DNA from: Halarcobacter mediterraneus
GTDB lineage: Bacteria > Campylobacterota > Campylobacteria > Campylobacterales > Arcobacteraceae
Length of the DNA: 64,000 nucleotides
Reading direction: 5' to 3'
Assembly (NCBI RefSeq): GCF_004116625.1
Contig: NZ_NXIE01000004.1
Span: 186,001-250,000 of the forward strand
Shown piece after piece: positions 1 through 64,000 of this stretch. A program made the translations under genes and the position numbers. Position 1 is the stretch's first letter, and every line of letters begins with the position of its first letter. The notes under the pieces are model-generated. The model did not search any database. It had not been told where the DNA came from and saw only the letters and a program-made list of their open reading frames with translations.

Positions 1-1032
1 GAAGTTAATCAGAAATTATCATATTTTAAATATTATCCAAGATGGAAATGGGTCATTGCTGTAGGTGTTTATACCGATGATATAGAAAATGAAATTGCTA
101 AAAATAAAGAAGAACTTCAAAAAACTATTAAAAATCAAGTAGTTCAAAATATTTTACTTTTTTTAATGTTTTTATCAATAGCAATTGTAATATCAATTTT
201 AGTTTCTCAAAAAATTGACGATGTTTTAAAGTCTTATCAAAAAAGAGTAAAGGCAAAAACTGATGAATTGAATGAATTAAATGAAACTTTAGAAAGAAGA
301 GTTCAAAATGAGATTGAGAAAAATAGAGAACAAGAACAACTTTTAGTTCAAAAATCAAAATTTATTGCTCTTGGGGAAATGATTTCGAATATTGCTCACC
401 AATGGAGACAACCCCTTTCAGAACTTTCATCTATTCTTATGAATATAAAATTTAAATATTATACTCAAAAATTAGATGATGAATTAATGGATAAAAAAAC
501 AAAAGAAGCAGAAGTTGTATTAGAATATATGTCTCATACAATTGATGATTTTAGAAATTTCTTTTTACCTAAAAAAGAAAAAGAAAAGTTTTCTTTAAGA
601 GAAGCAGTTGATTCAACTATTACAATAGTTTCAAGTGCCTTGGCAAATAATAATATTAAAATAGAAATAGATATAGCAAAAAATATAACTTTGAATACAT
701 ATGCAAATGAGTTCCAACAGGTTTTACTAAATATTATTACAAATGCAAAAGATGTTTTAATTCAAAAAAAAGTTGAAAATCCTTGGATAAAAATTTATAC
801 GAGAAAAATAAATGATATTACAATTTTATATATTGAAGATAATGGTGGAGGAATTAAAGTTGAGCCAAAAAGTAAAATATTTGAACCATATTTCACCACA
901 AAAAAAGATAGTGATGGTACAGGAATAGGGCTTTATATGTCAAAAACTATTGTTGAAAAAAATATAAATGGTAAACTATTAGTAAAAGATGGTTCTTTGG
1001 GTGCAAGATTTGAAATTATTTTACCAAATTAA
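1..1032 (+). CDS. Sensor histidine kinase, Cache-type, 5' end outside window
   Basis: The reading frame is open from base 1, so this is the C-terminal 343 residues of a larger membrane kinase. The first 35 codons look like the end of a periplasmic Cache sensor (YYPRWKWVIAVGVYTDDIE). A membrane span follows (about bases 145-205), then a coiled coil, then an H-box IAHQWRQPLSEL whose histidine codon is 397-399. The ATPase part has an N-box (LLNIITNAKD), a G1 box (EDNGGGI) and a G2 box (GTGIGLYMS). An internal ATG at 166 falls inside the membrane span and is not the true start. The expected role is autophosphorylation in response to a small extracellular ligand. No response regulator gene lies nearby, so its partner is unknown. 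The ligand cannot be told from the part that is visible. Confidence 0.9.
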   Translation, partial: EVNQKLSYFKYYPRWKWVIAVGVYTDDIENEIAKNKEELQKTIKNQVVQNILLFLMFLSIAIVISILVSQKIDDVLKSYQKRVKAKTDELNELNETLERRVQNEIEKNREQEQLLVQKSKFIALGEMISNIAHQWRQPLSELSSILMNIKFKYYTQKLDDELMDKKTKEAEVVLEYMSHTIDDFRNFFLPKKEKEKFSLREAVDSTITIVSSALANNNIKIEIDIAKNITLNTYANEFQQVLLNIITNAKDVLIQKKVENPWIKIYTRKINDITILYIEDNGGGIKVEPKSKIFEPYFTTKKDSDGTGIGLYMSKTIVEKNINGKLLVKDGSLGARFEIILPN

Positions 1033-1044
1033 AAAGAAGAAATC

Positions 1045-1158
1045 ATGAGTTATTTTAAAAAGTTTAATAAATGGTTTGATGAAAATTCAAATAAAATATT
1101 ATGGATTGTTTTAGCTTTACAAGCTTTAATTGTAGCAATAGTAAGTTATCCAAAGTAA
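1045..1158 (+). CDS. Small membrane protein, 37 residues, unknown function
   Basis: A short ATG frame begins 12 bases after the histidine kinase stop, with a purine-rich AAGAAGAAA ribosome site just upstream. The product has a charged N-terminal half (SYFKKFNKWFDENSNK) and one hydrophobic helix (LWIVLALQALIVAIV), ending SYPK. This is the layout of a single-span small membrane protein. Its tight coupling to the kinase gene suggests co-expression, and possibly a role next to that kinase in the membrane. I recognise no family. The alternative is a chance frame; against that are the ribosome site, the compact spacing and the clear amphiphilic design. Confidence 0.45.
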   Translation: MSYFKKFNKWFDENSNKILWIVLALQALIVAIVSYPK

Positions 1159-1160
1159 AG

Positions 1161-1949
1161 CTATTCGAATGTATCTTTTAACTCTTCTCTAATTTTTAAG
1201 AATTCATCTAAATGTTCAAAGAAAATATCTACTAATTTAGGGTCAAAATGCTTTCCTTTTTCTTCTTTAAAAAGTTTAAATATTCTTTCATCTTCCCAAG
1301 CTTTTTTATAACATCTATCGCTTCCTAAGGCATCAAAAACATCAGCAAGAGCTGTGATTCTTCCATAAATATGAATTTCCTCTGCTTTTAGTTTTCTTGG
1401 ATAACCTGTTCCATCCCACTTTTCATGATGTTCATATGCCACAATGGAAGCACACTTTAAAAGTGATCTATTTGAATGTTTAAGCATATCATAACCCAAT
1501 TGAGCATGGGTATCCATTATTTTTCTTTCTTCCTCATTAAATTTTCCTGGTTTATTTAAAACTGAGTCAGGAATAGCTACTTTTCCAATATCATGCATAG
1601 GACTTGCTTGTTTTAACATTTCAGCTTCTTTTTCAGGTAAACCATAATATAAAGCTAAAATTTTTGAATACTCTGCAACTCTTTTTACATGGTTACCTGT
1701 TTCTTTACTTCTACTTTCTCCTATTGCTCCCATAGTAAAAACAACTTCTTTTTGTGTTTCTTCTATCTCTTTACTTAATTCTTCAACCTCTTTAAGCTTT
1801 TTTTGTAGTTCGTCGTATTCATGTCTTTGTCTTTTATCACTTCTAAGCATAATTTTATCATGACGCTTAATATCTTTTATTAGTTTATTTGTTGTAGTAG
1901 TAAAGTTTTTTTGTAGTTCTTCTAATTCTGAAATTAGTTTATTTTCCAT
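1161..1949 (-). CDS. HD-GYP domain c-di-GMP phosphodiesterase
   Basis: This 262-residue soluble protein has an N-terminal coiled coil (residues 1-75) and an HD-GYP domain (about 75-250). The metal-binding HD pair is H119-D120 in MHDIGK. The second signature is HEKWDGTGYP with the GYP at 182-184, and TALADVFDAL follows. These residues are the ones expected in an active enzyme that hydrolyses cyclic di-GMP to pGpG or GMP. There is no receiver domain, so control must come through the coiled coil or a partner protein. Its ATG shares a base with the stop of siaC upstream, so the two are translationally coupled. This makes it a likely output of the SiaB/SiaC switch, though no such pairing is known to me. 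Confidence 0.9.
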   Translation of the reverse strand: MENKLISELEELQKNFTTTTNKLIKDIKRHDKIMLRSDKRQRHEYDELQKKLKEVEELSKEIEETQKEVVFTMGAIGESRSKETGNHVKRVAEYSKILALYYGLPEKEAEMLKQASPMHDIGKVAIPDSVLNKPGKFNEEERKIMDTHAQLGYDMLKHSNRSLLKCASIVAYEHHEKWDGTGYPRKLKAEEIHIYGRITALADVFDALGSDRCYKKAWEDERIFKLFKEEKGKHFDPKLVDIFFEHLDEFLKIREELKDTFE

Positions 1950-2329
1950 TATTTTTCAACTAGATTAAACTCCAGTCCCTCAAAGTCTTCTTTAAAATCT
2001 TCTCCTGCTTCTAAAGCACTCTCATTTTCTTTATCATAAATCCAATTAATTTCTATACTTTTACCCTTATTATGTGCTTCTTCAATTAAATCAAAGAAAT
2101 CAAAAAAAAGTTTAGAAGAACTAGAATTAAAATATATGATTTCCAAATTTATAATTGTTCTTTCATCTTGGATTTCTTGAAAATATTTTTCAATCCATTC
2201 TATCATTGGTTTATAAAATTCAAATGTATTCTCAGGGTAGGATTTACCCATTAATTCAAAAACTTTACTTTCTGCATCAAATTTAATATACGGGGTATAT
2301 TTGGTTTCTTCAATTATTAAACTTTCCAT
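1949..2329 (-). CDS. siaC: SiaC-family regulatory phosphoprotein (DUF1987)
   Basis: The 126-residue product matches the SiaC (DUF1987) family in length and pattern: a start such as LIIEETKYTPYIKFD, a central SYPENTFEFYKPMIEWIEKY and the phosphosite region IYFNSSSSK at 65-73. In Pseudomonas aeruginosa, SiaC is phosphorylated by SiaB, dephosphorylated by the PP2C protein SiaA, and activates the diguanylate cyclase SiaD when unphosphorylated. Here the residue lined up with the known threonine is serine 69. The gene overlaps siaB by one base and the HD-GYP gene by one base, giving a tight three-gene unit. The inference is that SiaC controls the adjacent phosphodiesterase. Confidence 0.85.
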   Translation of the reverse strand: MESLIIEETKYTPYIKFDAESKVFELMGKSYPENTFEFYKPMIEWIEKYFQEIQDERTIINLEIIYFNSSSSKLFFDFFDLIEEAHNKGKSIEINWIYDKENESALEAGEDFKEDFEGLEFNLVEK

Positions 2330-2889
2330 TAAATTGAATTCTCCTTGTTTGTATTAATTTCTGCTATAAAATGGAAATAGAATTTATCATTATTTATATT
2401 TTTAAATTCAAAATCTATTTTATCACTTTTTTTGGCAATTTCATAAAAACCAATTCCTCCACCTTTTTCATGGGTGAGTTTTCCACTTCTTCTAAGTTCT
2501 TTATATTCTTCTTTAATTTTTTCATTGGATAAGGTATTTATGTGATTTAATTTATTTTCTAATTTATTTTTATCGTCAATACTTACTATATTTTGGCTAT
2601 GAATATAGTATTTTCCTTTTTCATCTTTTGTAACAATTATTAAACCTTCTGAATTAGGTTCTTTATTATTAAGGGTTTTGTTTTTTGAATAATTCATCAT
2701 ATTTTGAGCAAGTTCTATAAATATAGTGAAAATATTATTAGCTAAGCCCATATTTAAGTCACACTTTTGAGCTTCCTTTTCTAAAGCTTCAGTCATTGAG
2801 CTTATTAGTGATTGAGATAGGAATCCACCATAAGTTAAGAATATTATTCCATCTTCTTTTACAAGGTTTTGTATTAAGCCTATATTCAT
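2329..2889 (-). CDS. siaB: SiaB-family protein kinase
   Basis: This 186-residue protein has the histidine-kinase-like ATPase fold of the SiaB family. The N-box is ELAQNMMNYS (E59, N63, N66) and the glycine-rich box is EKGGGIGFYE (141-150). It has no H-box and no membrane span. SiaB proteins phosphorylate SiaC, acting in the opposite direction to a PP2C phosphatase. It is the first gene of a minus-strand operon siaB-siaC-HD-GYP. The start is preceded by CTAAGG on the minus strand as ribosome site. A divergent receptor operon with a SpoIIE phosphatase starts 124 bases away, so kinase, target and probable phosphatase are all local. Confidence 0.8.
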   Translation of the reverse strand: MNIGLIQNLVKEDGIIFLTYGGFLSQSLISSMTEALEKEAQKCDLNMGLANNIFTIFIELAQNMMNYSKNKTLNNKEPNSEGLIIVTKDEKGKYYIHSQNIVSIDDKNKLENKLNHINTLSNEKIKEEYKELRRSGKLTHEKGGGIGFYEIAKKSDKIDFEFKNINNDKFYFHFIAEINTNKENSI

Positions 2890-2963
2890 CTTTTGCCTTA
2901 GTATTTTATTACATAATAATTACTAAATAAAGCTTTAAATCATCTTTTGTATTATAATTGTGA

Positions 2964-2969
2964 TATAAT
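2964..2969 (+). promoter_or_regulatory. Probable -10 element for the binding-protein/SpoIIE operon
   Basis: TGATATAAT is an extended -10 with a consensus TATAAT, 44 bases before the ATG at 3014. It lies in the 124-base divergent gap between siaB and the binding-protein gene, with T-rich sequence upstream. No -35 box is evident, which is usual in this group. Confidence 0.5.
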
Positions 2970-3013
2970 ATTTCTTATATTTTATTACTTTTTAGTTAGG
3001 ATGAACTTAATTT

Positions 3014-3703
3014 ATGAGAATATTAATCTTTATATTATTAACTTTTTGTATAGGAAATACCTTAGAGATAGTTTTTGAACAGAGAAAACCCTATGTTGAA
3101 AAAACAGAGGACTCAATAAAAGGTTTAGTTGGAAAACCTATTATAAATGCTTTAAATAAGGCTCAAATAGAATATATATTAAAAGAAAAACCTTTTAAAA
3201 GACAATTATATGAAATTAAATCAAATACAAAAGAAATTTGTGCTTTAGGTTGGTTTAAAACAAAAGAAAGAGAAAAGTTTTCAAAGTATTCTACTGTTGT
3301 ATATCAAGATAAACCTTTAGGAATTATTGCTTTATCTAATAAGAATTTTCTTAATCATATTCATATTGATAAACTTTTTTCTTTAAGTAACCTAAAAGTA
3401 TTAGTTAAGGCTTCCTACTCTTATGGCACAATTTTAGATGAAAAATTAAAAAATCCAAAACTAAAGAAAAATGAAGTATTTTCAAGTCATGAAAAAATGC
3501 TTAATTTGATAAAAAATAAAAGAGCTGATTATATGTTTATCTCTAAAGAAGAAGCAGATGTTTTATTAAAAAATGAAAAAAAACTATCTTATTATTCTTT
3601 GGAAGGTCTTCCAACTGGAAATAAACGATATTTAATGTGTTCTAAACTTGTAGAAGACACTACTATAAAAAAAATAAATAAATTTCTAAAAGATAAAAAA
3701 TGA
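3014..3703 (+). CDS. Periplasmic solute-binding protein (SBP family 3-like)
   Basis: The 229-residue product begins with a short signal peptide (MRILIFILLTFCIGNT) and continues as a compact type 2 periplasmic binding fold of the bacterial extracellular solute-binding family 3, at the short end of that family. FEQRKPYVEK near the N-terminus and ADYMFISKEEADVLL near the C-terminus correspond to ligand-domain strands. No transporter genes lie nearby. Its stop overlaps the ATG of the large receptor gene (ATGA), so it probably works as a soluble co-receptor or ligand donor for that receptor rather than in uptake. The ligand is unknown. AGGA at about 2998-3001 is a somewhat distant ribosome site. 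Confidence 0.7.
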   Translation: MRILIFILLTFCIGNTLEIVFEQRKPYVEKTEDSIKGLVGKPIINALNKAQIEYILKEKPFKRQLYEIKSNTKEICALGWFKTKEREKFSKYSTVVYQDKPLGIIALSNKNFLNHIHIDKLFSLSNLKVLVKASYSYGTILDEKLKNPKLKKNEVFSSHEKMLNLIKNKRADYMFISKEEADVLLKNEKKLSYYSLEGLPTGNKRYLMCSKLVEDTTIKKINKFLKDKK

Positions 3704-6700
3704 TATATAAATTTATACTAATTATTACTTTATTTGTAAACTTTCTTCAAGGAAATATAAATAAAGATATTAAAAATATTTCTGCTTTAGTTGCCCCTCA
3801 TTTATATGAATTAAATAATGATTCTTTAGAAAACATTTTAGAAAACTATTTAAAAAATAATCAAAATATAAAATATTTGATTTTATATGATACATTAGTT
3901 AATAAAAAGTACCTTTCCTATTATAAAAACAAAGATAAAGTTATAAAAAATAGTTTTAACCCAAAACAATTAAACTTTAATTGTGAAAAGGTAAGTATTG
4001 ATATTAGATACAAAAATGAAAAAATTGGTTCCCTTGAAATATGCAAAGAAAGTGATAATGCTCTAAATCTTACAAAAGAAGAAAAACTTTGGCTAGAAAA
4101 AAATAAAGTTATAAAAGTTCATAATGAATATGATTGGGCTCCTTTTAATTTTAATGAACATAAAACAGCAAAAGGTTATTCAATAGATTATATAAAACTT
4201 TTAGCAAAATCTTTAGGTTTAGAAATTAAATTTGTTACTGGAACTTGGAACGAATCTTTACAAAAAGCATATAATAAAGAAATTGATGTAATGCTAAATA
4301 TTGCAAAAACCAAGCAAAGACAAAAGCATTTATCTTATGTAGGTATTTATGCAAGAAACATAACTTCAATTTTAACAAAAAAAACTAGAGATGATATTTC
4401 AAATATTGATTCTTTACTTGGCAAAAAAGTTTCTGTTGTTGAAGGCTTTATTTATGAGAAGTTTTTAGAAGAAAACTATCCAAAAATAGAAATTATAAAA
4501 TATAAAAATACCTTAGATAGTATTAAAGCTGTAATATATGATGAAGTTGATGCAACATTAGGTAAAACAGCAAGTTTAAATTATATAATGAATGAAAATG
4601 TTATAAAGGGATTAAAATATACAGCAGATGTTAAAGTAAATGATCCAGAAATGGAGAATTTATATATTGCAGTAAGAAATGATAAACCAATATTAGGCTC
4701 TTTACTGAAAAAAGCTATGCAAAAAGTATCTATTGAAGAAATGGATAAATTAAAATTAAAATGGTTTAACCAAAAAAGAAGAGTTCAGTTTACAAAAGAA
4801 GAGTATAAATGGTTAGATAAAAAAAGAGTTATACGATATAGTGAAGTTAATTGGAAACCTTTAGCTATTATAGAAAAAAACTCTATGACAGGTATTATTG
4901 GAGATTATTTAAATATTGTTGCTGAAGCTACAGGTATTGAATTTGAATTTGTTCCTTCAAATTCCTGGCCAGAGGTTTTAGAAAAGTTCAAAAATAAAGA
5001 AATTGATTTAGTACCAGGTATAGGAGATACAAAAGAGGAAACTTCCTTAGGAGCAGTTTCAAAAAAATATGCTACTTTTCCTATGGTTATAATAAGTAAC
5101 GAGAGTGTAAATTATATTGACTCTTTAGATGATATAAAAAATAAAGTTTTATCTATCCCAAAATTTTATACAAGTTATAATTATATAAAAGAGATATATC
5201 CAAATATAAAAATAATTGAAACAGAAAATATTTTTGATGCTTTGTTAAATGTATCCAATAAAGACGCAGATATTTTTTTAGGACATTTAGCTCCAACTAT
5301 TTATTATATGACAAAAATAGGAAAAGATAATCTTAAAATTGTAGGAAATTCAGGAGTTAATTTTAAACATCATTTTTTAATCAACCCTGAATTACCTGAA
5401 CTTCTATCTATTACAAATAAAGTCTTTGATTCTTTAACTCAAAAAGAAAGAGATAAAATCTATAATGGTTGGATTGATGTTAAAGTGAAGCAAAATTTAG
5501 GTTTTTCTCTTAAAAAAATACTATCATATCTTCTACCATTATTATTTATTATTCTTTTAATTATACTAATAATAATTTACTGGAATAGAAAGCTAAAAAT
5601 TTTAGTTGATAAAAAAACAGCTGATATTTTTAGTAAAAAGCAAGAACTACAATCTTTAGTGGATTCTTTTGATAGAAATGTGATTTTTGTACAAACTGAT
5701 TTAAATGGAATTATAACTCATCCAAGTAAAGCTTTTTGTGAAATTTCAAAATATTCAGAATCTGAACTAAAAGGAAAAGGAAGTAACATTGTTCGACATC
5801 CTGATTCAGATGAAAACTTATTTAAAGAATTATGGCAAACAATAAAAGCCCAAAAACGTTGGTCTGGGGAAATAAAAAATATGGCAAAAGATGGTACAAC
5901 TTATTGGTTGTATTCAAAAATTGAACCTGCATATAATAAAAGCTTAGAGTTTATTGGTTTTAAAGCAATTAGTCAAGATATAACAAATAGAAAGATTGTT
6001 GAAAGCCTAAGTAAAAACTTAGAAAAGAAAGTTGAAGAGCGAACTTTTGATTTACAAAAGGCAAAAAATGAAATAGAATTAATGCATCAAAATACTAAAG
6101 ATAGTATAGAGTATGCTTCTTTAATTCAAAGTTCTCTTATTCCTTCAAATGAATTATTTGAAAAACATTTTTCTGATAGTTTTCAACTTTGGGAACCTAA
6201 AGATATAGTGGGTGGAGATATTTACTTATTTGAAGAACTTAATGATAATGAATGTATTTTAATGCTAATAGATTGTACTGGTCATGGAGTTTCTGGTGCT
6301 TTTGTTACAATGTTAGTAAAAGCAATAGAAAGACAAATTATAGCTTTTATTAAAAATAATAATGAAAAAGTAAGTCCTGCAAAAATATTGTCTATTTTTA
6401 ATAAGAGTATGAAACACTTATTAAAACAAGAAACTGCTGATTCTATTTCTAATGTAGGTTTTGATGGCAGTATAATTTATTATAATAAAAAAGAAAAAAT
6501 TATTAAATTTTCAGGGGCTGAGCTACCTTTAATTTTTACTTATAATAAAAAAGTAAATATAATAAAAGGAAATAGACATTCAGTAGGTTATAAAAAGAGT
6601 CAAGCCTCTTATACCTTTGATGAACATGAAGTTGAAGTTCAAAAGGGAATGACTTTTTATCTAGCAAGTGATGGTTATTGGGATCAAAATGGTGGTAAAA

Positions 6701-6861
6701 AAGGCTTTCCTTTTGGAAAAAGAAGTTTTCTTAAATTATTAGAAAAGTATTCTTTATATCCTTTATCTAAACAGAAAGAACTTTTAACGAATGATTTATT
6801 TTTATATCAAAATAAAAATGAAAGAAACGATGATATTACTATTATAGGATTTAAAATATGA
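3700..6861 (+). CDS. Membrane receptor: two binding-protein domains, PAS, SpoIIE phosphatase
   Basis: This 1053-residue protein has a signal peptide (1-18) and two tandem SBP family 3 domains, starting near residues 125 (EEKLWLEKNKVIKV) and 367 (EEYKWLDKKRVIRY). A membrane helix follows at about 605-630, then a PAS domain (about 655-765), a short coiled coil and a C-terminal SpoIIE/PP2C phosphatase (about 800-1053). The phosphatase has VGGDIYLFEE, LIDCTGHGVSGAF, LASDGYWDQNGG and a final NDDITIIGFKI, which carry the expected metal-binding aspartates. The inferred role is a ligand-controlled serine/threonine phosphatase. Because siaB and siaC lie next door, the likely substrate is phosphorylated SiaC, making this a functional counterpart of SiaA with a different sensor. 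It overlaps its neighbours by four bases on each side. Confidence 0.85.
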   Translation: MIYKFILIITLFVNFLQGNINKDIKNISALVAPHLYELNNDSLENILENYLKNNQNIKYLILYDTLVNKKYLSYYKNKDKVIKNSFNPKQLNFNCEKVSIDIRYKNEKIGSLEICKESDNALNLTKEEKLWLEKNKVIKVHNEYDWAPFNFNEHKTAKGYSIDYIKLLAKSLGLEIKFVTGTWNESLQKAYNKEIDVMLNIAKTKQRQKHLSYVGIYARNITSILTKKTRDDISNIDSLLGKKVSVVEGFIYEKFLEENYPKIEIIKYKNTLDSIKAVIYDEVDATLGKTASLNYIMNENVIKGLKYTADVKVNDPEMENLYIAVRNDKPILGSLLKKAMQKVSIEEMDKLKLKWFNQKRRVQFTKEEYKWLDKKRVIRYSEVNWKPLAIIEKNSMTGIIGDYLNIVAEATGIEFEFVPSNSWPEVLEKFKNKEIDLVPGIGDTKEETSLGAVSKKYATFPMVIISNESVNYIDSLDDIKNKVLSIPKFYTSYNYIKEIYPNIKIIETENIFDALLNVSNKDADIFLGHLAPTIYYMTKIGKDNLKIVGNSGVNFKHHFLINPELPELLSITNKVFDSLTQKERDKIYNGWIDVKVKQNLGFSLKKILSYLLPLLFIILLIILIIIYWNRKLKILVDKKTADIFSKKQELQSLVDSFDRNVIFVQTDLNGIITHPSKAFCEISKYSESELKGKGSNIVRHPDSDENLFKELWQTIKAQKRWSGEIKNMAKDGTTYWLYSKIEPAYNKSLEFIGFKAISQDITNRKIVESLSKNLEKKVEERTFDLQKAKNEIELMHQNTKDSIEYASLIQSSLIPSNELFEKHFSDSFQLWEPKDIVGGDIYLFEELNDNECILMLIDCTGHGVSGAFVTMLVKAIERQIIAFIKNNNEKVSPAKILSIFNKSMKHLLKQETADSISNVGFDGSIIYYNKKEKIIKFSGAELPLIFTYNKKVNIIKGNRHSVGYKKSQASYTFDEHEVEVQKGMTFYLASDGYWDQNGGKKGFPFGKRSFLKLLEKYSLYPLSKQKELLTNDLFLYQNKNERNDDITIIGFKI

Positions 6862-7793
6862 ATGAAGATGAAATAAAAACACAATATGTAGGAAAGTTTT
6901 TGGAAAATGACTATAATAAGTTTAAAGATGGTTTATTAGAATTATTAGAAGATTATAAAAGAAAAAGCCAAAGATTAGATAAGATTATAAAACAAAGTGA
7001 CAAAATGCAGTTAAGGCTCATAAATGCAAATGAAGAACTTGCAGAATATAAAAACAATTTAGAAAAAAAAGTAGAAGAAGAAATATTAAAAAGAAAAGAA
7101 AAAGAAAAAATTATTTTAGAACAATCTAAATTTGCTGCTATGGGTGAAATGATTGATGCAATAGCACACCAATGGACTCAACCTTTAAGTATTCTAAGTC
7201 TTTATTCTAATTCTTTAGAATTTGATTACAAAGAAGGAATTGTTAATGAAGCTTATATTGATGATTTTCAAAAAAAAGTAAATGCTACTATTGAGCATAT
7301 GAACTGTACACTTACAGAGTTTAGAACATTTTTCAGAGAAGATAAAAAAAGAGAAGAGTTTGATATCAAAACAATGATTGAAAAAGTTTTTTTATTTGTA
7401 AAAGATGAATTTATAAAAGAAAAAATAACTTTAACTTTAAAAATAGATAATGATTTTAAAATTATTGGGATTGAAAATGAGTTTAAACATATCTTACTTA
7501 ATCTTATTAATAATTCAAAAGATGCATTTATTGTAAACAAGATAAAAGAAAGAGAAATTATTGTTAAAGCATATGTTACTGATGATAGTAAAGTTTTAGA
7601 AATAAGTGATAATGCAGGAGGAATACCTTTTGAAATACTTGATGATATTTTTAAAGCAAACTTTACAACAAAAGGAAATAGTGGTACAGGAATTGGTCTT
7701 TATATGAGTTCTTTAATTGCACAAAAATATCACTGCAAATTATCTGTAGAAAATATTGAAGAAGGTGCACAGTTTAAATTAATCATTAATTAA
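6858..7793 (+). CDS. Soluble histidine kinase with coiled coil
   Basis: This 311-residue kinase has no membrane span or sensor domain. A long coiled coil (about 36-95) leads to the H-box at H104. The box reads AIAHQWTQPLS, with threonine where the other two kinases here have arginine. The ATPase part is complete: LLNLINNSKDAF, SDNAGGIPFE and GTGIGLYMSS. It is the last gene of the receptor operon (ATGA overlap with the SpoIIE receptor), so it may take its signal from that receptor through the coiled coil. No response regulator is in the window. The 3' end overlaps the convergent EAL gene by 15 bases. Confidence 0.88.
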   Translation: MNEDEIKTQYVGKFLENDYNKFKDGLLELLEDYKRKSQRLDKIIKQSDKMQLRLINANEELAEYKNNLEKKVEEEILKRKEKEKIILEQSKFAAMGEMIDAIAHQWTQPLSILSLYSNSLEFDYKEGIVNEAYIDDFQKKVNATIEHMNCTLTEFRTFFREDKKREEFDIKTMIEKVFLFVKDEFIKEKITLTLKIDNDFKIIGIENEFKHILLNLINNSKDAFIVNKIKEREIIVKAYVTDDSKVLEISDNAGGIPFEILDDIFKANFTTKGNSGTGIGLYMSSLIAQKYHCKLSVENIEEGAQFKLIIN

Positions 7794-10448
7794 ATCATCA
7801 TTTGGAATACCTAGGTAAAAACCTTGAGAATAGTCAACATTTAATTTTTTGACTTCTTCAAAAGTTTCTTTATCAGAAACAAATTCAGCAATGGTTTGAA
7901 ATCCCATTTTGTTTGCAAAATCTATCATTGTTTTTACTAACTCTTTTGAACTTTCATTTATAGTAATATCTTTTATTAAAGAACCATCAAGTTTTATATA
8001 ATCTGCATCAATTCTAAGTAGATATTCAAAGTTACTATATCCTGTACCAAAATCATCAATTGCAATTTTACAACCATAAGATTTAAACTGTTTTACAAAA
8101 TCACTAATTTTGTCAAAATCTTCTATATTCTCAGACTCTACTAATTCTAAAACTAGTTTATCATTTATTTTATATTCTTTTATTTTTTTCGTTAAGTATT
8201 CAATTAGTTCTTTATTTAAAATATCTTCTATTGTTAAGTTTATAGAAAATTCACAGTCTAAATTTTCAAATTTCTTAAAAGATATATCTATTACTTTTTT
8301 GGTAATTTCAATATATTGTTTAGATTTTTTAGCAATTCCTAAGAAGTAAAAAGGGGAAATCAATTTCCCATCTTTTTCTTTCATTCGTACTAAAACCTCA
8401 TATTTTTCAATTTTCATTGTTTTATTATTTAAAATTGGTTGGTATTGAACAACAATTCTATCATCATGTAAGGCACTTTTTATTTTTTCAACCCAAATAA
8501 GACTATCTTCAAATTCCCTTTCTATTTGAAGTTTTTTAGAATATATTAATAAATGTTTGTTTAATTTCTTTGCATGTTTATTCGCAACTTCTGCTGTTAA
8601 TAAAACTTCATACTGATGTTCAAATGATATTCCAACAGTAGTAAGTATATCAAAAGATTTCACTCCTAAATCAATTTTTGATTCAATCATTTTTGTATTT
8701 AAAAGTTCAATAAAATTTGTAAATTTAGTTTGATCTAAACTATTATTTAAAATAGCAAACTTATCTGCATGTAGTCTATAAAGTACAAAATCTTTATTCA
8801 AATAACTTTGAATTAAAATAGAAAATTGTCTAATTACAACATCTCCTATAACATGTCCATAAAAGTCATTTATTGAAGAAAAGTTATCTATATCAATAAC
8901 TGCAATATTATTTAAATCATGTTTTTCTAATTCTTCAACTAACTTTGTTCTATTTCCACAGTTTGTTAAACTATCTTTTGTTGCCAAATCCAAAAGACTT
9001 TGTTTTTGCTCCATTAGTTCTGTAATATCATGTCTAATACCAACATATTCAAGTATTTTATTTTTTTTATCAAGTATTGGAACAACTGCTAATTTAACAT
9101 AATAAGAACTACCATCTTTTTTTCTATTTTTTAAAATTCCTGTCCAAGTTTTTTTATCTTGTATATTGTTCCATAATTCTTTGAAAGTTTCTTTAGGCGT
9201 ATCTTTTGAACGAAGAAGTGAATGAGGTTTTCCAATGGCTTCCTCTTTTGTATATCCTGTAACTTTACAGAAGTTATCATTTACATAGGTGATATTACCT
9301 TTTAAGTCAGCTTTTGTAATTATATTATCTATATTCATAGCTTCAATATATTCATTAAAAAGAAGCTCTATTTCTTCAAGTTTTTCTTTTTCTTGAAAAA
9401 GTTTTTTTGCAAGTTTTGAAGGAATTAAAGAGAGTAAAATACCTAGAAAAATACTAATAATAAAAACAATAGATAAAATATTTAATAGTGAATTGATGAT
9501 TGATTTTTTCAATTGAGCAATATTATCTTTTTTTGTTTCTAAAATTAAAAATAATTTTTGTTTTAAATTTAATTCATCACTTATATATTTAGAAAAAATA
9601 TTTTTATTTAAATATTCTTTACTTTTTAAAATAGCATTTACTTCTTCTGGTAAATAATTTTTTAGTTTTATATTTTTTTGTAAATCTTTTGACCATGATA
9701 AATCTTTTATGGAGTTGTTAAATGCAGTTTCTCCAAATAAGAATTCTCCTTTTTCATCAACTAGTGAAACCTTAAATAAGTTGGATTTTTGAAGTTCATT
9801 TAGGATTTCTTCCATAAAAATATTAAAAATAATAATACCTTTAAACTCTTGCAGGTCATAAAGTACGGTTGCTATTCTAAAAGTAGGAACATAAGGTATT
9901 TGTATTTTATTATTCTCAATATTTAAATCAATATTAGAAGTCCAATATGTATTATCTAAAATTTTTGATGTTTCTTTGAAGTAGTATCTTTGAGACTTAT
10001 CTTGAAGTTGTGATTCTTTTGTTTGTATAGCTTCTTCTAAAAAAGTTCGTTCAAAACGAATTTTTTCTAAACCTTTATTATCAATAAACCTTAATTGCAT
10101 TATTTTTTGGTCAGAATTTATAATATGGGAAAATAACTTACTTAAAGTATCTTTACTCTTTTTATCTTGCTTTTGTAAATATTCTAACATAAGTTCGTTT
10201 TTTCTAAGTGAAAAAAGGTAGTTTTTATATCTTTTTAAATAGTTATTTAATTTTGAAACTTTATTTTCTATTTCAAGATTTGCATCTATAATAATTTTAT
10301 TTTCTAATTGTTTTTCTTGATATTTGTAATTTATATAAAAAGTTAGAGAAGTGGTTAAAAAACCAAATAATACAAAAGATAGTACAAAGAATATCTTTAT
10401 ATTAAAGGCATTTTTTATAAATATATTAAATCTGCTTTTTTTTATCAT
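7779..10448 (-). CDS. Membrane PAS / degenerate GGDEF / EAL phosphodiesterase
   Basis: The 889-residue product has two membrane helices (about 22-44 and 318-342) around a roughly 270-residue extracytoplasmic sensor, then PAS (about 370-480), GGDEF (about 488-640) and EAL (about 660-885). The active-site motif of the GGDEF domain is replaced by LHADKFAI (near 561), so cyclase activity is unlikely. The EAL domain keeps its key residues: YEVLVRM, SINLTIEDI, ELVESE, IAIDDFGTGYS, YIKLDGSLI and TIAEFVS. It should hydrolyse c-di-GMP, with the GGDEF remnant perhaps binding GTP as a regulator. It is a single gene, and its ribosome site lies in a small hairpin (see 10449-10484). Confidence 0.88.
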   Translation of the reverse strand: MIKKSRFNIFIKNAFNIKIFFVLSFVLFGFLTTSLTFYINYKYQEKQLENKIIIDANLEIENKVSKLNNYLKRYKNYLFSLRKNELMLEYLQKQDKKSKDTLSKLFSHIINSDQKIMQLRFIDNKGLEKIRFERTFLEEAIQTKESQLQDKSQRYYFKETSKILDNTYWTSNIDLNIENNKIQIPYVPTFRIATVLYDLQEFKGIIIFNIFMEEILNELQKSNLFKVSLVDEKGEFLFGETAFNNSIKDLSWSKDLQKNIKLKNYLPEEVNAILKSKEYLNKNIFSKYISDELNLKQKLFLILETKKDNIAQLKKSIINSLLNILSIVFIISIFLGILLSLIPSKLAKKLFQEKEKLEEIELLFNEYIEAMNIDNIITKADLKGNITYVNDNFCKVTGYTKEEAIGKPHSLLRSKDTPKETFKELWNNIQDKKTWTGILKNRKKDGSSYYVKLAVVPILDKKNKILEYVGIRHDITELMEQKQSLLDLATKDSLTNCGNRTKLVEELEKHDLNNIAVIDIDNFSSINDFYGHVIGDVVIRQFSILIQSYLNKDFVLYRLHADKFAILNNSLDQTKFTNFIELLNTKMIESKIDLGVKSFDILTTVGISFEHQYEVLLTAEVANKHAKKLNKHLLIYSKKLQIEREFEDSLIWVEKIKSALHDDRIVVQYQPILNNKTMKIEKYEVLVRMKEKDGKLISPFYFLGIAKKSKQYIEITKKVIDISFKKFENLDCEFSINLTIEDILNKELIEYLTKKIKEYKINDKLVLELVESENIEDFDKISDFVKQFKSYGCKIAIDDFGTGYSNFEYLLRIDADYIKLDGSLIKDITINESSKELVKTMIDFANKMGFQTIAEFVSDKETFEEVKKLNVDYSQGFYLGIPNDDLIND

Positions 10449-10484
10449 TTTACCTCAGTTTTTAATAATTGAGGCAATATTATA
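10449..10484 (-). promoter_or_regulatory. Promoter and ribosome-site hairpin of the EAL gene
   Basis: On the minus strand TGATATAAT gives a consensus -10 (10484-10479). The short leader then reads GCCTCA, a 12-base loop and TGAGGT, with GAGG as the ribosome site four bases before the ATG. The six-pair stem (one G-U) would hide the ribosome site. The hairpin is small, so its effect is uncertain. Confidence 0.4.
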
Positions 10485-10507
10485 TCATAAGAAAACCAAC
10501 TAATAAT

Positions 10508-11455
10508 TTAAGGCTTGATTTTCTTATATGCTTCATCTAAACTTTTTGATGCAGTGAGAAGTTGAACTTTTTCTTTTTTATTTAAAGATAATCTTAGTCT
10601 ATGTTCAATTCCTAAAGAACCAATTACACAAGGAAGACTTAATACTGTACCTTTTTCCAGATTATATTCTTCATTTGCTCCTACGGAAACTGAAAATATT
10701 TTTTTCTCATCCCTTATAACACATTGAATAAGTTTTGCAACAGCAATTGCTACTCCAAAATTTGTATAACCTTTTCTTTGTATTATTTCATAGGCTCTTT
10801 TTTTTACTATTTGCATAGTTTTTTCTTTCATTTCTTTAAGCTCTAAATTTTTTGGTAAAGGAAAGTTTTTTAGTTTAATTGAACCTATAATAGCATTTGA
10901 CCACACTGCAAATTCACTATCTCCATGTTCTCCTACGACGTGAATATGTACATTTTTTCTATTAACATTTAATTCTTTTCCTACTTGATAACGTAGTCTT
11001 GAAGTATCTAAAACAGTTCCTGATCCAAATATTTTTTTCTTATCTCTTGAACTTGTTTCTTGTGCTACCCTTGTAAGAATATCTACAGGATTCGATACCA
11101 TTATAAGTACAGCATTGGGTGCGAATTTATCAAGTTTTGTTATTATTTCTTTTGTAATTTTTGTATTTCTTCCAAGGAGTTCTAACCTCGTTTCTCCTTC
11201 TTTTTGTCTTGCTCCAACTGTGATTGCAATTACATTGCAATCAGAAATGTCTTCATATTTATTAGTGGCTTTGATTTTCATTTCAGATAATAAAGGAATT
11301 GTATCATCGATATCCATTGCTTCGGCAACAGCTTTATTTTTATCTCTATTAAATAAGACTATTTCTTTACCAATATTTCTAAGAACAAGTGCATTAACAA
11401 TAGCTGCACCTACATTTCCTGCACCAATAACACCTATTTTAGAATAGTTTAACAT
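10508..11455 (-). CDS. ldh: L-lactate dehydrogenase
   Basis: This is a 315-residue member of the lactate/malate dehydrogenase family. The nucleotide loop is GAGNVG (11-16). The specificity position is Q84 in GARQKEGETR, which marks lactate rather than malate (malate enzymes have arginine there). Catalytic residues are R90, D150, R153 and H177 (VGEHGDSE). The enzyme interconverts pyruvate and L-lactate in the cytosol. The acidic residue after the second beta strand that normally binds the NAD ribose is replaced by N36-R37 (VLFNRD), so the coenzyme preference may have moved towards NADP. It lies just after a histidine kinase gene on the same strand, separated by an AT-only hairpin. Confidence 0.88.
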   Translation of the reverse strand: MLNYSKIGVIGAGNVGAAIVNALVLRNIGKEIVLFNRDKNKAVAEAMDIDDTIPLLSEMKIKATNKYEDISDCNVIAITVGARQKEGETRLELLGRNTKITKEIITKLDKFAPNAVLIMVSNPVDILTRVAQETSSRDKKKIFGSGTVLDTSRLRYQVGKELNVNRKNVHIHVVGEHGDSEFAVWSNAIIGSIKLKNFPLPKNLELKEMKEKTMQIVKKRAYEIIQRKGYTNFGVAIAVAKLIQCVIRDEKKIFSVSVGANEEYNLEKGTVLSLPCVIGSLGIEHRLRLSLNKKEKVQLLTASKSLDEAYKKIKP

Positions 11456-11465
11456 TTGAAGCCTT

Positions 11466-11504
11466 TTTTTCTTTAAATTTTAGCTAGATAAATTTAAAGA
11501 AAAA
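11466..11504. repeat. Perfect 15-bp A/T-rich inverted repeat upstream of ldh
   Basis: The arms 11466-11480 and 11490-11504 are exact reverse complements of 15 bp around a 9-base loop. It begins five bases after the stop of the histidine kinase gene and ends next to the AAGG ribosome site of ldh on the minus strand. There is no following U-run on either strand, so it is not a standard intrinsic terminator. It could be a processing or stability hairpin or a protein-binding dyad. Confidence 0.6.
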
Positions 11505-11508
11505 TTAT

Positions 11509-13449
11509 TTAAAGTTCAAATCTTATTTCAAAACATGCACCTTTATAGTTTTTATTAAAATAGTTAAAGTTTTTATTAAAAACAAAAATTTGACCATCTA
11601 AATGTTTTGTCACAAGTTCTTCGGTCATATATAAACCAATTCCTGTTCCTTGTGCTTGATGTTTTGTAGTAAAATAGGGTTCAAAAACTCTATTTATAAT
11701 CTTTTCTTCTATTCCTCCGGCATTGTCATAGATTTTTATTACTAAATAATTTTCTTCTTTTAATACATCAATAAAGATTAGTTTTTTCTCTTGAGTTTCA
11801 TTGAAGATCTCAAGTGCATCACGTGAATTATTTAATATATTTAGTAAGACTTGTATTAACTTATTATTTATTGTAAAAAGTTCTTCATTACAAGTAATAT
11901 TTTTTATAATATGAATACTTTGTGCATTAAATTGAGCTTCAATTAGTTTCAAAGTATTATTAATTAAATCTTCAATAAAAACTTTTTCTTTTTCTTTTAT
12001 ATTTGGTCTAAAAAAGTTTCTAAAGTCTTCAATTATTTTTGATAAAAGTTGACTAGAATCATTTATTGTATTTAAAGCTGAGTATAAGTCTTTATCTTTT
12101 AATGTACCCATTTCCTTTTGTATTATTACTCCTGTTGCCGCTACAGAAATTGTAGATAATGGCTGTCTCCATTGATGAGCAATATTCCCTATCATCTCTC
12201 CCATTGCAGCCATTTTTGATTGTTGATATAAAACAGCTTCTTTTTGTTTTGTTTGAGTTAAATCTACAAAAGATGAAATAACTACATTTTTATTATTTAT
12301 TTTTGCCTTGCTTATTTTTATTAATAAAGGAAGAACTTTTCCTTTTGCTGTAAGAATTTTTATTTCAAAAGTTTTATTATATTCTTTTCTCAAATTATTT
12401 ATTATTGTTTTCTTATCTTCTTTAATAACTAAATCTAAAATATTTTTCCCTAAAAACTCTTTTTTATCATATTCTAAAATTTTTAAAGCATAGTTATTTA
12501 TACTAATACATTTATTGTTTTGACTTACTATAACACCATCTATAGAACTATTTAATATTTTTAACATATCTTGATTTATTTTTTTCAATAATTGATGTCT
12601 ATATATAAGAAAAATAATAATCAATGATGCCATAAATACAATAATAAAAATAGTAGTATAGTCTATTCTTTCTTTTATTATTGTTGGTTGTGTCCATCTT
12701 GAGTATATGTCTTTTTTCTCTTCATATGAGATAGAATGAATAGTTTTATTAATAATAGATAATAAGACTTTTTGGTCTTTTTGAAGTAAAAATCTATGGT
12801 CATACATAAACGATGTTGTACCTGATATTTTTAAATTTTTTAAATAATTTTCAGTCATATAATATATAGAAGTGGCAATATGTCCAATAAAGGCATCAAC
12901 TCTTTCTTTTTCAACAAGAAGTAATGCTTCTGTTATAGAATCTGTTTGAACTATATTTATCTTTGGATAGTTCTCTTTTATAAAGTTATAACTAGTGTAG
13001 TATTTTGGAACAGCAATAGTTTTATTTTTTAAGCTATTTAAATCTTTTAAATGTTTATATTTAGATGTTGATGTTACAATTACCATTGGATAGGAAATAT
13101 ATAAATCACTTATTATTCCATTGTGTATTTCATTCATACTAGAATCTACACCTGGAAGTAAATCAATCTCTTTTTTCTTAAATTTATTTATAGCATCTTT
13201 CCAGTTTTCTGAAGGTATATATTTAAACTTTATTCCAGTTTTTTTTGAGATAATATTTAAATAGTCTGCCATTATCCCTTCCATCTTATTATCTTTAATA
13301 ATTGATAGTGGAATCCAGTTTACTTCACTAAAAGTTACGATAGGATTATTTTTAATCCATTGTTTTTCTTCTTGGTTTAGGTTTATGTTTTCATTTGCTT
13401 CTAAAAAGTTTAGGCAGATGAATATTAGTAATAATATTAATTTTTTCAT
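11509..13449 (-). CDS. Hybrid sensor: binding-protein domain, PAS, histidine kinase
   Basis: The 646-residue protein starts with a signal peptide (KKLILLLIFICLNFLEA) and one SBP family 3 domain (about 22-262). A membrane helix follows at about 268-290, then a PAS domain (about 300-410) and a kinase core. The core has an H-box GNIAHQWRQPLSTI near residue 426, an N-box LLNILNNSRDAL, a G1 box IYDNAGGI and a G2 box GTGIGLYMTE. The sensor resembles the second binding domain of the SpoIIE receptor at 3700-6861 along its whole length (SEVNWxPLxII, YTSYNxIKExYP, GHxAxxIYYMT). The two proteins therefore probably sense related ligands with different outputs. No cognate response regulator is visible. 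A minus-strand TATAAT lies at 13496-13491. Confidence 0.88.
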   Translation of the reverse strand: MKKLILLLIFICLNFLEANENINLNQEEKQWIKNNPIVTFSEVNWIPLSIIKDNKMEGIMADYLNIISKKTGIKFKYIPSENWKDAINKFKKKEIDLLPGVDSSMNEIHNGIISDLYISYPMVIVTSTSKYKHLKDLNSLKNKTIAVPKYYTSYNFIKENYPKINIVQTDSITEALLLVEKERVDAFIGHIATSIYYMTENYLKNLKISGTTSFMYDHRFLLQKDQKVLLSIINKTIHSISYEEKKDIYSRWTQPTIIKERIDYTTIFIIVFMASLIIIFLIYRHQLLKKINQDMLKILNSSIDGVIVSQNNKCISINNYALKILEYDKKEFLGKNILDLVIKEDKKTIINNLRKEYNKTFEIKILTAKGKVLPLLIKISKAKINNKNVVISSFVDLTQTKQKEAVLYQQSKMAAMGEMIGNIAHQWRQPLSTISVAATGVIIQKEMGTLKDKDLYSALNTINDSSQLLSKIIEDFRNFFRPNIKEKEKVFIEDLINNTLKLIEAQFNAQSIHIIKNITCNEELFTINNKLIQVLLNILNNSRDALEIFNETQEKKLIFIDVLKEENYLVIKIYDNAGGIEEKIINRVFEPYFTTKHQAQGTGIGLYMTEELVTKHLDGQIFVFNKNFNYFNKNYKGACFEIRFEL

Positions 13450-13586
13450 GTTCTTTTCCTATATTCTACTTTATTAGTAACTATAAGAATATTATATGCT
13501 TAAAAGGTAACACAATAGTATTATAATGTAAAATAATTTAAAGTTTGATTTTTTTATTTTATAAAATATTTTTGATAGAAGATTTT

Positions 13587-13612
13587 ATAAATAGGACAAA
13601 AGTCCTATTTAT
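13587..13612 (-). terminator. Probable terminator after dctM
   Basis: An 11-bp perfect stem (core AAATAGGAC/GTCCTATTT) with an AAAA loop lies 12 bases beyond the dctM stop. Neither strand has a strong U-run after it, so it may be a weak or Rho-assisted terminator. It is nearly symmetrical and could act in both directions. Confidence 0.5.
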
Positions 13613-13623
13613 TATAGTTGTTA

Positions 13624-14907
13624 TTAACCACCATACATCAAGTTAGGTAAAAACATAGTAATCTGAGGAATATAAGTTACTAAAATTAATCCTACTAAGA
13701 TAGTCATTGTCCAAGGGAAGGCTGCTACAATAACATCTTTTATACTCATTCCAGTAAGTCCAGATGTAACAAATAAATTTAATCCTACAGGTGGGGATAC
13801 CATTCCAAGTTCCATATTAACTGTAATAATAATACCAAAATGAATAGGATCAATTCCAAGTGCAACGGCAACAGGAAGTAATAAAGGTACCATAATCATA
13901 ATAATAGCACTTGGTTCCATAAATGAACCAGCTAAAATTAGAAGTAAGTTAACAGCTATTAAGAACATATATTTATTTACATTTGCTTCAACTAAAGCTT
14001 CAGTAATTGCTTGAGGAATATTTTCAATTGTTAAAAAGTGTGCAAATAACATTGCATTTGCAATAATAAACATAATCATTGCAGTAGTTTTTGCAGACTC
14101 TAAAGCAGTTGGCCATATTTCAGTGATTTTTATATCTTTATAAATAAAAACAGAAACGATAAATGCCCAAACGCAAGCTACAGCAGCAGCTTCAGTTGGT
14201 GTAAAAATACCTCCATAGATACCACCAATAACTAAAACAATAGTCATAAGTCCCCATGAGGCATCTTTCATTTTTGCTAATCTCTCTTTAAAAGGTTTTG
14301 GTTCAGTTCTTTCAAAGCCTAATCTTCTTGCACCAATATATGTTACAACCATCATCATAATACCAAGCATTATTCCAGGAACAACCCCAGCCATAAATAG
14401 TTTACCAATAGAAACTTCAGCTGTAACTCCATAAACGATTAATACAATTGAGGGTGGTATCAAAATTCCAAGAGAACCAGCTGTTGCAATAGTCCCGACT
14501 GCATATTTCTTTGGATATCCAGCTTGCATAATTGCCCCAAACATAATTGAACCAATAGCAACAACAGTAGCAGGAGAAGAACCAGATACAGCTGCAAATA
14601 TTATTGAAGCAAAAATTGCAGAAATAGGAAGCCCACCAGGAAGATGACCTACTACAGATTTAGCAAACTCAATAATTCTTTGTGCAGCACTACCTTTTGA
14701 TAATAGATTCCCTGCAAAAATAAACATTGGAATTGCCATTAAAGAGTAATGTTCTACTTTGTTAAATATCATTGCTGATACTTCAATAGGTGAAATAGGA
14801 GTAAATAATAATAGTGTTACAAAAGTAGCAGCTCCAAGACAAATTGCAATAGGAGTTCCTAAAATAACTAAAAAGAAAAATATTCCAAATAATACAGCTA
14901 CACTCAT
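13624..14907 (-). CDS. dctM: TRAP transporter large permease DctM
   Basis: The 427-residue, highly hydrophobic protein has the DctM length and pattern: about 12 membrane segments, GTPIAICLGAA near the N-terminus, a PMFIFAGNLLSKG segment, SGSSPATVVAIGSIM, and NMELGMVSPPVGLNLFV near the C-terminus. DctM is the translocating subunit that moves a carboxylate with sodium across the inner membrane. It receives substrate from DctP and is held by DctQ. The ATG overlaps the dctQ stop by four bases. It closes the operon dctP-dctQ-dctM, with a hairpin downstream. Confidence 0.95.
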   Translation of the reverse strand: MSVAVLFGIFFFLVILGTPIAICLGAATFVTLLLFTPISPIEVSAMIFNKVEHYSLMAIPMFIFAGNLLSKGSAAQRIIEFAKSVVGHLPGGLPISAIFASIIFAAVSGSSPATVVAIGSIMFGAIMQAGYPKKYAVGTIATAGSLGILIPPSIVLIVYGVTAEVSIGKLFMAGVVPGIMLGIMMMVVTYIGARRLGFERTEPKPFKERLAKMKDASWGLMTIVLVIGGIYGGIFTPTEAAAVACVWAFIVSVFIYKDIKITEIWPTALESAKTTAMIMFIIANAMLFAHFLTIENIPQAITEALVEANVNKYMFLIAVNLLLILAGSFMEPSAIIMIMVPLLLPVAVALGIDPIHFGIIITVNMELGMVSPPVGLNLFVTSGLTGMSIKDVIVAAFPWTMTILVGLILVTYIPQITMFLPNLMYGG

Positions 14908-15527
14908 AGCATTCCTCCTGTTTTCTTTTCAACTTCTTTTACCATATTATTTAGTTCTTTTACATGTTCATTTTTATTGTCACTTTGTTTTTCTCCAAGT
15001 TCTGCTAAAATCATTTCAGCTTCACTCTCTTTTAAGATTTTATCATGGCTTGTAGATAAAATACCATGAATTCTTTCTGCTACTCTATATGCTGCAAAAG
15101 CAAAAGAAATAGGGATAACAAGATAAATTACCCACATTGGTATATTCCAAAGATCAATTGATCTTTCATCTAAATCAATAACTAATAAAATATATTCATA
15201 TCCATAATATGAAACAGCACATAAGAAAATAAAAGTTACTAGATGGGAAAGTAGAAGCATAATTTTTGCAATTCTAGATGGCATTAAATCCAAAATAATT
15301 GTAACTGCAATATGAGCATCTTTTTTAAAACAGTATGCTGCTCCAAAAAATACACTCCATAAAAACAAGAATACCGTTAATTCTGTTGCCCATACCAGTG
15401 AAGCATCAAATACATATCTTGCTACAACATTTATAAATGCAACTGCAACCCCGGCAGAAATACCGATGGCTGCAATTGATTGGTTAATAAATCCAATAAT
15501 TTTACTAATAGTTTTTAATACAATCAT
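14904..15527 (-). CDS. dctQ: TRAP transporter small permease DctQ
   Basis: The 207-residue product has four predicted membrane helices, including AIGISAGVAVAFINVVARYV and ELTVFLFLWSVFFGAAYCF, as expected of DctQ. A charged cytoplasmic tail of about 45 residues (EKQSDNKNEHVKELNN) makes it slightly longer than the shortest family members. DctQ pairs with DctM and couples to DctP. Its ribosome site GGAG lies within the last codons of the upstream dctP copy, so the 3' end of that copy is fixed by the need to start dctQ translation. The gene begins three bases after that dctP stop. Confidence 0.93.
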   Translation of the reverse strand: MIVLKTISKIIGFINQSIAAIGISAGVAVAFINVVARYVFDASLVWATELTVFLFLWSVFFGAAYCFKKDAHIAVTIILDLMPSRIAKIMLLLSHLVTFIFLCAVSYYGYEYILLVIDLDERSIDLWNIPMWVIYLVIPISFAFAAYRVAERIHGILSTSHDKILKESEAEMILAELGEKQSDNKNEHVKELNNMVKEVEKKTGGML

Positions 15528-15530
15528 TTT

Positions 15531-16586
15531 TTACTCCGTCGCTAATGCGCCTTTAATAAGGTCTTCACCGATTTTATTGTTGTCGTAGAATTCAGGATAA
15601 ATTTTACTAACAGCAGTTCTCCAAGCCTCTTTTTGCTCATCAGTTAAATGAAGGATTTCTAACTTACCAGTAGAATCAGCATATTCTTTGATTAAGTTAA
15701 ATTGTTCATTGTTTAAATCAGCAGCAAGTTGTCTTTCTTTTTCAGTAGCTTCATTCATAGCTTGTTTAACATCTTCTTGTAAATCAGCAGGTAAAGAATT
15801 ACAGAATTTTTTAGATAAAACAACTAAATAACCTAAGTAACCATGATAAGAAATAGTTAAATACTTTTGAACCTCATGGAACTTTTTCGTATAAATATTA
15901 GAAATAGGGTTCTCAGCCGCATCAATAACACCTTGCTGTAATCCAGAATAAACTTCAGAGAAAGGCATCATTTGAGGGTTAGCACCAACAGCATGGAATT
16001 GAGCTTCTAAAACTTTAGAAGACATAATTCTAAATTTTTGACCTTGAGCATCTTCAGGAAGAACTAAAGGTTTTTGAGAAGAAGATAATTGTTTAAAACC
16101 ATTATCCCAAAAAGATAAAGCAACATATCCCTTATCAGTAACCATATCTTTAAGTTTTTGACCAACTTCACCATCTTGAACTCTATGTAAATGATCAATA
16201 TCTTTAAATAAGAAAGGTAAATCAAATAAAGCTAATTGAGGAACAATCTTACCAAATTTAGAAAAAGCAGGTGCAGCCATTTGAACAGAATCTAACTTTA
16301 AAGCTTTTAAAACAGCATTATCAGTATAAAGTTGAGAAGAAGGGTAAACTTGAACATCAATTCTACCTTCTGATAACTCCTCAAGTCTTTTTTCAAAGAA
16401 ATCAGCAGCTTGCCCTTTAGGTGTATTAGCACTTACAACATGAGAAAATTTTAATACAAATTGCTCAGCAGTTTGTTTAGTTGTTTGAGATTCATTGTTT
16501 TCTTTTTTAGTATCTCCACAACCTGTGAATAATAACATCGAAGCTACCGCTACACTCGATACTATCCCTTTCATTGTTTTTGTCAT
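15531..16586 (-). CDS. dctP: TRAP solute-binding protein DctP, copy A
   Basis: The 351-residue binding protein has a lipoprotein signal (MLLFTGC, acyl cysteine 23), so it is membrane-anchored, whereas many TRAP binding proteins are free. Family marks include FSHVVSANTPKG, GQKFRIMSS with the carboxylate-binding arginine, and ENPISNIY. These fit the C4-dicarboxylate DctP group. It is the operon copy, directly before dctQ. It differs from copy B at only two internal residues: Y247 (D in B) and C262 (W in B). Tryptophan in the FWxxLP segment is the usual family residue, so copy A is the unusual one. The last residues differ too (LATE, against LNTK in B). Confidence 0.92.
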   Translation of the reverse strand: MTKTMKGIVSSVAVASMLLFTGCGDTKKENNESQTTKQTAEQFVLKFSHVVSANTPKGQAADFFEKRLEELSEGRIDVQVYPSSQLYTDNAVLKALKLDSVQMAAPAFSKFGKIVPQLALFDLPFLFKDIDHLHRVQDGEVGQKLKDMVTDKGYVALSFWDNGFKQLSSSQKPLVLPEDAQGQKFRIMSSKVLEAQFHAVGANPQMMPFSEVYSGLQQGVIDAAENPISNIYTKKFHEVQKYLTISYHGYLGYLVVLSKKFCNSLPADLQEDVKQAMNEATEKERQLAADLNNEQFNLIKEYADSTGKLEILHLTDEQKEAWRTAVSKIYPEFYDNNKIGEDLIKGALATE

Positions 16587-16599
16587 CTCTTTTCTCCTT
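15546..16599. repeat. dctP direct repeat, unit A (1054 bp)
   Basis: Positions 15546-16599 match 16747-17800 at a constant offset of 1201 bases. I found only two differences: 15801 (a) against 17002 (c), and 15848 (a) against 17049 (c). The match stops sharply just beyond the ribosome site and just inside the 3' end of the gene. Confidence 0.9.
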
Positions 16600-16616
16600 T
16601 TTAGTATTATTCTTTG

Positions 16617-16649
16617 ATTATAATGAAAAGATATGTAAGCTTTATGTAT
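16617..16649 (-). promoter_or_regulatory. Promoter region of dctP copy A
   Basis: Bases 16619-16649 match 17821-17851 upstream of copy B at 27 of 31 positions and sit at nearly the same distance from the gene. On the minus strand the -10 box is TATAAT (16622-16617). Upstream, the conserved part reads ACATATCTTTT. Confidence 0.5.
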
Positions 16650-16698
16650 GTAGATAAATTTTTGTTAAATTTAAGATAGATAGTTATTATAAGAAACA

Positions 16699-16720
16699 GA
16701 CTATCGGATTACCGATAGTC
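16699..16720 (-). terminator. Intrinsic-type terminator after dctP copy B
   Basis: GACTATCGG, ATTA, CCGATAGTC forms a perfect 9-bp stem with a 4-base loop, 11 bases after the copy B stop. On the minus strand it is followed by TGTTTCTTAT, a modest U-rich run. It should separate copy B from the dctPQM operon. Confidence 0.7.
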
Positions 16721-16731
16721 TTGAGGGAGAG

Positions 16732-17787
16732 TTATTTTGTGTTAAGTGCGCCTTTAATAAGGTCTTCACCGATTTTATTGTTGTCGTAGAATTCAGGATA
16801 AATTTTACTAACAGCAGTTCTCCAAGCCTCTTTTTGCTCATCAGTTAAATGAAGGATTTCTAACTTACCAGTAGAATCAGCATATTCTTTGATTAAGTTA
16901 AATTGTTCATTGTTTAAATCAGCAGCAAGTTGTCTTTCTTTTTCAGTAGCTTCATTCATAGCTTGTTTAACATCTTCTTGTAAATCAGCAGGTAAAGAAT
17001 TCCAGAATTTTTTAGATAAAACAACTAAATAACCTAAGTAACCATGATCAGAAATAGTTAAATACTTTTGAACCTCATGGAACTTTTTCGTATAAATATT
17101 AGAAATAGGGTTCTCAGCCGCATCAATAACACCTTGCTGTAATCCAGAATAAACTTCAGAGAAAGGCATCATTTGAGGGTTAGCACCAACAGCATGGAAT
17201 TGAGCTTCTAAAACTTTAGAAGACATAATTCTAAATTTTTGACCTTGAGCATCTTCAGGAAGAACTAAAGGTTTTTGAGAAGAAGATAATTGTTTAAAAC
17301 CATTATCCCAAAAAGATAAAGCAACATATCCCTTATCAGTAACCATATCTTTAAGTTTTTGACCAACTTCACCATCTTGAACTCTATGTAAATGATCAAT
17401 ATCTTTAAATAAGAAAGGTAAATCAAATAAAGCTAATTGAGGAACAATCTTACCAAATTTAGAAAAAGCAGGTGCAGCCATTTGAACAGAATCTAACTTT
17501 AAAGCTTTTAAAACAGCATTATCAGTATAAAGTTGAGAAGAAGGGTAAACTTGAACATCAATTCTACCTTCTGATAACTCCTCAAGTCTTTTTTCAAAGA
17601 AATCAGCAGCTTGCCCTTTAGGTGTATTAGCACTTACAACATGAGAAAATTTTAATACAAATTGCTCAGCAGTTTGTTTAGTTGTTTGAGATTCATTGTT
17701 TTCTTTTTTAGTATCTCCACAACCTGTGAATAATAACATCGAAGCTACCGCTACACTCGATACTATCCCTTTCATTGTTTTTGTCAT
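16732..17787 (-). CDS. dctP: TRAP solute-binding protein DctP, copy B
   Basis: This 351-residue copy has the same lipoprotein signal, arginine site and ENPISNIY segment as copy A. It keeps D247 and W262, which fit the family pattern around DHGYLGY and KKFWNSLP. It stands alone upstream of dctPQM, with its own promoter region and a terminator after it, so it can supply extra binding protein independently of the permease genes. The C-terminus is LNTK. Near-identity with copy A, despite diverged flanks, suggests recent duplication or repeated gene conversion. Whether both copies are needed, or bind different ligands, cannot be told from sequence. Confidence 0.92.
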   Translation of the reverse strand: MTKTMKGIVSSVAVASMLLFTGCGDTKKENNESQTTKQTAEQFVLKFSHVVSANTPKGQAADFFEKRLEELSEGRIDVQVYPSSQLYTDNAVLKALKLDSVQMAAPAFSKFGKIVPQLALFDLPFLFKDIDHLHRVQDGEVGQKLKDMVTDKGYVALSFWDNGFKQLSSSQKPLVLPEDAQGQKFRIMSSKVLEAQFHAVGANPQMMPFSEVYSGLQQGVIDAAENPISNIYTKKFHEVQKYLTISDHGYLGYLVVLSKKFWNSLPADLQEDVKQAMNEATEKERQLAADLNNEQFNLIKEYADSTGKLEILHLTDEQKEAWRTAVSKIYPEFYDNNKIGEDLIKGALNTK

Positions 17788-17800
17788 CTCTTTTCTCCTT
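16747..17800. repeat. dctP direct repeat, unit B (1054 bp)
   Basis: Partner of 15546-16599. Beyond the repeat, the two leaders differ for about 20 bases and then become similar again in the promoter element (27 of 31). Confidence 0.9.
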
Positions 17801-17818
17801 AAGTTTTGAGTTAAAAAA

Positions 17819-17851
17819 AGTATAATAAAAAGATATGTAAAACTTATGTAT
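17819..17851 (-). promoter_or_regulatory. Promoter region of dctP copy B
   Basis: This matches the element upstream of copy A. The hexamer at the -10 position reads TATACT on the minus strand (17824-17819), against TATAAT in copy A, so the two copies may have different basal strength. Confidence 0.45.
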
Positions 17852-17975
17852 AAAATAACAAATTTTGAAAAAAATACATTGTTTAATTTTTATTCTGTTG
17901 TATAAAAAATATATATGTTACAAAATTTTAAAGAAAGCAATAAATTGTAAAAATGACTTGAAAAAAGGCATCTGC

Positions 17976-17996
17976 TTAAGGTTATTTTTACCTTAA
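17976..17996. promoter_or_regulatory. Candidate operator dyad upstream of gltB
   Basis: TTAAGGT, seven bases, ACCTTAA is a perfect 7-bp dyad, lying just upstream of the probable gltB -10. No U-run follows, so an operator for a dimeric regulator is more likely than a terminator. The regulator is not identified. Confidence 0.4.
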
Positions 17997-18019
17997 TCGT
18001 GATTTAAACAAAAATTCGA

Positions 18020-18025
18020 TACAAT
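18020..18025 (+). promoter_or_regulatory. Probable -10 element of gltB
   Basis: TACAAT lies 49 bases before the gltB ATG, in the divergent gap between dctP copy B and gltB. The ribosome site AAAGGAT follows close to the start. Confidence 0.45.
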
Positions 18026-18073
18026 CTCTAACTTTATTTAGGAATATAAAGATACAAAATTTAAAGGATAAAG

Positions 18074-21000
18074 ATGGGATGTAATTTAGATTTACTTACT
18101 TCTTTTAAAGACAACTGTGGTTTTGGTTTAGTTGCTGATTTAAAAAATAGACCAAGTCATGAGAATTTAGAAGATGCTATAACTTCGCTTGAGCGAATGA
18201 TGCACAGAGGTGCAGTGGCAGCTGATGGTAAAACTGGTGATGGTTCAGGTTTACTTTTATCTATGCCTAATAAATTTATGAGAAAAATAGCTAATGAAAA
18301 AGGTATTGATTTACCAGAAACATATGCAGTAGCTATGATATTTACAAAAGATCTTGAAGACATTGATATTTTTATAGAACAATGTGAAGAAAATGATTTA
18401 AAAGTTTTATTTACAAGAGAAGTTCCTCTTGATACTGATGCTCTGGGGGAGCAAGCTTTAGAAACTTTACCTCACATAATTCAAGTTTTTGTTAGTGCTA
18501 GTGCACTTATGACATCAAAAAGATTTGATGCTATGTTATATTTAACTAGAAAAGAATGTGAACACAAATTAAAAGATAAACAAGATTTTTATATTCCAAC
18601 ATTTTCATCTAAAGTAATAGCGTATAAAGGGCTAGTAATGCCTACGCATATTAAAAAGTTTTATATTGATTTAAGAGATGAAGATTTTCAAATCTCTTTT
18701 TCATTATTTCATCAAAGATTTTCTACAAATACTTTACCTCAATGGAAACTTGCTCAACCTTTTAGATCAATTGCACATAATGGTGAAATTAATTCAGTTG
18801 AAGCAAATAGAGTAAATGTTCAAATAAAATCAGAACAAATAAAATCAGAAGTTTTTACAGATGAAGAATTAAAAAGAATATTACCTATTTTACAAGATGG
18901 TGGTTCAGATTCTGCCTCATTAGATAATATGTTTGAGTTTTTAATTGTAAATGGAGTTGATTTTTTCAAAGCAGCAAGATCATTAGTTCCTGCACCATGG
19001 CAAAATGCTCCACATATGGATTCTGATTTAAGAGCTTTTTATGAGTATACTTCAACTGCAATGGAAGCTTGGGATGGACCAGCAGCAGTATCTTTAACTG
19101 ATGGAAGACATATAGGTTGCTTAATTGATAGAAATGGTTTAAGACCTTCAAAATATATAATTACTAAAAACCACAAGATTTATGTTACTTCTGAGTATGG
19201 AACAATAGATTTAGATGAAGATAATGTTTTAGAAAGAGGTAGATTACAATCTGGTCAAATGATGGGACTAGATTTAAAACATGGAAAAGTTTTAAAAGAA
19301 GATGATATTAATGATTATTTAAAATCTTCTCAAAACTATGTACAATGGTTAAATGGCGATATGGAATATTTACAAGAGTACATAGATGAATCATTTTTAG
19401 AAAATGAAGATTACATTATTGATGAGTTAGAAAAGAAACAAAAATATTTTAATATAACTTATGAAGTATTAGATCAAATGATTGATCCAATGGCAAAAGA
19501 TGGTAAAGAACCAGTAGGGTCTATGGGTGATGATACACCATTAGCCTGTTTTTCTCAAGTAAATAGAAATTTTACCGATTTCTTTAGACAAAAATTTGCC
19601 CAAGTAACAAACCCACCAATTGATCCATACAGAGAAAAAATAGTGATGTCTTTAGAAACTGGATTTGGGCATATTCATAATATTTTAGATGAAAAACCAG
19701 AATATGCAAAAAGATTAAAGGTTGCATCTCCTATTTTAATGAAAGAAAAATTTGATGTATTAAAATCTTTTGGAGATTCAACATCTCCAAGATATGATGA
19801 ATATTTTAAAAATAAAACTTTCTCAACAACATTTAAAAGTGATTTAAAAACAGCTTTACAAAATTTAGCTGAAAAAGTAATTGATTCTGTTAAAAATGAT
19901 AATGTATCAATTGTATTTTTATCTGACCAAAAAGTATCAGAAGAAACAAAACTAATTCCAATGGCTATGGCAATAGGATTTATAAATGAATCTTTGATAA
20001 AAGAAGGAGTTAGAAGTAAGGTTTCTTTGATAGCTATTACAGGAGAAGTGTATGATCCTCATATGGCTGCAGTAATGACAGCATATGGAGTTACAGCAAT
20101 TTATCCATATATGATGTATGCTTCAGTTTATGAGCTTCATAAAACTAAAGTATCTTCAAAATATCAAATGCAAACTTTATTAAAAAATACTCAAAAAGCA
20201 TTAAATGCTGGACTTCTTAAAATTATGTCTAAAATGGGTATTTGTACAATTGCTTCTTATAGAAACTCAAGACTATTTGATATAATTGGTTTAAGTGATG
20301 AAATTATTAATGACTGCTTTGAAGGTTCACACTCAGATTTAGCAGGTCTTTCATATGAAGATATTGAAAAAAGAATTGAGAAATCACATTTTAATGCTTT
20401 CTTTGATGATAAACATATTTTTCCACTAGATTTAGGTGGTTTTTATAAATATATGAATGATGGTGAATACCATGATTATGGTCCAGCTACAACAAATGCA
20501 ATGCATAATAAACAAGCAAAAGATAAAGAAGATATTTCAGACTTTAAGAAATTAAAAGAATTAGTTGAAACAAGAGGTCAAAAATTTATTAGAGATTTCT
20601 TTGAATTTAATTCTGATAAAGAAGCTATCGATATATCAGAAGTTGAATCAATAGAAGATGTTTTCAAAAGATTTGCAACAGCTGCAATGTCTTGTGGTTC
20701 TATTTCTCCAGAAGCTCATGAAGCAATGGCAATGGCAATGAATACAATTGGTGGTATGTCAAACTCTGGTGAAGGTGGAGAAGACCCAAAAAGATTTAAC
20801 TCTCTTAAAAATTCAAAAATAAAACAAGTTGCTTCAGGTAGATTTGGTGTTACACCAGGTTACTTAAGAAGTGCCGAAGAGATTCAGATTAAAGTAGCAC
20901 AAGGTGCAAAACCAGGTGAAGGTGGTCAATTACCAGGACATAAAGTAACTGCATTAATTGCAAGTTTAAGACATACAGTTGAAGGTGTTACACTTATTTC

Positions 21001-22510
21001 ACCTCCTCCACACCATGATATTTATTCTATTGAAGATTTAGCTCAATTAATTTTTGATTTAAAACAAATTAATCCTGAAGCAAAAATTACAGTTAAATTA
21101 GTATCAACAATTGGTGTTGGAACAATTGCCGCTGGTGTAGCAAAAGCTTATGCAGATAGAATTGTTATTTCAGGTGCAGATGGTGGTACAGGAGCTGCTC
21201 CTCTTACATCTATTAAGCATACTGGTAATCCTTGGGAGATGGGACTTTCTGAAGCACACAATGCTTTAAAAGCTAACCAATTAAGAGAATCTGTTCATAT
21301 TCAAACAGATGGTGGTTTAAAAACTGGTCTTGATGTAGTAAAAGCTGCAATGCTTGGTGCAGAATCTTATGCTTTTGGTACAGCTGCATTAACACTTCTT
21401 GGGTGTAAAATTTTAAGAATTTGTCATACAAATAAGTGTTCTGTAGGTGTTGCTACTCAAGATGAAGACTTAAGAGATCATTTTACAGGTACAGTTGAAA
21501 GACTTATCTCTTACTTTACTTTTGTTGCACAAGATGTTAGAGAAATTCTAGCTTCTTTAGGTTATAAATCACTAGGAGAAGTTGTTGGAAGATCAGATTT
21601 ATTAAAAGTTATTGATGATGAATTTGCTCAAAAGTTTGATTTCCAAAATGTTCTTAGAAGAATTGATGGTGTTGATACTTGTCAAAAAGAGTTTAATACT
21701 CCTTATGATAAGAATAAATTTGAAAAAGAGCTACTAAAAAAAGTTCATAGAACAATAGAAAAACCAAATACACCAATTAAAGTGAAAGAAACTATTTGTA
21801 ACTTAAATAGATCATTTGGTACATTAATTTCTGGTGAAATTGCTAAATATTATGGAGATGAAGGGCTTCCTGATGGTTCAATTAATATCTTCTTAAAAGG
21901 TATTGCAGGTCAGTCTTTTGGAACACTTTTATCAAAAGGAATGAATCTTTATTTAGATGGTGCAGCAAATGATTATGTTGGTAAAGGAATGAATGGAGGG
22001 AAAATTATTGTTAATACTCCACTTCAAGGTCCAGAGTTTGCTGGTGCTGGTAACACTTGTCTTTATGGAGCAACTGGTGGTAAACTTTATGTTAGAGCAA
22101 CAGTTGGAGAAAGATTTGGTGTTAGAAACTCAGGTTGTATAGCTGTAGTAGAAGGTACTGGTGATAATGCTTGTGAATATATGACAGGTGGAATTGTTGC
22201 AATCTTAGGAAATACAGGAATTAACTTTGGTGCTGGTATGACAGGTGGTTTATCATTTGTTTATGATCCTGAAAAATTATTTGTTGATAAAATGAATCAA
22301 GAATTGATAGAAGCAGTTAGAATTGATACCGATGATACAGAGAGAGAAAGACTATTCTTAAAAAGATTATTAATGGATTATTTAAATGAAACTGAGTCTT
22401 TAAGAGCTGAATTTATTTTAGAAAACTTTAGAGCTGCAATTAGAGATTTTTGGTTAGTAAAACCAAAAAATATGACAGTGTTACCTCTAAATCCAGAGGA
22501 GGGAGATTAA
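18074..22510 (+). CDS. gltB: Glutamate synthase (NADPH) large subunit
   Basis: The 1478-residue protein has the full GltB layout: a class II glutamine amidotransferase domain, a central domain, an FMN/2-oxoglutarate synthase domain and a C-terminal GXGXG beta-helix. The expected catalytic cysteine is C15 (DNCGFGLVA) after a 14-residue propeptide. The FMN domain has GVTPGYLRSAEEIQIK and SGADGGTGAAPL. The 3Fe-4S cysteines are C1111, C1117 and C1122. The enzyme moves the amide of glutamine to 2-oxoglutarate, giving two glutamates. It is followed after one base by gltD. Confidence 0.97.
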   Translation: MGCNLDLLTSFKDNCGFGLVADLKNRPSHENLEDAITSLERMMHRGAVAADGKTGDGSGLLLSMPNKFMRKIANEKGIDLPETYAVAMIFTKDLEDIDIFIEQCEENDLKVLFTREVPLDTDALGEQALETLPHIIQVFVSASALMTSKRFDAMLYLTRKECEHKLKDKQDFYIPTFSSKVIAYKGLVMPTHIKKFYIDLRDEDFQISFSLFHQRFSTNTLPQWKLAQPFRSIAHNGEINSVEANRVNVQIKSEQIKSEVFTDEELKRILPILQDGGSDSASLDNMFEFLIVNGVDFFKAARSLVPAPWQNAPHMDSDLRAFYEYTSTAMEAWDGPAAVSLTDGRHIGCLIDRNGLRPSKYIITKNHKIYVTSEYGTIDLDEDNVLERGRLQSGQMMGLDLKHGKVLKEDDINDYLKSSQNYVQWLNGDMEYLQEYIDESFLENEDYIIDELEKKQKYFNITYEVLDQMIDPMAKDGKEPVGSMGDDTPLACFSQVNRNFTDFFRQKFAQVTNPPIDPYREKIVMSLETGFGHIHNILDEKPEYAKRLKVASPILMKEKFDVLKSFGDSTSPRYDEYFKNKTFSTTFKSDLKTALQNLAEKVIDSVKNDNVSIVFLSDQKVSEETKLIPMAMAIGFINESLIKEGVRSKVSLIAITGEVYDPHMAAVMTAYGVTAIYPYMMYASVYELHKTKVSSKYQMQTLLKNTQKALNAGLLKIMSKMGICTIASYRNSRLFDIIGLSDEIINDCFEGSHSDLAGLSYEDIEKRIEKSHFNAFFDDKHIFPLDLGGFYKYMNDGEYHDYGPATTNAMHNKQAKDKEDISDFKKLKELVETRGQKFIRDFFEFNSDKEAIDISEVESIEDVFKRFATAAMSCGSISPEAHEAMAMAMNTIGGMSNSGEGGEDPKRFNSLKNSKIKQVASGRFGVTPGYLRSAEEIQIKVAQGAKPGEGGQLPGHKVTALIASLRHTVEGVTLISPPPHHDIYSIEDLAQLIFDLKQINPEAKITVKLVSTIGVGTIAAGVAKAYADRIVISGADGGTGAAPLTSIKHTGNPWEMGLSEAHNALKANQLRESVHIQTDGGLKTGLDVVKAAMLGAESYAFGTAALTLLGCKILRICHTNKCSVGVATQDEDLRDHFTGTVERLISYFTFVAQDVREILASLGYKSLGEVVGRSDLLKVIDDEFAQKFDFQNVLRRIDGVDTCQKEFNTPYDKNKFEKELLKKVHRTIEKPNTPIKVKETICNLNRSFGTLISGEIAKYYGDEGLPDGSINIFLKGIAGQSFGTLLSKGMNLYLDGAANDYVGKGMNGGKIIVNTPLQGPEFAGAGNTCLYGATGGKLYVRATVGERFGVRNSGCIAVVEGTGDNACEYMTGGIVAILGNTGINFGAGMTGGLSFVYDPEKLFVDKMNQELIEAVRIDTDDTERERLFLKRLLMDYLNETESLRAEFILENFRAAIRDFWLVKPKNMTVLPLNPEEGD

Positions 22511-22511
22511 G

Positions 22512-23885
22512 ATGTTAAACTTTACTAAATTTGAAAGAATTAGTCCTGAAAAAAGAGATGTATTACAAAGATTAAAAGATTATAATGAAGTTTATCAAGT
22601 ATTTGGTAAACACAGAGCTAGAGAACAAGCAGATAGATGTATGCAGTGTGGTGACCCATACTGTCATACAGGTTGTCCTTTAGGAAACTATATTCCAGCT
22701 TGGTTAAAACAAACATCTGAAAAAAATATGCAATTAGCTTTTGCTTTATCAAATGAAACATCTCCTTTCCCTGAAATCTTAGGAAGAATTTGTCCTCAAG
22801 ATGTTCTTTGTGAAGGTGCGTGTTCATTAAATACTGGGCATGGTGCTATTTCTATTGGTGCTATTGAAACACATTTAAATGAAAGAGCTTTTGAAAATGG
22901 TATGAAACCAACTTTTACTGATAAAAAAGTAGATAAAAAAGTTGCAATTATCGGTTCAGGACCATCTGGAATTTCAGCAGCTACATTTTTACTAAGACGT
23001 GGTTTTCAAGTAGAAATGTTTGAAAGAGAAGATAGAGCAGGTGGACTTTTAATGTATGGAATTCCAGGATTCAAACTTGATAAGTCGACTGTTGAAAGAA
23101 GAATGAACTGGTTAACAGATGCGGGAATGAAGCTTCACTTAAACTGTGAAATTGGAAAAGATAAAAGTGTGAAAGAACTTGAAGAAGAGTTTGATGCTAT
23201 TTATCTTGCAATAGGAGCAAAAAAAGGTAGATTTGCTGGTGTTAAAGGTGAAAATGCTTCTAATGTACATTTAGCTATGGACTTTTTAACAGGAATTCAA
23301 AAAAGAAATCTTGGAAATACAGATGTAGAGTTTATTGATGTACAAGATAAAAATGTAGTTGTTATTGGTGGTGGAGATACTGCTATGGACTGTGTTAGAT
23401 CTTCAGTTAGAGAAAAAGCAAAATCTGTAAAATGTCTTTATAGAAGAGATGAAGCAAATATGCCAGGAAGTAAAAAAGAAGTTGTAAATGCAAAAGAAGA
23501 AGGAGTTGAATATTTATTTAATGTAAGTCCCAAATCTATTGTTGTAAACAATGAAACAGCAACTGGTGTTGAATTACTGACAACTTCAATGAGTGAACCA
23601 GATGAATCAGGAAGACAAAGAGTTGTTATAAATGAAGGAAGTGAATTTATAGAAGAAGCAGATGTTATTATTATGGCATTAGGTTTTTCTCCTGAAGTTC
23701 CAGAATTCTTAAAAGAATTAAATGTTCAAACTAATTCTTGGGGTGGAGTTGAAACTAAAAACTATGTAACTTCAAATAAAAAAGTTTATGCAGGTGGAGA
23801 TTGCCAAAGAGGTGCTCACTTGGCTGTAACTGCTGCTCTTGATGGTAGAGAAGCTGCAAAAGAGATAGTAAAGGCACTATCTTAA
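22512..23885 (+). CDS. gltD: Glutamate synthase (NADPH) small subunit
   Basis: The 457-residue protein is the FAD/NADPH subunit of glutamate synthase. N-terminal cysteines C43, C46, C51 and C55 (CMQCGDPYCHTGC) and a second group in CPQDVLCEGAC hold the 4Fe-4S clusters. FAD- and NADPH-binding loops are GSGPSG and GGGDTAMD, and a final AGGDCQRGAHLAVTA is typical. It passes electrons from NADPH to GltB. The start is one base after the gltB stop, and the GGAGG ribosome site is inside the end of gltB. Confidence 0.96.
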   Translation: MLNFTKFERISPEKRDVLQRLKDYNEVYQVFGKHRAREQADRCMQCGDPYCHTGCPLGNYIPAWLKQTSEKNMQLAFALSNETSPFPEILGRICPQDVLCEGACSLNTGHGAISIGAIETHLNERAFENGMKPTFTDKKVDKKVAIIGSGPSGISAATFLLRRGFQVEMFEREDRAGGLLMYGIPGFKLDKSTVERRMNWLTDAGMKLHLNCEIGKDKSVKELEEEFDAIYLAIGAKKGRFAGVKGENASNVHLAMDFLTGIQKRNLGNTDVEFIDVQDKNVVVIGGGDTAMDCVRSSVREKAKSVKCLYRRDEANMPGSKKEVVNAKEEGVEYLFNVSPKSIVVNNETATGVELLTTSMSEPDESGRQRVVINEGSEFIEEADVIIMALGFSPEVPEFLKELNVQTNSWGGVETKNYVTSNKKVYAGGDCQRGAHLAVTAALDGREAAKEIVKALS

Positions 23886-23888
23886 AAT

Positions 23889-24623
23889 ATGTTTGATTAT
23901 AACTCATTTACAAATGCAGTTATTCAAGCAAATAAAAAGTTATATGAATATATAAATATTCATATGACTCAATCTGACTTGGAAGAAGCTTCTTCTATTG
24001 GCTATGGTGGAGATAAGTCTTTAAATATTGATTTAATAGCTGAAAATATCTTTATTAAATACCTTTCTTCTTTTGGTGATATTATTTCAGAAGAAATAGG
24101 AATTATTTCAAATAAATCTAATATTAAAATCATAATTGACCCTTTAGATGGTAGCCATAACTTTTTATCAGGCTTACCTTATTATGGAACTTCTGTAGCC
24201 ATAAGAAAAGAAAATGAATATTTAGCTGGATATGTATGTAATCTTTGTACTGCAAAAATGATATATAGAGATAATAAAAGTATAAAAACAATAGATATTC
24301 TAAATAAAAAAGAAGAAAAAAACTTAGAAATTAAAAATCCTAAAATTTCTATTTTTGAAAGAGCTTATGCTTATACAGATATAACAAAAATACTAAAAGA
24401 TAACTTTATAAAGTACCGTAGTCCTGGTGCTTCTGCACTATCTTTAGCCTATGCAAGAAACTATAAATTTGTCTTATTTATGGGAAATTTAAGAGAATTT
24501 GATATTGCTGCAGCATTACATATAAATAAAGATTTATATGTCTATAAAGATAAGAAAATCTTAATTATGGCTAAAAACTATAATGATTTTGTTCAGATTA
24601 AAGAAATACTTAAACTTTTTTAG
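23889..24623 (+). CDS. Inositol monophosphatase family phosphatase
   Basis: The 244-residue protein has the lithium-sensitive phosphatase signature: the metal-binding SEEIGI glutamate, then IIDPLDGSHNF and, near the C-terminus, EFDIAAALH (the WDxAA motif with phenylalanine for tryptophan). Members of this family hydrolyse inositol phosphate, 3'-phosphoadenosine phosphates (CysQ) or fructose-1,6-bisphosphate, and the motifs alone do not decide among these. It lies three bases after gltD and before a ferredoxin gene. The DPLDGS sequence in place of DPIDGT is a common variant. A sugar or nucleotide phosphatase is the safest description. Confidence 0.8.
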   Translation: MFDYNSFTNAVIQANKKLYEYINIHMTQSDLEEASSIGYGGDKSLNIDLIAENIFIKYLSSFGDIISEEIGIISNKSNIKIIIDPLDGSHNFLSGLPYYGTSVAIRKENEYLAGYVCNLCTAKMIYRDNKSIKTIDILNKKEEKNLEIKNPKISIFERAYAYTDITKILKDNFIKYRSPGASALSLAYARNYKFVLFMGNLREFDIAAALHINKDLYVYKDKKILIMAKNYNDFVQIKEILKLF

Positions 24624-24663
24624 GTTATAACTCCAACACTATATTTAACTTGGGGAAACGTAA

Positions 24664-24918
<255 letters not shown>

Positions 24919-24920
24919 TA

Positions 24921-26396
24921 ATGGCTAAAGTAACAACTATTATAGACATTGGGTCCAACTCAATGCGTATGGTTGTTTTAGAAAAAAGTAGTAGATTTGC
25001 TTTTAATCTATTAAATGAAACAAAAAGTCGTGTGAAAATTTCTGAGGGTTGTTATGAAAATAATGGTAACCTTCAAGAAGCAGCTATGCGAAGGGCTTTT
25101 AATTCTTTACAATCTTTTTTAAATATTTCAAGAGCTTTAAAATCAAGAAAAACTATCTGTGTAGCAACTTCTGCATTAAGAGATGCACCAAATGCAAATA
25201 CTTTTATAAATAAAGTACGAAATGAACTAGGTCTAAATATTAGAGTTATTGATGGACCTAAAGAGGCTTACTATGGTGGTATAGCAGCTTTAAATCTAAT
25301 CCATGAAAATGAATTTCTTACTGTAGATATTGGTGGAGGTTCTACTGAATTTGCTTTTGTGAAAAATGGTGAAATTACAAAATGTGTATCTTTAGATATA
25401 GGAACTGTAAGATTAAATGAATTATTTTTTAGAAAAGAGAATTTAGAAGGTGCAAAAGATTTTGTTCTTGAAAAATTAAAAGAACTAACTGATTTAAAAG
25501 AGGATAGTATTCCTCAAACAATTGTAGGTATTGGAGGAACAATTAGAGCTTTAAGTAAAGTTATAATGGCAAAAAACAATTATCCTTTAGATATTTTACA
25601 TGGCTTCACTTATGAAGTAAATCTGAACTCTTATATCTTTGATATGATTTTAGAAGCTAAAGATAATCATTCTTTAAAAGAAATAGGAATAAAAAAAGAT
25701 AGATATGACACTATAAAAGAAGGTACTTTTATTTTTAAAACTATTTTAGAGCAGTTAAATACTAAAACTGTAATAACTTCAGGAGTAGGGGTTAGAGAAG
25801 GGGTTTATTTAAGTGATATTCTTAGAAATAGCAATTGTAAGTTTCCTCATAATTTTAATGTAAGTGTGAGAAGTTTACTTGATAGATTTGAAATTTGTCC
25901 TAAGCAAAGTGCTTATTTAGGAAATAATGCAAAACAAATATTTGATGCTTTACAAGATGTTCATAATCTTGATAAGAAATATAGAGCTCTTTTAGTTATT
26001 GCTTCAAAACTACACTCTTTAGGAAGTAGTTTAAACTTCTATAAATCAAATGACAGTACTTTTGATTTTATAATAAGTGGCTTAAGTTATGATTTTTTGC
26101 ATTCATCAAGAGTTACTGTCGCACATATGATTAAATTTTCTAAAAAAAGACTACCTAAGAAAAAAGATTTAGAACAATACTCTTCTTTATTGCCTAATAT
26201 TGAGACTATGCAGTGGTTATCATTTATGATTAGTTTAAACTTAACTATTAATCAAGATATGTCAAAACCTAAAGTAGATTTTATTTTAAAAGATAATAAG
26301 CTAAAAATAAATTTAGAAAAACCAATATATTTAGTTCAAAGTGAAATACCTAAACTTCAAACACCAAAGGGTATTAAAGTAAAAGTAGAGATATGA
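24921..26396 (+). CDS. Ppx/GppA exopolyphosphatase / pppGpp phosphatase
   Basis: The 491-residue protein has the actin-like ATPase fold of the Ppx/GppA family: IDIGSNSMRMVV at 8-19, ATSALRDAPN, the phosphate loop VDIGGGSTEFAFV and VGIGGTIRAL. A C-terminal helical extension (about residues 310-491) resembles the HD-like domain of longer members. The enzyme degrades polyphosphate and/or converts pppGpp to ppGpp. The start is two bases after the ferredoxin stop, and its own stop overlaps the waaC ATG. Specificity for one substrate cannot be read from the sequence. Confidence 0.92.
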   Translation: MAKVTTIIDIGSNSMRMVVLEKSSRFAFNLLNETKSRVKISEGCYENNGNLQEAAMRRAFNSLQSFLNISRALKSRKTICVATSALRDAPNANTFINKVRNELGLNIRVIDGPKEAYYGGIAALNLIHENEFLTVDIGGGSTEFAFVKNGEITKCVSLDIGTVRLNELFFRKENLEGAKDFVLEKLKELTDLKEDSIPQTIVGIGGTIRALSKVIMAKNNYPLDILHGFTYEVNLNSYIFDMILEAKDNHSLKEIGIKKDRYDTIKEGTFIFKTILEQLNTKTVITSGVGVREGVYLSDILRNSNCKFPHNFNVSVRSLLDRFEICPKQSAYLGNNAKQIFDALQDVHNLDKKYRALLVIASKLHSLGSSLNFYKSNDSTFDFIISGLSYDFLHSSRVTVAHMIKFSKKRLPKKKDLEQYSSLLPNIETMQWLSFMISLNLTINQDMSKPKVDFILKDNKLKINLEKPIYLVQSEIPKLQTPKGIKVKVEI

Positions 26397-27391
26397 AGCT
26401 TGCTATAGTTAAGTTATCAGCTATGGGGGATATCATCCATGCAATGCTTGCTTTACAGTTTATAAAAAAACAAAATCCTAATATTCAAATTGATTGGTTC
26501 GTTCAAAAAGAGTTTGCACAAGTTTTACAATTAAATCCTCATATTAATAATATATATTCCTTAGATTTAAAAGCTATAAAAAAAGATAAAAGTAAACTTA
26601 TATCTCAAATAAAACTTATAAAGTCTTATTCTAGTGTTAATTATGATTTAATAATTGATGCTCAAGGTTTAATAAAATCAGCATTAGTTTCAAAGTTTTT
26701 AGGTAAAACAAGAGCAGGTTTTGATAGAAACTCTACAAGAGAAGGATTAGCTTCTTTTTTATACAAAATAAAAGTTAAATCAGCTTATTCAAAAAATGTT
26801 ATTGAAAGAAATTTAGATGTACTTTTAAAGCCTTTACAAATTGAATATAAAAAAGAAGATATTCTAAATAAAGAAGCTTTTTTATATTTTGAAAACACCT
26901 ATGATTTTAAAGAACTACTTTCACTAAATAAAAAAAATATTTTATTTATTGTTGGAGCAAGTTGGCCTTCAAAAATGTATCCTAAAGAGAAATTTGCTAA
27001 AATATCTAATATTTTAGAAGAAAACATTTTAATTGCTTGGGGTAGTGAAAAAGAGCAAAAAATAGCACAGTATATTTGTGAAAACTCAAAAGCTATTGCC
27101 TTACCTAAGCTTTCGTTGAATGATTTAAAATCATTAGTTTCAAAAGTAGATTTAGTAATAGGAAATGATACTGGACCAACTCATATGGCTTGGGCTTTAA
27201 ATATTCCTTCAATTACTATTTTTGGATGTACTCCAGGTTATAGAAATACTTATGAAACAAAAATAAATAAAATAGTTGAGTCTAATTCGAAAGTTAATCC
27301 TGAGAAATTAAAAAAAGAGGATTTTTCAATAAGTGAAATAGATGAAAATCTTATAGTTAACAAAGCAAAGGAATTATTATTTGAAAATTAG
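26393..27391 (+). CDS. waaC: Lipopolysaccharide heptosyltransferase I
   Basis: The 332-residue GT9 enzyme begins KLAIVKLSAMGDIIHAM, the WaaC pattern, and has GNDTGPTHMAWAL with FGCTPGYRNTYET in the donor-binding half. It adds the first L-glycero-D-manno-heptose to Kdo on lipid A. ATGA overlap with ppx/gppA and overlap with htrB show a single transcript. The pair waaC-htrB opens the LPS core locus, and the matching waaF at 45807 closes it, as in Campylobacter loci. Confidence 0.93.
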   Translation: MKLAIVKLSAMGDIIHAMLALQFIKKQNPNIQIDWFVQKEFAQVLQLNPHINNIYSLDLKAIKKDKSKLISQIKLIKSYSSVNYDLIIDAQGLIKSALVSKFLGKTRAGFDRNSTREGLASFLYKIKVKSAYSKNVIERNLDVLLKPLQIEYKKEDILNKEAFLYFENTYDFKELLSLNKKNILFIVGASWPSKMYPKEKFAKISNILEENILIAWGSEKEQKIAQYICENSKAIALPKLSLNDLKSLVSKVDLVIGNDTGPTHMAWALNIPSITIFGCTPGYRNTYETKINKIVESNSKVNPEKLKKEDFSISEIDENLIVNKAKELLFEN

Positions 27392-28286
27392 TATAAAAGA
27401 GTATTTTATATATTATTTGTATGTCTTTTTTAAATATCTATTTTTATATACACCAAACTTTATTTTAAAACCTTTTTTGAAGTTATTGGCAAAAATAGCA
27501 AGTAAAAGTAGTAAAAAATATCAAAAAATTGTTCATACAAATTTAGAACTTGCTTTTAAAGATGAAATGACAAAAGAACAAAAAGATAAAATTCTTTATC
27601 AATCATATAAATCTTTGTTGTTTAATATGTATGAGTTTGTTGAAAACCAAGTTGCTTCAAAAGAGAAGATTTTTTCAAAAGCAAATATAATAAATGAAAA
27701 CTATGTACATGATGCAATAAAAAAAGGTAAAAAAATCATATTTTTTACTGCACATTATGGAGGTTGGGAATTAGCTCTTCCTTATTGTGCTTTAAAGTTT
27801 GGAACAATTGCTGTTGTAAATAGAAAAATGAATAACCCTTTAATAAATGATATGTATACAAAAGCAAGAAATAGAAACAATATTATAATGGTCGATAAAA
27901 AAAATGCTGCAAAAGGAATGTTAAAAGCCTTAAAACAAAATCAACATGTAGCAGTTGTAATTGATCAACATATAGCAGTTGGTGAAGAAATAGATTTTTT
28001 TGACCAAAAAGTTATGGCTACAGATTCTACAGCAAGATTAGCTTTAAAGTTTGATGCTGTTTTAGTTCCTTTATTTTGTGTTATGAATGATTTTAGGGAT
28101 TACACAATAAAAATAGAAAAACTAATAGATGTAAGTGAGTATGAATTTAAAACAGATAACAAAATAAAAGAATTAACTCAATTACAAAATAGTATGATAG
28201 AAAATCAAATAAGACTTAAACCTGAAATATGGTTTTGGCAACATAAAAGGTTTAAACATAAGCATGGGCAACTTTATTCCCTTTGA
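27381..28286 (+). CDS. htrB: Lipid A biosynthesis acyltransferase (LpxL/HtrB type)
   Basis: The 301-residue inner-membrane enzyme has an N-terminal hydrophobic anchor (FIYYLYVFFKYLFLYTP) and the catalytic HYGGWE (HX4E) motif near residue 125. IDQHIAVGEEIDFF and the late IWFWQHKRFK segment are also typical. It adds a secondary acyl chain to Kdo2-lipid A. The start is TTG, 11 bases inside the waaC 3' end; no ATG lies near the anchor. The 3' end overlaps the next gene by 23 bases. Confidence 0.92.
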   Translation: MKISIKEYFIYYLYVFFKYLFLYTPNFILKPFLKLLAKIASKSSKKYQKIVHTNLELAFKDEMTKEQKDKILYQSYKSLLFNMYEFVENQVASKEKIFSKANIINENYVHDAIKKGKKIIFFTAHYGGWELALPYCALKFGTIAVVNRKMNNPLINDMYTKARNRNNIIMVDKKNAAKGMLKALKQNQHVAVVIDQHIAVGEEIDFFDQKVMATDSTARLALKFDAVLVPLFCVMNDFRDYTIKIEKLIDVSEYEFKTDNKIKELTQLQNSMIENQIRLKPEIWFWQHKRFKHKHGQLYSL

Positions 28287-29052
28287 AGATAAGGATTTTG
28301 AGACCTTAGTTAAACAAGAGTTTAAAAATTCACAAAAAGAAATTTTTAGTTTAGAATATCAAAATAAAAAATATTGGATAAAAAAAGGAAGAAAAACCTC
28401 TTCAAATATTTTTCATAAAATTTTTTATAGACTTCTTCCTTTTGAAGTTTTAATTCCTGTAGAAACTAAAACAGCCGTTGAATCAATCTTATTTGAAACT
28501 ACAAAACTAAAAAAATTTGATACCTTAGGTGTAGATGTACCTAAAGTAATAGCTTCAAATGAAGAGTTTTTTGTATTAAGTGATTGTGGTAGAGATATTT
28601 ATGGATATTTAAAATATTCAGATGCTTCACAAAAACAGTTTGATTTATATTTAAAAAAATATATCTTAGCTTTAGGGAATATTCATAACCTTAATGAATA
28701 TCATGGTGGAGCACAAAGTAGGAACTTTACATATTCTCAAAACAAAGTTTTTGCAATTGATTTAGAAGATAGTTTTGATAAAAGTGTTGATATAATAACG
28801 CTACAGTTTAGAGATTTGTTATTACTTCTTTTATCTATGTCAAAAATTAAAAACTATGATTTCTCATATAAAGAGATTGTTTATTTATATGTAGAAGAAA
28901 CTAATAATAGTCACTTTATAAATAAATTAAAAGATTTAAGTAAGAGTTTAAGATTTTTGATTTTTTTATACAATAAAGATTTTATAAAAAATATTATGCC
29001 TAGAGATTTAAAAGATTTTTGTAGATTATTAAAAGAGTTAGAGGAATTATAA
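28264..29052 (+). CDS. Kinase-fold protein, probable LPS core sugar kinase
   Basis: The 262-residue protein has reduced protein-kinase features of the RIO/Bud32/LPS-kinase kind. These are a catalytic loop YHGGAQSRNF near residues 145-154 and a metal-binding IDLED near 164, with N-lobe lysines in YWIKKGRKT. It has no signal peptide. Between htrB and a heptosyltransferase, it probably phosphorylates a Kdo or heptose residue of the inner core. The catalytic loop has HGG where classical kinases have HRD. The target sugar is unknown, and a second, different kinase-fold gene lies at 39820. Confidence 0.65.
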   Translation: MGNFIPFEDKDFETLVKQEFKNSQKEIFSLEYQNKKYWIKKGRKTSSNIFHKIFYRLLPFEVLIPVETKTAVESILFETTKLKKFDTLGVDVPKVIASNEEFFVLSDCGRDIYGYLKYSDASQKQFDLYLKKYILALGNIHNLNEYHGGAQSRNFTYSQNKVFAIDLEDSFDKSVDIITLQFRDLLLLLLSMSKIKNYDFSYKEIVYLYVEETNNSHFINKLKDLSKSLRFLIFLYNKDFIKNIMPRDLKDFCRLLKELEEL

Positions 29053-29058
29053 ATATTT

Positions 29059-30063
29059 ATGAGTAAAAAAGTATTAATTATAAGATGTGGTGCTTTAGGT
29101 GATTTAGTTTATGCAACTTCTGTAATAGATGCCCTAAAATTAGAGTTTGGAGAAGATACAATTATTGATTTTGTAACTACTCCTATTAATGCAACACTTT
29201 TTAAATATGATAATAGAGTAAATAAAATATTTCCTTTAAAACATAAAAAAATACCAGTAATTTTAAGTTCACAAAAAAAAGAAATAATTTCTTCTTCAAA
29301 AAAACAAGCTTATGATATTTTAATAAATTTTGAAATGGGTAAACAATTTAAGTCTTTAATTGAAAAAACCAAAGCAAAAAAGAAAATCGGTTGGTTTAAT
29401 GAAGATATAAAAGTTACAAAAACTCATATGGTTGAAATTTGTAAAGAGTTTTATCAAAGTATTATCTCCCCTTCAAATTTAGAAAAATCTTTTCCTAAAT
29501 TAATTGCAGGAAATTTCTTTGAACTAGCAAAAAAGTTTTCACTTCAAACAAAAAACTATCTTGTAATTAGTCCTAGTAATTCCCATAATAAGAAAAAAGG
29601 AATAAACTATAGAGCTTGGCCACATAAAAGATGGAAAGCTTTACTTGAAAAGCTTCCAAAAAATGAAAAACTTGTTTTAATAGGTGCAAAAGGTGAAGAA
29701 CACTTTTTTGAACCTTTAAAACCATATAATGAAAATATAATTGATTTAGTTGGAAAGATATCTATTCCTGAAATGATAAGTGTAATAGAAAACTCAAAAG
29801 CTTTAGTTTCAACTGATACAGGAACTTCCCATGTGGCTTCAGCTGTAAATACTCCAGTCTTTTGTTTAGTAGGACCAACTCCAGCTGAGCAAACAGGACC
29901 ATATAAAACACCAAATAATAAAGTAATTATTATAAATAAAAATTTACCATGTAGTCCTTGTTATAAAACACAAACAATGTATGACTGTAAAGAGAATATT
30001 TGTATGACAGAACTTAGTGAAGAGCTTGTTCTTGAAAAATTAAAAGAGGAAAATATTTTTTGA
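29059..30063 (+). CDS. GT9 heptosyltransferase-family glycosyltransferase
   Basis: The 334-residue GT9 protein begins KKVLIIRCGALGDLVYATS and has VSTDTGTSHVASAVNTPVFC in the donor domain. It ends with a cysteine-rich stretch (LPCSPCYKTQTMYDC), as in WaaF/WaaQ-like enzymes. It should add a heptose or related sugar to the inner core from an ADP-activated donor. It is one of four GT9 genes in the window (26393, 29059, 43365, 45807). Acceptor and linkage cannot be assigned. Confidence 0.88.
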   Translation: MSKKVLIIRCGALGDLVYATSVIDALKLEFGEDTIIDFVTTPINATLFKYDNRVNKIFPLKHKKIPVILSSQKKEIISSSKKQAYDILINFEMGKQFKSLIEKTKAKKKIGWFNEDIKVTKTHMVEICKEFYQSIISPSNLEKSFPKLIAGNFFELAKKFSLQTKNYLVISPSNSHNKKKGINYRAWPHKRWKALLEKLPKNEKLVLIGAKGEEHFFEPLKPYNENIIDLVGKISIPEMISVIENSKALVSTDTGTSHVASAVNTPVFCLVGPTPAEQTGPYKTPNNKVIIINKNLPCSPCYKTQTMYDCKENICMTELSEELVLEKLKEENIF

Positions 30064-31334
30064 ATTTAGTTTTAGAAAAAAAATATACTATATTTAATAT
30101 AAAAATAGAAAACCTTTATTTTTATCTAATGCTTTTTTTTGCTTTTTCTATGCCTTTATCAAGAGCCTCAATAAGCTTATGTGTTTTACTTTTTGTAAGT
30201 TTATGGATTTATGAAGGAGACTTTAAAAACAAGTTTCAAAAAATAAAAACTTCAAAACTTTTAGTTTCCTTTTCTCTTTTATATTTTTTAATTCTTTTTA
30301 GCCTTCTATATTCCAGTGACTTTTCATTAGCTTTAAAGTTTGTTCGACTCTATTTGTATTGGATATTAATTTTTATAATAGCTTTAAATTTAAAAAAAGA
30401 ATATATAAATAAAATTATCACAGCCTTTTTATTTGGAATGTTTATAAGTGAGTTTATTGCTTATGGAGTAATATTAGACTTGTGGGAGTTTGGTATTGCT
30501 ACAAAACAAACTCCAAGTCCATTTATGATGCATATTGATTACAGTATCTTTTTAGCAGTTACTTCAATTATTTTATTTAATAGACTTCTTCAAAAAGACT
30601 ATACTTTCAAAGAAAAACTTGCAATATTTTTATTCTTTTTAAGTACAACAGGAAACTTATTTTTATCCACAGGACGAACTGGTCAAATAGCTTTGATTTT
30701 TGCAATAATAGTAATGTTCTTTTATAATTTTAGATTTAAAATAAGAACTTTTATTTTTATTTTACTTTCATTACTTAGTATCTATTTACTTGCATTTAAC
30801 CTTAGTAATTCTTTTAATCATAGAATGAAAATGATACAAAAAGATTTCAGTCATTTAAATTCAGGTAACTTTAACACCTCAATAGGAATTAGAATAGCAT
30901 ATTGGATAGTAAGTTATGATATTTTTAAAAATAACCCTTTAATAGGAGTAGGAGCGGGGGATTACTCTTTAGCAATTAATGAAACTCTAGATAAAAAAGA
31001 GTTTGGAAATTTTGTAAATGCAAAAGAATTTATGTCAACAAGTCACGCTCATAATCAATTTTTAATGATAATAATTCAATTAGGTTTACTTGGATTGCTT
31101 TTGGTTTTATATATTTTTTATTTATTATTAAGAACAATTTTAAAAATTAAAAATAAAGAACATAAAGCTATTTTACTTTTATTTGTTGTGATTTATTTAG
31201 CAAGTTGCTTTACTGACCCATTATGGTACAAACAATTTACTATAGCTATTTGGATTTTATTTATAAGCTTTATTACTTATTATGAGTTAGATATAAATTA
31301 TAATGATATTAAAAAAGAAAAAGGAATAAATTAG
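30060..31334 (+). CDS. waaL: O-antigen ligase (WaaL/Wzy_C family)
   Basis: The 424-residue polytopic membrane protein has about 10-12 predicted helices. A large periplasmic loop carries STGRTGQ and a conserved histidine in TSHAHNQFLMI, as in O-antigen ligases. It would join undecaprenyl-linked O-antigen to the lipid A core on the periplasmic side. The start is TTG, overlapping the previous stop (TTGA), with AGAGGA eight bases upstream. The first ATG is only at codon 23, inside the first helix, which favours TTG. A Wzy polymerase is the alternative, but the ABC-type export locus downstream makes ligase more likely. Confidence 0.78.
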   Translation: MNLVLEKKYTIFNIKIENLYFYLMLFFAFSMPLSRASISLCVLLFVSLWIYEGDFKNKFQKIKTSKLLVSFSLLYFLILFSLLYSSDFSLALKFVRLYLYWILIFIIALNLKKEYINKIITAFLFGMFISEFIAYGVILDLWEFGIATKQTPSPFMMHIDYSIFLAVTSIILFNRLLQKDYTFKEKLAIFLFFLSTTGNLFLSTGRTGQIALIFAIIVMFFYNFRFKIRTFIFILLSLLSIYLLAFNLSNSFNHRMKMIQKDFSHLNSGNFNTSIGIRIAYWIVSYDIFKNNPLIGVGAGDYSLAINETLDKKEFGNFVNAKEFMSTSHAHNQFLMIIIQLGLLGLLLVLYIFYLLLRTILKIKNKEHKAILLLFVVIYLASCFTDPLWYKQFTIAIWILFISFITYYELDINYNDIKKEKGIN

Positions 31335-32228
31335 ATGAAAGGGATAATATTAGCAGGAGGAAGTGGTACAAGACTTTATCCTATTACAAAAGGGGTTTCA
31401 AAACAATTAACACCTATATATGATAAACCAATGATATATTATCCCTTATCAGTTTTGATGTTAGCAGGGATAAAAGAGATTTTAATAATATCAACACCAC
31501 ATGATTTACCAAGGTTTGAAGAACTCCTAGGAGATGGAACAGATTTAGGAATAAAACTAGAATACAAAGAACAAAAAAGTCCAGATGGATTAGCCCAAGC
31601 ATTTATAATAGGTGAGGACTTTATAAGAAATGATGATGTATGTTTAGTTTTAGGAGATAATATTTTTTATGGACATGGCTTAACCCAACTTTTAAAGCAA
31701 TCTGTAAAGAATGTAGAAGAAGATAACAAAGCAACAGTATTCGGATACTATGTAAAAGATCCAGAGAGATATGGAGTTGTAGAATTCGATGAAAATAATA
31801 ATGCAATTTCAATAGAAGAGAAACCAAATAATCCAAAATCAAATTATGCAGTTGTAGGATTATATTTTTACCCAAATAGTGTGATAAATATAGCAAAAGA
31901 AGTAAAACCTTCAGCAAGAGGAGAACTTGAAATAACAACAGTTAATGAAGAGTACCTAAAAAAAGATCAATTAAAAGTAGAATTAATGGGAAGAGGATAC
32001 GCTTGGTTAGATACAGGAACTCATGAAAGTTTACTTGAAGCTTCTAGTTTTATTCAAACTATTGAAAATAGACAATCTTTAAAAGTTGCTTGTTTAGAAG
32101 AGATAGCTTATGAAATGGGATATATTTCAAAAGAAAAATTGTTAGAATTAGCCCAACCTCTAAAAAAGAATCAATATGGACAATATTTAATTAATATAGC
32201 AAATCAACCAAGAAAGGTTATAAACTAA
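31335..32228 (+). CDS. rfbA: Glucose-1-phosphate thymidylyltransferase
   Basis: The 297-residue protein starts with the nucleotidyltransferase signature [18 protein letters not shown], continues with [18 protein letters not shown], and has a metal-binding aspartate in LGDNIFYG. It makes dTDP-glucose from dTTP and glucose-1-phosphate, the first step to dTDP-L-rhamnose. It begins directly after the ligase stop. The order rfbA-C-D-B here differs from the common rfbBDAC order. Confidence 0.96.
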
Positions 32229-32803
32229 TGACTTTCATAAAAACAAAAATATCTGATGTAGTAATTTGTGAACCAACTATTCATGGAGATAATAGAGGAT
32301 ACTTTGTAGAAACTTTTCGACAAGATAAATTAGAAGAATTTATAGGATATAAGATAAATTTTTGTCAAGATAATGAATCAAAAAGTTCTAAAGGAGTTTT
32401 AAGGGGCTTACATTATCAATTACACCCTGCTGCTCAAACAAAATTAGTAAGAGTTATTTCTGGACGAGTATTAGATGTTGCAGTAGATATTAGAAAAAAC
32501 TCACCTACTTTTGGTGAATATGTAGCAGTTGAATTAAGTTCTGAAAATAAAAAACAATTGTTAGTTCCAAGAGGATTTGCCCATGGATTTGTTGTATTAG
32601 AAGATAATACTATTTTTGCTTATAAAGTAGATAATTATTATAGTCCCCAAAATGATAGAGGAATAGCCTTTGATGATGAAAGTTTAAATATAGATTGGAT
32701 ATTGAAAAAAGAAGAACTAAAACTTTCCCTCAAAGATACAAAACAACCAAAACTAAATGAAACAAAAGATTTATTTGAATATGGAATAAATTATTATGCT
32801 TAA
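32228..32803 (+). CDS. rfbC: dTDP-4-dehydrorhamnose 3,5-epimerase
   Basis: The 191-residue cupin-fold enzyme has the RfbC marks FVETFRQDKLEEF, GVLRGLHYQ with the catalytic histidine, DVAVDIRKNSPTFG and VPRGFAHGFVVLED. It epimerises dTDP-4-keto-6-deoxyglucose at C3 and C5, the third step of the rhamnose pathway. Stop and start share a base with rfbA (TAATG), and it overlaps rfbD by eight bases. Confidence 0.95.
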   Translation: MTFIKTKISDVVICEPTIHGDNRGYFVETFRQDKLEEFIGYKINFCQDNESKSSKGVLRGLHYQLHPAAQTKLVRVISGRVLDVAVDIRKNSPTFGEYVAVELSSENKKQLLVPRGFAHGFVVLEDNTIFAYKVDNYYSPQNDRGIAFDDESLNIDWILKKEELKLSLKDTKQPKLNETKDLFEYGINYYA

Positions 32804-33662
32804 TATTTTAATAACAGGTTCAAATGGACAACTAGGAAGTGAAATAAAAGAACTTTCATCAGATTATTCATATAATTTTTTCTTTACAGATAGAATAAGT
32901 TTAGATATTACAGATAAAGAAGATATCAAAAGCTTTTGTAAAACAAATAATATTAATACAATAATAAACTGCGCAGCATATACAGCAGTTGATAAAGCTC
33001 AATCAGATATAGAAAATGCAGACTTAGTAAATAGAAAAGCTGTAAAAAAACTTTCAATTGTTGCAAAAGAATTAAATATAAAACTTATACATATTTCAAC
33101 TGATTACGTGTTTGATGGAAAAGCTTTTAAACCCTATTGTGAAGAGTTTCAAACAAATCCTCAAGGAATATATGGTAAAACAAAACTTGATGGTGAAAAA
33201 GAATTAATAAATATAAACCCTAAAAACTCAATAATAATTAGAACCTCTTGGGTTTACTCTTTTTATGGAAATAATTTTGTAAAAACTATGTTAAGACTTG
33301 GAAAAGAAAAAGAATCTTTAGGTGTAATATTCGATCAAGTAGGAACACCAACTTATGCAAAAGATTTAGCTAAAACTATATTAGATATAATTCCTCAAAT
33401 TAATAATGAAAAAGTTGAAATATATAATTATTCAAATGAAGGTGTACTATCTTGGTATGATTTTGCAAAAGAAATAATGAAAATGGCAAAATTAAATTGT
33501 AAAGTTAATCCAATAGAAACAAAAGATTACCCAACACCAGCAAAAAGACCACATTATTCAATTCTAAATAAAAATAAAATAAAAACAAAATTTAATATAG
33601 AAATACCATACTGGAAAGATGGTTTACATGATTGCTTAAAAAGATTAGGTGAAAGAAAATAA
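32796..33662 (+). CDS. rfbD: dTDP-4-dehydrorhamnose reductase
   Basis: The 288-residue short-chain dehydrogenase has an N-terminal nucleotide loop (ILITGSNGQLGSE), NCAAYTAVDKAQ, STDYVFDG, and the catalytic tyrosine-lysine pair in GIYGKTKLDGE. It uses NAD(P)H to make dTDP-L-rhamnose, the last pathway step. It sits inside the four-gene rhamnose set. Confidence 0.95.
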   Translation: MLNILITGSNGQLGSEIKELSSDYSYNFFFTDRISLDITDKEDIKSFCKTNNINTIINCAAYTAVDKAQSDIENADLVNRKAVKKLSIVAKELNIKLIHISTDYVFDGKAFKPYCEEFQTNPQGIYGKTKLDGEKELININPKNSIIIRTSWVYSFYGNNFVKTMLRLGKEKESLGVIFDQVGTPTYAKDLAKTILDIIPQINNEKVEIYNYSNEGVLSWYDFAKEIMKMAKLNCKVNPIETKDYPTPAKRPHYSILNKNKIKTKFNIEIPYWKDGLHDCLKRLGERK

Positions 33663-33677
33663 TATATAGGAAAATAG

Positions 33678-34715
33678 ATGTTTAATAATGAGAATAAAAC
33701 AATATTAGTTACAGGATGTGCAGGATTTATCGGTTCTAATTTTGTTCCTTATTTTTTAGAAAAATATGAAAATATAAATATAGTAAATTTAGATTTACTT
33801 ACCTATGCAGGAAATTTAGAAAATTTAAAAGAGTGTGAAAAAAATCCTAGATATAAATTTATAAAAGGAGATATCTGCAATAGAGAATTAATAGAATTGA
33901 TATTTAATGAATATGATATAAAAGGTGTAATTCACTTTGCAGCAGAATCTCACGTGGATAATTCCATCAAAAATCCAGGTATATTTGTTCAAACAAATGT
34001 AAATGGAACATATACTTTAATTGATGTAGCATATAAATATTGGATGAATAAACCATTTAGTTATAAATCAAATTATCAAGATTGTAGATTCCATCATATT
34101 TCAACAGATGAAGTATATGGAACTCTTTCAGAAGACCCAAAAGAACTTTTTACTGAAACTACACCATATGCACCAAACTCACCTTATTCTGCATCAAAAG
34201 CATCAAGTGATATGATAATAAGAGCATATAATGAAACATATGGAATTAATACAATAATTACAAATTGTTCAAATAATTATGGACCAAAACAGCATGATGA
34301 AAAATTAATTCCAACAATTATTAGAAAAGCATTGTCTAATCAAAGTATACCAATATATGGTGATGGAAAGAATATAAGAGATTGGTTATATGTGTTAGAC
34401 CATTGTAAAGGTATAGACCTAGTTTATCATACTGGAAAAAAAGGTGAAACATATAATATAGGTGGAAGAAATGAAAGAACAAATTTACAAATAGTAAATA
34501 CTATTTGTGAAATACTTGATAAAGAAGTTCCTAAAAATGATAAGACATCATATAAAGAATTAATAACCTTCGTAGAAGATAGAGCAGGACATGATAGAAG
34601 ATATGCAATAGATGCGAGTAAATTAGAAAATGAACTTGGATGGAAAGCAGATGAAAACTTTGATACAGGAATAGTTAAAACTATTGAATGGTATTTAGGA
34701 AAATATAATAAATGA
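33678..34715 (+). CDS. rfbB: dTDP-glucose 4,6-dehydratase
   Basis: The 345-residue extended SDR enzyme has the TGCAGFIGSNF nucleotide loop, HFAAESHVDNSIKNP, HISTDEVYGTL with the catalytic threonine-aspartate-glutamate, and YSASKASSD with the YxxxK pair. It makes dTDP-4-keto-6-deoxyglucose, the second pathway step. A 15-base gap with AGGAAA as ribosome site precedes it, and its stop overlaps the next gene (ATGA). Confidence 0.96.
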   Translation: MFNNENKTILVTGCAGFIGSNFVPYFLEKYENINIVNLDLLTYAGNLENLKECEKNPRYKFIKGDICNRELIELIFNEYDIKGVIHFAAESHVDNSIKNPGIFVQTNVNGTYTLIDVAYKYWMNKPFSYKSNYQDCRFHHISTDEVYGTLSEDPKELFTETTPYAPNSPYSASKASSDMIIRAYNETYGINTIITNCSNNYGPKQHDEKLIPTIIRKALSNQSIPIYGDGKNIRDWLYVLDHCKGIDLVYHTGKKGETYNIGGRNERTNLQIVNTICEILDKEVPKNDKTSYKELITFVEDRAGHDRRYAIDASKLENELGWKADENFDTGIVKTIEWYLGKYNK

Positions 34716-35554
34716 AATGTACAATAATAATCTCAGTATATAAAGATGTTGATAGTTTAGAATTAATTTTAGAATCTTTATCTAATCAAACTTTCTTACC
34801 AAATGAAGTTTTAATTTCAGAAGATGGAAATAGTGAAGAAATGCTTACCTATATTCAAGAAGCAAAAAAAAAGTTTAAAATTTTTGAAATAACACACTCT
34901 TTTCAAGAAGATATAGGTTGGAGAAAAAATATTGCTTTAAATAAAGCAATTATGTCTTCAAAGTATGAATATTTAATTTTTATAGATGGTGATTGCGTAC
35001 CTTTTGATGATTTTGTAGAAAATCATATTAAACAAGCTTCAAAAAAGATTGTATTAGCAGGAAAAAGAGTTGAATTAGGTGAGAAAGTAACTAAGAGTAT
35101 TAAAGAAAGGAAACTTTCTGTCTCAAAACTTACAAATAAGTACTGGTTTTATTTACCAAAGTTGATAAAAGATAAAACAAGACATTTAGAAGATATATTT
35201 CATATTTCATATAACTCTTCTTTATCTTTTTTTATAGATAAAAAGGTTAATTATATTATTGGATGTAACTGGTCTTGTTTTAAAGAAGATATTCTTACAA
35301 TTAATGGTTTTGATGAAACTTATACTTTACCATCTGTTGGAGAAGATGTAGATTTAGGCTGGCGATTTAGAGGTTTAGGAATAGAACTTAAATCATGCAG
35401 ATTTAATGCAAATTTAGTTCATTTATATCATAAAAAAAGATTTGATAGTTCACAAGGTATTATAAATAATGCAATATTGAAAAAAAATTTTGATGCAAAT
35501 AAATTTTTTTGTGATAATGGAATTATAAAAAGAGGTATTTATAATAATGATTAG
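34712..35554 (+). CDS. Glycosyltransferase family 2
   Basis: The 280-residue enzyme has a GT-A fold: IIISVYKDVDSLELIL at the start, SEDGNSEEML, and the DxD-type FIDGDCVPFDDF near residue 92. The C-terminal GEDVDLGWRFRGLG motif, as in galactosyltransferase-like GT2 proteins, holds a catalytic acid. It is soluble or peripheral. Directly after the rhamnose genes, it may use dTDP-rhamnose or another nucleotide sugar; the donor is not decided by the sequence. Confidence 0.88.
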   Translation: MKCTIIISVYKDVDSLELILESLSNQTFLPNEVLISEDGNSEEMLTYIQEAKKKFKIFEITHSFQEDIGWRKNIALNKAIMSSKYEYLIFIDGDCVPFDDFVENHIKQASKKIVLAGKRVELGEKVTKSIKERKLSVSKLTNKYWFYLPKLIKDKTRHLEDIFHISYNSSLSFFIDKKVNYIIGCNWSCFKEDILTINGFDETYTLPSVGEDVDLGWRFRGLGIELKSCRFNANLVHLYHKKRFDSSQGIINNAILKKNFDANKFFCDNGIIKRGIYNND

Positions 35555-36464
35555 TAAAAAAGTTTCTTTTATTACTATAAATTATAACTCTTCTACTTAT
35601 ACAATAAAACTCTTAGAGAGTATTTATAAAAATACAATAGATATAGTTTATGAAATAGTTGTTGTAGATAATAATTCAGAAAAAAAAGATTTAGAAAAAT
35701 TAGAAAACTATATTTTCAATAAAAAAAATATCAAATTAATAAAAAATTCTATAAATAGTGGTTTTGCAAGTGGAAATATGCTAGGTGTAAATTATGCAGA
35801 AGGGGAATATTATTTCTTCATAAATAATGATTGTGTATTATTAAATAATTCTGCAAAAATTTTAAAAGATTTTTTAGAAAAAAATGAAGAAGTTTCTTTA
35901 GTAACAGGAAAAGTTTTAGATGCTAATGGAAAATATTCTTCTTCATACAAACAATTTCCTCATATTTTAAAACAAATTTTTGGTAATAGTGTAGAAAGAT
36001 TTTTTTCAAAAAATAAATATCCAAGTAATAAAATTAACTTAGAAAATAATTCTCAAGTAGAAGTAGTAAGTGGTTCTTGTATGTTTTTTGATGCAAAAAC
36101 TTTTTGTGAAATAGGTGGCTTTGATACGATATTCTTCCTTTATTGTGAAGAAGAAGATATATCTAAAAGAGTTTGGGATTTTGGTAAAAAAGTTTATTTT
36201 ATACCTAAAGCAGAAATTTTTCATAAAGCAGGAGGAAGTTCAATTCAAAGTTTTGAGATGGAACAAGAGTTTTATATTTCTTATTACCATCTTTTAGATA
36301 AACACTATAACTTAATTGGTAAATTTATATTAAAAGCTACACTTTTCTTCAAACTCTTTTTTCGTATTTTTAAAAAGAAAAATGGCTTAAAAATACTTTT
36401 TTCTTTTTTTAAAGGCTTTTCAAAAAAAGATAGTATAAGGTATATTCAGAAAATTAAAGTTTAA
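35547..36464 (+). CDS. Glycosyltransferase family 2, rhamnosyltransferase-like
   Basis: The 305-residue protein begins KKVSFITINYNSSTYTIKLL, followed by VVDNNSEKKDLE and FFINNDCVLL. VVSGSCMFFDAKTFCEIGGFD and YCEEEDISKRVW form the acceptor and catalytic part. This pattern is that of WbbL-like rhamnosyltransferases, which fits the neighbouring dTDP-rhamnose pathway. A basic C-terminal stretch (FFRIFKKKNGLK) may bind the membrane. It ends the plus-strand run that begins at gltB. Confidence 0.85.
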   Translation: MISKKVSFITINYNSSTYTIKLLESIYKNTIDIVYEIVVVDNNSEKKDLEKLENYIFNKKNIKLIKNSINSGFASGNMLGVNYAEGEYYFFINNDCVLLNNSAKILKDFLEKNEEVSLVTGKVLDANGKYSSSYKQFPHILKQIFGNSVERFFSKNKYPSNKINLENNSQVEVVSGSCMFFDAKTFCEIGGFDTIFFLYCEEEDISKRVWDFGKKVYFIPKAEIFHKAGGSSIQSFEMEQEFYISYYHLLDKHYNLIGKFILKATLFFKLFFRIFKKKNGLKILFSFFKGFSKKDSIRYIQKIKV

Positions 36465-36477
36465 AGGATAAAACTAA

Positions 36478-37569
36478 TCACTTTATCTCCTCTAATACTT
36501 TATATAATTCATTTAATTGAGTCTTTTGATCAAATAATCTTTTTGCTTTTTCTAAACCTTTTTTTGCAAGAGTTTTCTTTTGTTCTTCATTTTCATACAA
36601 AAAGTTTATTTTTTTTGCCAAGTCCTCGCTTGTTCTATTAAATAATAAGCCATCAACTCCATCTTCGATTATCTCTAAAGGACCACCATTATTTGTTGCT
36701 ATCATACAAACTTCATTTGCCATAGCCTCAATAACAACTAATCCAAAAGTTTCCCTTGGCGTAGCTAAAATATTTACATCAAAAAGCTGCATATGTTCAT
36801 TTACTTTTTTTGTAAAGCCTGTAAATATAATCTTATCTTCAATATCTAGTTTTTTAATCTTTTCTTTTAAAGAGTTTAAATACTCCTCATCCATTGTATG
36901 TCCTACAATCATTGCTTTTATATCTAACTCTTTTAATTTACTAATAGCTTCAATAACTAAAAATTGACCCTTTTCTTCTTCTATTCTTCCTACAATACCA
37001 ACTACAAATGTTTTTTTATTTAAATCATATTTTTCTTGTAGCTTTTCAATCTCTTTTTTATCATTTATATTTGTTTGAGTTCCCATATAAACCATATGTA
37101 TTTTAGGGCATATCTCTTTAGGAATAAATTTCTCTATTTGTTCTTTTACTTGATATGTAACAGCATGCATTGCATTTATATTTTTATAAAGCCACTTATG
37201 ATAGAAATCATCTTTAAATCTAGTCATAGTCATATTTCTTGTTTGAATGACCTTTGGTTTTCTTTTACTAAGTAGTTTTCCTAAAACAACTGTATTTATA
37301 TCTTTTGTCCAATGAAAATGAATAATATCAATTTTATACTCATCTATAAATTTTGCAAGTTTAAGTGCAGGTAAGAGGGGAAATAGCTTATTTCTTTTTA
37401 AGTAGTGAATATCATCTTTTTCTTCAAAATAATTATCAAGCTTCTTATTCTTTTCAATAATTACCTTACAAGTTGTTTTCTTACTAAACTCCTTATAACA
37501 ATTTGTCATAAATAGTTCTAAACCTCCAAGATCAGGGGAAAGGCAAAACTCTAGTATATTTTTTTTCAT
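36478..37569 (-). CDS. Glycosyltransferase family 4
   Basis: The 363-residue GT-B enzyme has an N-terminal LSPDLGGLELFMTN acceptor loop and a donor half with VVGIVGRIEEEKGQFLVIEA, NILATPRETFGLVVIEAMA and GPLEIIEDGVDGLLF. The second glutamate of the EX7E motif is therefore present. It is the only gene of the sugar locus on the minus strand, convergent with the GT2 gene and divergent from ugd, so it has its own promoter. It probably builds part of the outer core. Confidence 0.9.
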   Translation of the reverse strand: MKKNILEFCLSPDLGGLELFMTNCYKEFSKKTTCKVIIEKNKKLDNYFEEKDDIHYLKRNKLFPLLPALKLAKFIDEYKIDIIHFHWTKDINTVVLGKLLSKRKPKVIQTRNMTMTRFKDDFYHKWLYKNINAMHAVTYQVKEQIEKFIPKEICPKIHMVYMGTQTNINDKKEIEKLQEKYDLNKKTFVVGIVGRIEEEKGQFLVIEAISKLKELDIKAMIVGHTMDEEYLNSLKEKIKKLDIEDKIIFTGFTKKVNEHMQLFDVNILATPRETFGLVVIEAMANEVCMIATNNGGPLEIIEDGVDGLLFNRTSEDLAKKINFLYENEEQKKTLAKKGLEKAKRLFDQKTQLNELYKVLEEIK

Positions 37570-37675
37570 TTAAGTATCTTTGTTATTTTAAATTTCCAAA
37601 TTTTAACATAAATTATTTAAAAGTGTGTTTTTGATACACTTAGCCTCTTTATAGAAAAAAACAAAAGAGAGTAAT

Positions 37676-38842
37676 ATGAAAATTGCAATTGCAGGAACAG
37701 GCTATGTAGGACTTTCTAATGGTCTGCTTTTAGCACAAAACAATGAAGTAGTAGCCTTAGATATAATCCCTGAAAAAGTTGAAATGCTTAATAATAAAAT
37801 CTCGCCAATAGAAGATAAAGATATTAGTGAATTTTTATTAAAAGATAATATAAATTTTAGAGCAACCTTAGATAAAAATGAAGCCTATGAAAATGCAGAT
37901 TTTGTAATTATCTCAACACCAACTGATTATGACGAAGAAACAAACTATTTTGATACAAAATCAATAGAATATGTAATTGAAGATGTCTTAAAAATCAATC
38001 CAAATACAACAATGGTAATAAAATCAACAATTCCTGTAGGATATGTAAATAGTGTTAGAAAAAAATTCAATACACAAAATATAATATTTAGTCCAGAATT
38101 TTTAAGAGAAGGACAAGCCTTACATGATAATTTATATCCAAGTAGAATTATTGTAGGTGAAAAATCAGATAGAGCTATGGTTTTTGCAGCTCTTTTAGAA
38201 AGGGGTGCCATTAAGAAAAATGTTTCAGTTTTATTTACAGATTCAACTGAAGCAGAAGCTATAAAGCTTTTTTCAAATACATACTTGGCAATGAGAGTTG
38301 CATACTTCAATGAACTAGATTCTTATTGTGAAAAATATGATTTAAGTACAAAAGATATTATTGATGGTGTAGGTCTTGACCCAAGAATAGGAACACATTA
38401 TAACAATCCTTCTTTTGGATATGGAGGATACTGTTTCCCAAAAGATACAAAACAGCTAAAAGCAAATTTCTTAGAAGTTCCAAATAATTTAATAGATGCA
38501 ATAGTTGATTCAAATGAAACAAGAAAAGAGTTTATTACAAGTAGAATTTTAGAAAAGAAACCTAAAATAGTTGGTATTTATAGACTTATTATGAAAGCAG
38601 GAAGTGATAACTTTAGAAGTTCAGCAGTTCAAGGTGTAATAGAAAAACTTAGAAAAGAAGTAGAAGTTATAATTTATGAACCAGTATTAACTGAAAATAC
38701 CTTTGAGGGATTAAAAGTTATAAAAGATATTAATGAATTTAAATCTTTAAGTGATGTTCTTGTTGCAAATAGATTAGAAGAAGAAATCTTAGATATTAAA
38801 GAAAAAGTCTATACCAGAGACATTTTTCAAAGTGACATTTAA
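37676..38842 (+). CDS. ugd: UDP-glucose/nucleotide-sugar 6-dehydrogenase
   Basis: The 388-residue enzyme has [19 protein letters not shown] (NAD loop), [29 protein letters not shown] and the catalytic cysteine in [14 protein letters not shown] near residue 252. This is the UDP-glucose dehydrogenase pattern, giving UDP-glucuronate. A TTGATA sequence at 37631 within a short dyad may belong to its promoter. An SDR epimerase follows after nine bases, so the pair probably makes UDP-glucuronate and then an epimer. Confidence 0.93.
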
Positions 38843-38851
38843 AGGTTATTT

Positions 38852-39721
38852 ATGAAAAAAAAGAAAATACTAGTTACAGGTGGTGCAGGGTTTGTAGGAA
38901 GTCATCTTTGTGAAAGATTAGCAAAAGATCCTAATAATATAGTATATTCCTTAGATAATTATTTTACAGGAACAAAAGATAATCATGTTGAAAATGTTAC
39001 TTATATAGAAGGTTTAACTAGTGATATTGATACTTTGATTGATTTTGTACCTAATATGGTTTATCACTTAGGAGAATACTCAAGAGTAGAACAAAGCTTT
39101 GATGATATAAAAAAGGTTTTAGAATACAATAAATCAGGGACAATAGCAGTTTTAGAGTTTGTAAGAAAGCATAAGTGCAAACTTTTATATGCTGGAAGCA
39201 GTACAAAATATGGTGATGAAGGTGCAAACGCAAATGCTAGTCCCTATGCTTGGAGTAAATCTTCAAATACTCAACTTGTAAAAAATTATGGGGCTTGGTT
39301 TGGAATAGATTATGTTATCACATATTTTTATAATGTTTATGGTCCAAGGGAAATACAAACAGGTAAATATGCCACTTTAATTGCTTTATTTAAAGAGAAA
39401 ATGAAAAATAATGAAGTTCTTACAATAGTAAGTCCAGGAACTCAAAAAAGAAACTTTACTCACATTGATGATACTGTAAATGCTTTAATCTTAATTGGAG
39501 AAAAAGGTTATGGGGATGAGTATGGTATTGGAAACCCTCATGCTTTTACTATTTTAGAAGTTGCAAAAATGTTTGGTGGAGAAATAGAAATGTTACCTGA
39601 GAGAAAAGGAAACAGAATGGTAGCAAGTGTCATTAGTGATAAAACAAGAGCCTTAGGTTGGGAACCTAAAGTTAATCTAGCTGCTTATATTGAAGAACAA
39701 AAAAAGAATGACTGGAAATAA
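38852..39721 (+). CDS. NAD-dependent sugar epimerase (extended SDR)
   Basis: The 289-residue protein has the VTGGAGFVGSHLCERL loop, YHLGEYSRVEQSF, a catalytic serine in YAGSSTKYGDEG and the YxxxK pair in SPYAWSKSSN. VYGPREIQTG and a late ALGWEPKV are also typical of nucleotide-sugar epimerases. Given the adjacent ugd, a likely activity is UDP-glucuronate 4-epimerase giving UDP-galacturonate; this is inference. At 289 residues it is a little shorter than usual for the family. Confidence 0.85.
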   Translation: MKKKKILVTGGAGFVGSHLCERLAKDPNNIVYSLDNYFTGTKDNHVENVTYIEGLTSDIDTLIDFVPNMVYHLGEYSRVEQSFDDIKKVLEYNKSGTIAVLEFVRKHKCKLLYAGSSTKYGDEGANANASPYAWSKSSNTQLVKNYGAWFGIDYVITYFYNVYGPREIQTGKYATLIALFKEKMKNNEVLTIVSPGTQKRNFTHIDDTVNALILIGEKGYGDEYGIGNPHAFTILEVAKMFGGEIEMLPERKGNRMVASVISDKTRALGWEPKVNLAAYIEEQKKNDWK

Positions 39722-39762
39722 GGTTAAATCTAAAGATATCCGACTAATAAGTCATTTTTTGA

Positions 39763-39768
39763 TATAAT
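39763..39768 (+). promoter_or_regulatory. Probable -10 element before the second kinase gene
   Basis: TTTTTTGATATAAT gives a T-run followed by a consensus TATAAT, 52 bases before the ATG at 39820. A four-pair hairpin GACT/AGTC just upstream, running into the T-run (39742-39760), could be a weak terminator for the epimerase gene. Confidence 0.45.
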
Positions 39769-39819
39769 ATATATACTAACAAAACAAATATTATTTTTAA
39801 AAGTATAAGAAGAAAATTA

Positions 39820-40566
39820 ATGAATTATAAATATGAAATAAATAATGGATACGAAGATTTTAAGAATCTAGTATTAAATATCCAATATAAATTTAAGCAA
39901 AAAAATCAAAATATTCACAAAGCTAGAAATGAATTAAAAATTATCAATCATAACAATATAGATGTAGTAATTAAATCCTTTAAAAAACCAAGTTTTTTAA
40001 ACAGAATAGTTTATACTTTTTTTAAAGATTCAAAGGCAAAAAAATCTTATGATTATTCCATAAAAATAGGAAACTTTACGCCTAATGCAATCTCTTATGT
40101 AGAGTTTTATTCTTCAGGATTATTATCGCAAAGTTATTTTATAAGTGAAAGATTTGCCTATGATTTCACAATTCGTGAACCACTTTTAGAAGAAAAGTTT
40201 GAAGATAAAGAGAATATTTTTAAAGCCTTTGCTAAATTTACTTATGATTTACATGAAGCTCAAATCTTTCATAAAGATTACTCTCCTGGAAATATTTTAA
40301 TAAAAAAGCATGATGATAATTATGAGTTTAAAATAGTAGATATAAATAGAATGAAATTTTCTACTTTAAGATTAGAAGAAAGATTAAAAAACTTTTCAAA
40401 ACTTTGGGCAAAAGATGAAGACTTGAGAATAATTGCAAAAGAGTATGCAAAGCTAATAAATCAAGATGAAGAAAAATGTATAAATTTAGCTTTAAAGTTT
40501 TCAAACTCAAATAAAGCTGCAAAAAACTTCAAAAAAAGACTAAGAGGTCAAAAAGTTGTTGATTGA
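39820..40566 (+). CDS. LPS core kinase, WaaP/KdkA-like
   Basis: The 248-residue protein shows the LPS-kinase layout: lysine in VVIKSFKKPSF, a catalytic loop HKDYSPGNIL near residues 150-159 and a metal site IVDINRM near 172-177. This is the KdkA/WaaP/InaA pattern, so it should phosphorylate Kdo or heptose in the inner core, using ATP in the cytoplasm. Its last codons lie in a 13-bp sequence repeated 1336 bases further on. Removing the insert would leave the same protein end (VVD, then a TAA instead of a TGA stop). Confidence 0.82.
   Translation: MNYKYEINNGYEDFKNLVLNIQYKFKQKNQNIHKARNELKIINHNNIDVVIKSFKKPSFLNRIVYTFFKDSKAKKSYDYSIKIGNFTPNAISYVEFYSSGLLSQSYFISERFAYDFTIREPLLEEKFEDKENIFKAFAKFTYDLHEAQIFHKDYSPGNILIKKHDDNYEFKIVDINRMKFSTLRLEERLKNFSKLWAKDEDLRIIAKEYAKLINQDEEKCINLALKFSNSNKAAKNFKKRLRGQKVVD
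40552..40564. repeat. 13-bp direct repeat, left copy, flanking an inserted gene
   Basis: AAAGTTGTTGATT at the end of the kinase gene is identical to 41888-41900. The two copies bracket exactly one gene, a Schlafen/AlbA_2 protein, and the adjacent bases differ on both sides. Confidence 0.75.
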
Positions 40567-41887
40567 GTCTCAAACTACAGAATTTAAACAAATCTGGAAG
40601 GATGAATATCTTAAAACAGTTTGTGCCTTTGCAAATACTGATGGTGGAGTTTTATATGTAGGTTTTGATGACTTTGGAAATATAGTTGGAATAGAAAATA
40701 GTAAAAAGTTAATTGAAACTTTGCCAAATAAAATAAATAATCGATTAGGAATAATCGTTGATATTATATTAAAAGAGCAAGCTAAAAAAAACTACTTAGA
40801 AATAGTTATAAAAAAAACCTATGCACCAATTTCATATAATGGAAAATTTTATTTAAGAAGTGGAAGTAATACAATAGAATTAAATGGAAGTAATTTAACA
40901 AATTTTTTATTAAAAAAGTATGGTAAAACATGGGATGATATCCCTGAAGAAAAATTTACTCTTGATGAAATAGATTTAGAAACAATTGAAAAATTTAAAA
41001 AGTTATCAAAAGATAGAGTTCCTGATATTGAAAAAGAAGATAATATTGAACAACTATTAAGGAAATTAAATCTTTATGATGGTAATTATTTAAAAAGAGC
41101 AGCTATTTTACTTTTTGCTAAGAATCCACAAAAATATTATATACAATCTCATTCTAAAATAGGAAAGTTTTTAAACGACACAGAAATACAAAGTAGTGAT
41201 ATAGTTGAAGGAAATCTTCTAAATCAAGTTGATAAGATTATGGATATTTTAAGATTAAAGTATCTTAAAGCTTATATCTCATATGAAGGAATGCATAGAA
41301 GAGAAAGATTAGAATATCCTTTTGAAGCATTAAGAGAAGCAGTGATAAATGCTCTTATTCATAGGGACTATACAAATACTTCAAATTTACAAATAAAAGT
41401 TTTTGAAAATAAACTTATTATGTATAATGGAGCAACTTTAAGTACAGAAGTTCCTATAGACAAATTTGATAAACCACACCAATCTAAACCTTTTAATCCT
41501 ACAATGGCAAATATATTTTATAAATGTGGATATATAGAAAACTGGGGTAGAGGAACAAATAATATTATAAAACAATGTTTAGATTATGATTTACCAAAAC
41601 CAAAGTTTGAATATGAGTGGACAGCATTAGTTACAACTTTTTTTAAAGCTGACCAAAAGACTGACCAAAAGACTGACCAAAAGACTGACCAAAAGAGTAC
41701 AAAAGAACAAATATTAGAAATTCTTGAAATAAATGATAAAATGACAAGAGAAAGTTTAGCTGAAAAAATAGGTGTTTCTTCAAGTGCTATAAAACAACAT
41801 ATAGCAAAGCTTCAAAGTGAAGGTAGGCTTAAAAGAGTTGGTGGGAGAAAAGAAGGTTCTTGGAAAGTTTTAAATACAAAGGAATAG
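40556..41887 (+). CDS. ATP-binding transcriptional regulator, Schlafen AlbA_2 / wHTH
   Basis: The 443-residue protein has an N-terminal AlbA_2 domain (ESQTTEFKQIWKDEYLKTVC, FANTDGGVLYVGFDD) and a middle ATPase-like region (EALREAVINALIHRDY, NWGRGTNNIIKQC). A (DQKT)n linker at about 366-381 leads to a C-terminal winged helix (MTRESLAEKIGVSSSAIKQH). Such proteins are DNA-binding regulators, often found as mobile cargo and near defence genes. It has no obvious role in LPS synthesis. The start is TTG, 11 bases inside the kinase gene, in the left copy of a 13-bp direct repeat, with AGAGG upstream as ribosome site. It is probably a foreign insertion. Confidence 0.85.
   Translation: MLIESQTTEFKQIWKDEYLKTVCAFANTDGGVLYVGFDDFGNIVGIENSKKLIETLPNKINNRLGIIVDIILKEQAKKNYLEIVIKKTYAPISYNGKFYLRSGSNTIELNGSNLTNFLLKKYGKTWDDIPEEKFTLDEIDLETIEKFKKLSKDRVPDIEKEDNIEQLLRKLNLYDGNYLKRAAILLFAKNPQKYYIQSHSKIGKFLNDTEIQSSDIVEGNLLNQVDKIMDILRLKYLKAYISYEGMHRRERLEYPFEALREAVINALIHRDYTNTSNLQIKVFENKLIMYNGATLSTEVPIDKFDKPHQSKPFNPTMANIFYKCGYIENWGRGTNNIIKQCLDYDLPKPKFEYEWTALVTTFFKADQKTDQKTDQKTDQKSTKEQILEILEINDKMTRESLAEKIGVSSSAIKQHIAKLQSEGRLKRVGGRKEGSWKVLNTKE
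41651..41698 (+). repeat. Four tandem 12-bp units within the AlbA_2 gene
   Basis: GACCAAAAGACT is repeated four times, the last copy ending GAGT. Each unit is in frame and codes for DQKT (DQKS in the last), forming the linker before the winged helix. Slippage would change linker length without breaking the frame. Confidence 0.9.
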
Positions 41888-41900
41888 AAAGTTGTTGATT
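41888..41900. repeat. 13-bp direct repeat, right copy
   Basis: Identical to 40552-40564. It covers the TTG start region of the deacetylase gene. Joining the two copies recreates a direct overlap of kinase stop and deacetylase start. Confidence 0.75.
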
Positions 41901-42611
41901 AATTTAATGTATCATCATGTAAACAGTGATAGATGTAGCAATGATTTGGAAATATTTGAAAAGCATATAAAATATATATCTGAAAATTTTAAAACAACCT
42001 TTCCTACTGATGAAAAATTAAAAGGAAATTACGCTTGTTTAATTTTTGATGATGCTTATGTGGATTTTTATTATCTTATCTTTCCTATTTTAAAAAAGTA
42101 TAAAGTAAAAGCCTTATTAGCTGTTCCTACAAAATATATTTTGAATTCTTGCGAAAATGATACAAGTTTAAGAATGAGTTTTGAACACAATGATGAATTT
42201 AAAAACTATGAAAAAGGAACTTTTTGTACCTTTGAAGAAATGAAAGAGATGATTGCTAGTAACTTAGTTCAAATAGTTTCTCATTCTCATACTCATACAA
42301 ATCTTTTAGAAGAAAATATTGATTTAGACCAAGAATTGAACCTATCAAAAAAAATATTAGAAGATAAACTAAATATCAAAGTAGAAACTTTTGTTTATCC
42401 TTTTGGAAAATTTAATAAAGAAATAGCCCAACAAACTCATAAGGTATATAAATACTCTTTTAGAATAGGAAATGCTATTCATAAAGATTTTTCTGGAATA
42501 AAAGGAATAAACTATAGAGTAAATGCAGATGGCTTAAAAACAGCAGATGAAATTTTTAAATTTCCAAAAATATTAAAATATAAATTTAAAGCCTTAATAA
42601 AATCATTTTAG
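41892..42611 (+). CDS. Polysaccharide deacetylase (NodB-like)
   Basis: The 239-residue protein has the NodB motifs: LMYHHV near the N-terminus, LIFDDAYVDFYY with the catalytic and metal aspartates, SHSHTHTNL with two metal histidines, and VYPFGKFN. It should remove an N-acetyl (or O-acetyl) group from a sugar, presumably of the LPS core or its precursor. There is no signal peptide, so it acts in the cytoplasm. TTG at 41892, with AAAGGA eight bases upstream, is favoured; ATG at 41907 would begin inside the MYHHV motif. The ribosome site is part of the inserted DNA. Confidence 0.82.
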   Translation: MLINLMYHHVNSDRCSNDLEIFEKHIKYISENFKTTFPTDEKLKGNYACLIFDDAYVDFYYLIFPILKKYKVKALLAVPTKYILNSCENDTSLRMSFEHNDEFKNYEKGTFCTFEEMKEMIASNLVQIVSHSHTHTNLLEENIDLDQELNLSKKILEDKLNIKVETFVYPFGKFNKEIAQQTHKVYKYSFRIGNAIHKDFSGIKGINYRVNADGLKTADEIFKFPKILKYKFKALIKSF

Positions 42612-42618
42612 GAAAAAT

Positions 42619-43368
42619 ATGAATATTAGTGTAGTAGTTTTAGCAAAAAACAATGAAAATACAATAAAGAAAACCTTAGAAAGTCTTAAAGGTTTTTCTG
42701 ATGTTGTTGTTTATGACAATGGTTCAACTGACAAAACAATAGAAATTGCAAAAAGTTTCTCAAATGTAAATTTGGTGCAAGGACAGTTCAAAGGTTTTGG
42801 TTGGACAAAAAATCAAGCAGCAAGTTTTGCCAAAAATGATTGGATTTTGATAATTGATAGTGATGAGGTAGTTGATTTAGAACTTTTTACAACTTTAAAA
42901 ACAAAAACTTTAGATAAAAATATAGTCTATAAACTAAACTTTAAAGCCTTTTATAAAGACATTCAAGTCAAATATTGTGGTTGGAATAATCAAAAAATAA
43001 AAAGACTTTATAATAAAACTATTACAAAATACAATAGCAATGATGTCCATGAAGATATCATAACTCAAAATCTTCAAATGGAAGTTTTAAAAGGAAATGT
43101 AGAACACTACAGTTATCATACTATTTCCCAGTTCATAATAAAAGCAGACCACTATTCCTCACTTTTTGCAAAAAATAATGCTGGTAAAAAAAACTCTTCT
43201 CCAACAAAGGCTTTTTTTAATGGAATGTATTCTTTTTTTAGAACATATATTTTAAAAAGAGGTTTTCTTGATGGTTATGTGGGTTTAATAATTGCCTATT
43301 CTCATATGGTAACAAACTTTTATAAATATATGAAGCTATATGAAGCAAACAAAGAGTTGAAAAAATGA
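42619..43368 (+). CDS. Glycosyltransferase family 2 (WaaE/KdtX-like)
   Basis: The 249-residue enzyme has ISVVVLAKNNENTIKKTL, VVYDNGSTDKTIEIA, KNQAASFAKNDWILIIDSDE with a D-x-D-type metal site, and YNSNDVHEDI with the late catalytic acid. This is the pattern of WaaE-like transferases that add glucose to inner-core heptose. Its stop overlaps the next GT9 gene by four bases (ATGA), and both act on the core. Confidence 0.88.
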   Translation: MNISVVVLAKNNENTIKKTLESLKGFSDVVVYDNGSTDKTIEIAKSFSNVNLVQGQFKGFGWTKNQAASFAKNDWILIIDSDEVVDLELFTTLKTKTLDKNIVYKLNFKAFYKDIQVKYCGWNNQKIKRLYNKTITKYNSNDVHEDIITQNLQMEVLKGNVEHYSYHTISQFIIKADHYSSLFAKNNAGKKNSSPTKAFFNGMYSFFRTYILKRGFLDGYVGLIIAYSHMVTNFYKYMKLYEANKELKK

Positions 43369-44285
43369 ATTTATTAATTACAAGACATGATAAAATAGGG
43401 GACTTTGTAGTTACTCTTCCTCTTTTTAAAGCTATAAAAGAACAATATCCAGATACAAAAGTTACAGCACTTGTATCAAAAATAAATTTTGATTTTGCTT
43501 CACATATCGAGTTTATAGATGATGTAATTCTTTTTGATAAAGACAACTTAGATAATACTTTAAAACAAATCAAAGAAAAAAAATTTGACGCTAGTATTAG
43601 TGCTTATATAGATACTACTTTAGGAAAACTTCTTTTTAAAAGTGGTATTAAAAAAAGAGTTGCCCCTGCAACAAAAATAGCACAACTTTTTTTTAATAAA
43701 AGAGTAAAACAAAGAAGAAGTAAAGTAGAGAAAACTGAATGGCAGTATAATCTTGATTTAGCAAAAAAACTCTTTCCAGATATTAGACTAAAATTTAGAA
43801 AACCACTTTTAAATATTCAGACAAGAAAAGAAAAGAAAATAGTATTTCATCCTGGCTTTGGTGGAAGTAGTGATGGTAATCTAAGCCTTGATGACTATAT
43901 AAACCTTGCAAGAAGTATAAGTCAAAGTGAATATGAAATTATTTTTAGTTTTGGACCTGATGATAATATTTCAAAAGAATATATTTCAAAAAATATAAAC
44001 TTTAAAGCAACAATTTATGACTCAAAAGGTTCCTTATACGAATTTACTACCTTCTTAGCTTCATGTTATTTATTTGTAAGTACTTCTACTGGACCAATGC
44101 ACCTTGCAGGAGCAAGCAATACAAAAACACTTTCTTTTTTTGGAGACTCTTTATTTGCAAGTTCAAAAAGATGGGCAACTATAAGTGATGAAGAAAATCA
44201 AAATAATTTTATGCTTTCTTATGATTATGATAGACAAACATATAAAGAAATAGAAAAAAGACTATATGAGTTAATACATGAATAA
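43365..44285 (+). CDS. GT9 heptosyltransferase-family glycosyltransferase
   Basis: The 306-residue GT9 protein begins NLLITRHDKIGDFVVTLPL and has VSTSTGPMHLAGASNTKTLSFFG in the donor domain. It is the third GT9 of the locus and has a weaker heptosyltransferase pattern (no C-terminal cysteines), so its sugar may differ. It overlaps the next gene by eight bases and lies between a WaaE-like enzyme and a glycosidase-like membrane protein. Confidence 0.87.
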   Translation: MNLLITRHDKIGDFVVTLPLFKAIKEQYPDTKVTALVSKINFDFASHIEFIDDVILFDKDNLDNTLKQIKEKKFDASISAYIDTTLGKLLFKSGIKKRVAPATKIAQLFFNKRVKQRRSKVEKTEWQYNLDLAKKLFPDIRLKFRKPLLNIQTRKEKKIVFHPGFGGSSDGNLSLDDYINLARSISQSEYEIIFSFGPDDNISKEYISKNINFKATIYDSKGSLYEFTTFLASCYLFVSTSTGPMHLAGASNTKTLSFFGDSLFASSKRWATISDEENQNNFMLSYDYDRQTYKEIEKRLYELIHE

Positions 44286-45351
44286 AGAACCTTTTTTTTG
44301 GGATAAATACTCTGACCAGCCACAAATAATAAAAGATAAAACCTATAAAAGAGAAATGAGAAAAAAGTATTTATTTGATTTATTTAAAATGCTTTTCTCT
44401 TCTATTTTAGTTTTACCCTTTGCCCTTATTTTTATGAAATTTTTCAAAGGAAAGCAAGAACTTTCAAATAAAGACTTCTTAGGTTTAGGTGTAAACCTTG
44501 ATAAAGATGATAAAGAAAATACTCAACAAAAACTAGTAGAAGAATTAGGAGTTAAAAATTTAATAATAAGAATACCCCTTTGGGATATGAAAAACATAGA
44601 CTCTTATGTGACTTTTGCAGAAAGTTTTAATGAAAATTCTCCTAAAAATATTTTACTAAATATTATGCAAGATAGAACTCATATTGAAAGTCACCATTTA
44701 CTAAAAAAAGATTTAAACCTTATTTTTAAAAAGTTTCAAAATATTGCAAGTGAATACCAAATAGGAACTACAATAAATAGAGCAAAATGGGGCTTCTTCG
44801 CCGTAAAAGAGTATTTAGAGTTTTATAAAGTAGCTCAAGATTTAAGAGATGATAAATATAAAAATTTAAAGTTATTAGGTCCAAGTATCATTGACTTTGA
44901 ATATTATTATAACATCAGAGCAATGTTTAATTTTCACAATATCAAATATGATAAATTAAGTGCTTTGCTTTATGTAGATAGAAGAGGAGCCCCAAGTAAT
45001 ACTCAATATGGTATTTTTGATACAAAAAATAAAATAAATTTACTTTATACTTTAGCTAAACTATCATCTAAAACAAGTGATGAAATCTATATTACAGAAG
45101 TGAATTGGCCTTTATCAAATACAGCACCTTATGCTCCAACAAGTGAAAAAGAGTGTATAAGCAATGAAAAATATTGTAAATATATGAAAGAATATATACA
45201 AATAGCAAAACAAAGTAAAAAAGTTCAAAAAGTTTATTGGCATCAGTTAATAGCACCAGGATATGGACTTGTAGATAATAGAGATGGTAAAATAAAAAAA
45301 CTACCACAATTTTATACATTCAAAGAAGTTTTAAATAAAGATAAAGAATGA
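44278..45351 (+). CDS. Membrane-anchored glycosidase-like (TIM-barrel) protein
   Basis: The 357-residue protein has a basic cytoplasmic start, one membrane helix (about 35-57) and then an outward-facing domain with glycosyl-hydrolase clan A features. These are GLGVNLDKDD, RIPLWDM, LLGPSIIDFEYYY, and YITEVNWP near residue 274, where the glutamate would be the nucleophile. The usual acid/base asparagine-glutamate pair is not clear (INRAKWG is at that place). It may trim or sense a glycan in the periplasm, or be a catalytically dead binding protein. I know of no named family. It is translationally coupled to the GT9 gene upstream. Confidence 0.55.
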   Translation: MNKEPFFWDKYSDQPQIIKDKTYKREMRKKYLFDLFKMLFSSILVLPFALIFMKFFKGKQELSNKDFLGLGVNLDKDDKENTQQKLVEELGVKNLIIRIPLWDMKNIDSYVTFAESFNENSPKNILLNIMQDRTHIESHHLLKKDLNLIFKKFQNIASEYQIGTTINRAKWGFFAVKEYLEFYKVAQDLRDDKYKNLKLLGPSIIDFEYYYNIRAMFNFHNIKYDKLSALLYVDRRGAPSNTQYGIFDTKNKINLLYTLAKLSSKTSDEIYITEVNWPLSNTAPYAPTSEKECISNEKYCKYMKEYIQIAKQSKKVQKVYWHQLIAPGYGLVDNRDGKIKKLPQFYTFKEVLNKDKE

Positions 45352-45379
45352 TAAAATAAATTAAAAGTAAGGAGATATC

Positions 45380-45577
45380 ATGGGTATAGCTGAAATAAAA
45401 GATCTTAATACAAAAGAAAAATTAATTTTGATAAATGATATTTGGGAAAGCTTAGAAAAGGAAGATTTTAATATAGAATCTCCTTCTTGGCATAATGATA
45501 TTTTAGAAGAAAGAATAAAAAAAATAGAAGATGAAAAAGCAAATTATATTTCAATAGAAGAACTAAAAAATAAATGA
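45380..45577 (+). CDS. Antitoxin, addiction module protein family
   Basis: The 65-residue product fits the short unstable antitoxins paired with RelE/ParE toxins (LNTKEKLILINDIWESL, then SPSWHNDILEER). A strong AAGGAG ribosome site precedes it. The stop overlaps the toxin ATG (ATGA), giving the normal antitoxin-toxin order. It lies in the LPS locus between the glycosidase-like gene and waaF, with which it has no functional link. It would bind and neutralise the toxin and probably repress the pair. Confidence 0.82.
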   Translation: MGIAEIKDLNTKEKLILINDIWESLEKEDFNIESPSWHNDILEERIKKIEDEKANYISIEELKNK

Positions 45578-45810
45578 ATATAAAAGATATAATTTTATTA
45601 GATGATGTTGTTATTGATTTAAAAATAGCAGAAGAATTTTATGAAAAACAAAATAAAGGTTTAGGTAATTATTTTAGAGATACAATTATCTCTGATATAG
45701 AATCTTTATGGTTATATGCAGGAATTCATAATAAAATATTTAAAAATATATATAGACTATTGTCAAAAAGGTTCCCTTATGCAATATACTATAAAAAGAT
45801 TAATATATGA
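45574..45810 (+). CDS. RelE/ParE-family toxin, C-terminally shortened
   Basis: The 78-residue protein has the family pattern AEEFYEKQNKGLGNYF, IESLWLYAGIH and YRLLSKRFPYAIYYK. It then ends at once with KINI. Family members normally run on for about 15-25 residues, with a last beta strand (VYAVLD-like) that completes the fold and carries active-site residues. The stop overlaps the ATG of waaF (ATATGA), so the gene looks cut where the ancestral waaF begins. The toxin is therefore probably weak or inactive, which would leave the antitoxin as a relic. The alternative is a naturally short variant. Confidence 0.7.
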   Translation: MNIKDIILLDDVVIDLKIAEEFYEKQNKGLGNYFRDTIISDIESLWLYAGIHNKIFKNIYRLLSKRFPYAIYYKKINI

Positions 45811-46739
45811 AAATATTTATAGAAATACCAACTTGGTTAGGTGATGCAATTATGACAACACCTGCAATAGAAAATATTATAAAAACATATCCTGATGCAA
45901 AGATAACACTTTTGGGTTCTTTTGTTTCAACCCAAGCCTTAGGAAACTTTAAAAATATAGAAAAAGTATTAGTTGACAATACAAAAAAACAAGGTAACCG
46001 ATATATAAATCTATATAAATTAGCCAAACAAATAGGAAAAGTAGATTTAGCAATCTCCTTTAGAAGAAGTTTTTCTTCAAAACTTATGATGTTTTTTATA
46101 AATGCAAAAAAGAAATTCAACTATAAAAGACTAGAAAAAAAAGAAATCCATCAAGTCCTAAGATATAATGACTTTGTAAACCATGTACTAAACTTACAAA
46201 ATAAAGCAGGGGATTTAAAACTATATTTTACACCCTTTAAATATCCAAAACCAACTTTAGGAATAAACCCTGGAGCAACCTATGGAAGTGCAAAAAGATG
46301 GTATCCAAAAGAGTTTGCTAAACTTGCAATAAAACTTGCCTCAAAATATGATATTGTTATTTTTGGAGGACCAGCTGAAACAGATATTGCAAAAGATATA
46401 GAAAATGAACTTATTGAAAATAATATCACCAACTACCAAAACCTAGCAGGGAAAACAACAATCCCTGAGTTAATAGAAAAAATAGCAGGTTTAAGTTTAT
46501 TTATTACAAATGATTCAGGACCTATGCATGTTGCAGCAGCATATAAAGTAAAAACAGCAGCTATTTTTGGACCTACAAGATTTAAAGAAACAAATCAATG
46601 GAATAATCCAAATGAAAATATAATCACAAAAAATTTGGATTGTGCCCCTTGTATGAAAAGAACCTGTCCTTTGAAACATCACAATTGTATGAAGCTAATC
46701 ACAGCAGAAGATGTCCTAGAAAAAATTGAACTAAAATAA
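45807..46739 (+). CDS. waaF: Lipopolysaccharide heptosyltransferase II
   Basis: The 310-residue GT9 enzyme begins KIFIEIPTWLGDAIMTTPAI and has the WaaF marks NPGATYGSAKRWYP, FGGPAETDIA, NDSGPMHVAAAYKVKT, IFGPTRFKETNQW and the cysteines in CAPCMKRTCPLKHHNC. It adds the second heptose of the inner core. It closes the core locus opened by waaC and follows the shortened toxin gene with a four-base overlap. Confidence 0.94.
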   Translation: MKIFIEIPTWLGDAIMTTPAIENIIKTYPDAKITLLGSFVSTQALGNFKNIEKVLVDNTKKQGNRYINLYKLAKQIGKVDLAISFRRSFSSKLMMFFINAKKKFNYKRLEKKEIHQVLRYNDFVNHVLNLQNKAGDLKLYFTPFKYPKPTLGINPGATYGSAKRWYPKEFAKLAIKLASKYDIVIFGGPAETDIAKDIENELIENNITNYQNLAGKTTIPELIEKIAGLSLFITNDSGPMHVAAAYKVKTAAIFGPTRFKETNQWNNPNENIITKNLDCAPCMKRTCPLKHHNCMKLITAEDVLEKIELK

Positions 46740-46764
46740 AAACAATTTTTAAGTATTAACTTAC

Positions 46765-46803
46765 TATAATAACCTAGGTTATCATAATAAAGGTTATCAT
46801 AAT
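46765..46803 (+). promoter_or_regulatory. Promoter with palindrome and repeated operator before the ATPase gene
   Basis: A consensus TATAAT (46765-46770) runs into the perfect 14-bp palindrome ATAACCTAGGTTAT (46769-46782). AGGTTATCATAAT occurs twice (46776-46788 and 46791-46803), the second copy ending in the ATG. The layout suggests autoregulation, or control by another DNA-binding protein, at the start of transcription and translation. Confidence 0.55.
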
Positions 46804-48115
46804 GAAATTTTATAATAGAGAAAAAGAATTAGAGATTTTGAAAAAAGCAGATATTCTCAAATATCAGCATTCTATTATGACAATGCTTATTGGTAGAAGA
46901 CGAGTAGGGAAAACTACACTTGCTTTACAAAAATACTCAAAAGAACAAGTATTATATTTCTTTGTATCAAAAAAAAGTGAACAATTACTTTGTGAAGAGT
47001 TTGTAGAAGAAATCATAGCTAAACTAGAGGTTAAAATCTTTGGAAAATTATCAAGATTTGAAGAAGTCTTTGAATATTTACTTGAACTTGCAAAAACAAC
47101 ATCATTTACCCTTATTATAGATGAGTTCCAAGAGTTTTTGAAAATAAATGAATCAATTTATTCTTCTATTCAAAAATTATGGGATATAAACAAAAAAACT
47201 ACAAAAATTCATTTCATAGCTTGTGGTTCAGTATATTTTTTGATGAAAAAAATCTATGAAGATAATAAAGAACCTCTCTTTGGTCGATGTGATTTTAAAA
47301 TAGATTTAAAACCTTTAAAAATATCTGTTTTAAAAACAATTTTAGAAGATTATAATGCCTATTCAAATAAAAACTTATTAGATTTCTATCTATTTTCAGG
47401 TGGAATTGCAAAATATATTGAGCTTTTTGTTCTAAATAAAAGTTTTGATTTAGACTCAATTATAAATACTATTATTGAACCAAATTCTATATTTTTACAA
47501 GAAGGTAAAAACAGATTAATTGAAGAGTTTGGAAAAGAGTATGGAACCTATTTTTCGATACTCTCTCTTATATCTGATTCAAAAACTTCAAGAAGTGAGA
47601 TAGAATCAATTTTAGAAAGAAATATATCAGGTCATCTTGCAAGACTTGAACATGATTATAATATTATACGCTCAATTAAACCTATAAATGCAAAACCAAA
47701 TGCAAAAATCCAAAAATATGAAATAATCGATAACTTTTTGTCTTTTTGGTTTAGATTTATTTTTAAGTATCAGTCTCTTATAGAAGCAGAAAATTTTACT
47801 AGGTTAAAAGAGATTATATATAGAGATATTTCCACTTTCAAAGGAAAGTTTCTAGAGAAACTTTTTGTAGAACAGTTAAAAGAACAGCAACTATACACAA
47901 AAATAGGTTCATATTGGGAAAGAAATAATCAAAATGAAATAGATATTGTCGCAATAGATGAGATAGAAAAAAAACTTTTGATATGTGAAGTAAAGTTAAA
48001 TGAAAAAAAACTAAATTATAATAATCTAGTTGTCAAATCTCAAAAATTGTTACAAAATTATAAAAACTATGAAATAGAATATAAATTATTATCTATAAAA
48101 GATTTAAACAATTGA
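46802..48115 (+). CDS. Archaeal-type ATPase with DUF234 / PD-(D/E)XK-like domain
   Basis: The 437-residue protein has an AAA-like P-loop IGRRRVGKTTLA (30-41) and Walker B TLIIDEFQEF near 105. A winged-helix region follows (SRSEIESILERNISGHLARL). The C-terminal DUF234-like domain shows a nuclease-type pattern, GKFLEKLFVEQL, NEIDIVAID and LLICEVKLN, which gives the E-xn-D-xn-E-x-K residues of PD-(D/E)XK folds. Such ATPases are common in archaea and scattered in bacteria as mobile cargo; their role is unclear. It is unrelated to LPS synthesis and has its own palindromic promoter region. Confidence 0.85.
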   Translation: MKFYNREKELEILKKADILKYQHSIMTMLIGRRRVGKTTLALQKYSKEQVLYFFVSKKSEQLLCEEFVEEIIAKLEVKIFGKLSRFEEVFEYLLELAKTTSFTLIIDEFQEFLKINESIYSSIQKLWDINKKTTKIHFIACGSVYFLMKKIYEDNKEPLFGRCDFKIDLKPLKISVLKTILEDYNAYSNKNLLDFYLFSGGIAKYIELFVLNKSFDLDSIINTIIEPNSIFLQEGKNRLIEEFGKEYGTYFSILSLISDSKTSRSEIESILERNISGHLARLEHDYNIIRSIKPINAKPNAKIQKYEIIDNFLSFWFRFIFKYQSLIEAENFTRLKEIIYRDISTFKGKFLEKLFVEQLKEQQLYTKIGSYWERNNQNEIDIVAIDEIEKKLLICEVKLNEKKLNYNNLVVKSQKLLQNYKNYEIEYKLLSIKDLNN

Positions 48116-48149
48116 ATAATTAAAAACTAGAACAAAAAGGTGAGTATAT

Positions 48150-48251
48150 TTGCTAAGAAATGATTTTTCTTTTAAAGTAGATTTAGTTAATTAAAATACA
48201 AAAGATGAACTTCTTAAAAATGAAATAGAAAAAAATTTTATTTTACTTTGA
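48150..48251 (+). pseudogene. Remnant of a minimal nucleotidyltransferase gene
   Basis: One frame reads LRNDFSFKVDLVN, a TAA stop (48192-48194), then NTKDELLKNEIEKNFILL and a TGA. A KVDLV strand followed by an EIEKN-type helix is the C-terminal pattern of MNT-type nucleotidyltransferases (HEPN/MNT antitoxins). The N-terminal GSRARG part is missing. This is a fragment with an internal stop, so it is most likely decayed. No other coding signal is seen in the 207-base gap between the ATPase gene and the next gene. Confidence 0.5.
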
Positions 48252-48322
48252 AATTGAACTACTATAAAGTCTGTATTTGTTAAAATATTTAATATATAAC
48301 AACATTTTTTATAGGATTAACA

Positions 48323-49066
48323 TTGATTTACGATTTTTGGAAAAACTACCAAGAACTACTTTCTTACGAACAAGCATTAGCCTTTGATTATCGACTTGAT
48401 AATATTGTATTAAAATTAAATGAATTTTTTCAAAGACTTATGGTAGAACAAGTTTCCAAAAAAGAAATAAAATTCTACCTTGCAGGTTCATGTATCAAAT
48501 CAGATGTTTTTAGAGACCTTGATATGATTTTTCCAGTAAGTGAAGATAGAGAACTTATAAATAACTCTTTAAACAAAGACTACTTTGAGTATGAAAACAA
48601 TTCATATACCTATAGATATAAAAATGATATTTATCAATTAGTTTTCAGAGAAAAGTTTAAAAATGCTACCTTAGAAGAACTTGTTGAAGGTTTTGACTTT
48701 GATTCTACAAAAGTAGCTTTTGAGTGTGTTTATAATACAAAAAAAAGACTTCTTACTATTCTTGATTGTAAAATTCAAACAGAGTTTATTACTTATATTA
48801 ATACAAAAGTAAATAACCTTTCAAAAGTAAGTGTCAACCCTTTTGTATCTTTACAAAGAGCAATTCATTTTCTAAAAAGAGGAGATGATGTACCTTATTC
48901 TGTTTTTTTAGATATTTGTGAAAAAGTAGCAGAATTAAAAATAAAAGAAAATGAAGATATCTCAAAACACTTTGATAGACTTCAAGGAAACCCAAACAAG
49001 TTAGAAAATATCAAAGATGCAATTACAAATTTTATCGAGCATAAAATTGAAGAAGAAACAAAATAG
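48323..49066 (+). CDS. Nucleotidyltransferase-fold protein, poly(A)/CCA polymerase-like
   Basis: The 247-residue protein has a polymerase-beta-like site FYLAGSCIKSDVFRDLDMIFP (the run is interrupted in families by GS and DxD), with the G-S pair and two acidic residues. FDFDSTKVAFE and NPFVSLQRAIHFLKRG follow, resembling the domains after the catalytic head in tRNA nucleotidyltransferases. It is much shorter than a real CCA enzyme. The start is TTG at 48323, with TAGGA upstream. It stands beside an ATPase gene and a nucleotidyltransferase remnant. A role in defence or RNA modification is possible, but I do not recognise a named family. Confidence 0.55.
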   Translation: MIYDFWKNYQELLSYEQALAFDYRLDNIVLKLNEFFQRLMVEQVSKKEIKFYLAGSCIKSDVFRDLDMIFPVSEDRELINNSLNKDYFEYENNSYTYRYKNDIYQLVFREKFKNATLEELVEGFDFDSTKVAFECVYNTKKRLLTILDCKIQTEFITYINTKVNNLSKVSVNPFVSLQRAIHFLKRGDDVPYSVFLDICEKVAELKIKENEDISKHFDRLQGNPNKLENIKDAITNFIEHKIEEETK

Positions 49067-49154
49067 GTAAAATTGTAAAAAAAGACCCTTTCATTTAAAA
49101 GAGAATATTACTTTTATTAGATATAATTTATAATCTATCAAATAATAAAAATCC

Positions 49155-49160
49155 TATAAT
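49155..49160 (+). promoter_or_regulatory. Probable -10 element of the manC operon
   Basis: A consensus TATAAT 26 bases before the manC ATG, with AT-rich sequence upstream and AAAAAAGG as ribosome site. It would drive the O-antigen genes from 49186 on. Confidence 0.5.
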
Positions 49161-49185
49161 ATATAGCTATTAAAAAAGGTGATAA

Positions 49186-50556
49186 ATGACAAATATTATT
49201 TTATGTGGAGGTAGTGGTACAAGACTTTGGCCTATAAGTAGAACACTTATGCCTAAACAATTTGTAAAACTCTTTTCTGATAAATCCTTATTTCAACTAA
49301 CGGTACAAAGAAACAAAAGTTTTTGTGATAAACAGTTCATTGTTTCAAATTCAGAACAATATTTCCTAGCATTAGATCAGCTTGAAGAATTAGAACAAGA
49401 AAACAATAACTATCTTTTAGAACCAATTGGAAGAAATACAGCTCCTGCAATAGCACTTGCTTGTTTTGCATTGGAGTATGATGAACTTGTTTTAGTAACC
49501 CCTAGTGACCATTTAATAAAAAACTATAAAGAATATGAAAAAGTGGTACATCAAGCAAAAGCGTTAGCAGCAAAAGATTCTTTAGTTACTTTTGGAATAA
49601 CACCTACTTTTGCAGAAACTGGTTTTGGATATATTGAAGCAAATGGTTTAGATGTGAAAGCTTTCCATGAAAAACCAGATGAAGAAACTGCAAATAAATA
49701 TTTAACAGCTGGTAATTATTATTGGAATAGTGGAATGTTCTGTTTTAAAGCAGGAGTATTTTTAGAAGAATTAAAAAAATACTCTCCAATTATATATGAA
49801 ACTTCTCTTAATGCTTTTAAAAATGCAAAATGTGACTCAATGATAAGAATAAAACATGAAGATATGGAAAAAATTCCAGAAGATAGTATTGATTATGCAG
49901 TAATGGAAAAAAGTTCAAAAGTAAAAGTAATTCCTTCAGATATTGAATGGTCAGACTTAGGAAGTTTTGATTCCCTTTATGAAGAATTACCAAAAGATGA
50001 AAATGCTAACACAGTAAATGAAAATCATATCTCATGTGATTCTAAAAATAATTTAATCTATGGAAATGAAAGAAAAATAGCAACTATAGATGTAAATGAC
50101 TTAATAGTTGTAGATACAGGAGATGCCTTACTTATTTCAAAAAAAGGAAGTTCCCAAAAAGTAAAAACAGTAGTAAATGAGTTAAAAAAACTTGATAGTG
50201 AACTTCACAATATACATCTAACAGCTCATAGACCTTGGGGAACTTATACTGTTTTAGAAGATAATGCAAATTATAAAATAAAAAGAATAGAAGTAAAACC
50301 AGGTTCTAGACTATCTTTACAAAAACATTTTCATAGAAATGAACATTGGATTGTAGTAAGTGGAACAGCAACGGTAACAGTAGGTAATGAAACAAAATAT
50401 ATAAGACCAAATGAATCAACTTATATCAAAATGGGAGAAGTTCATAGATTGGCAAATGAAGGTAAAATCCCTGTTGTTCTTATAGAAGCACAAGTTGGAG
50501 AATATACAGGCGAAGATGATATTATAAGACTTGATGATGATTTTGAAAGAAAATAA
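49186..50556 (+). CDS. manC: Mannose-1-phosphate guanylyltransferase / mannose-6-phosphate isomerase
   Basis: The 456-residue type II enzyme has an N-terminal guanylyltransferase domain (IILCGGSGTRLWPISR, MPKQFVKLF) and FHEKPDEETANKYL. The C-terminal cupin isomerase domain has RPWGTYTVLED, KPGSRLSLQKHFHRNEHW and GEVHRLANEG. It makes GDP-mannose, the donor for mannose-containing O-antigen. Neither manB nor other GDP-sugar genes are in the window, so they must lie elsewhere or just downstream. Confidence 0.94.
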   Translation: MTNIILCGGSGTRLWPISRTLMPKQFVKLFSDKSLFQLTVQRNKSFCDKQFIVSNSEQYFLALDQLEELEQENNNYLLEPIGRNTAPAIALACFALEYDELVLVTPSDHLIKNYKEYEKVVHQAKALAAKDSLVTFGITPTFAETGFGYIEANGLDVKAFHEKPDEETANKYLTAGNYYWNSGMFCFKAGVFLEELKKYSPIIYETSLNAFKNAKCDSMIRIKHEDMEKIPEDSIDYAVMEKSSKVKVIPSDIEWSDLGSFDSLYEELPKDENANTVNENHISCDSKNNLIYGNERKIATIDVNDLIVVDTGDALLISKKGSSQKVKTVVNELKKLDSELHNIHLTAHRPWGTYTVLEDNANYKIKRIEVKPGSRLSLQKHFHRNEHWIVVSGTATVTVGNETKYIRPNESTYIKMGEVHRLANEGKIPVVLIEAQVGEYTGEDDIIRLDDDFERK

Positions 50557-50567
50557 AAACAATAATA

Positions 50568-51845
50568 ATGCAGAAAATATATATAGATTGTACTCATACA
50601 TATTATAGTGGCTTAAATACTGGAATCCAACGTGTTGTAAGAAATATTGTTAAAAAATCATCATTTATAAATGATACAAGTATAAATATTGTTCCTGTTA
50701 TTTTATATAATGACAAGTATATAGAAATAAATGAACTACCCGTAGTTTCATATACAAAGAAGAAAATCAACATAAAAAATTATTTAAAAAAACTTTATGT
50801 AAAAATAAGAAATATAATTTCTATTATTCCTTTTTTTAAAAAAATATTATATTCACCTTCTTTAACTACATATTTAAATAGAAGTTATGATTTAATTGCT
50901 TTTAATTACTTGAAGAAACCTAAAAATAATAAAAAAGTATTCTTCAAGGATAAGGATATCTTAATATTATTAGATGCAACTTGGTTAGATAGTAATTTTA
51001 AATTATTAGAGGAATTAAAACAGAAAAAAGTTTTTTTAATAAGTATTGTTTATGATATTATTCCTATAACTCATAGTAGATATTGTAGTGATGATTTATC
51101 AAGGGCTTATTCTTTATGGCTTAATAAAATATATCCTTTAGCAGATGCTTTTATTTCTATTTCAAAGACTGTTGAAAAAGAGTTAGTGTCATTTATGCAA
51201 AATAATTATAAAGATATAAATAAGAAATTTTTTGACCATTTTCTACTAGGAGTAGATTTCAAAGATATTCAATATACTCCAAATACTTTAGATGCTAAAT
51301 ATAAAAATATTTTTATTAAAGATAAGACTTATATAACGATAAGTACTTTAGAACCAAGAAAAAATCATGAATATCTTTTAGACGTTTTTGAAAAATTATG
51401 GGATTCTGGTATAGATGTTACTTATGTTATCATAGGTAGATTAGGCTGGAAAATAGATAAACTTCTAAAACGTATTAAAAACCATAAAGAATTAGATAAA
51501 AGACTTTTTCTTTTTAACCATATTGATGACAATGCTCTTATTTATGCCTATAAGAATTCAAAAGCAATGATATTTGCTTCTTATGCAGAAGGTTTTGGCT
51601 TACCTATTATAGAAAGTCTTCATTATAATTTACAAGTTTTAGCTTCTGATATACCCATACATAGAGAAGTAGGGCATAGTTATGTAACTTATTTTGATTT
51701 AGCAAAGAAAGAAACTTTAATTAAAATAATAAAAGAAAATAATTTTAATAAAGACTTAAATAAATTTAAATATATAGATTGGGAAGAAAGTACCAAACAA
51801 CTAATTACAAAATCTTTAAAGGTGACGAAGAATAATGAAGCATAA
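50568..51845 (+). CDS. Glycosyltransferase family 4 (GT-B)
   Basis: The 425-residue enzyme begins IYIDCTHTYYSGLNTGIQRV, a start shared with a group of O-antigen GT4 enzymes, including the one at 62616 here. The donor half has ISTLEPRKNHEYLLDVFEKL, YKNSKAMIFASYAEGFGLPI and ESLHYNLQVLASDIPIHREV, which give the EX7E glutamates. With GDP-mannose made next door, a mannosyltransferase is plausible but not proven. It overlaps wzm by 11 bases. Confidence 0.88.
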   Translation: MQKIYIDCTHTYYSGLNTGIQRVVRNIVKKSSFINDTSINIVPVILYNDKYIEINELPVVSYTKKKINIKNYLKKLYVKIRNIISIIPFFKKILYSPSLTTYLNRSYDLIAFNYLKKPKNNKKVFFKDKDILILLDATWLDSNFKLLEELKQKKVFLISIVYDIIPITHSRYCSDDLSRAYSLWLNKIYPLADAFISISKTVEKELVSFMQNNYKDINKKFFDHFLLGVDFKDIQYTPNTLDAKYKNIFIKDKTYITISTLEPRKNHEYLLDVFEKLWDSGIDVTYVIIGRLGWKIDKLLKRIKNHKELDKRLFLFNHIDDNALIYAYKNSKAMIFASYAEGFGLPIIESLHYNLQVLASDIPIHREVGHSYVTYFDLAKKETLIKIIKENNFNKDLNKFKYIDWEESTKQLITKSLKVTKNNEA

Positions 51846-52608
51846 AATAAAATTAATGTTGAGTTTTGCAAAAAGAGACTTTCAAGAAAGATATGTAGGT
51901 ACGGGTCTAGGTCAATTTTGGTATATTTTATCTCCTTTAATTATGATTTTTATTTATACTGTAATATTCTCAGATTTTATGAAAATGAAACTAGATATTG
52001 TTGATAGTAAATATGCATATAGTATATATTTAGTTCCTGGTTTACTAGCTTGGACTAGCTTTAGTACTACTATCTCAAGGTTAAATAATTCCTTCTTCGA
52101 TAAAGCAAATTTAATTAAGAAAATAAATATTCCTATGTATATATTTCATGTAAGTATCTTATTGACAGAATTATTTATTTTTTTCATATCTTTTTTATTA
52201 GCTTTAGGCTTTTTACTTATAATAGGACATAAAATAACTTTTGTTTTTTTACTTCTTATTCCTATCATGATTTTACAAATGATATTTTCTTTTTCTTTAG
52301 GGGTTATTTTTTCTTTATTTAGTCCTTTTTTTAAAGATATTAGAGAATTTATTCCAATTTTCTTACAATTATGGTTTTGGATGACTCCTATTATTTATAT
52401 GAGAGAAATGATTGAAAACAAATATCCTTTTTTATTAATTTATAATCCATTCTCTTATTTTAGTTCTATTTATCAGGATATTTTCCTTTTTTCTAAAGTA
52501 CCCAGTATTGATAAAATATTAATAATTAGTAGTATGTCATTTTTATTTCTTTTATTAGCAATGTATTTGTATAAAAAAATGATTAGTACTATAAAGGATA
52601 TTATCTGA
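51835..52608 (+). CDS. wzm: O-antigen ABC transporter permease
   Basis: The 257-residue permease has six predicted membrane helices and the polysaccharide-export family marks: an amphipathic KRDFQERYVGTGLGQFWYIL start, FSDFMKMK, WLQFWM-type LQLWFWMTPIIYMREM and NPFSYFSSIYQDIF. With Wzt it exports the finished, lipid-linked O-polysaccharide to the periplasm. Its stop overlaps the wzt ATG by one base. Confidence 0.93.
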   Translation: MKHKIKLMLSFAKRDFQERYVGTGLGQFWYILSPLIMIFIYTVIFSDFMKMKLDIVDSKYAYSIYLVPGLLAWTSFSTTISRLNNSFFDKANLIKKINIPMYIFHVSILLTELFIFFISFLLALGFLLIIGHKITFVFLLLIPIMILQMIFSFSLGVIFSLFSPFFKDIREFIPIFLQLWFWMTPIIYMREMIENKYPFLLIYNPFSYFSSIYQDIFLFSKVPSIDKILIISSMSFLFLLLAMYLYKKMISTIKDII

Positions 52609-53825
52609 TGGCTAATAGTATATTACAAGTAAAGAATATAACAAAAATATATAGAATTTATAAATCAAACTATGATAGATTAAAAGAAATCTTTTTTAAT
52701 AAAAAATATCATAAAGAGTTTATTTCTAATAAGAATATTTCTTTTGAACTTTTAGAAGGTGAAACACTAGGAATAGTAGGAGTAAATGGTGCAGGAAAAT
52801 CTACTATCTTAAAAATAATAGCAGGAGTAATAAATCCTACAAAAGGTCAAATAATAAGAAATGGTAGAGTAACAGCATTATTAGAATTAGGGACTGGATT
52901 CAATGATGAACTAACTGGTTATGAAAATATATTTTTAAACGGTACTTTAATTGGTATGACAGAAGAAGACTGTAAAAATAAAAAACAGCAGATTATAGAT
53001 TTTAGTGAATTGGGAGATTATATTTTTGAACCCATAAAAACTTATTCTTCAGGGATGCGTATGAGATTAGCTTTTTCTATAGCAATTTTTTCTGAACCAC
53101 AAGTTTTAATAGTAGATGAAGCTTTATCCGTAGGTGATGCTCATTTTTCAGCAAAATGTACAAAAGCTTTAAAAGATAGAAAAAAACAAAATATGAGTAT
53201 TATTTATGTATCCCATGATTTAAACTCACTAAAATTACTTTGTGATAGAGTTATTCTTTTAAATCATGGTGAAATAGTTAAAGAAGGAGAACCAGAAGAA
53301 GTTATTAACAGTTATAATTTTTTAATTTCTAAGTTAAATGATGATGAAGAAAAAATAATAATTAATGATAATGACTCTTTTGGAACTTTTGATGTGGAAA
53401 TTGTAAAAGTGACAATAACAGGAATGAACTCCAAATCAAATATAATAAGTTCTGGAGAAAATGCTGAAATTGAGTTAGAAATTAAATCACGCAAAAATAT
53501 AAATAATTTAAATATTGGTATTTTAATAAAAGATAAATTTGGTCAAGATATTTTTGGAACAAGCACTAAGAATGAAGGTTTTGAATATAATCTTCAAGAA
53601 AATGAAACCTATAAAATAAAATTTAATCTTGATTTAAATATTGGAATTGGAAAATATAGTATTAGTGCAGCTTTAGTTATTGGAGAAAATCATTTAGACA
53701 ATTGTTTACATTGGTTAGATTTTGCTACAGATTTTGAGATTGCAGGTATTAAGGGTAATATATTTACAGGTATGAGTAAACTATATCCTAAATTATCTAA
53801 AATGGAGAAAATAAATGATAAATAG
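52608..53825 (+). CDS. wzt: O-antigen ABC transporter ATPase with carbohydrate-binding domain
   Basis: The 405-residue protein has Walker A GVNGAGKST near residues 58-66, signature YSSGMRMRLAFSIA, Walker B VLIVDEALSVGD and the switch histidine in IIYVSHDLNSL. Residues about 250-405 form an extra beta-rich Wzt-type C-terminal domain. In families with a terminal cap on the O-chain, this domain recognises the modified end before export. A candidate capping methyltransferase lies three genes on, which fits that mechanism. Confidence 0.93.
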   Translation: MANSILQVKNITKIYRIYKSNYDRLKEIFFNKKYHKEFISNKNISFELLEGETLGIVGVNGAGKSTILKIIAGVINPTKGQIIRNGRVTALLELGTGFNDELTGYENIFLNGTLIGMTEEDCKNKKQQIIDFSELGDYIFEPIKTYSSGMRMRLAFSIAIFSEPQVLIVDEALSVGDAHFSAKCTKALKDRKKQNMSIIYVSHDLNSLKLLCDRVILLNHGEIVKEGEPEEVINSYNFLISKLNDDEEKIIINDNDSFGTFDVEIVKVTITGMNSKSNIISSGENAEIELEIKSRKNINNLNIGILIKDKFGQDIFGTSTKNEGFEYNLQENETYKIKFNLDLNIGIGKYSISAALVIGENHLDNCLHWLDFATDFEIAGIKGNIFTGMSKLYPKLSKMEKINDK

Positions 53826-54291
53826 TGATTTTGAGAAAATCATACATAAAGGTTCAAATATACACTATGAAGAAAAATTTAGAGTATTTACAGGACATCA
53901 TAATATTTTTTTAGGTTCAAATATATATTTAGTTGATACTTTAATTAATGCAGGTGATTCTATTGGTAAAGTGACAATAGAAGATTATGTTTTTTTTGGG
54001 CATGGTGTTAAGATATTAGCAAGAGCTCATAATTATAAAGTTTATAATGAACAAAGACAACAAGATATTACAGAAAAGCCAATACATATAAAAAAAGGTG
54101 CTTGGATTGCAAGTGGAGCAATTATTCTAGGTGGAGTAACTATTGGTACAAATGCAGTTGTAGGAGCAGGAAGTGTGGTAACAAAAGATATACCTAATAA
54201 TGCAGTTGTGACAGGCAACCCTGCAAAAATAGTAAAATATACTCATAGAAAATTAAACCTATTTGAAAAACTAAGAATATTACTAAATTGA
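53815..54291 (+). CDS. Hexapeptide-repeat acetyltransferase
   Basis: The 158-residue protein has left-handed beta-helix hexapeptides (IHIKKGAWIASGAIILGG, VTIGTNAVVGAGSVVTKD), a catalytic histidine in RAHNYKVY and the terminal VVTGNPAKIVKY. This is the maltose/galactoside O-acetyltransferase type; it probably acetylates an O-antigen sugar or its precursor. It overlaps wzt by 11 bases, so it is part of the operon. A 158-base gap with no coding signal follows. Confidence 0.87.
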   Translation: MINSDFEKIIHKGSNIHYEEKFRVFTGHHNIFLGSNIYLVDTLINAGDSIGKVTIEDYVFFGHGVKILARAHNYKVYNEQRQQDITEKPIHIKKGAWIASGAIILGGVTIGTNAVVGAGSVVTKDIPNNAVVTGNPAKIVKYTHRKLNLFEKLRILLN

Positions 54292-54449
54292 ATTATCTTT
54301 AATAGAATTCATATAAGAGAATTGGTAAAATAATTTTAATTATACTCATGTAGAAATAAATACTATTTACAGTAAAATCAACAACTTGCAGCATAATATT
54401 AATAACTTTAATATATATTTATTAAGGTTGTATTTTAGGATAAATAAAT

Positions 54450-56009
54450 ATGTTAAATTCAGAAAACAAAAATAGTTCTGTAGATCAGATTATACAAAAA
54501 GTGAAAGAAGAAGCAAAAAATAGAGCACCACTCAATACCAATATTGAATTTGAAGAATATAAAGAGACACCAACTTTTTCAACTTTAGAAGAAAAAGAGA
54601 GCAATTTATATAAAGTAGCTAAAACTATAGGAAAATTTTTAAAAAAATTTGGATTAGGAAGTTTTGTTAATTTTATAAAATTAAATCTAAACTTGAAAAA
54701 GTATACATATGTCTATAATTTAGAGGATCTTACCAAATTTAATGATGAAGAATTTATTGACAATACTTATAATATAACTTTAAATAGACAAGCCGATGAT
54801 GAAGGAAGAGCATACTACTTAGAAAAATTACGAAATGGTAGCTTATCAAAGTCACAAATTATTGCATTTTTACATTTTTCAAAAGAGGGTAAAGAACAAA
54901 ATATAAATATTAGTGGTGTTAAAACACAATACATTCTATCTAAGATATATAAAATTCCTTTTTTAGGTTCTTTTGTTAAAGTAATTTATTATGTTGTAAC
55001 TTTACCAAAGTTAGTTAATAAACTAAATCATACTGAAAATTATATGAATAGAGAATTTATAAAAAATAAAGAACAATATTCTCAATTAGAAGATATTTTA
55101 GAAACAAAAGTTGATGAAGTTGTTTTCCAAAATTTAGAAAAAAACTTCTATAAAGAAAATGAAAGTTTAAATAAAATAATAAAAGAAAAAATTGATAAAA
55201 AAGAGTTCGAGTTTTATTTAGAGTCTGTAAACTATGGAACTAAACAAATTGAATTAAGTAAACAAAATTTAGAAACTTTAGTGGAAGAAGCAAAAAATAG
55301 ATTACCTTCTGAAGTTTTTAATAAAGAAGAAGTAATTTCTATTGTTAATGAACAAAATCATAATTTTGATAGCTTATATGTATCTTTTGAAAATCAATTT
55401 AGGGGAGAAAATAAAGATATAAAAAATAAATTAAAAGTATATCTTCCTTATATTAGTAACTTTTCTTTAGATATTAATATTTTAGATGTAGGATGTGGTA
55501 GAGGTGAATGGCTAGAGCTACTATCAGAAAATGGTTATAAAAATATAAAAGGAATAGATTTAAATCAATTAATGATATCTTTTTGTAAAGATTCAAACTA
55601 TAATGTTGAATGTATAGATGTAATAACGTATTTAAAATCTTTAAATGATGAAACTTTATCAATTGTTACAGGTTTTCATATAATAGAACATTTACCTTTT
55701 GAAGTTTTAATGACTCTTTTTAGTGAGACATTAAGAGTATTAAAAAAAGGTGGAATGATTATTTTTGAAACTCCAAACCCAAGAAATATTTTAGTAGGTT
55801 CTTCTGATTTTTATTTAGACCCTACACATATAAAACCTATACATCCCGCAACACTAAAATTTTTAGCAAAACAAACAGGTTTTAATAATGTCAAATCGCT
55901 TATTTTAGATAATGAAAAATTATCAGACTTTGATGAATTACCATTTAATGACTTAAATGATTATATAAATATAGGTAGAGACTTGGTTGTAATTGGTTAT
56001 AAAGCATGA
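54450..56009 (+). CDS. DUF4214 / coiled-coil / SAM methyltransferase, probable O-chain terminator
   Basis: The 519-residue protein has a DUF4214 domain (about 92-150: FIDNTYNITLNRQADDEG), a long coiled-coil region (about 195-325) and a class I methyltransferase with motif I ILDVGCGRGEWLELL near 344 and FHIIEHLPFE. The late ETPNPRNILVGSSDFYLDPT segment is characteristic of O-antigen chain-terminating methyltransferases such as the WbdD group. Such a protein would cap the O-chain and measure its length through the coiled coil. Unlike E. coli WbdD it has no kinase domain. ATGA overlap links it to the next transferase. Confidence 0.75.
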   Translation: MLNSENKNSSVDQIIQKVKEEAKNRAPLNTNIEFEEYKETPTFSTLEEKESNLYKVAKTIGKFLKKFGLGSFVNFIKLNLNLKKYTYVYNLEDLTKFNDEEFIDNTYNITLNRQADDEGRAYYLEKLRNGSLSKSQIIAFLHFSKEGKEQNINISGVKTQYILSKIYKIPFLGSFVKVIYYVVTLPKLVNKLNHTENYMNREFIKNKEQYSQLEDILETKVDEVVFQNLEKNFYKENESLNKIIKEKIDKKEFEFYLESVNYGTKQIELSKQNLETLVEEAKNRLPSEVFNKEEVISIVNEQNHNFDSLYVSFENQFRGENKDIKNKLKVYLPYISNFSLDINILDVGCGRGEWLELLSENGYKNIKGIDLNQLMISFCKDSNYNVECIDVITYLKSLNDETLSIVTGFHIIEHLPFEVLMTLFSETLRVLKKGGMIIFETPNPRNILVGSSDFYLDPTHIKPIHPATLKFLAKQTGFNNVKSLILDNEKLSDFDELPFNDLNDYINIGRDLVVIGYKA

Positions 56010-57037
56010 GAATCTTAATTCCTTCTATTCAAGTTCCTTTTATAAGTGGTGGTTCTATTCTTATGACTCAAGGATTAAAGAATGCTTTAATAAAAGCAGG
56101 ACATGAAGTAGAAGTAGTAACTATACCTTTTAAGTTTTCTCCTCACTCTTACATAGAAGATTTAATAGAGTTCTGGAAAAAACAAGATTTCAATAACTTT
56201 AATGGTTTCCACATAGATATGGTTATTGTTTTACAATTTCCTGCCTATTATGTTCAGCATAAAAATAAAGTCTTATGGCTTATGCACCAACATAGATCTG
56301 TTTATGAACTATACAATGAAGAAAAAGCATTAGAAGAGGATAAACAATTAAAAGAATTGATAGTTAAAAGTGATACGCAAGAATTAGCCTTGATTAAAAG
56401 TAGATTTAGTATGTGTCAAAATGTTTCAAATAGATTAATGAAATATAATAATATCTCTTCAATACCTTTATATCATCCTCCTTTTAGAGAAGAGAAGTTT
56501 TATTGTGAAGAGTCTTATGATTTTATCTTTTGTCCTAGTAGGTTAGAAGAGTTAAAAAGACAAGATTTACTTATTCAAGCTATGCAATATACTAAAACAA
56601 ATGTAGTAGCTATAATTGCAGGAACAGGTGGACAAAAAGAAAACTATGAAAAACAAATAAAATCCTTAAAGTTAGTAGATAAAGTTAAACTAATAGGACA
56701 TATTTCTGATGAAGAAAAAGAAACTTTTTATGCAAGAAGTTTAGGTGTCTTTTTTGCTCCTTTTGATGAAGATTATGGTTATATAACTTTAGAAGCAATG
56801 TTAAGTTCTAAACCTTTAATAACTTGTATTGACTCAGGTGGTCCTTTAGAATTTGTTATAAATGATGAAACGGGATTTATTCTTGAACCTAATCCAAAAG
56901 AAATAGCAGAAAAAATAGATTATTTATATCAAAATAAACAAAAAGCTAAAGAAATGGGGATTAAAGCATTAAAGCATTATAAATCAAAAAATATTTCTTG
57001 GAATAATGTTGTAAATAAAATATTAGGAAGTAAATAA
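56006..57037 (+). CDS. Glycosyltransferase family 4
   Basis: The 343-residue GT-B enzyme begins RILIPSIQVPFISGGSIL. The donor half has FCPSRLEELKRQDLLIQAM, FFAPFDEDYGYITLEAML and DSGGPLEFVINDETGF. It resembles the first half of the double transferase at 58301 throughout, including the middle AYYVQHKNKVLWLMHQH, so the two are probably paralogues. Its donor is unknown. Confidence 0.88.
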   Translation: MRILIPSIQVPFISGGSILMTQGLKNALIKAGHEVEVVTIPFKFSPHSYIEDLIEFWKKQDFNNFNGFHIDMVIVLQFPAYYVQHKNKVLWLMHQHRSVYELYNEEKALEEDKQLKELIVKSDTQELALIKSRFSMCQNVSNRLMKYNNISSIPLYHPPFREEKFYCEESYDFIFCPSRLEELKRQDLLIQAMQYTKTNVVAIIAGTGGQKENYEKQIKSLKLVDKVKLIGHISDEEKETFYARSLGVFFAPFDEDYGYITLEAMLSSKPLITCIDSGGPLEFVINDETGFILEPNPKEIAEKIDYLYQNKQKAKEMGIKALKHYKSKNISWNNVVNKILGSK

Positions 57038-57038
57038 T

Positions 57039-58304
57039 ATGAATAATAATTTTGATATTACATATGAAACTTGTGGTATAACTGATGTTGAAACTTTTTA
57101 TAAAGAAAAGTTTGCTCATAATGTAAGTTATGATATTGAAGAAAGTTTACTATATGAATATAATATTCTAAATTTAAAACAAATGTATATTTATGATTAT
57201 ATTAAACCAAATTCTAAAGTTTTAGATTTTGGTTGTGGTAGTGGTACTTTTAAAATATTAAAAAAATTAAACTGCTACCTTGTTGGTGTAGATATGTCTT
57301 CAAAAGCAGTTGAATATGCAAAAACTTTAAATCAGTATGATGAAGCATATTCTCTTGATATCTTTGATACTTTTTTTGATAAGTATATTAATTCTTTTGA
57401 TTATATTATTTCTTCTGATGTTTTTGGACATATTGAATTTAAAGATAAAGATAATGTCATAAAAAGATTAAAATCTTTACTAAAAGAAAATGGTACTATG
57501 ATTCATGGAATTGAAACAGGTGATATCAAATATAGTGAAATGACAAAAGAACAAAGAAAAAGTTTTGCGATAGTAGATGGTCATATTGGTATGGAGAGTG
57601 AAGAAAATACTAGAAAAAGATTTAAACAGTTTTTTAATCATGTAGATGTCTATACTCCCTATGGAATAATAAATGATTTAGATGAAATCATAAAACAAAA
57701 TGAAAGTTATGATGTATCATATTTAGACCAAAATCTTATGGAATATTTAAAAAATAATCGCTCAAATAAATTTTTTCTTGATGCTTTTAACATCAGTCAA
57801 TACTGTGCTCATAAAGCATATGAATATAATGTACCTAAAAATACTTTTTTTAATTTATATGGTTTTAGCTTTCTAATCTCTAGTGATAATAAAATAATAA
57901 AAAATACAAATACTTATCCTAAATCTCATATTCAATTTTCTTCAGACTTTTATCAAGAAGAATTATTAGAAAATAAAAAATTTAGATGGTCAAAACCATA
58001 TAGTTATATCTATTTAAATAACATATCAAGTATTACCTTTGAAATAAAATCATATATTCCTGCATATACACAAAAAGAACAAAATATAACATTAGTCTTA
58101 AATAATAAAAAGATAGAAAAACTTACTTTTAATTCTGAAGTACAAACTTTATCTTACACTTTAACAAATCAAGAAAAGTCAAAAAATTTACTTTTAGAGT
58201 TTTATGCAGATTCAAACTTTACTCCAATGTTATTTGAAGAAAACTCAAATGATAATAGAATTTTAGCTTTTAATCTTTCAATTATTTCAAAGGAACTTAT
58301 GTGA
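57039..58304 (+). CDS. Class I SAM methyltransferase with C-terminal extension
   Basis: The 421-residue protein has a methyltransferase domain (about 50-190) with motif I VLDFGCGSGTFKIL, VDMSSKAVEYAK and DYIISSDVFGHIE. The remaining 200 residues have no clear motif; the last 120 (SSITFEIKSYIP, LVLNNKKIEKLTF) look like a beta-sandwich, perhaps carbohydrate-binding. It may methylate an O-antigen sugar. It lies between two related GT4 genes and overlaps the next start by four bases (ATGTGA context, GTG start there). Confidence 0.78.
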   Translation: MNNNFDITYETCGITDVETFYKEKFAHNVSYDIEESLLYEYNILNLKQMYIYDYIKPNSKVLDFGCGSGTFKILKKLNCYLVGVDMSSKAVEYAKTLNQYDEAYSLDIFDTFFDKYINSFDYIISSDVFGHIEFKDKDNVIKRLKSLLKENGTMIHGIETGDIKYSEMTKEQRKSFAIVDGHIGMESEENTRKRFKQFFNHVDVYTPYGIINDLDEIIKQNESYDVSYLDQNLMEYLKNNRSNKFFLDAFNISQYCAHKAYEYNVPKNTFFNLYGFSFLISSDNKIIKNTNTYPKSHIQFSSDFYQEELLENKKFRWSKPYSYIYLNNISSITFEIKSYIPAYTQKEQNITLVLNNKKIEKLTFNSEVQTLSYTLTNQEKSKNLLLEFYADSNFTPMLFEENSNDNRILAFNLSIISKELM

Positions 58305-60622
58305 AAATTGCAATAGTAGCCCCAAGTCCAATTCCTTTTGGTATTGGAGGTGCAGAAAAATTATGGTGGGGAATGATTAATTATATTAATACTAAAACAA
58401 ATCATCAATGTGAGTTAATAAAAATACCTATTAAAGAAAATAATTTTTGGAACCTAATAGATGCTTATTATAAATTTTATTGTTTAGATGTTTCTCATTT
58501 TGATATGGTTATTACTACAAAATATCCAGCTTGGATGTTACAGCATAATAATCACCATATCTATTTACAACATTGTTTAAGAGGTTTATATGATACTTAC
58601 TCTTTAATGTCTTTACCTGAAGAATTTATTTCTAAACATCAAAAAGTAAATCATTTACTTCATCTTTTAAATACCCCAAGTACAACAAGTATAAATCAAT
58701 TTTTCAATGCTTTATTTGACTTAAAAAAAGACCCTACAATTTCTCAAAATACTTATGATTTTCCTGGTCCTTTAATAAGAAAAATAATACATTTTTTAGA
58801 TAAAAAAGCAATGGAAAATATAAAAGCTTTTTCAGCAATATCACAAACAGTTATCAATAGAAAAGAGTATTTTCCTAAAAATACCTTAGTTCAAAAAGTT
58901 TATCATCCTTCAAATCTTGAAGGTTTACACAACAATACTTATGAGTATTTTTTTACAGCAAGTAGACTTGATGATGCTAAAAGAATTGAAATGATAGTAA
59001 AAGCTTATTTGAAATCAAAAACAAAAATACCTTTAAAAGTTGCAGGAACAGGTCCTTTAGAAGCACAATTAAGAAAATTAGCGAAAAATGACTCAAGAAT
59101 AGAATTTTTAGGCTTTATAAGTGATGAAGAACTTATAAAATACTATTCAAATGCCTATGCTGTCTTATTTGTTCCTTATGATGAAGATTATGGATTAATC
59201 ACAATAGAAGCTGCAATGTGCCATAAACCTGTATTAACTTTCTCCGATACAGGTGGAGTAGTAGAATTCATAAAAGATAATGAAACAGGCTTAGTATGTG
59301 AACCAAAAGTTTCTGAACTTACAAAAAAAATTGATTTTATTTCTGAAAACCCTCAATTTTGTAAACAAATGGGTGAAAAAGTTTATAACTCAGTAGTTGA
59401 TATAACATGGGAAAATACTATTACTTCTTTACTAAATCCTTCAATAGAAAATACAAAAAAAGATAAAATTACAGTTGTAACTACTTATTCTATTTATCCA
59501 CCACGTGGAGGAGGACAAAATAGAATATTCTATTTATATAAAGAAATCTCAAAGTTTATAAAAGTTGAAATAATATGTTTAGTTGGAAGAAATCAAAATT
59601 ATAGAAAAGTTGAAATTTCTCCAGATTTTTTTGAGATAAGAGTTCCAAAAAGTAGAATTCATGAGAAAAAAGAAATAGAAATAGAAAAAAAAGCTGGTAT
59701 TCCTATTACAGATATTGCAATGCTTTATTTATATAATGAAACACCAAAGTTACAAGAGGAAATTAAAAAATCAGCAGCAACTTCAAAATATATTATTACA
59801 AGTCATCCTTACACATATAGTTTGATAAAAGAAATAGTAAATATTCCAATTATTCATGAATCTCATAATGTAGAATATAATTTAAAAAAACAAATGTTAG
59901 AAGACAACCCTTATAATAAAAAACTATTAGAAAAACTTTTTGAAGTAGAAAAAGAAGCTTGTCAAGACTCAATTTATACAACAGTATGTTCTAAAGATGA
60001 TGCTTATGTTATGGAAGAGTTATATAATCTTGATATTAATAAATCTCTTGTAGTTCCAAATGGAGTAGACTTAAATACAGTTCCTTATATTTCATCTGAA
60101 AAAAGACAAGAGTTACAAAGCTCTTTTAAAGCAGAAAATGAAAAAATTGTTTTATTTATTGGAAGTTGGCATCAACCAAATATAGAAGCAGTAGAAGAAA
60201 TATTTTTATTGGCAAATACCTTACCTGAATATAACTTTATTATTTTAGGAAGTGTAGAAGGATACTTCTCTTCACATAAAAAACCTAAAAATGTTGGTTT
60301 TACAGGAATTGTTACTGATGAAGAAAAAGAAATTTATTTAAGTATTGCAGATATTGCAATTAATCCAATGTTATCAGGTTCAGGAACAAATCTAAAAATG
60401 CTTGATTATATGGCAAATGGAATACCTGTAATAAGTACTAAAATAGGAGCAAGAGGACTTGATATTCCTGCAGAATATATTGTAAACTGTGATATAAAAG
60501 AGTTTAAAAATTATATCTTAAATATAAAAGATTATGTAAATATTGAAAAAAGTAGAAAATATGTGGAAGAAAATTTTTCATGGGAAGTAATCCAAAAACA
60601 GCTGGAAAAGATTCTTAAATGA
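58301..60622 (+). CDS. Double-domain GT4 glycosyltransferase
   Basis: The 773-residue protein has two complete GT-B units. The first (about 1-385) starts KIAIVAPSPIPFGIGGAEKL and has FVPYDEDYGLITIEAAM. The second (about 386-773) starts ITVVTTYSIYPPRGGGQNRI and has LFIGSWHQPNIEAVEEI and INPMLSGSGTNLKMLDYMA. Such fusions often build a repeating disaccharide, as in WbdA-type polymerising mannosyltransferases. The start is GTG overlapping the previous stop. The first unit is a paralogue of the protein at 56006. Confidence 0.88.
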   Translation: MKIAIVAPSPIPFGIGGAEKLWWGMINYINTKTNHQCELIKIPIKENNFWNLIDAYYKFYCLDVSHFDMVITTKYPAWMLQHNNHHIYLQHCLRGLYDTYSLMSLPEEFISKHQKVNHLLHLLNTPSTTSINQFFNALFDLKKDPTISQNTYDFPGPLIRKIIHFLDKKAMENIKAFSAISQTVINRKEYFPKNTLVQKVYHPSNLEGLHNNTYEYFFTASRLDDAKRIEMIVKAYLKSKTKIPLKVAGTGPLEAQLRKLAKNDSRIEFLGFISDEELIKYYSNAYAVLFVPYDEDYGLITIEAAMCHKPVLTFSDTGGVVEFIKDNETGLVCEPKVSELTKKIDFISENPQFCKQMGEKVYNSVVDITWENTITSLLNPSIENTKKDKITVVTTYSIYPPRGGGQNRIFYLYKEISKFIKVEIICLVGRNQNYRKVEISPDFFEIRVPKSRIHEKKEIEIEKKAGIPITDIAMLYLYNETPKLQEEIKKSAATSKYIITSHPYTYSLIKEIVNIPIIHESHNVEYNLKKQMLEDNPYNKKLLEKLFEVEKEACQDSIYTTVCSKDDAYVMEELYNLDINKSLVVPNGVDLNTVPYISSEKRQELQSSFKAENEKIVLFIGSWHQPNIEAVEEIFLLANTLPEYNFIILGSVEGYFSSHKKPKNVGFTGIVTDEEKEIYLSIADIAINPMLSGSGTNLKMLDYMANGIPVISTKIGARGLDIPAEYIVNCDIKEFKNYILNIKDYVNIEKSRKYVEENFSWEVIQKQLEKILK

Positions 60623-62619
60623 CAAATACGTATAAATTAGGCTATATAAAATCTATTGACAGTTTAAGAGCATTTGCAGTTCTTTCTGTTATGTTATATC
60701 ATCTTTACCCAAAAGCATTGCCTGGAGGTTTTACTGGGGTTGATGTATTTTTTGTTATTTCTGGGTATGTTGTTAGTAGTTCCTTATTTAAAAACTATAA
60801 TTCAAACTTTTTTAAATTTACTTTAGATTTTTATTCAAGAAGAATTATTAGATTAATTCCTGTATTTTTAGTCTTTGTACTTTTTTCTACACTTATAACA
60901 GTACTTTTTATTCCTTCTTCTTGGTTAAGTGATACTATAAACAAAACAGGTTTAGCTTCTTTATTTGGACTTAGTAATTTTGCTTTAGTTTGGTACAATG
61001 ATGGGTATTTCTCCCCTAGAATAGAGTTTAATCCCTTTGTACACACTTGGTCTTTAGCTGTTGAAGAACAATTTTATATAGTTTTTCCTTTGATATTTTT
61101 CTTGTGGTACAAGTTTCAATCTTCATCAAAAAAAATTATTTCACTTGGATTAAGATATTTATTACCTTTATTACTTGTGCTTTCTTTAATATATTCTTAT
61201 TATGAAACATCAGCAAATCCCCAACACGCTTTTTATCTTTTATTTAGTAGATTTTGGGAATTAGCCTTAGGAGCTTTTCTTTTTAAATTACATTCTTCTA
61301 ATAAATTAGTAAATCATTCAACTAATATAAATAAATTATTTTTGCTAACAGGAATTATTTTAATAACAATAGGTTTTGTTTTTTCAAAATCAAATTCATT
61401 TCCTTTTCCTTGGGCTATAGCACCTGTATTTGGAACTGTTTTTATGATTATAGCTTTTGTTCATAAATCTTATCAAAATTCTTTATTTTTAAAAGTATTT
61501 GAAAATCCTTTTTTAACTTATATAGGAAAAATATCTTACTCTTTATATTTATGGCATTGGGCTATTTATGTATTTTTTAGATGGACTGTAGGTTTACAAA
61601 CAATTACTCAAATGATATGTGCAGCACTTCTTACTATAATTTTTGCAGTTTTATCTTATCACTTTGTAGAAAATTATTTTCTTAAAAATAAAACTCTTCA
61701 TAGAATGTCAAGTTGGAAAATTGTTTTATCAGGACTATTACTATTAGCCTTATCATATTTTGGAATAAAGCAATTATTCTCTAACCAAACAACTCTTAGT
61801 TTAAGTGTAACAAAAAATCAAACAGTTTGGTATCCGTACCCATATCCTAGTACTCAAAAATCAGAAAAAGATTTTAGCTCACATACTATTTTTGTTTTAG
61901 GTGATTCTCATACAGGAGCTTACAGTACTATGCTTCAACAGTTAAAAGATGAATACAAAATCAATGTTTTTCAATATTCATCAGGAGGCTGTGGAGTTGC
62001 AGATTTTCATTCAGCAAATATTTCTAAAAATCCTTCTTGCTTGAATTATATTAATACAATATTAAAAGAAATAGAAGAAAAAGCAAAACCAAATGATATT
62101 TTATTTTTAGCTTCATTAAGAATGGTTAGATTTTGTGACCAATATGCAGTTTTCCCTTTAAATGATGTTTTAACTAAACTACACTCAAAAGAAGCTAATG
62201 AAAATAGACAAATTATAGTAAATGAAACTTCAACTTTAATACAAAAATTTCATAAGAAAAATATTAATGTATTAATTGATGCCCCAAAACCTACTTTTTT
62301 TGCACCTGCCTTTAGATGTTCTGATTGGTTCAATAAATCAAATCCTATTTGTAAAGGTGAATTAAAAGTAGAAAGAGACTTTTTAGAGCAAACAAGACAA
62401 CCAGTTATAAATGCTTTAAATACTTTACAAAGTAAATTCCCAAGTCTTATTGTTTGGGATCCTTTCCCTATCTTATGTCCAAATGATACTTGTTTTGCTT
62501 ATGATAATGAAAAGCCACTATTTTTTGATGGAGACCATTTAAGTGCACATGGAAACAGAGTTCTTTATCCCTCTTTCTCAAAACTCATAGAGTCAATTAT
62601 AGAAGATAAAAAACAATGA
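60619..62619 (+). CDS. OafA-like O-acetyltransferase (AT3 plus SGNH)
   Basis: The 666-residue inner-membrane protein has an N-terminal acyltransferase-3 domain (about 1-385, ten or more helices) with LRAFAVLSVMLYHLYP and GVDVFFVISGYVVS. A periplasmic SGNH hydrolase-like domain follows, with FVLGDSHTGAYS near 427 and FFDGDHLSAHG near 637 (catalytic serine, aspartate and histidine). This is the OafA/YrhL layout, which transfers acetyl groups from cytoplasmic acetyl-CoA to O-antigen in the periplasm. It overlaps both neighbours by four bases. Confidence 0.92.
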   Translation: MTNTYKLGYIKSIDSLRAFAVLSVMLYHLYPKALPGGFTGVDVFFVISGYVVSSSLFKNYNSNFFKFTLDFYSRRIIRLIPVFLVFVLFSTLITVLFIPSSWLSDTINKTGLASLFGLSNFALVWYNDGYFSPRIEFNPFVHTWSLAVEEQFYIVFPLIFFLWYKFQSSSKKIISLGLRYLLPLLLVLSLIYSYYETSANPQHAFYLLFSRFWELALGAFLFKLHSSNKLVNHSTNINKLFLLTGIILITIGFVFSKSNSFPFPWAIAPVFGTVFMIIAFVHKSYQNSLFLKVFENPFLTYIGKISYSLYLWHWAIYVFFRWTVGLQTITQMICAALLTIIFAVLSYHFVENYFLKNKTLHRMSSWKIVLSGLLLLALSYFGIKQLFSNQTTLSLSVTKNQTVWYPYPYPSTQKSEKDFSSHTIFVLGDSHTGAYSTMLQQLKDEYKINVFQYSSGGCGVADFHSANISKNPSCLNYINTILKEIEEKAKPNDILFLASLRMVRFCDQYAVFPLNDVLTKLHSKEANENRQIIVNETSTLIQKFHKKNINVLIDAPKPTFFAPAFRCSDWFNKSNPICKGELKVERDFLEQTRQPVINALNTLQSKFPSLIVWDPFPILCPNDTCFAYDNEKPLFFDGDHLSAHGNRVLYPSFSKLIESIIEDKKQ

Positions 62620-63752
62620 TTTATATAGATTTAACTCAATATATTCAGAATAGATTAAACACAGGTATTCAAAGAGTAGTGAATCAATATCTTAGAAGAG
62701 CACTAAAAGACTCTTCTACTATTTCAATTCTTTATTATGATGAAAAAAACACTTTCCATCTTTTAGACAATAAAGAAGTTACAGTTTTTTTAGATAACGT
62801 TATAAATTATCAATTTAAAACTTATACTAAAATAGATATATTTAATTTGAATATAAATAAAAAAATATTTTTTGAAATAGATTCTGTTTGGAATAGTTCT
62901 TATTCTAGAATAACACTTTATAAAAAACTAAAAGAACAGAATTTTAAAATTTATAATTTTATATATGATCTTATTCCTATACTTTTTCCTCAATTTCTAC
63001 ATGAAAAAACAAAAAAAAACTTTAAGCCATATATGAAAGCTATTTTTCAATATAGTGATAAAGTTTTTTTTGATTCAAAATCAGCACGAAATGATTTTTT
63101 GAAATTAAAAAATACTATTTTTGAAAATTCAAAACAAATATCCACTGAAGTTGTTTATTTAGGTTCTGATTTTAAAAAAGAAGCAAAACATATAAATAAA
63201 ACTTATGAGCATATTCTTTCAAAAAAATTTATTTTATTTGTAGGAACAATAGAACCTAGAAAACAACAAAAACTTCTTTTAGAAGCCTTTGAAATATTAA
63301 ATAAAACTTATAAAAATTTAAATATAGTATTCATAGGAAAAATAGGTTGGAATGTAGAAGAATTTATTTATACCTTAAACACCCATCCACTAAAAGATAA
63401 AAATATTTTTCATTTTGAAAATATTGATGATGAAACATTAGTAAGTTTTTATAAAAAAGCTTTTTTAGTTACTTATCTTTCTTTCTATGAAGGTTATGGC
63501 TTACCAATAGTAGAATCGCTGAAATACTCAAATATAACAATTGTTTCTTCAAATAGTTCTATTCCAGAAGTGGGCTTAGACTTTGTAGAATACATAAAAG
63601 ATAATTCAAAAACTGAACTTATAGAAAAAATAAAATACTACATAGAAAATAAGACAAAATATCAAGAAAGAAAAAACTATATTTTTGAAAAATATCAAAT
63701 ACCAAATTGGGATATTTTTTATACAAAATTAAAGCAAAAATTAATTAAATAA
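62616..63752 (+). CDS. Glycosyltransferase family 4
   Basis: The 378-residue GT-B enzyme begins IYIDLTQYIQNRLNTGIQRV, like the enzyme at 50568. The donor half has FVGTIEPRKQQKLLLEAFEIL, LSFYEGYGLPIVESLKY and SNSSIPEVGLDFV. It is the last gene of the O-antigen operon inside the window. The sugar donor is not known; GDP-mannose is possible because manC is in the same operon. Confidence 0.88.
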   Translation: MIYIDLTQYIQNRLNTGIQRVVNQYLRRALKDSSTISILYYDEKNTFHLLDNKEVTVFLDNVINYQFKTYTKIDIFNLNINKKIFFEIDSVWNSSYSRITLYKKLKEQNFKIYNFIYDLIPILFPQFLHEKTKKNFKPYMKAIFQYSDKVFFDSKSARNDFLKLKNTIFENSKQISTEVVYLGSDFKKEAKHINKTYEHILSKKFILFVGTIEPRKQQKLLLEAFEILNKTYKNLNIVFIGKIGWNVEEFIYTLNTHPLKDKNIFHFENIDDETLVSFYKKAFLVTYLSFYEGYGLPIVESLKYSNITIVSSNSSIPEVGLDFVEYIKDNSKTELIEKIKYYIENKTKYQERKNYIFEKYQIPNWDIFYTKLKQKLIK

Positions 63753-63893
63753 TATAGTGATATTTTAAACCAACAATTAATAAATATTTTCCTTTGTAAA
63801 GTTTCTACACATATTGAGTATTAGGGATGTAATTAAGATAGATATTTTCAAAAAAAACCATAACTTTTTATAATTATTTAAGTTTATACAGAT

Positions 63894-64000
63894 TATAATT
63901 ACATAGTTTCGCCTAGGAACGCATGCTGTAATCTAGTCTTAAGATGATTAGCGTGTCAAAATTCATATACAAATGACATCTAGTTAGACTAGATATCCTA
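63894..64000 (+). other. Promoter followed by structured, GC-richer sequence at the window edge
   Basis: A consensus TATAAT (63894-63899) is followed by sequence that is clearly less AT-rich than its surroundings and shows no open frame. ATCTAGTCT (63931-63939) pairs with AGACTAGAT (63986-63994), giving a possible 9-bp stem around 46 bases. It may be the start of a structured RNA or a leader that continues outside. The remaining gap from 63753 shows nothing else. Confidence 0.4.

Follow-up and report, generated by a model that had tools for sequence, protein, structure and literature searches.

Near-identical tandem dctP genes with position-specific flanks in Halarcobacter mediterraneus and related species: probable recurrent gene conversion of an old pair

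The window, a stretch of 64,000 nucleotides from Halarcobacter mediterraneus (contig NZ_NXIE01000004.1, positions 186,001 to 250,000), carries two dctP genes in tandem that are almost the same along more than a thousand nucleotides and differ on either side of this block. This raises the question of how two adjacent genes can be kept alike while their promoters and 3' ends diverge. An earlier note, made from the sequence alone, proposed gene conversion, and the closeness of the copies within genomes, their identity at synonymous sites and the grouping of their flanks by position support that proposal. We consider it likely that an old tandem pair has undergone recurrent intragenomic gene conversion, limited to the ribosome-binding site and the reading frame.

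The dctP pair and its locus

The genes and the boundaries of the block are as follows (positions of the window):
16732..17787, minus strand: dctP copy A, upstream gene, 351 aa, lipobox-type leader LFTGC, tail NTK
15531..16586, minus strand: dctP copy B, downstream gene, 351 aa, body as in A, tail ATE, D247Y and W262C
16747..17800, minus strand: copy A side of the homogenised block (1,054 nt)
15546..16599, minus strand: copy B side of the homogenised block (1,054 nt), with two mismatches against A
16732..16746, minus strand: A-specific 3' tail and stop codon, presumably unconverted
15531..15545, minus strand: B-specific 3' tail and stop codon, presumably unconverted
14904..15527, minus strand: dctQ, small membrane subunit (PF04290)
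13624..14907, minus strand: dctM, large membrane subunit (PF06808)
18074..22510, plus strand: gltB, glutamate synthase large subunit, the divergent neighbour that anchors synteny

Both copies scored above the curated cut-offs of PF03480 (DctP; E 3.3e-109 and 2e-106 for the two copies) and TIGR00787, which identifies them as DctP solute-binding proteins of the TRAP type; the nearest solved chain to copy A is 4ovs_A (E 5.6e-122), and the names of the family and of this chain suggest a C4-dicarboxylate as the ligand. As in TRAP DctPQM systems (PF03480, PF04290, PF06808; TIGR00787, TIGR00786), all three subunits are present in operon order; unlike the standard arrangement, there are two binding-protein genes, the first with a hairpin of its own.

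Aligned at an offset of 1,201 between A and B, the block contains exactly two mismatches (15801/17002 and 15848/17049), in agreement with the 1054-bp match with two differences that had been claimed. At its 5' edge it includes 13 identical nt before the ATG (beginning within the ribosome-binding region), past which the leaders diverge, and at its 3' edge the last 15 nt of dctP mismatch at 8/15 positions, giving the C-terminal ends ALNTK in copy A and ALATE in copy B; the earlier observation of differing leaders and tails is thus borne out. Each of the two mismatches within the block is a G-to-T change in copy B, read on the coding strand, and alters the encoded residue (D247Y and W262C). Site 247 is N or D in 52/52 other copies examined and site 262 is W in 51/52, and either copy B is under relaxed constraint in the window's strain or these are draft errors.

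Locus regions were analysed for 34 of the 104 genomes of the family. The genomes compared are one per species, from species of the window's genus (g1), the window's own species being represented by this strain alone; dctP starts were picked by script according to the best ribosome-binding site, and the first ATG after the stop of B was taken as the dctQ start. The gene order gltB (divergent), dctP-A, dctP-B, dctQ, dctM, with two complete dctP genes, is found in 14 of the 16 genomes of the genus. In G010, titled a MAG, A is split over two contigs: 129 nt of its 5' end close a contig that includes the beginning of gltB, and a second contig, which has B, dctQ and dctM, opens with the 3' end of A. 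G009 (1/16) has one dctP copy (L115 6804-7856, minus strand), which combines the A promoter with the B tail; the intergenic region between A and B, looked for elsewhere in this genome, was not found, and the single copy reflects either a crossover deletion or an assembly collapse. Family-wide, 87/104 genomes gave a dctP match at E 1e-60 and 19/104 gave two, the latter comprising 14 g1, 3 g3, 1 g4 and 1 g10.

Old paralogues and position-specific flanks

In 11/16 genus genomes, A and B are only 71.7-83.0% identical at the DNA level, as old paralogues. In these genomes, here called unconverted, A has 331-341 residues and no lipobox, B is 350-355 residues long and includes a cysteine motif as well as a linker, and in all 11 A ends in NTK and B in ATE. 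A lipobox with its cysteine near residue 23 was found in 14/14 B copies of the genus, in 3/3 converted A copies and in 0/11 unconverted A copies, using a loosened form of the motif that in G011_B matched at residue 11 despite the presence of a TGC near residue 23. The lipobox-bearing dctP products are predicted lipoproteins, their acylation being putative.

Three further elements of the window flank the copies:
17819..17850, minus strand: presumed A promoter element, TACATA direct repeat (11-nt period) plus ATTATACT
16617..16648, minus strand: presumed B promoter element, TACATA direct repeat (11-nt period) plus ATTATAAT
16698..16721, minus strand: terminator-like hairpin between A and B with a weak T-run, -15.9 kcal/mol, z -5.31

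The two promoter elements are 87% alike over 31 nt, which matches the count of 27 of 31 given previously. In the genus genomes that have both copies complete, A has ATTATACT as its -10-like box (14/14) and B has ATTATAAT (14/14). Over the upstream 150 nt, the A regions of the window's genome (G000), G003 and G008 are mutually 61-78% alike, compared with 38-50% to their B regions; the clustering of upstream regions follows position (A regions together, B regions together) and not genome. The tail NTK occurs in every complete A copy of the genus (14/14) and also in the G010 fragment of A, ATE occurs in 16/16 B or single copies, and a hairpin 3' of A, folded for the window only, was seen by eye in the 15 genus genomes whose intergenic region was read. 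Since promoters, hairpin and tails have stayed position-specific, the duplication is old, with only the reading frame and the ribosome-binding site overwritten. The earlier note had named the flank pattern of a single recent duplication as evidence that would speak against conversion; the A tail, the hairpin and both promoters, shared by position across the genus, contradict it.

A sigma-70 consensus scan picked up neither dctP promoter element, and as counts neither the promoter-like sites (15 versus 23.0 in shuffles) nor the terminator-like sites of the scanned region (4 versus 2.2 in shuffles) give support beyond chance. No third TACATA-type element was found in the window's genome with a pattern built from both elements and up to 3 mismatches. 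The B promoter box of G000, G008 and G010 resembles the A box, and G003 retains the B form that is usual elsewhere in the genus; the A-like box possibly reflects a short stretch of promoter converted from A to B, or else selection.

Homogenisation within genomes and competing explanations

In G000, G003 and G008, copy A has a B-type leader and body, and such a leader also opens A in G010, making four genomes. The comparison of copies within a genome with orthologues, proposed earlier for strains, was run here across species: outside the tail, A and B differ at 2 (G000), 0 (G003) and 1 (G008) positions, and dctP identity between these genomes is 83.7-91.7%, so that paralogues are closer than other-species orthologues in 3/3 clade genomes with two full copies. 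With the tail dropped, synonymous differences between A and B amount to 0/~214 sites in G000, 0/~212 in G003 and 1/~212 in G008, and dS between the three genomes reaches 0.38-0.78 for dctP, 0.29-0.90 for dctM and 0.31-0.57 for gltB. When the mature region was divided into 90-nt windows, a genome's own paralogue was strictly closest in 28 (G000), 26 (G003) and 26 (G008) of 28, versus 0/28 in 11 of the 15 further genomes that were tested, and in the mature-domain tree the copies of these three genomes pair by genome. The tract ends are abrupt in G000 and G003; G008 has one difference at nt 9, and its leaders are offset by one base beside the ATG. In G010, the broken A copy of which is absent from all dctP trees and tests, the legible 129 nt of the A 5' end equal B, and the 3' fragment has three differences just before the tail. 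As the two copies of each genome are closer to each other than to any copy of another genome, homogenisation would have taken place in at least three lineages after they had split.

Copies alike within and unlike between genomes would also be expected if a single dctP had been duplicated in tandem recently and separately in each species, and single genes do exist, in G009 and in six g15 genomes (probably Malaciobacter), the latter with a leader judged by eye to be lipobox-like. A fresh duplicate of B would, however, bring a B tail or a B promoter to the A position, where the genus has its A promoter, NTK tail and hairpin in common, followed by the B promoter; for G000, G003 and G008, the common intergenic region contradicts the idea, which we reject as highly improbable. 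Near-identity within genomes, taken together with old position-specific flanks, thus argues for repeated B-to-A conversion, or for double crossover. Paired unequal crossovers, expanding to three copies and then contracting, would leave an identical end product, and the G009 copy could be a crossover deletion product; yet two events would be required every time, and three dctP matches at E 1e-60 occur in none of the 104 family genomes, so that we regard this route as unlikely, though with a better claim than the duplications.

Two further explanations were considered. Strong purifying selection is compatible with the low between-genome dN of dctP (0.02-0.08), but it has next to no chance of accounting for synonymous sites that are near-identical within genomes when dS is 0.38-0.78 between them, and we reject it. 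An assembly or polishing artefact could be suspected, as G000 (29 contigs) and G008 (about 60 contigs) are drafts and the contigs of G010 break inside A. Against this, G003, a single contig of 2,684,688 bases and the only single-contig assembly among the homogenised genomes, has no A/B difference outside the tail, and the B-type leader stands on A in G000, G003, G008 and G010 alike; an artefact is accordingly dismissed as very doubtful.

The direction of the putative conversion can be read from a few sites. Eight residues are diagnostic of A versus B across the 11 unconverted genomes. Four of them (20, 97, 154 and 341) are in the B state in the converted A copies (3/3), and the two that lie in the tail (349 and 351) are in the A state; at position 41 every converted copy is in neither state, and position 259 is in the A state in both G000 copies and in neither state in the other converted copies. 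The B state at these four sites suggests the direction B to A. In the mature-domain tree, 12 B copies of other genomes (11 genus, one g4) group together (92/99) without any A; this DNA tree, the bootstrap of which had not settled, gave no clear placement of the clade's body with A or with B. The gltB tree, which does not include G010, unites G000, G003, G008 and G009 in one clade (100/100), and the dctM tree, which does, puts the unconverted G013 inside the clade, contrary to gltB; it is therefore not certain that the leader swap arose only once.

Partial conversion tracts are suggested in four more genomes, G005 and, from another genus (g3), G047, G048 and G049, in which the own paralogue was strictly closest in 3, 11, 14 and 4 of 28 windows, respectively. 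Permutations with an equally long run, over all polymorphic sites, numbered 0 for each of G005, G047 and G048, 8 for G049 and 29 for G012 of 2,000; with third positions only, the signal was weaker (22, 3, 24, 63 and 1,099 of 2,000 for G005, G047, G048, G049 and G012). This tract test covered 18 genomes, without correction and leaving out G069, the 19th two-copy genome, and it dropped columns gapped in any of 36 rows.

Under recurrent conversion, an old tandem pair of TRAP solute-binding-protein paralogues, each with its own promoter, would have had the A sequence replaced by that of B, leader and body, in the clade of the window, after which the copies would have been re-homogenised separately in at least three lineages, presumably by non-reciprocal homologous recombination. 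The flanks may escape owing to weak homology, and probably also to distinct jobs, with a terminator-like hairpin after A and the end of B apparently serving as the dctQ ribosome-binding site. Copy A would then be a separate unit with promoter and hairpin, and B the first gene of dctPQM; the two promoters could yield more binding protein than dctQM membrane part, and conversion would keep the products the same.

The 3' boundary and comparison with known systems

The boundary at the end of B coincides with a further feature:
15534..15537, minus strand: GGAG in the last codons of B, putative dctQ ribosome-binding site, 6 nt before the dctQ ATG

The sequence ACGGAG stands at the end of B in 16/16 genus genomes (counting the single copy of G009 and the complete copy of G010), this end reading ACGGAGTAA or ACGGAGTAG in all 16, with the GGAG located 5-10 nt upstream of the first ATG past the stop of B, taken as the dctQ start, again in 16/16. 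The end of A is without GGAG and runs into the hairpin. In three g3 genomes, the GGAG comes after the stop of B instead (read from the sequence, the script having taken an earlier ATG in G048), and the A and B tails are alike, NTK or STK. To judge by these motifs, the last codons of B look like they double as the dctQ ribosome-binding site. Selection against tracts running through the tail is a possible reason for the 3' boundary, which loss of homology past the gene can equally explain. A more specific account, in which a binding protein that was soluble in the periplasm became, through conversion, a second one tethered to the membrane, with tracts bounded by selection on the overlapping dctQ Shine-Dalgarno sequence, is tentative, and we put its chances somewhat below even. 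If it is true, (i) the tail is the only part of the protein shielded from homogenisation, and (ii) the two genes act as a single exchangeable body with two expression settings that stay fixed.

Campylobacter belongs to the same phylum as the organism of the window. Its fla locus consists of tandem genes that are 95% identical, with two promoters (sigma-28 and sigma-54), and intragenomic recombination has been suggested for it (PMC5126078). The dctP pair resembles fla in having tandem genes under different promoters with suggested recombination within the genome; it differs in that its products are transporter binding proteins, not flagellins, in that its genes are as much as 100% identical once the tail is left aside, and in that both promoters share the TACATA element. 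Long-lasting concerted evolution in prokaryotes has been described for 26 genes, tuf, amo, tkt and fla among them (PMC6053082), where, as here, paralogues are closer than orthologues, also at synonymous sites, and synteny excludes independent duplication. Unlike the genes treated there, dctP is absent from that paper's two tables, which list no TRAP gene either, and the available discussion names only fla and mtrA as tandem copies. A limited literature search yielded no account of dctP conversion or duplication in this group: the available part of PMC11265409 had no dctP, dicarboxylate or duplication term, and that of PMC5812351 had nothing on a dctP conversion case. The dctP pair is probably a new instance of a known process, concerted evolution by gene conversion. 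Its interest lies in several points: (i) unconverted, apparently partly converted and fully converted states coexist in one family, a readable natural experiment; (ii) tails and promoters that kept their old form indicate the donor and the boundaries; (iii) conversion can swap the type of product of a gene with its regulation untouched; (iv) the overlapping ribosome-binding site offers a testable reason for the tract to stop.

A response regulator (Trans_reg_C domain) and a Cache-domain kinase lie within ~5 kb of the dctM end in G003 and ~12-15 kb beyond it in G000, and it is a guess that this pair reads the TACATA element. The ~12.6 kb between dctM and the Cache kinase in the window (1033-13623) hold sensor genes, a lactate/malate dehydrogenase and a GGDEF/EAL gene; the corresponding gap in G003 is ~2 kb, with two other genes. 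At 3700-6861, the window encodes a 1,053-residue protein with SBP_bac_3, PAS and SpoIIE domains.
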